A stretch of 16,029 nucleotides of DNA, taken from Pirellulaceae bacterium. GTDB taxonomy: Bacteria > Planctomycetota > Planctomycetia > Pirellulales > Pirellulaceae. The notes beneath the pieces were generated by a model, which did not search any database, had not been told where the DNA came from, and was given only the letters and a program-made list of their open reading frames with translations. Location: positions 1 to 16,029 of the forward strand of contig JADLDX010000602.1 of the NCBI GenBank assembly GCA_020846515.1, in the 5' to 3' direction. Shown here piece after piece: positions 1 to 16,029 of this stretch (positions are counted from its first letter, which is position 1; every line of letters starts with the position of its first letter). The position numbers were made by a program, and so were the translations under genes.

Positions 1-252
1 ACACTTTTGGCAGTCGCTTTCGAATGAGGCGTGTACCTGAGACAGCGGGCCGGTGCTCAATTGAAAAGACCTGGCGACCGTAGGTGGCTTGGCAGGTTGG
101 TCCAGCCATATGACCCAGCTGACGTAGACGCCCGAGAGACACAGACCGCAACCAATGGCCAACCAGCGCATCCAAGTGAGCCAAGTGCGCTGCCGATAGT
201 GCAGCACATCGATGCGCTGTGCCTTTTGCTTGCCTAGTTCTCGTTGTGACAT
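1..252 (-). CDS. Membrane-anchored c-type cytochrome, N-terminal part only (runs off the left edge)
   Basis: Reading the minus strand from an ATG at 252 gives 84 open codons to the window edge, so this is the 5' part of a gene. A basic, Gln/Arg-rich cytoplasmic start (MSQRELGKQKAQR...) is followed at about residues 27-50 by a hydrophobic segment (LTWMRWLAIGCGLCLSGVYV...) with no clear cleavage site, so it looks like a signal anchor. The outward part then reads STGPLSQVHASFESDCQKC, and the window stops exactly after the second Cys of what should be a CXXCH heme motif. The pattern 'GP.S..H..FE..C..C' is common at the start of multiheme modules. The gene begins 38 nt downstream of the diheme b-like gene on the same strand, so the two are probably co-transcribed and may form a membrane complex. 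No strong Shine-Dalgarno site is visible. The number of hemes cannot be seen. Confidence 0.8.
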   Translation of the reverse strand, partial: MSQRELGKQKAQRIDVLHYRQRTWLTWMRWLAIGCGLCLSGVYVSWVIWLDQPAKPPTVARSFQLSTGPLSQVHASFESDCQKC

Positions 253-290
253 CTGGGATTGGGCTAGCCGCAAGTGATTCGGAGATGGTC

Positions 291-1301
291 TCAATAACGC
301 AGGGCGGTGAAGATGTGGCCGACTAGTAACACGGTCACGGCTACGCTCAACCCGATATGTATCGGTAGCCAGTTGTGCAGCCAGGCATTTAGTTTCGATT
401 GAAGGTCGAACTGACGGCGTTCATCACAGTATTGTTCGAGGGCATCGATTAATTCGTCGCAGGAACTGCCACACTGAGACCGGGCGGCAGCAAAAAAAGC
501 ATTCGCGCGCAAGGCATCGGCCATCTCGCTGCCGCTGCGCCGGCCAAGCTTCAAATACGACTCAATTTTACGATACACCTGCCAAAGCTGTTGGGCATGT
601 TTCGGGTCGATCGAAATGTTGGCGGTGCGTAGCGTGCGTCCTCGAATACGCCCATTTGTGCGTACCGCTCCCAAGACAACAGTTGATGGCTTGGATGAGC
701 GGTACTCAAACGATTGGCTCTCGGTAACGTTTGTCGAATTTGGTTTGTCTGTTTTCTTGGCATCCGTCTCGTACAATTCGCCGGCAGGTGGTCCAACGAC
801 ACTGACCAGCAATGACAAGGCATTTTCGACATTCTGCTGGCTAACTTTTGGAATTTGGGAACAAACCGTCTCTGCCGGTACGTTTTTGAGGATTAGCTTG
901 GGAATAATGTGTTGCAGGCACCAGCCCATCAGCCCACTGATGATCGTCAACGTGAAAAGTACCAGGAACAGCGTTGGCAACAGGCCGCCCGTATGGAAGC
1001 CGCAGTGCACGTAGGCCAATGGCAAGCTGGCTAAGCCAAACCAAAGATGAGCGGCCAGCCAATGCTTAGCAGCCACCAATCGCCAGGCCCGCAAGAATTT
1101 CCTTGGCCAAAGCAACATCTCAAAAGCGATAATACTACCGGCCACGATTCCACATACGAGACCTGGCAGGCTACCACCGCGCAACCAATGGCCAGCATTC
1201 ACGGTCTCGATCAAGTACCAACCGATTAAGCCGCCGGCTAAGAGACTTGCTGCAACCGCCCATGGAGCATGGTTTCGTAGGTTCTTGCGGTCCAGTCTCA
1301 C
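291..1301 (-). CDS. Integral membrane protein, likely diheme b-type cytochrome with a soluble loop
   Basis: The 336-residue protein has hydrophobic segments at about 13-31, 46-64, 82-102 and 107-128 and a last one at about 312-333. His85 and His99 lie in the third segment and His315 and His329 in the last; each pair is exactly 14 residues apart. That is the spacing by which two helices clamp two stacked b hemes in cytochrome b and in ferric-reductase-like membrane domains. Between the helix groups lies a hydrophilic region (about 140-300) with Cys277 and Cys281 in CGSSC, which is not a heme c motif. I infer a quinol- or heme-linked membrane electron-transfer protein; no named family is certain. 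The start is GTG at 1301, chosen because no ATG precedes the first helix and the next Met is residue 62. The gene is followed after 38 nt by an anchored c-type cytochrome, which supports a redox role. Confidence 0.7.
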   Translation of the reverse strand: MRLDRKNLRNHAPWAVAASLLAGGLIGWYLIETVNAGHWLRGGSLPGLVCGIVAGSIIAFEMLLWPRKFLRAWRLVAAKHWLAAHLWFGLASLPLAYVHCGFHTGGLLPTLFLVLFTLTIISGLMGWCLQHIIPKLILKNVPAETVCSQIPKVSQQNVENALSLLVSVVGPPAGELYETDAKKTDKPNSTNVTESQSFEYRSSKPSTVVLGAVRTNGRIRGRTLRTANISIDPKHAQQLWQVYRKIESYLKLGRRSGSEMADALRANAFFAAARSQCGSSCDELIDALEQYCDERRQFDLQSKLNAWLHNWLPIHIGLSVAVTVLLVGHIFTALRY

Positions 1302-1331
1302 AGTCGATATTTCGTCAGATGAAAGGGTGCG

Positions 1332-1381
1332 TAAGGTACATTGGGCGGATAAGGAACATTGGGCCAGTAAGGACCATTTGT
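1332..1381. repeat. Three 18-bp imperfect direct repeats in the divergent spacer
   Basis: The units are TAAGGTACATTGGGCGGA (1332-1349), TAAGGAACATTGGGCCAG (1350-1367) and a partial TAAGGACCATTTGT (1368-1381), directly abutting. They lie just upstream of the GTG start of the diheme b-like gene, within the spacer shared with the cytochrome genes on the plus strand. Such phased repeats could be operator sites, but a decayed intergenic repeat is equally possible. On the minus strand they also spell a 20-codon open frame (1377 to 1315) with a repeated Pro-Met-x-Leu pattern that ends 13 nt before the GTG start. Confidence 0.65.
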
Positions 1382-1526
1382 AAAATGTAGTGCAGAGGTT
1401 ACATCGTTCTAATTGTAGAGCAGTTGGATGTCAAATTCTGCGAATGTTGGCGTTTGAACGGCAATGAATTAGCATGATTTGGCATATTCCAGCAGCGCGA
1501 AATTCGCGAATGGCCAGATTCGCCCC

Positions 1527-1530
1527 GAGG
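1527..1530 (+). promoter_or_regulatory. Ribosome binding site deciding the start at 1536
   Basis: GAGG lies 5 nt before the ATG at 1536. It favours this start over an in-frame TTG at 1479, which would put 19 hydrophilic residues ahead of the signal peptide. Nothing else was seen in the 1382-1526 part of the spacer. Confidence 0.6.
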
Positions 1531-1535
1531 CTCGC

Positions 1536-3026
1536 ATGGTTCGAATCCAAAATGTTAAATTAGATTCGTGGTTCAGTACGGTAGGGGTTTTCGCATGTTT
1601 AGTGTTTGCTGGCAGGTTGGCAGTGGCCGATCCACCAGACACTTGGTTTGGTCAACATACCCAACCCCAGCAGCGGCGAGATCTACAATTGCATGCCTCG
1701 GCCTCGTGCAGCGCTACTGCCTGTCATGGTGGTCCCCGCGCTGGCGTGACGGCCACGGGGGCTGTTCGAGGTTCTGAATACCCCTTATGGCTTAGTTCGG
1801 ACCCGCATGCCCGGTCTTGGAGAACGCTGTGCAGTGATAAGTCGGTGGCCATTCTTAACCGACTCGAGATTCTAAAAAATGGCCACATTGCAGATCAGGC
1901 AGGATTCGACAATTGTCTGGCATGTCACAATAGCACGCAGCACTTTCAGGAATCAAGAACGACCGAACGGATCACTGAAGGCATAGGTTGCAGTAGTTGC
2001 CATGGTCCGGACCAACTGTGGCACGCAGCCCATTTGGAACGCGACTGGTCGCCCTCGGCTCAACTCGCCAGCGGCTTTGCGCAAACCAAGAACCTCTTGT
2101 CGAGAGCGCGTCTGTGTGCCAGTTGTCACGTGGGTGATCGTGATCGCGATATGAATCACGACATCATCGCCGCTGGTCACCCTGCCCTGCACTATGAGTT
2201 TGCAACATACCAGCGCCGGCAACCAAAGCACTGGAGAAGTGGCAAGACGCCCAAGGAAGACGACGAAGCCTATGCCTGGTTGGTAGGTCAACTAGCTTCC
2301 CTGGATGCTTTTTTGACTCTGCTCGAGTCGCGCGCCAGGACCAGCCATCGCGAGAGCCAGTGGCCAGAGCTGGCCGTCTTCGATTGCTCAAGCTGTCATC
2401 AACAGCTAACGAATGAAACCTACCAATTGCCGGCGCGAACCAACTCGTCGCCCACTTTATCGAATTGGCATCGTTTCGGGGTGCAGAAGTTCCTGAACTG
2501 GCGCAGCCAACAACCAACGTTCAGCTCGACCGATCAAGAACTGCTCGAAGCGTTAATGGACTTGGAACGCACTGTTAAATCTCCAACTGTCGATGCTCTA
2601 ACCGCTCAACAAGCTGCCCAGCGGGCTCGGCGAGCCTTAGATCGTTGGATAACGGGTCGAGATGGTCAGTTGGCCCTGAGTAGCTTCGACGCTGAGAAGC
2701 TTCATGAAATGGTTTCTGCCGCCGGTATGGACCAGTCGGCCAGTAGCAGTTGGGAAGCAGCCGCTCAGTTTTATCTGGCTTCCATTACCGCTCGGGAAAA
2801 ATGGTCAGACCTGTCCCATCAGCCCAACCGGGGCGAAACGGTCTTAGAAACTTCACGGCGTCTACGCGAGGCTCTACAATTTCAGGGGAATTCGGCGACG
2901 CCCAAGAACCGCTTCGGCGACTTCGGCGATAATGCGATAAACGCCCCTGGACCACAGTCGGTAAGGGCTCACTGGCAATCGCTGCAAAAGACTATCTCCA
3001 TTGATCAAGTGGAAGGGCCGCGCTAG
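1536..3026 (+). CDS. Exported pentaheme cytochrome c, cytochrome c554-like, with one CX4CH site
   Basis: The 496-residue protein starts with a signal peptide (MVRIQNVKLDSWF then a hydrophobic core) with likely cleavage after AVA at residue 31, so it acts outside the cytoplasmic membrane. Five heme attachment sites follow: CSATACH (58-64, four residues between the cysteines instead of two), CLACH (127-131), CSSCH (152-156), CASCH (194-198) and CSSCH (284-288). The segment after the first site (LWLSSDPHARSW) and the AAGHP motif near 212-216 give the look of the cytochrome c554-like multiheme group. The C-terminal 200 residues hold no heme site and seem mainly helical. It is a paralogue of the next gene, which starts 2 nt after its stop: both share the order heme, heme-heme, 'LC..CH.G', AAGHP, 'DCS.CH'. 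Likely role: periplasmic electron carrier; the partner and any catalytic activity are unknown. Confidence 0.85.
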   Translation: MVRIQNVKLDSWFSTVGVFACLVFAGRLAVADPPDTWFGQHTQPQQRRDLQLHASASCSATACHGGPRAGVTATGAVRGSEYPLWLSSDPHARSWRTLCSDKSVAILNRLEILKNGHIADQAGFDNCLACHNSTQHFQESRTTERITEGIGCSSCHGPDQLWHAAHLERDWSPSAQLASGFAQTKNLLSRARLCASCHVGDRDRDMNHDIIAAGHPALHYEFATYQRRQPKHWRSGKTPKEDDEAYAWLVGQLASLDAFLTLLESRARTSHRESQWPELAVFDCSSCHQQLTNETYQLPARTNSSPTLSNWHRFGVQKFLNWRSQQPTFSSTDQELLEALMDLERTVKSPTVDALTAQQAAQRARRALDRWITGRDGQLALSSFDAEKLHEMVSAAGMDQSASSSWEAAAQFYLASITAREKWSDLSHQPNRGETVLETSRRLREALQFQGNSATPKNRFGDFGDNAINAPGPQSVRAHWQSLQKTISIDQVEGPR

Positions 3027-3028
3027 CG

Positions 3029-4663
3029 ATGCATAAGGTATGTTTCATGATGCGAGTTTGGCATTCTAGACTTACATGCTTATGGCTGGTCCTAGCGACT
3101 ATATGTTTATGTCCCAACTCAACCGTTGGTCAGTCACCGAAGTTTGTTGCCGAGGGCCTCACCCAGGATGCGGTGTTCTGGGCCTGGAAAGGTAACGCTG
3201 AAGTACAGCAGTGCGGCTTTTGTCACTACGAGGCCGGCAACGAGTTTGCCTCGCGACTATCTGAACTGAGCCGCTTCATCGAACTCAAACTTTGGTTGGA
3301 AAAGGACAAGCATGCCATTGCTCGGCAGCGAATAGAACCGATCCCGACCGAACAGCAAGCTGGTCACTTAGCAGATCTGCGCGCTAAGATGGCCACCGCA
3401 AGCCAGCAGGCGATCTCCATACCGGACTATTGGCTCGGCCCAAGCAATGCGCTGAGCGCTCGGATCTGTCAGCAGTTGGGCAAAAACGTAAACACCCCGG
3501 ACGGCTATCAATGGTTTTGCGAAAGCTGCTTAACCTGCCATGGAGGCTATGAAGTTCAAAAGAGTGTCGCCAATCAGGGCAACAAACCCAAGCCGCCGGG
3601 AATTAGTTGTAGTTATTGCCATCAAGAAGCAAACGGTAACACACAGTGGATCGACTTGCATGCCGGATTAACGACCACGGATAAGTGGCGAGCGTTAACG
3701 CCACAGCAGAAGGCGACTGTGGGTATGCGCGATTTGACACCAGCCAGAGATCAGGCAGAGCTCTGTTTTCAATGTCACATTGGCAACATCGACAAAGGTA
3801 TGTTCGTGACACACGAGATGTACGCAGCTGGCCATCCGCCTCTGCCAGCGGTCGAGCTGCGCACGTTGATTGAAGAAATGCCTAGACATTGGCAAACCCC
3901 ACAGGATCTATTGGGGAAAGCGAGAGATACACACACGATTGCCGTTGGCGCACTGGTGGCAGAGAAGCAGTGGATCGAGTTGATGGTCGGAGCGGCAGCG
4001 TCGAAACACTGGGGCGATTATGCATTGTATGACTGCTCAGCTTGCCACCACGAGCTGAGAAATGACAGTCGACGACAAGCGTTGCGTTCGCCGGGTGCGC
4101 CGGGCCGTCCGCGCATGATCGAATGGCCGCACCCCGGCGCGATAGCTGTTACCGACTCGCTTGGAAACAAGAGTTTCAAGTCGTCGTTGGACCAGTTGCA
4201 CGCCGCCATCAAGAAGCGACCCTTCGGTGATCGCCAGGCAGTGGCCCAGATCGGTCAGACCTTGTCGAATCAAATTACCGAGTCGCTCGATCATCTGACG
4301 CTTGATCGCTTACCTGCCAATTACAGTCAGCGTCTGTTGTCGGCGTTGTGCGATACTTCCGCCGAGTCGCTGTTGGATTACCAAACCGCGCGTTGTGTCA
4401 ATTGGACGGCTCGTGGCCTTGTGCAAGCAGTTGGTGAGCAGGATAAAGAATTGTCTGACGCGGAGAAAAGGCTGGCGATGTTGGGTCAAATCATGGGACC
4501 GGACGGTAACAAACGCGTTGCGGTAACTCAGAGTCTGCCTGCCACCCAAAGCGAAATCATCTACCCCGACTTCGTGGAGCGTGAACTGCAGCGTCAACAA
4601 GCCTACGACTCAGACGCTTTCACAACGCAGCTCAGGGAAATCGGTCAAGCATTAAAGCCCTAG
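3029..4663 (+). CDS. Exported pentaheme cytochrome c, paralogue of the preceding gene
   Basis: The 544-residue protein begins with an export signal whose core is LTCLWLVLATICLCP, with probable cleavage near residue 35. Five CXXCH sites are visible: CGFCH (62-66), CLTCH (167-171, preceded by another Cys at 164), CSYCH (194-198), CFQCH (246-250) and CSACH (336-340). AAGHP occurs at 266-270, the same place relative to heme 4 as in the upstream paralogue. Compared with that protein, the spacing between the first and second heme is longer (about 100 residues), and the first site is canonical CXXCH rather than CX4CH. The C-terminal 200 residues are heme-free. The start at 3029 lies 2 nt after the previous stop, with GGAAGG at 3011-3016 upstream; ATGs at 3047 and 3050 are alternatives that would shorten the signal peptide. 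The two genes are surely one transcript, and the products may form a heterodimer (inference). Confidence 0.85.
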   Translation: MHKVCFMMRVWHSRLTCLWLVLATICLCPNSTVGQSPKFVAEGLTQDAVFWAWKGNAEVQQCGFCHYEAGNEFASRLSELSRFIELKLWLEKDKHAIARQRIEPIPTEQQAGHLADLRAKMATASQQAISIPDYWLGPSNALSARICQQLGKNVNTPDGYQWFCESCLTCHGGYEVQKSVANQGNKPKPPGISCSYCHQEANGNTQWIDLHAGLTTTDKWRALTPQQKATVGMRDLTPARDQAELCFQCHIGNIDKGMFVTHEMYAAGHPPLPAVELRTLIEEMPRHWQTPQDLLGKARDTHTIAVGALVAEKQWIELMVGAAASKHWGDYALYDCSACHHELRNDSRRQALRSPGAPGRPRMIEWPHPGAIAVTDSLGNKSFKSSLDQLHAAIKKRPFGDRQAVAQIGQTLSNQITESLDHLTLDRLPANYSQRLLSALCDTSAESLLDYQTARCVNWTARGLVQAVGEQDKELSDAEKRLAMLGQIMGPDGNKRVAVTQSLPATQSEIIYPDFVERELQRQQAYDSDAFTTQLREIGQALKP

Positions 4664-4854
4664 GTAGCCACCCGTCGCCAGACGGTGGATTCGTAGCCAC
4701 CCGTCGCCAGACGGTGGATTCTCGTAGCCATCCGTCGCCAGACGGTGGATTCTCGTAGCCATCCGTCGCCAGACGGTGGATTCGTTTGACTTGGCCGAAG
4801 GCGAAATCCACCGCTTGGCAGCAGTGGCTACGATCGTTTGGCAACGGTGGCTAC
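4664..4854. repeat. REP-like array: four direct 29-bp copies plus two inverted copies
   Basis: Four nearly identical 29-bp units lie at 4664-4692, 4693-4721, 4724-4752 and 4755-4783; the last two differ from the first two by one C-to-T change. Each holds the inverted repeat CCGTC-GCCA-GACGG and can fold as a hairpin (CCACCCGTC with GACGGTGG). A diverged copy in the opposite orientation lies at 4803-4831 and a partial one at 4838-4854; their shared end reads GTGGCTAC. The array starts directly after the stop of the plus-strand cytochrome gene and ends 17 nt before the stop of the minus-strand cyclase. It therefore fills the gap between convergent genes and may stop transcription from both sides. 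Confidence 0.85.
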
Positions 4855-4871
4855 GATCGGGCGCAGTCGAA

Positions 4872-6689
4872 TTACTTGCTCAGTAAATTAAACACGGCAT
4901 CGAAGGGTTGGCTGGAGTTCATGGCATCGACGCAACGTTTCAGCATCAGCTTGCTAGGTGTATCGGTATCCCAGCATTTTTTGACATTGGCGAATTGTGC
5001 AATGGCCTCTGTGAAGTTTTGGGCTTCGAAGAGTTGGAGGGCCTGTTCATATCGTGAACACAAACTCTGCAAATCCTCATTCTCTTCCGGCATCAACTGA
5101 TAGATATCCACCGGCTCGGGAATACCCACGACGCGAATCCGCGATAACCTGCGCGATAGGAACGCTTGTGACAGCAAAGCGCGTGTGGACTCGGTAAAGA
5201 TACAACTGACACCGAACTTCTTCGTAATGCTTTCGACACGACTGGCCATGTTGACCGTGGTACCCAGCGGCCCGTACTTGAACTTGATACGTGAGCCCGT
5301 GTTACCAACGCGAGCGATGCCTGAATTGATTCCAATGCCAAGCTTAAAGTCTGTCGTCAAGGATTGATGTCGCGTGTTGAGTTCTGGCACGCGGCGGATC
5401 ATTTCCAGCGCCGCTCGACAAGCGCGTGAGGCATGGTCCTCTTGAGGCTCCGGAGCGCCGAACATGGCCATTACGGCATCGCCCACATAGTCAACCACCA
5501 CGCCGTCCTGATCCAAGATACACTCACTAAGACTGGTTAACACGTCGTTGATCCAACCGATCGTTTCCGTTGGTCCGACTTGATAAGCAATGCGACTGAA
5601 GCCACGAATGTCGCAAAACAGAATGCTAACCTCAGCATCTCGGCCTTCGAGCAGATCTTTTTGTTTGCTTAGTCGATCGAGCACGGATTTCGAAAAGAAT
5701 TGCCCGGTGGTGGTTCGAAACTCGGCATCTCTTTGTCGCAGCATGGCATTCGAGATGGCGCTGGCAACTATGTCCACTAAACTGGCTTGCAAGAGACTGA
5801 TAGGTTGGTCCTGGTATCCCAGCGATTTGTCGGCGTAAAGAATGGCCAGTACTTCGCCCGCGTCATCAAAAATGGGCGAAGCGACCGCGCGCTGAACACC
5901 CATCATCGAGAATTCCACCCGCCCAGATAGTTCAACGATCTGTGTCTCGCGCGAAGCCAAGACTCGTTGGATTAACGTGCGACTGAACCGACGACCTACG
6001 GTACTGCCATCGACGGCGATTGTTTCATCTGGACTAGCTGCGTCTGCAAGTTCCGTCGTTGGTATCCATTCATCTTTCTCTCGTTGAAGAATGGCCACCC
6101 GATCTACCTCGATCAGCTTGCGAACCGTCGTAGCGACAGAAGTAAAGAAATTGGGCGAACCCGGTACCTCGCTATACAATCGAAGAGCAGACTTAATCAG
6201 ATTGACCGCATCCGCTTGTATTTCCGGCGATACGTCCAGCAGCGATTGCTCTCGCTCGTACAATTGCCCCTGGGTTCTGAACTGCGCTAGCGAAACATAC
6301 TCGCCAAGGTTCTCGGCAGATTCGGAGGGTTGGATATGAACAGAGATACCATTCTGAAAGAATAGCGTAACTTCTTGATCAGCCTCTGGGGTGTTTGGTG
6401 CGGCAGAATTGCCCTGATCTGCTTGAGGTCCCAAACGGACTTCGCATGGCAAGGGCATCAAGGAGGCGACTGAGATCTTGCCGTCTTGTAGGCTGACGTT
6501 AACCGCTTGCCGCGGCATGCCGACGTCGACGATCTTGACCACGATCAAACGCCGCATATCACCGCGCGTTGAGACGCAGACCGGACGGAGGTCCAGTTCG
6601 TCTTTGTTTTGGCGACCAATCTGGAACGGCGGCTCGATTTGACCTCGACCAATAATCTGCGAGTCGCGCCGCACTTCGTAGTTCAGCAT
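4872..6689 (-). CDS. Class III nucleotide cyclase with degenerate FHA-like and GAF domains
   Basis: The 605-residue cytoplasmic protein has an FHA-like region (about 1-120, with IGR at 24-26 but without the usual S-x-x-H and final Asn), a GAF-like sensor domain (about 155-315), a linker helix (about 316-350), a class III cyclase domain (about 352-535) and a helical TPR-like tail. Visible catalytic residues are the metal-binding Asp360 (FCDIRGFS) and Asp404 (DYVGDAVMAMFG), and the transition-state pair Asn480 and Arg484 (TVNMASR). The positions that usually choose the purine base, Lys before YxGD and Asp/Thr in the 'YxxxG' loop, seem to be Asp400 and Gly473, so ATP versus GTP cannot be read from sequence. 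It would make cAMP or cGMP in response to a ligand or redox cue sensed by GAF (inference). It lies 80 nt downstream of the decaheme gene on the same strand and may be its operon partner. Confidence 0.88.
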   Translation of the reverse strand: MLNYEVRRDSQIIGRGQIEPPFQIGRQNKDELDLRPVCVSTRGDMRRLIVVKIVDVGMPRQAVNVSLQDGKISVASLMPLPCEVRLGPQADQGNSAAPNTPEADQEVTLFFQNGISVHIQPSESAENLGEYVSLAQFRTQGQLYEREQSLLDVSPEIQADAVNLIKSALRLYSEVPGSPNFFTSVATTVRKLIEVDRVAILQREKDEWIPTTELADAASPDETIAVDGSTVGRRFSRTLIQRVLASRETQIVELSGRVEFSMMGVQRAVASPIFDDAGEVLAILYADKSLGYQDQPISLLQASLVDIVASAISNAMLRQRDAEFRTTTGQFFSKSVLDRLSKQKDLLEGRDAEVSILFCDIRGFSRIAYQVGPTETIGWINDVLTSLSECILDQDGVVVDYVGDAVMAMFGAPEPQEDHASRACRAALEMIRRVPELNTRHQSLTTDFKLGIGINSGIARVGNTGSRIKFKYGPLGTTVNMASRVESITKKFGVSCIFTESTRALLSQAFLSRRLSRIRVVGIPEPVDIYQLMPEENEDLQSLCSRYEQALQLFEAQNFTEAIAQFANVKKCWDTDTPSKLMLKRCVDAMNSSQPFDAVFNLLSK

Positions 6690-6769
6690 TGCGACTCAAC
6701 TCTCGAAAGAATTAGAGGTGACGTGTGGAGCAGCCAGTTCATTACATTGGGCGTTGGGATGATAGATCC

Positions 6770-9700
6770 TTACCGAAAGCTTGACGGCATCGGTGTCTGG
6801 CCGGTTCGAGACGCGTTGCCATTATACCGGTGGACTTGAGCATCACCAAGCACTCGATAGACCTTGGAATCAAAGATGTTATCGCTGGTCCACCACATCG
6901 ATCCATCAGGGCGATGCGTCATGCGCCGCAGTTCAGTCAAATTCAACGGACGTGCGCCGATGCGGCCAAAGACGGCGATCTGATGTCCCGATTCGTCCAC
7001 CGCGCGGTCGCGATCCATACCACGACTAATCGCCAATGCGTGGCCACCCTTGGGTAGTTTGTACGTCGCCACGAGAGCCGGCTGCGGTCGCGGGCTGAAA
7101 CCGTCGTTGCCATTAATTTCTGGACTGGTCAACTGAATGACCCGCAAACCATTCACTCCATCCGCCACGTAAGCAAATTGACTGACATTGGTAATGCCCA
7201 ACTGAACATCATGCGCATCGTTGATGCAACCACGGGCATCATAAACCTGGTCGATAAAAGCTGCATCGGGTCGAGTAACATCCAGGATTACCAAACCGTG
7301 TTTACCTGCGGCCACGTAGGCGTATGTCCGGGCAACATAGATCGAATGGGCATCGCTCAATGGGACATGATGAACAACTTTAGGTTGCGCGGGGGTGGAT
7401 ATATCGAGCACGGCAACGCCATGATGATCCGTCACAAATGCATATCGAAATTGCGCTGTCACGCTGTGGGGATGCGATAGATGTTCAGCTTCGCCGACGA
7501 TGGCGGTGATTTTAGGCTTGAGAGGTTCGTTGAGATCGACGACCACCAGTCCCTTGTCACAGCAGACATAAGCATATGTCCCGACAAACGCGATTGACTT
7601 GGCTCCGCACAACAAACCATTCGGATTGAACGTAGCGGCGCGCTCCAAATAGTTGTTCAGCGGATTGCCGTCTAGAAGTGTGCCTGCCCCGACCAGAATC
7701 AAACCTTCGTACTTGTCCGCTACATAGACGTAAGCGTACAAGGGGTGTATCGCGGGCTCTTGATTGTTCGGATCCTGCTTGCGCGTTGGATCGGGCGCAA
7801 TGGTCGTCGGCGCAGCCACGGCCTGCGCGTACTTGGTACGCACGTAGAATCGTTGTCCCAGTGGCGATACTGGCGCTGTTGTAATCCGTTCAGCGAACGC
7901 TTTGTGGTCGATAAAAGCGATATCGAAGATTCTCAGTCCGCCTTCGCCGCAGGCCGCATACAGGTATTCACCACGATGCTGGATATCGAGCACCTCAGGC
8001 TTTCGGTAACTGGGCGAGATAGCTTCGAGGATATCGCGGCCGGGATGTTCATGACTGTGCTCCAGCAAGCCATCTTTCTCGCGATGCTCGCGATAATTGT
8101 TTGGGTAAGCGGTTGCGTGCAGTGAACTACCAATGACTGCTTGGGGTTCACTGGTCTCGGTGACGACCACAGCTTCGAATCCGTGCTCGCCGGCGGCTAC
8201 GTAGCAATACTTGCCGATGAAGTTAGTGAAACCGGTGCCCTGCATCGACAGTTGGGACATGATGGCATTGTTGTCGTTGTTTACCGAAAGATGGCAATCG
8301 GTACAGCTCTTGGTCTCAAACGTCCCGGACTTTGAATGGGATGTTTCATTTTTCCATCCCGGGCCGCCGCGGACCGTGTGCGGTACGTTGGTCGAGAACG
8401 CGATGCCGCTCAGTCCATCTCCGCTGATCGTTTGCTGTTGAGCATAAATGGATTCGCGGTTGGAATTGTAACTACTAACATGAATGGCACAGCTGCTTCG
8501 CGCGGGGCCAATGCGATTGCCTGTGACATCGCCGTCGCGAGCCAACATGAAGACGTCATCACGCAATGTTTGAAAGTTGTAGCTGGTTCGATTGCGCGAG
8601 ACATCGCCCATATTGTGTAACTCTGGCGATTTGATATTGGCTTTCTGTGGCAAGTGGCAACCGAAGCAGCTTGGGTTCCAACTGCTGTGGCACGAGATAC
8701 AGGACATGTTTTTGTCGCTATGTCGACAGTTATCGAAGTCGGCTTGTGTCGTGCCGCCCCACTCCACTTTGCCGTCGGCACCCAATCTGGCCGACTTAGC
8801 CGCGTGGCTGCGCGGATTGTAATTCGGGTTGTCTGGACGCACTGTGTCGGCCGTTTGAGTGATCTCCCAAGTTAGATTGGGTTCCACAGTGCTCCGCTGA
8901 ATCAGACGCGGACGTTCGCCCGGTTCCTGCACGATCTCAAACTGAGGCTTGCCGAACGTGGTGCGGAGAGCCAGTAAGTTCGTGCCGTCGATCGCGGCGG
9001 CTGGTCCCGTAGTTGGCAGTCGCAACGGTTTACCCTCGGCGGCCTGCTGATTGAGCTTTTCCAGCAGACTTTGGCTGGCCGTGCCATGACAATCTATGCA
9101 CTGGATTTCGATAGCCGCACGCACTTCGCCATATAACTTGCCATCACCATGCGAGTCCTGATAGAAATGGCAATCGGTACAATGCATACCGCGCTCCATA
9201 TGGATATCCATCATGTGCACGGGCAGGCCATCGCGCTGCTTGCCGGTTTGCTTCTCCTGGTCGCTTGGCGGCACCATGGCAGCCTGCAGAGTTTCTGAAT
9301 TGACTTGGACCGGGGCTCCTCGCCAATCGAGCAATTGCCCCGAGCGATCTTTTTTGTACACAGCCCGAAACACCCAGCCGTGGCCATGAAAGTCGGCGAA
9401 CTGTGTGTGCTTCAGATGTGGATTCAGGTCGGTGACATTCGCTAAGAACTCAGGATCACCCCAATGGCCGCGCACCGCGGCTTCTTCTGGATTGCTCATC
9501 GTCGTTTGGATATACTCTTCCGCCGTCGGCTCCTTTTGATGTTTGGGGTACATCAATTGCCCATCGGTTTCGTTGTCCCACCACATGTAACCCAAATATG
9601 TGTTGAGCACGTTGGTGCCAGGATGGATATGGCATACCATGCACTGACTAGTCGGCATGCGTAATTCAAACTTGTGTTGAATCGGATGGCCAGATTGGGT

Positions 9701-11137
9701 TTTGGAAATGGTGGGATCAATCGCTTGGACCCATTCATCCGTTTGGGCTGCCGCCAAACCTCGATTGCCGTACTTGGCCAAGAAACCGCTGGCGATGGGA
9801 TCGCGATCGTTGGCATACAGGACATGGCAGGCCGAACAACCGCTGCTGCGATAGTCACCCGCATGGTCATTGGTGCCCATGAAGTTGAGCGTTGGGTCGA
9901 GCAGTCGCGTCTTTTGCAAGCCGATAAAGACAGGGTCGGTACGATTCTCGGTACCCAGGCCTCGATTGCTTAGGCGTTCGCGCGGTCTACCGGCTTCTTC
10001 CAGACGTTCAGGGATGCCAGTCTCCGCGCGAAAGCGTCCGCCGCGCTCGAAGATGCGCAGGATGTTGCCTGGCTGCGACACTTGATACGGAATCAAAGGT
10101 TCTAAGAACGGCAACACACCCTTCTTACGGATCTCCTCCTCTGTGGGTGCGGGCACGGTCATGACGCGCTGCGGCACGCCATGCATGCTATAGCTTTCAC
10201 CGTATCGGGGGCGTTTGTCGGATACGCCGCCATTGTTGTAAAGCGCTGCGCCCCACAACATACATCCATGCGTCATCATGCTGGTGCGAAGCTGCAACAC
10301 TTCCTTGGCATGGCATTGACCGCAAGCGATATGAGCCACGCGCGAGTCGCCGGGATTGACGAAGCGCACAAATTCGGGCGATTCATGATTGAGCAAGGTG
10401 TAACTGCGCACGGGATTGGCTGCGCCTTTCCAGACTTCGGCAAATCGTGCTGGCACGTGGGCTTGGCGTATATCGTTACAATCTGCATTGCCGCCGTGGC
10501 AATCGGTACAGCCAATGCGCACCGAATTGATGGGATGCATGTGCCCCACGTCGGTATGACAACCAATACACGACCGACTCTTGCTGGCCGCCTCGTCCGC
10601 CGTCTGATGGATCATGTCCGTATGTCGCATCGACTCGGGAATGGGATACGACGTATTGTCGGCCACGCCTAAGCGACGCGCATATTCCCAAGGGTCCGCA
10701 CCTTTGTACGCAATATTGGCTTCGTTGCGATCGCTGAATCGCGAATGATAACCATTGAATTCCGGTAAGGGGACCTTAACTTGATCGGATGCCGCTGGCA
10801 TGGGCGCTGCTGACATACTCGACGGTGACAAGGCCGTTGTGGATGGTAGCGTGTTTGGAAATTGCTTGGGTTGGCTGACCGGGCCCGAGTGGGGCTGTGT
10901 TGAGCCGGCTGGAACGACACGATTGTTGTGTGCGCGACCGGTTTGATAACCAGCATCTTTTACTGGGTTGCCAGGGCTCTGGGGTGCACGGGGAATTGGC
11001 TTGGGCTGTTGGAACAGTCGCTTGACCTGGCTTTGCAAAGTTGGCCGGTCCTGGGCGCATGCCGTTGAAACGACAGCCCATCCGCACAGCAGACAACTGA
11101 AGCGAAACGCGAGTCCACGCCAGCCATTAACACTCAT
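6770..11137 (-). CDS. Decaheme cytochrome c fused to a seven-repeat LVIVD-type beta-propeller
   Basis: The protein has 1455 residues. A signal peptide ends near STACA|QD (residue 28). A Pro/Ser/Gln-rich linker (about 30-120) follows. Ten CXXCH sites lie at 190, 210, 272, 434, 499, 653, 680, 813, 824 and 945 (CIGCH, CTDCH, CGQCH, CSACH, CMVCH, CTDCH, CIDCH, CISCH, CFGCH, CTDCH). The region is rich in His that can serve as distal ligands. From about 976 to 1340 there are seven repeats of the type YAYVAAGKHGLVILDV (also YCYVAAGEHG, YLYAACGEGGLRIFDI, YAYVYVADKYEGLILV, YAYVCCDKGLVVVDL, YAFVTDHHGVAVLDI, FAYVADGVNGLRVIQL), as in LVIVD-repeat propellers. The start is ATG at 11137, with AGGAAG 6 nt upstream; a GTG at 11161 is rejected. 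It follows a beta-barrel gene by 45 nt, which suggests an outer-membrane electron conduit or surface reductase. I do not recognise a named enzyme. Confidence 0.9.
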   Translation of the reverse strand: MSVNGWRGLAFRFSCLLCGWAVVSTACAQDRPTLQSQVKRLFQQPKPIPRAPQSPGNPVKDAGYQTGRAHNNRVVPAGSTQPHSGPVSQPKQFPNTLPSTTALSPSSMSAAPMPAASDQVKVPLPEFNGYHSRFSDRNEANIAYKGADPWEYARRLGVADNTSYPIPESMRHTDMIHQTADEAASKSRSCIGCHTDVGHMHPINSVRIGCTDCHGGNADCNDIRQAHVPARFAEVWKGAANPVRSYTLLNHESPEFVRFVNPGDSRVAHIACGQCHAKEVLQLRTSMMTHGCMLWGAALYNNGGVSDKRPRYGESYSMHGVPQRVMTVPAPTEEEIRKKGVLPFLEPLIPYQVSQPGNILRIFERGGRFRAETGIPERLEEAGRPRERLSNRGLGTENRTDPVFIGLQKTRLLDPTLNFMGTNDHAGDYRSSGCSACHVLYANDRDPIASGFLAKYGNRGLAAAQTDEWVQAIDPTISKTQSGHPIQHKFELRMPTSQCMVCHIHPGTNVLNTYLGYMWWDNETDGQLMYPKHQKEPTAEEYIQTTMSNPEEAAVRGHWGDPEFLANVTDLNPHLKHTQFADFHGHGWVFRAVYKKDRSGQLLDWRGAPVQVNSETLQAAMVPPSDQEKQTGKQRDGLPVHMMDIHMERGMHCTDCHFYQDSHGDGKLYGEVRAAIEIQCIDCHGTASQSLLEKLNQQAAEGKPLRLPTTGPAAAIDGTNLLALRTTFGKPQFEIVQEPGERPRLIQRSTVEPNLTWEITQTADTVRPDNPNYNPRSHAAKSARLGADGKVEWGGTTQADFDNCRHSDKNMSCISCHSSWNPSCFGCHLPQKANIKSPELHNMGDVSRNRTSYNFQTLRDDVFMLARDGDVTGNRIGPARSSCAIHVSSYNSNRESIYAQQQTISGDGLSGIAFSTNVPHTVRGGPGWKNETSHSKSGTFETKSCTDCHLSVNNDNNAIMSQLSMQGTGFTNFIGKYCYVAAGEHGFEAVVVTETSEPQAVIGSSLHATAYPNNYREHREKDGLLEHSHEHPGRDILEAISPSYRKPEVLDIQHRGEYLYAACGEGGLRIFDIAFIDHKAFAERITTAPVSPLGQRFYVRTKYAQAVAAPTTIAPDPTRKQDPNNQEPAIHPLYAYVYVADKYEGLILVGAGTLLDGNPLNNYLERAATFNPNGLLCGAKSIAFVGTYAYVCCDKGLVVVDLNEPLKPKITAIVGEAEHLSHPHSVTAQFRYAFVTDHHGVAVLDISTPAQPKVVHHVPLSDAHSIYVARTYAYVAAGKHGLVILDVTRPDAAFIDQVYDARGCINDAHDVQLGITNVSQFAYVADGVNGLRVIQLTSPEINGNDGFSPRPQPALVATYKLPKGGHALAISRGMDRDRAVDESGHQIAVFGRIGARPLNLTELRRMTHRPDGSMWWTSDNIFDSKVYRVLGDAQVHRYNGNASRTGQTPMPSSFR

Positions 11138-11143
11138 TTGCAA

Positions 11144-11149
11144 CTTCCT
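11144..11149 (-). promoter_or_regulatory. Ribosome binding site of the decaheme-propeller gene
   Basis: On the minus strand AGGAAG lies 6 nt before the ATG at 11137. It is the best Shine-Dalgarno match in the window and places the start just ahead of the signal peptide. Confidence 0.65.
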
Positions 11150-11182
11150 GTCGCTTAGCACGTCGACGCTTCCGATTCGGGA

Positions 11183-13111
11183 TTAGTATTCAAACGTGGT
11201 TTCGAGGAAGCCGGCGATATGATTCCGGGTTTGCCCGTCCAAGTCTTGAAACAGGTCGCGGAATCCGTCGCCCGCCAGCAGAGTACTCAAGCCTGATACC
11301 AACAAAATGTTGTTATTGAGCAAGGGCCGGTATTCGGCACCCAAGCTCACATCTGTCCCGATAAAGTTCCGGACCTCGCCAGTGAAGAGGTAAGTCTCAA
11401 GCACTTCGGTCTGATTGAACCACAAGAGATTTGTGTTTTGGATGAGCCGCAATTTGGGCGTTAGATCGCTATCTACGCCAAAGTTCACCAAGTGTAAACC
11501 TGGATTCACAAAGTTTGTTTGCCCTTGGAATTTGCCGTTGCGCATACTGGGCGTCAAACTCAAGCGATTGGTTAACTCAACACCAAACAATCGAATGCCT
11601 TGACGTCCCCAGTAACTGAACTCGGTACCGGCAAAGTTTGGATTGGCGAAAATGGCATCAAAGCCGGTTGCATGTTCGTTGTTGGGGTCGGCGTCGCCCG
11701 AACTATAAAAATACGAAGTACGAAAACGCATCCAGTCTCGGTCGTACGATAGCTCCAAAGCTCCCATCCAGGCGCTAATGTCTTGCCGCCGTCCAGCAAT
11801 GGGATTGAGTAAGTCTTGACCGAAAACATAGTAGAGCGCGCTCGACACATTGATGCGTTCGATATGGCCATTGCTGGCAGCGCCCAAGTAGTAGGATCGT
11901 ACTTCGTGAGGTTGGAACACGCCCACCGGATCAGGTCGAACAAGAAAATTGTTGAGGTCGAACTCTCGACTGGCTTTGTCGCGATTGGCGTGCATCGATA
12001 CGTTGACGTTGTAGCCCGGGTAAAGAAAGTCTTGCCGATAGTAGTTGGCAATCAGTGTGTTCTGATGGCGATCTTTCTCCAGCCGATTTAATAAGCTATT
12101 GGAGTCTTTTTCCATCTGGTCAAACCAGATAACGTTGTATTGATCGCGATTGGCTTGCCGGGTTCCAAACAACCTAACGGCACGGTTGGTATCAGAAAAG
12201 ATGAAGCCGCGAAAGTCGCTGGTAAACGTCTGACTGCCAACGCGCGTGGACAAGAAGTCATAATACGGACTGGTATCGATGAGCTTGGCCTCGGCGAACC
12301 ACTCTTGCAACGTGAAGTCCTGCCGAAAACGACTTTGCCCGGAGCGAACGTCCGGGCTGACTACTGCCAGTTCGTCGGCAACCAGGTGATTCATGTTGAA
12401 AACGGACTCGACCTTGATGCGCCAGTCCGGTGGCTTAAATGACGTATTTCCGTGAAACAAGTCGAACGATAGCGAGGTATTCTGTGCGAATGTATAAGAA
12501 TCGGGATCGCCAAAGAAACCGGCGTCAAATGGATTGCGAGTCGCTTCGAAAGGTGTGATTGGGGTCGGCAGGTCCCGTGCTTCAAACAGATTGAAGTTTT
12601 TGGCGTTCAGTCGTAGAAACGCATGTTGCCCAAAGATGGGGTAGTCACCTTTCAGTACGTTCTGGTTGTATGGGTCCCAGAGTGAGCCCTCCACTCCCAA
12701 GTAGTCGTCTTGTCCCGGATGACCTTTGCCATAACGATCATAGTCGGGAATTCCCAAACGCCAGCGATCTTCAATAGGTTCGAATTGGGCGACCGACTGT
12801 TGTTCCCGCGGAGCTATGCCGCTTGGGCCGGTGTAACCATGGGGAGCATCGTCCGGCATCTGGATAAAGGGCGTGCGCAGATCGATCAGCGGATCTGGTG
12901 ACGGTAATGCCTGGCCGATTTCAAACGGGTCCCGTAGTACCTTGGGTTTTGCGTCTGAGGCATTGCCTGCTGAGCCTCCTAAGGCAGGAGAAAGTCTCAA
13001 CAACTCGCCCGAAACAATCGGAGCAGGCGTGTTCTCAGACGGAGCCTGGCCAAAAGCGGCCAGGGCCAAGCCAGCAGCGATGACTAAGGTTAGCGTGGGG
13101 CGCAAACGCAT
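11183..13111 (-). CDS. Outer-membrane beta-barrel protein (putative porin of a porin-cytochrome pair)
   Basis: The 642-residue protein starts with a textbook signal peptide (MRLRPTLTLVIAAGLALAAFGQ|A). After a Pro-rich segment of about 100 residues it consists of alternating polar/apolar stretches rich in Tyr, Phe, Trp, Asn and Asp, such as YNVNVSMHANRDK, RFRTSYFYSSGDADPNNE and LRLIQNTNLLWFNQTEV. The chain ends in LETTFEY, with the C-terminal aromatic residue used by the BAM machinery. The Asp/Asn-rich turn after SSGDADP recalls AlgE-type (alginate export) and porin barrels. No cysteine heme motif is present. The gene lies 45 nt upstream of the decaheme cytochrome, so the barrel may hold that protein as MtrB holds MtrA; this is inference from order. 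The start was set at ATG 13111, directly before the signal peptide; an in-frame ATG at 13204 would add 31 residues and leave only 23 nt to the divergent gene. Confidence 0.75.
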   Translation of the reverse strand: MRLRPTLTLVIAAGLALAAFGQAPSENTPAPIVSGELLRLSPALGGSAGNASDAKPKVLRDPFEIGQALPSPDPLIDLRTPFIQMPDDAPHGYTGPSGIAPREQQSVAQFEPIEDRWRLGIPDYDRYGKGHPGQDDYLGVEGSLWDPYNQNVLKGDYPIFGQHAFLRLNAKNFNLFEARDLPTPITPFEATRNPFDAGFFGDPDSYTFAQNTSLSFDLFHGNTSFKPPDWRIKVESVFNMNHLVADELAVVSPDVRSGQSRFRQDFTLQEWFAEAKLIDTSPYYDFLSTRVGSQTFTSDFRGFIFSDTNRAVRLFGTRQANRDQYNVIWFDQMEKDSNSLLNRLEKDRHQNTLIANYYRQDFLYPGYNVNVSMHANRDKASREFDLNNFLVRPDPVGVFQPHEVRSYYLGAASNGHIERINVSSALYYVFGQDLLNPIAGRRQDISAWMGALELSYDRDWMRFRTSYFYSSGDADPNNEHATGFDAIFANPNFAGTEFSYWGRQGIRLFGVELTNRLSLTPSMRNGKFQGQTNFVNPGLHLVNFGVDSDLTPKLRLIQNTNLLWFNQTEVLETYLFTGEVRNFIGTDVSLGAEYRPLLNNNILLVSGLSTLLAGDGFRDLFQDLDGQTRNHIAGFLETTFEY

Positions 13112-13165
13112 AATGACGGCGCTGGTAATTGGGGAGGACTTTTTGGACTGCGAAGATCTTATCGG

Positions 13166-13194
13166 TTGAATGGAGTTGGCGGCTGGAGCATAAT
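13166..13194 (+). promoter_or_regulatory. Possible sigma70-like promoter for the dockerin/GlcG protein
   Basis: TTGAAT (13166-13171) and CATAAT (13189-13194) are spaced by 17 nt, which would start transcription near 13202, about 26 nt before the ATG at 13228. It lies within the 116-nt spacer between divergent genes. The match is reasonable but short motifs like these occur by chance. Confidence 0.3.
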
Positions 13195-13227
13195 CTTCAT
13201 ACAATCTCTCAAAATGGTAAAATATTC

Positions 13228-15696
13228 ATGTTGCGCAAACTTTTTCGCTCGCACGTGCAGGCTCGTCCACGCCCGTTGGCTTTTGAGCAATTTGAACAGC
13301 GCCACATGATGGCTGACTGCGGGCGGCACAATGTCACTTTGCCGGCCGACGTCGATACCGACCGTGTGGTTGCTCCTATCGATGCCTTAATACTGATCAA
13401 CTTACTGAACAACGATGTTGATCGCAGTTTGTGCTCGTCCAACGCCAGCGGTGAAGAGACTTTGTTGGTCGATGTCAACAACGATGGCTGGCTGTCCCCC
13501 ATCGATGCCTTGCTGGTCATCAACAACATCAATGAGGCCAATTCCCAGCAGGTACTGAGTAAGAAAGCCCAGTTTCCGTCCAGCTTGAGCGAGAAAGACG
13601 CGGTGGCTGGAAATTTAATTTTGGCATCCGAAGTTCAAACCTTGCTCACACGAGCCTCACAGGCGAGTCGTTCTAACGATGCCATCATCGCTGTGGTGGA
13701 TCGCTCGGGCAATATTCTGGGAGTGCGTGTCGAAGAGGGGGTGACCATAACGGATGCCAAGGAGCTGGCCTTTGCTATCGATGGCGCGGTTGCCAAAGCC
13801 AGGACGGCTGCCTTCTTCAGCAGCAATGCCGCTCCTTTGACCAGCCGCACCATTCGCTTTATCAGTCAGTCGACGATGACTCAGCGTGAAGTCGAATCGT
13901 CGCCGGGCAACATTAACCCACAATATCAGGGACCAGGGTTTGTGGCTCCGATTGGTGTGGGTGGACATTTTCCACCGGAAGTACCATTCACACCACAAGT
14001 GGATTTGTTCGCGATTGAACATCAAAGCCGGGATAGCCAGTCGATAAATGCTGGTGCCGATGGCCAGCGTGGGACAGCCGACGATCTGAAATTGGCTAAT
14101 CGATTTAATGTCGATAAAGATTACGTGGCTCTTGGAGCTGAGAAGTTTTTTGAAACCTGGCCAGAGTCCTATGGAGTTGCGTCAGGCACGGATCCGGCTG
14201 GCCAGTCACGCGGGATCGCTACGCTGCCGGGTGGCATTCCTCTGTATAAAGATGCCGTTGTTAAGGACGTTAGCCAAGGCATCAATCTAGTCGGCGGTAT
14301 AGGCGTGTTCTTCCCGGGATCTGACGGGTTTGCGACGCATGAGCAAGGCTTCTTGCATACCTCTGAAAACAATGGTGTCACGCAGAGCGAAGCTCAACGC
14401 ACAAATGCCTCACGCGTGCTGGAGAGTGAGTTTATCGCGTTAGTGGCTGCGACGGGTGGCGGCTTCGTTGGCCCAGCGTCCCTGGTCCGCGATTTGACAG
14501 AGTTCAACAGCAAACTTGCACCACTACCCAACTTCCGAATGCCGATTGGTAGACTAGATTTGGTGGGCATTACGCTCGAGGTCTTCGGTCCCAATCCCAC
14601 GACGGATAGTCCCAGACCAGGTTTGGATCGGTTGATCAAAGTTGGTCGCACCCTAGGCCCGCTTGGTGCGTCGAGCGGCAGTGACCAAATTGTGAACCCA
14701 GCAAAACAGCAATATCTGGGTGGCCAGCCAGTCCCTGAACGATGGTTAGTCATACCCCATGATTCATCGGTCAGCAGTTTGAAGGCCGCACACGTCGAGC
14801 AGATGATTCATCAAGCGATCGCGCAGGCAGAGTTGACTCGGGCGGCGATTCGATTGACCGACAAGTTCCGGCCTGGCGCGCGGACCAGCATGGTCATATC
14901 CGTGGCAGATACCAATGGCGAATTGCTGGGCGTGTACCGCATGCCCGATGCTACCGTCTTCTCCATTGATGTATCGGTCGCCAAGGCCCGCAATACCGCC
15001 TATTATGCTGATGCCCAAAGCTTGCAAGCCGTCGACCGGGTTGACTTCAATCAAGATGGTGTGTTCGGTACGGTGACAACCAGCTTGACCGGTGGCGATA
15101 CACTACCCTTGGGAACGGCGCTGACCAATCGCACTTTTCGTTTCTTAGCCGAGCCACGATATCCGACGGGGATTGAGTTTGGTCCCGTCAACGGCCTGAT
15201 CAACGATCCAAATAAACAGCTCATTGATCAGCGCCCGGACATAGCCGCGCAGATTGGACCGTTCAGTATCCTGCAGCTTCCTGGCATCCATCCCAAGACT
15301 GGTGAAAATTTAGTAAACGACGTTCCGCTGTCAATCGAAGTCTATGCTTCGGCCAGTACATCCAGTCCCGTGGCGTTTGATGCGTTCAATCCGAGCCGCA
15401 ACTTCCGCGATCCAGGTGATGAAGGCGTGATGATTGCTGAGAAAAACGTGGCTTACCCATTAGCCAATCAAAATGGCATAGTCTTCTTCCCCGGTAGTAC
15501 TCCGGTCTATGTCGGCGGTTCATTATTGGCCGGAGGCTTGGGCGTGAGCGGCGACGGTGTCGACCAAGACGACGTGGTGACCGCCTATGGACAAATCGGC
15601 TTCGCCGCTCCAGATACTTTACGTGTCGACAATTATTCGATCGGCAGCGTGCGATTGCCTTTCCAAAAGTTCAATCGCAATCCCAATGGTGCGTAG
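13228..15696 (+). CDS. Secreted protein with dockerin-like repeats and two GlcG/HbpS-like (heme-binding family) domains
   Basis: The 822-residue protein begins with MLRKLFRSHVQARPRPLAFE; the motif RPLAFEQFEQRHMMA (15-29) is the export/sorting type seen at the start of many planctomycete surface proteins. Two dockerin-like Ca-binding loops follow: DVDTDRVVAPIDALILIN (from 41) and DVNNDGWLSPIDALLVIN (from 82). Next come two GlcG/HbpS-like domains. The first has IIAVVDRSGNILGV...AKARTAAFF in its N half (about 128-217) and GGIPLYKDAV...GGIGVFFPG in its C half (334-367). The second has VISVADTNGELLGVYRMPD...AKARNTAYY (about 519-597) and GSTPVYVGG...GGLGVSGDGVDQDD (748-792). In both, an insert of more than 100 residues separates the halves. 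HbpS relatives bind or degrade heme, which fits the cytochrome neighbourhood, but heme binding here is inferred. The start at 13228 sits directly before the export motif; an upstream ATG at 13129 is in frame but unlikely. Confidence 0.8.
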   Translation: MLRKLFRSHVQARPRPLAFEQFEQRHMMADCGRHNVTLPADVDTDRVVAPIDALILINLLNNDVDRSLCSSNASGEETLLVDVNNDGWLSPIDALLVINNINEANSQQVLSKKAQFPSSLSEKDAVAGNLILASEVQTLLTRASQASRSNDAIIAVVDRSGNILGVRVEEGVTITDAKELAFAIDGAVAKARTAAFFSSNAAPLTSRTIRFISQSTMTQREVESSPGNINPQYQGPGFVAPIGVGGHFPPEVPFTPQVDLFAIEHQSRDSQSINAGADGQRGTADDLKLANRFNVDKDYVALGAEKFFETWPESYGVASGTDPAGQSRGIATLPGGIPLYKDAVVKDVSQGINLVGGIGVFFPGSDGFATHEQGFLHTSENNGVTQSEAQRTNASRVLESEFIALVAATGGGFVGPASLVRDLTEFNSKLAPLPNFRMPIGRLDLVGITLEVFGPNPTTDSPRPGLDRLIKVGRTLGPLGASSGSDQIVNPAKQQYLGGQPVPERWLVIPHDSSVSSLKAAHVEQMIHQAIAQAELTRAAIRLTDKFRPGARTSMVISVADTNGELLGVYRMPDATVFSIDVSVAKARNTAYYADAQSLQAVDRVDFNQDGVFGTVTTSLTGGDTLPLGTALTNRTFRFLAEPRYPTGIEFGPVNGLINDPNKQLIDQRPDIAAQIGPFSILQLPGIHPKTGENLVNDVPLSIEVYASASTSSPVAFDAFNPSRNFRDPGDEGVMIAEKNVAYPLANQNGIVFFPGSTPVYVGGSLLAGGLGVSGDGVDQDDVVTAYGQIGFAAPDTLRVDNYSIGSVRLPFQKFNRNPNGA

Positions 15697-15721
15697 GCCG
15701 TAATCGCTCAGTGCTTGTCAC

Positions 15722-15751
15722 GGCTACCATTTCTCATGATGGATCGTAGCC
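15722..15751. terminator. Inverted repeat after the dockerin/GlcG gene, possible terminator
   Basis: GGCTAC (15722-15727) pairs with GTAGCC (15746-15751) around an 18-nt loop, 25 nt after the stop codon. There is no U-run, so a Rho-independent terminator is doubtful. GTAGCCA is also the end of the units in the 4664-4854 array, so this may be a decayed copy of that repeat. Confidence 0.35.
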
Positions 15752-15758
15752 ATTGTTA

Positions 15759-15836
15759 AAGCGGAATCGGCGCGAGCCGTCCGGTTCCGCCTGGCTTTTC
15801 TCGGAGAAACACCGGGCAGCTTGCGCTGCTCCGCTT
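15759..15836. repeat. Composite palindromic repeat, copy A (78 nt)
   Basis: The unit has a hairpin CGGC-GCGA-GCCG enclosed by GCGGAA and TTCCGC, a 25-nt middle, and a second hairpin GCAGC-TTGC-GCTGC. The same plan returns in copy B at 15945-16021. It is an intergenic REP/BIME-like element, not a gene. Confidence 0.75.
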
Positions 15837-15840
15837 AAAT

Positions 15841-15860
15841 TTAAACGGTCTTTCGTTTAA
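15841..15860. repeat. Perfect 7-bp inverted repeat with 6-nt loop
   Basis: TTAAACG-GTCTTT-CGTTTAA lies right after copy A. It could form a small hairpin; its role is unknown. Confidence 0.5.
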
Positions 15861-15919
15861 CAGTCAGCCGCAGGCGTACTCGTTCATCTGGCGTCGATCA
15901 TGAGTCGGGCTAAACCGTA

Positions 15920-15935
15920 CGCTAGCGCGCTAGCG
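15920..15935. repeat. Perfect 16-bp palindrome CGCTAGCGCGCTAGCG
   Basis: Two abutting copies of the palindrome CGCTAGCG form one perfect 16-bp palindrome, between repeat copies A and B. It may be part of the same intergenic element family or a protein binding site. Confidence 0.6.
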
Positions 15936-15944
15936 GCTGATTAG

Positions 15945-16021
15945 AAGCGGAACGGCGCGAGCCGACCGGTACCGACGTTGATTTGCTAGGAAACTCACCG
16001 TACGGCTTGCGCCGTTACGCT
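15945..16021. repeat. Composite palindromic repeat, copy B (77 nt)
   Basis: This is the same orientation and plan as copy A: hairpin CGGC-GCGA-GCCG, the middle part with GGAAACtCACCG (GGAGAAACACCG in copy A), then the hairpin ACGGC-TTGC-GCCGT. The hairpin arms have changed in compensating pairs relative to copy A. No gene is visible in 15697-16029; the stretch is made of these repeats and hairpins. Confidence 0.75.
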
Positions 16022-16029
16022 ACAAACCA

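Follow-up and report, generated by a model that had tools for sequence, protein, structure and literature searches.

A β-barrel and giant decaheme cytochrome gene pair of planctomycetes and sphingomonad plasmids, probably part of a gene set for electron exchange with the surroundings

In Shewanella MtrCAB and Rhodopseudomonas PioAB, as in the locus described here, a β-barrel gene lies beside a decaheme cytochrome gene and electron transfer across the outer membrane is presumed. The MtrB barrel has 26 strands, and both Pfam and NCBIfam hold MtrB/PioB models. The accessible text on the Geobacter ext cluster (extHIJKLMNOPQS) describes a porin, a b-type cytochrome and multiheme cytochromes with 4, 5, 10 and 12 hemes; it also gives 28 predicted motifs for MtrB and 12 predicted strands for ExtI (PMC5877670). 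Verrucomicrobial clusters are described as pairing a multiheme cytochrome with a porin predicted to have 20 or more strands, several with an extracellular multiheme gene (PMC5615132). Most recently, a June 2026 paper on metagenome-assembled genomes from Sterkfontein ghost-rock defined a "first group" in which a decaheme gene of 4–5 kbp neighbors the gene of a porin with about 20 strands, with a ferredoxin-NADP reductase near 7 of 11 (PMC13264449). The accessible part of another paper concerns a different system (PMC10654088).

The window considered here is a stretch of 16,029 nucleotides from a contig of a Pirellulaceae bacterium (JADLDX010000602.1, positions 1 to 16,029). A preliminary description made from the sequence had proposed a planctomycete source, and this agrees with the named loci retained by our scan, whose taxon titles were planctomycete in 77 of 80 cases and "bacterium" in the other three. 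The gene content, conservation, linkage and co-occurrence of the module are demonstrated, as are its heme motifs and the predicted fold of the barrel. At one end of the window, the reverse strand encodes the N-terminus of a membrane-anchored multiheme cytochrome truncated by the contig end (1..294), which weakly matches an FHA-decaheme protein of Sphingobium (27% over 70 aa, E = 3e-4), and a membrane protein that is probably a b-type cytochrome (291..1301); the latter has no Pfam match of its own and its relatives weakly match PF01292 or PF01794. On the forward strand follow an exported C554-like cytochrome with four CXXCH motifs and one CX4CH, read by eye in the translation (1479..3026), and an exported pentaheme cytochrome (3029..4663). 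An adenylate/guanylate cyclase with a GAF domain (4872..6689, reverse strand) is a candidate member of the module and a possible regulator. Next come the giant cytochrome and the barrel, both on the reverse strand, and, divergent from the barrel gene, a forward-strand gene for an HbpS-like protein with three PF03928 stretches and a dockerin type I domain (13228..15696). The open reading frame of the HbpS-like gene begins at 13129, and the ATG at 13228 is our choice of start. Its product scores 61.6 bits against PF03928, above the gathering score of 25.

The barrel gene (11183..13111) starts at an ATG at 13111, stops at 11183 and encodes an exported outer-membrane protein of 642 aa. The signal-like N-terminus (MRLRPTLTLVIAAGLALAAFGQAPS) and the final tyrosine bear out the signal peptide and aromatic end noted earlier. 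A structure model predicts a closed barrel of 18 strands with a mean pLDDT of 78; the stretch before model residue 134 is poorly resolved, and the region around QNVLKGDYPI forms a conserved segment ahead of the barrel domain. AlgE and OprD-type porins are the closest folds to the model. The model has an AlgE-like fold. A clear place of the barrel in a polysaccharide export family, which the preliminary description would have counted against a conduit, is only weakly indicated: 5 of 60 barrel members match PF13372 (Alginate_exp) at E ≤ 1, the best at 2e-5, but the window's barrel does not. The DESULF_POR1 porin model was matched by 14 of the 60 members in the same NCBIfam and Pfam scans at E ≤ 1 (best 4.1e-5). 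Against sequences of solved structures, the window's barrel returned nothing at E ≤ 1 and the barrel alignment nothing at E ≤ 10.

The preliminary description had likened the pair to MtrB/MtrA and PioB/PioA. This kinship was rejected from the family scans and the strand count. MtrB/PioB models were matched neither by the window's barrel (Pfam and NCBIfam, E ≤ 0.1) nor by the 60 members (E ≤ 1), and the giant cytochrome matched neither TIGR03508 nor TIGR03507, the MtrA/DmsE and MtrC/OmcA decaheme models, at E ≤ 0.1. Both were weakly matched by the window's tetraheme protein. While MtrB/PioB barrels have about 26–28 strands and room for a decaheme, the model here falls short with 18. MtrB was absent among the best 50 matches listed in both barrel fold searches, which by itself is no evidence. 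In place of MtrA plus MtrC of Shewanella, there is one giant cytochrome with a propeller.

The cytochrome gene (6770..11137) lies in an open reading frame spanning 6770–11161; its likely start is the ATG at 11137, which is preceded by AGGAAG and separated from the barrel stop by 45 nt, the spacing originally reported. As was also proposed, the product is an exported ten-heme protein: it carries ten CXXCH motifs, whereas 2,000 shuffles of its sequence averaged 0.03 such motifs and never exceeded 2. The claim that it bears its own propeller is also borne out, with a match to PF08309 (LVIVD) at E = 1.1e-19 in its C-terminal part. Modelling of a homologue gave a confident, strand-rich stretch at residues 961–1170 (10-residue means of 71–94) and mixed confidence at residues 771–960 (28–92), and the best 50 Foldseek matches listed were, by title, mostly propeller proteins. 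The heme part is mostly below a pLDDT of 50 and thus offers no geometry in support of a wire. In an alignment of 60 sequences, among them that of the window and a few genes represented twice, all ten motif histidines are kept in every sequence, motif 3 being CX4CH in some homologues, and eleven non-motif histidines are conserved in at least 97%. With these eleven, all ten hemes could have bis-His ligation, which fits a role in transfer and not in catalysis. Searches against sequences of solved structures gave one nitrite-reductase stretch for the protein (E = 0.58) and only weak propeller and nitrite-reductase stretches for the alignment. A crude rule was applied to the N-termini, with start codons uncertain and some genes present twice: among 91 giant genes it assigned a lipobox to 19, a signal-like stretch alone to 65 and neither feature to 7, and among 116 barrel genes to 10, 75 and 31, respectively. 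A scan of viral contigs identified no relative of the cytochrome.

The search for the pair across the phylum found the barrel in 32 of 294 genomes, all with the giant cytochrome and 28 with the two genes adjacent; the giant cytochrome occurs in 33, among which are all 32 barrel genomes. Within the 70 testable named loci, the giant lies directly downstream of the barrel in 57 and within about 10 kb in 2 more, and the HbpS-like gene is divergent upstream of the barrel in 52. Unlinked genes in relatives, which the preliminary description would have held against a conduit, account for the other 11 loci, but the cytochrome is encoded elsewhere in all of those genomes, and likewise in all 13 that lack direct adjacency. 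For a distant relative of the giant (genome G103), the open reading frames of the stretch examined included no barrel relative. A narrower set of 60 relatives presents a strict pattern, although co-occurrence probabilities ignore kinship among the genomes: barrel and giant cytochrome are found in the same 8 genomes, and these are also marked by the full-length HbpS-like protein (E ≤ 1.4e-150), close relatives of the pentaheme cytochrome (E ≤ 8.2e-23) and relatives of the b-type-like membrane protein (E ≤ 3.4e-19). The decaheme query found 6 of the 8 and one weak other, missing G012 and G000, where the gene is cut at a contig end. The cNMP/Fe-S protein was dropped as a marker since its query matches 43 of the 60 relatives at E ≤ 1e-10 and so does not discriminate. 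Two of the counts that weigh against a chain concern the other components. The b-type-like protein, found at E ≤ 1e-8 in 20 of the 294 genomes, 19 of them giant-bearing, lacks a match at that threshold in 14 of the 33 giant-bearing genomes, and only 21 of the 80 named loci have a b-type, decaheme or smaller multiheme gene in their flanks.

The gene set occurs in many planctomycetes, and also on some sphingomonad plasmids. All 13 records of Sphingobium and Sphingopyxis plasmids have barrel and giant next to each other, and 2 plasmids are predicted to be conjugative. Three plasmids examined share the order multiheme (tetraheme), heme-binding or HbpS-like, barrel and giant, the tetraheme and HbpS-like identities being assigned by annotation or order. 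On pMSHV, there is a facing cluster with genes for FAD/cNMP/4Fe-4S, b561-like and FHA-decaheme proteins; in Sphingopyxis, the 12 kb on each side of the pair contain no such inner-membrane cluster. The pMSHV decaheme, which belongs to this separate cluster, matches the MtrC/MtrF domain model PF22113 (38.5 bits, cut-off 30), whereas the planctomycete decaheme and the window's pentaheme score below the cut-off. The plasmid search also returned 2 Gloeothece records, in which the match covered just a part of the propeller (28% identity).

If a porin-cytochrome system is taken broadly as any linked pair of barrel and multiheme cytochrome genes, the locus is one. It resembles the Geobacter ext cluster as described in having a porin, several multiheme cytochromes and a b-type cytochrome together (PMC5877670), and short stretches of the giant match the ExtM model (E = 4.2e-17; 61.7 and 64.0 bits, below the curated cut-off of 800); unlike ext, no Rieske or rhodanese domain was present among the window genes scanned. 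The verrucomicrobial clusters, likened by description, differ in their eight-heme periplasmic cytochromes (PMC5615132). The ghost-rock first group, also likened by description and not by sequence, is paralleled by 4.4 kb, ten hemes and 18 predicted strands. No ferredoxin-NADP reductase was found among eight window proteins scanned; the pMSHV locus has a FAD/4Fe-4S/cNMP protein. Since clusters of the same shape were described there, the bare pair is already in print; the accessible text does not mention a propeller, an HbpS-like partner, co-inherited inner-membrane genes or plasmids (PMC13264449). The statement that such systems are little described in the group needs qualifying, as porin-cytochrome complexes in Planctomycetota are reported in the accessible text of PMC13264449 and PMC10732223. 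A literature search, with most subscription journals outside its coverage, found no paper on HbpS with multiheme cytochromes, or on Sphingobium with multiheme and extracellular electron terms.

Taken together, the wider gene set probably serves electron exchange of the cell with its environment, and it is fairly likely that barrel and giant cytochrome form the outer-membrane section of a chain reaching from the inner to the outer membrane. The closed barrel, frequent linkage, strict co-occurrence and co-inheritance of membrane and multiheme genes agree with the conduit first proposed; its Mtr/Pio kinship is not supported. In this chain, a cytoplasmic Fe-S protein carrying cyclic-nucleotide-binding domains, the quinol pool or both would reduce the cytochrome-b-like protein and the membrane-anchored decaheme, smaller multiheme cytochromes would pass electrons through the periplasm, and the 18-strand barrel would hold the giant decaheme, which would hand them to the outside, where the propeller and HbpS-like protein may dock an acceptor or shuttle. 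We infer complex formation, the order of the hemes, the location of the propeller and the direction of the electrons. Further points count against a conduit. With fewer modelled strands than MtrB, the barrel may not fit a multiheme domain inside, and its nearest predicted folds are substrate or polymer channels. The crude N-terminus rule saw no signal-like stretch in 31 of 116 barrel genes, the decaheme query missed 2 of the 8 module genomes, and 11 of the 70 loci are unlinked. Many hosts, including Rhodopirellula and Sphingobium, are aerobes not known to respire metals. A fuller proposal is tentative and, as a whole, somewhat doubtful: a horizontally moved chain, evolved apart from Mtr, in which a single giant decaheme-propeller cytochrome acts via an AlgE-like 18-strand barrel and requires the HbpS-like surface protein as a third subunit, cyclic nucleotides gate electron entry through linked cNMP-binding Fe-S proteins, and the whole arose in or passed through Planctomycetota before reaching sphingomonad plasmids.

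With respect to direction, outward flow is moderately preferred. A conduit running inward, taking electrons from extracellular donors, is rather unlikely; the aerobic hosts and the FAD and Fe-S domains of the pMSHV-linked protein, which could accept electrons, are in its favor, but the hosts are heterotrophs. A little less likely again is that the barrel is an AlgE/OprD-type solute or polymer channel and the giant a redox enzyme or electron sink whose substrate, at or beneath the outer membrane, is the compound that the channel carries, with no crossing by hemes. Likeness of fold shows no function; the giant has no CXXCK motif, its conserved histidines suffice for bis-His ligation, and the pair is strictly co-inherited with genes for multiheme and b-type-like proteins. 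Surface iron or heme acquisition, in which the giant reduces ferric iron or heme extracellularly, the HbpS-like protein handles heme or iron and the barrel takes it up, is improbable: the position of the HbpS-like gene upstream of the barrel and in the plasmid operon favors it, as do the weak matches of b-type-like relatives to a ferric reductase model, but the annotation around three plasmid loci, where many genes are "hypothetical", includes neither a TonB-dependent receptor nor an iron transporter.

If the trans-envelope chain is correct, many planctomycetes, cultured ones among them, and some plasmid-bearing sphingomonads would share extracellular electron exchange as a trait with patchy inheritance. 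More organisms could then be tested in carbon and metal cycling, with culturable hosts for genetics, and electrons would get past the outer membrane by way of a barrel narrower than MtrB.

In the window, the barrel gene (11183–13111, minus strand) encodes a protein with a signal-like amino terminus and a carboxy-terminal tyrosine, and is followed after 45 nt by the gene for the giant decaheme cytochrome (6770–11137, open reading frame to 11161, minus strand). The ten CXXCH motifs and signal-like amino terminus of the latter are likewise as the preliminary description had them, and its claimed propeller is of the LVIVD type, backed by a family match and the structure model of a homologue. Shuffling of the cytochrome sequence gave at most two CXXCH motifs in 2,000 trials. 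Outside the motifs, eleven histidines of its heme part are conserved in 97% or more of 60 sequences. The G+C content along the window is even (0.515 to 0.571).

The barrel model (mean pLDDT = 78, pTM = 0.75) presents 18 strands of at least 10 residues each between model residues 141 and 618 (add 23 for protein numbering). The closest folds were AlgE chains, followed by OprD-type porins. With 18 strands, it is doubtful that the modeled barrel would form an MtrAB-style sheath around a decaheme. A conserved segment preceding the strands was modeled with low confidence and is a candidate for contact with the cytochrome. The giant, represented by a homologue shortened to 1,200 residues, was modeled with a mean pLDDT of 55, with the heme part mostly below 50 and better at about residues 331–600.

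The barrel was identified in 8 of 60 relatives (G000 counted among the 60) and the giant in the same eight. The pair is adjacent on a single contig in seven; in the eighth, G017, the cytochrome gene exits the contig end and resumes on another contig. Across 294 Planctomycetota genomes, all 32 that carry the barrel also carry the giant (33 genomes at E ≤ 1e-20), and the cytochrome directly follows the barrel in 28. In the other four, the pair lies at contig ends (G337), is divergent (G062), is separated by approximately 8 kb (G282), or is unlinked (G331). The 33rd genome, G103, is a distant match; its giant relative, with nine CXXCH motifs, a lipobox-like amino terminus and a weakly matched propeller part, is found near a 15-heme protein whose amino terminus appears FHA-like by eye (stretch L113, 1598–6478, plus strand, and 10227–12917, minus strand). 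A barrel relative was not found among the open reading frames of this stretch.

A scan of named genomes, which partly overlap the phylum sample, returned at least 561 stretches encoding barrel relatives. The best 80 were used, among them loci from Neorhodopirellula pilleata, Rhodopirellula sallentina, R. maiorica, Rubripirellula obstinata, Roseiconus nitratireducens and Limnoglobus roseus. The cytochrome is directly downstream in 57 and within about 10 kb in 2, while 10 loci are too short downstream to judge. At the remaining 11 it is missing within the flank, a case that the preliminary description had named as refuting; nevertheless, all 13 genomes without direct adjacency, these 11 included, encode the cytochrome. 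At locus L132 (cytochrome gene 11724–15797), the propeller of the cytochrome is some 40 residues shorter than in close homologues such as that of L130, perhaps because a blade has been lost or the assembly is faulty. In our opinion, the titles of the MAG records L134, L141, L148, L192, L128 and L129 (Candidatus Kuenenia stuttgartiensis or Pirellula staleyi DSM 6068) are probably wrong.

Three further genes of the window, for the HbpS-like, pentaheme and membrane proteins, share this distribution in their strong matches. An HbpS-like gene (13228–15696, plus strand) has strong full-length relatives in exactly the same eight of 60 genomes; weaker matches (E ≥ 1.3e-17) occur in 31 others, and most of those listed involve the dockerin part. 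Among the 70 named loci with 3 kb or more of upstream sequence, 52 have the gene upstream of the barrel in divergent orientation. The pentaheme gene (3029–4663, plus strand) was identified in the same eight relatives with one additional weak match. The tetraheme gene (1479–3026, plus strand) and many of its relatives encode a CX4CH besides four CXXCH motifs and may bind five hemes. A membrane protein (291–1301, minus strand) matched strongly in the same eight relatives and weakly (E ≥ 7.7e-9) in eight others. At E ≤ 1e-8, 19 of its 20 matches in the phylum fall in giant-bearing genomes, and 14 of the 33 giant-bearing genomes have no match. Five histidines, one inside a predicted helix, are 75–92% conserved among 12 aligned relatives (one gene duplicated in the set), and relatives match cytochrome b561 and ferric reductase models weakly, below the cut-offs; together these features suggest a b-type cytochrome. 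Since the flanks of only 21 of the 80 named loci contain any of the b-type-like, decaheme, tetraheme and pentaheme genes, these genes are often elsewhere or past the contig end.

The giant is also present on 12 Sphingobium plasmids and one Sphingopyxis plasmid (41–45% identity over 98% of the query), directly beside the barrel on all 13. By PLSDB prediction, two of these plasmids are conjugative and 11 non-mobilizable. Gene order was read at three loci. On Sphingobium herbicidovorans pMSHV (locus L208), the order is tetraheme, HbpS-like, barrel and giant with gene ends overlapping or almost touching; family scans confirmed the HbpS-like and cytochrome assignments. The facing genes encode an FHA-decaheme, a b561-like protein and a protein with FAD, cNMP and 4Fe-4S domains. 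The module is flanked (1–6611 and 26071–27750) by annotated ShlB/FhaC/HecB-type secretion proteins and a 2,092-aa hypothetical protein. Sphingobium sp. TomTYG65 has similar gene sizes and order, mostly annotated as hypothetical. The four-gene operon is also present on Sphingopyxis indica pMC4, where the inner-membrane cluster was not found within 12 kb per side. When 60 giants were placed in a FastTree tree with G103 as the root, the sphingomonad sequences were nested within those of planctomycetes, beside those of two other genomes (local support 0.996). Transfer from planctomycetes to sphingomonads is thus likely from the sequences, and no more than likely because the root is weak.

The pair as such is a variant of a kind already in print. 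PMC13264449 describes a group of 11 porin-cytochrome clusters in which a 4–5 kbp decaheme gene neighbors a gene for a porin with about 20 strands, and it counts two Planctomycetota MAGs with porin-cytochrome complexes. Porin-cytochrome genes are also reported in PMC10732223, which deals with MAGs from Planctomycetota and KSB1. PMC5615132 describes another porin-multiheme cluster in Verrucomicrobia, and PMC8805035 places MtrCAB in three phyla with no mention of "planctomycet" in its text. Given the two Planctomycetota reports, the earlier remark that such systems are little described in this group holds less well.

At some related loci, Fe-S proteins carry cNMP-binding domains (e.g., L208, 20509–22986, minus strand), with two or more cyclic-nucleotide-binding stretches. 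With the window's cyclase gene (4872–6689, minus strand), which lies between the pentaheme and giant genes and whose relatives occur at 9 of the 80 named loci, they hint at a putative cyclic-nucleotide control. Relatives of the cNMP/Fe-S proteins are also widespread without the pair. In G004, G009, G022, G026, G042 and other such genomes they adjoin weak relatives of the b-type-like protein. This suggests a wider family of cNMP/Fe-S and b-type-like inner-membrane complexes beyond the pair-bearing genomes.

Since the barrel, the ten-heme protein, the smaller multihemes and the b-type-like membrane protein are co-inherited, the simplest account predicted from the genes is an electron path spanning the whole envelope. 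Electrons would cross via the b-type-like membrane protein, the smaller multihemes and the ten-heme giant held by the barrel. The hosts of the module are presumably heterotrophs, and for this reason an outward direction is preferred.
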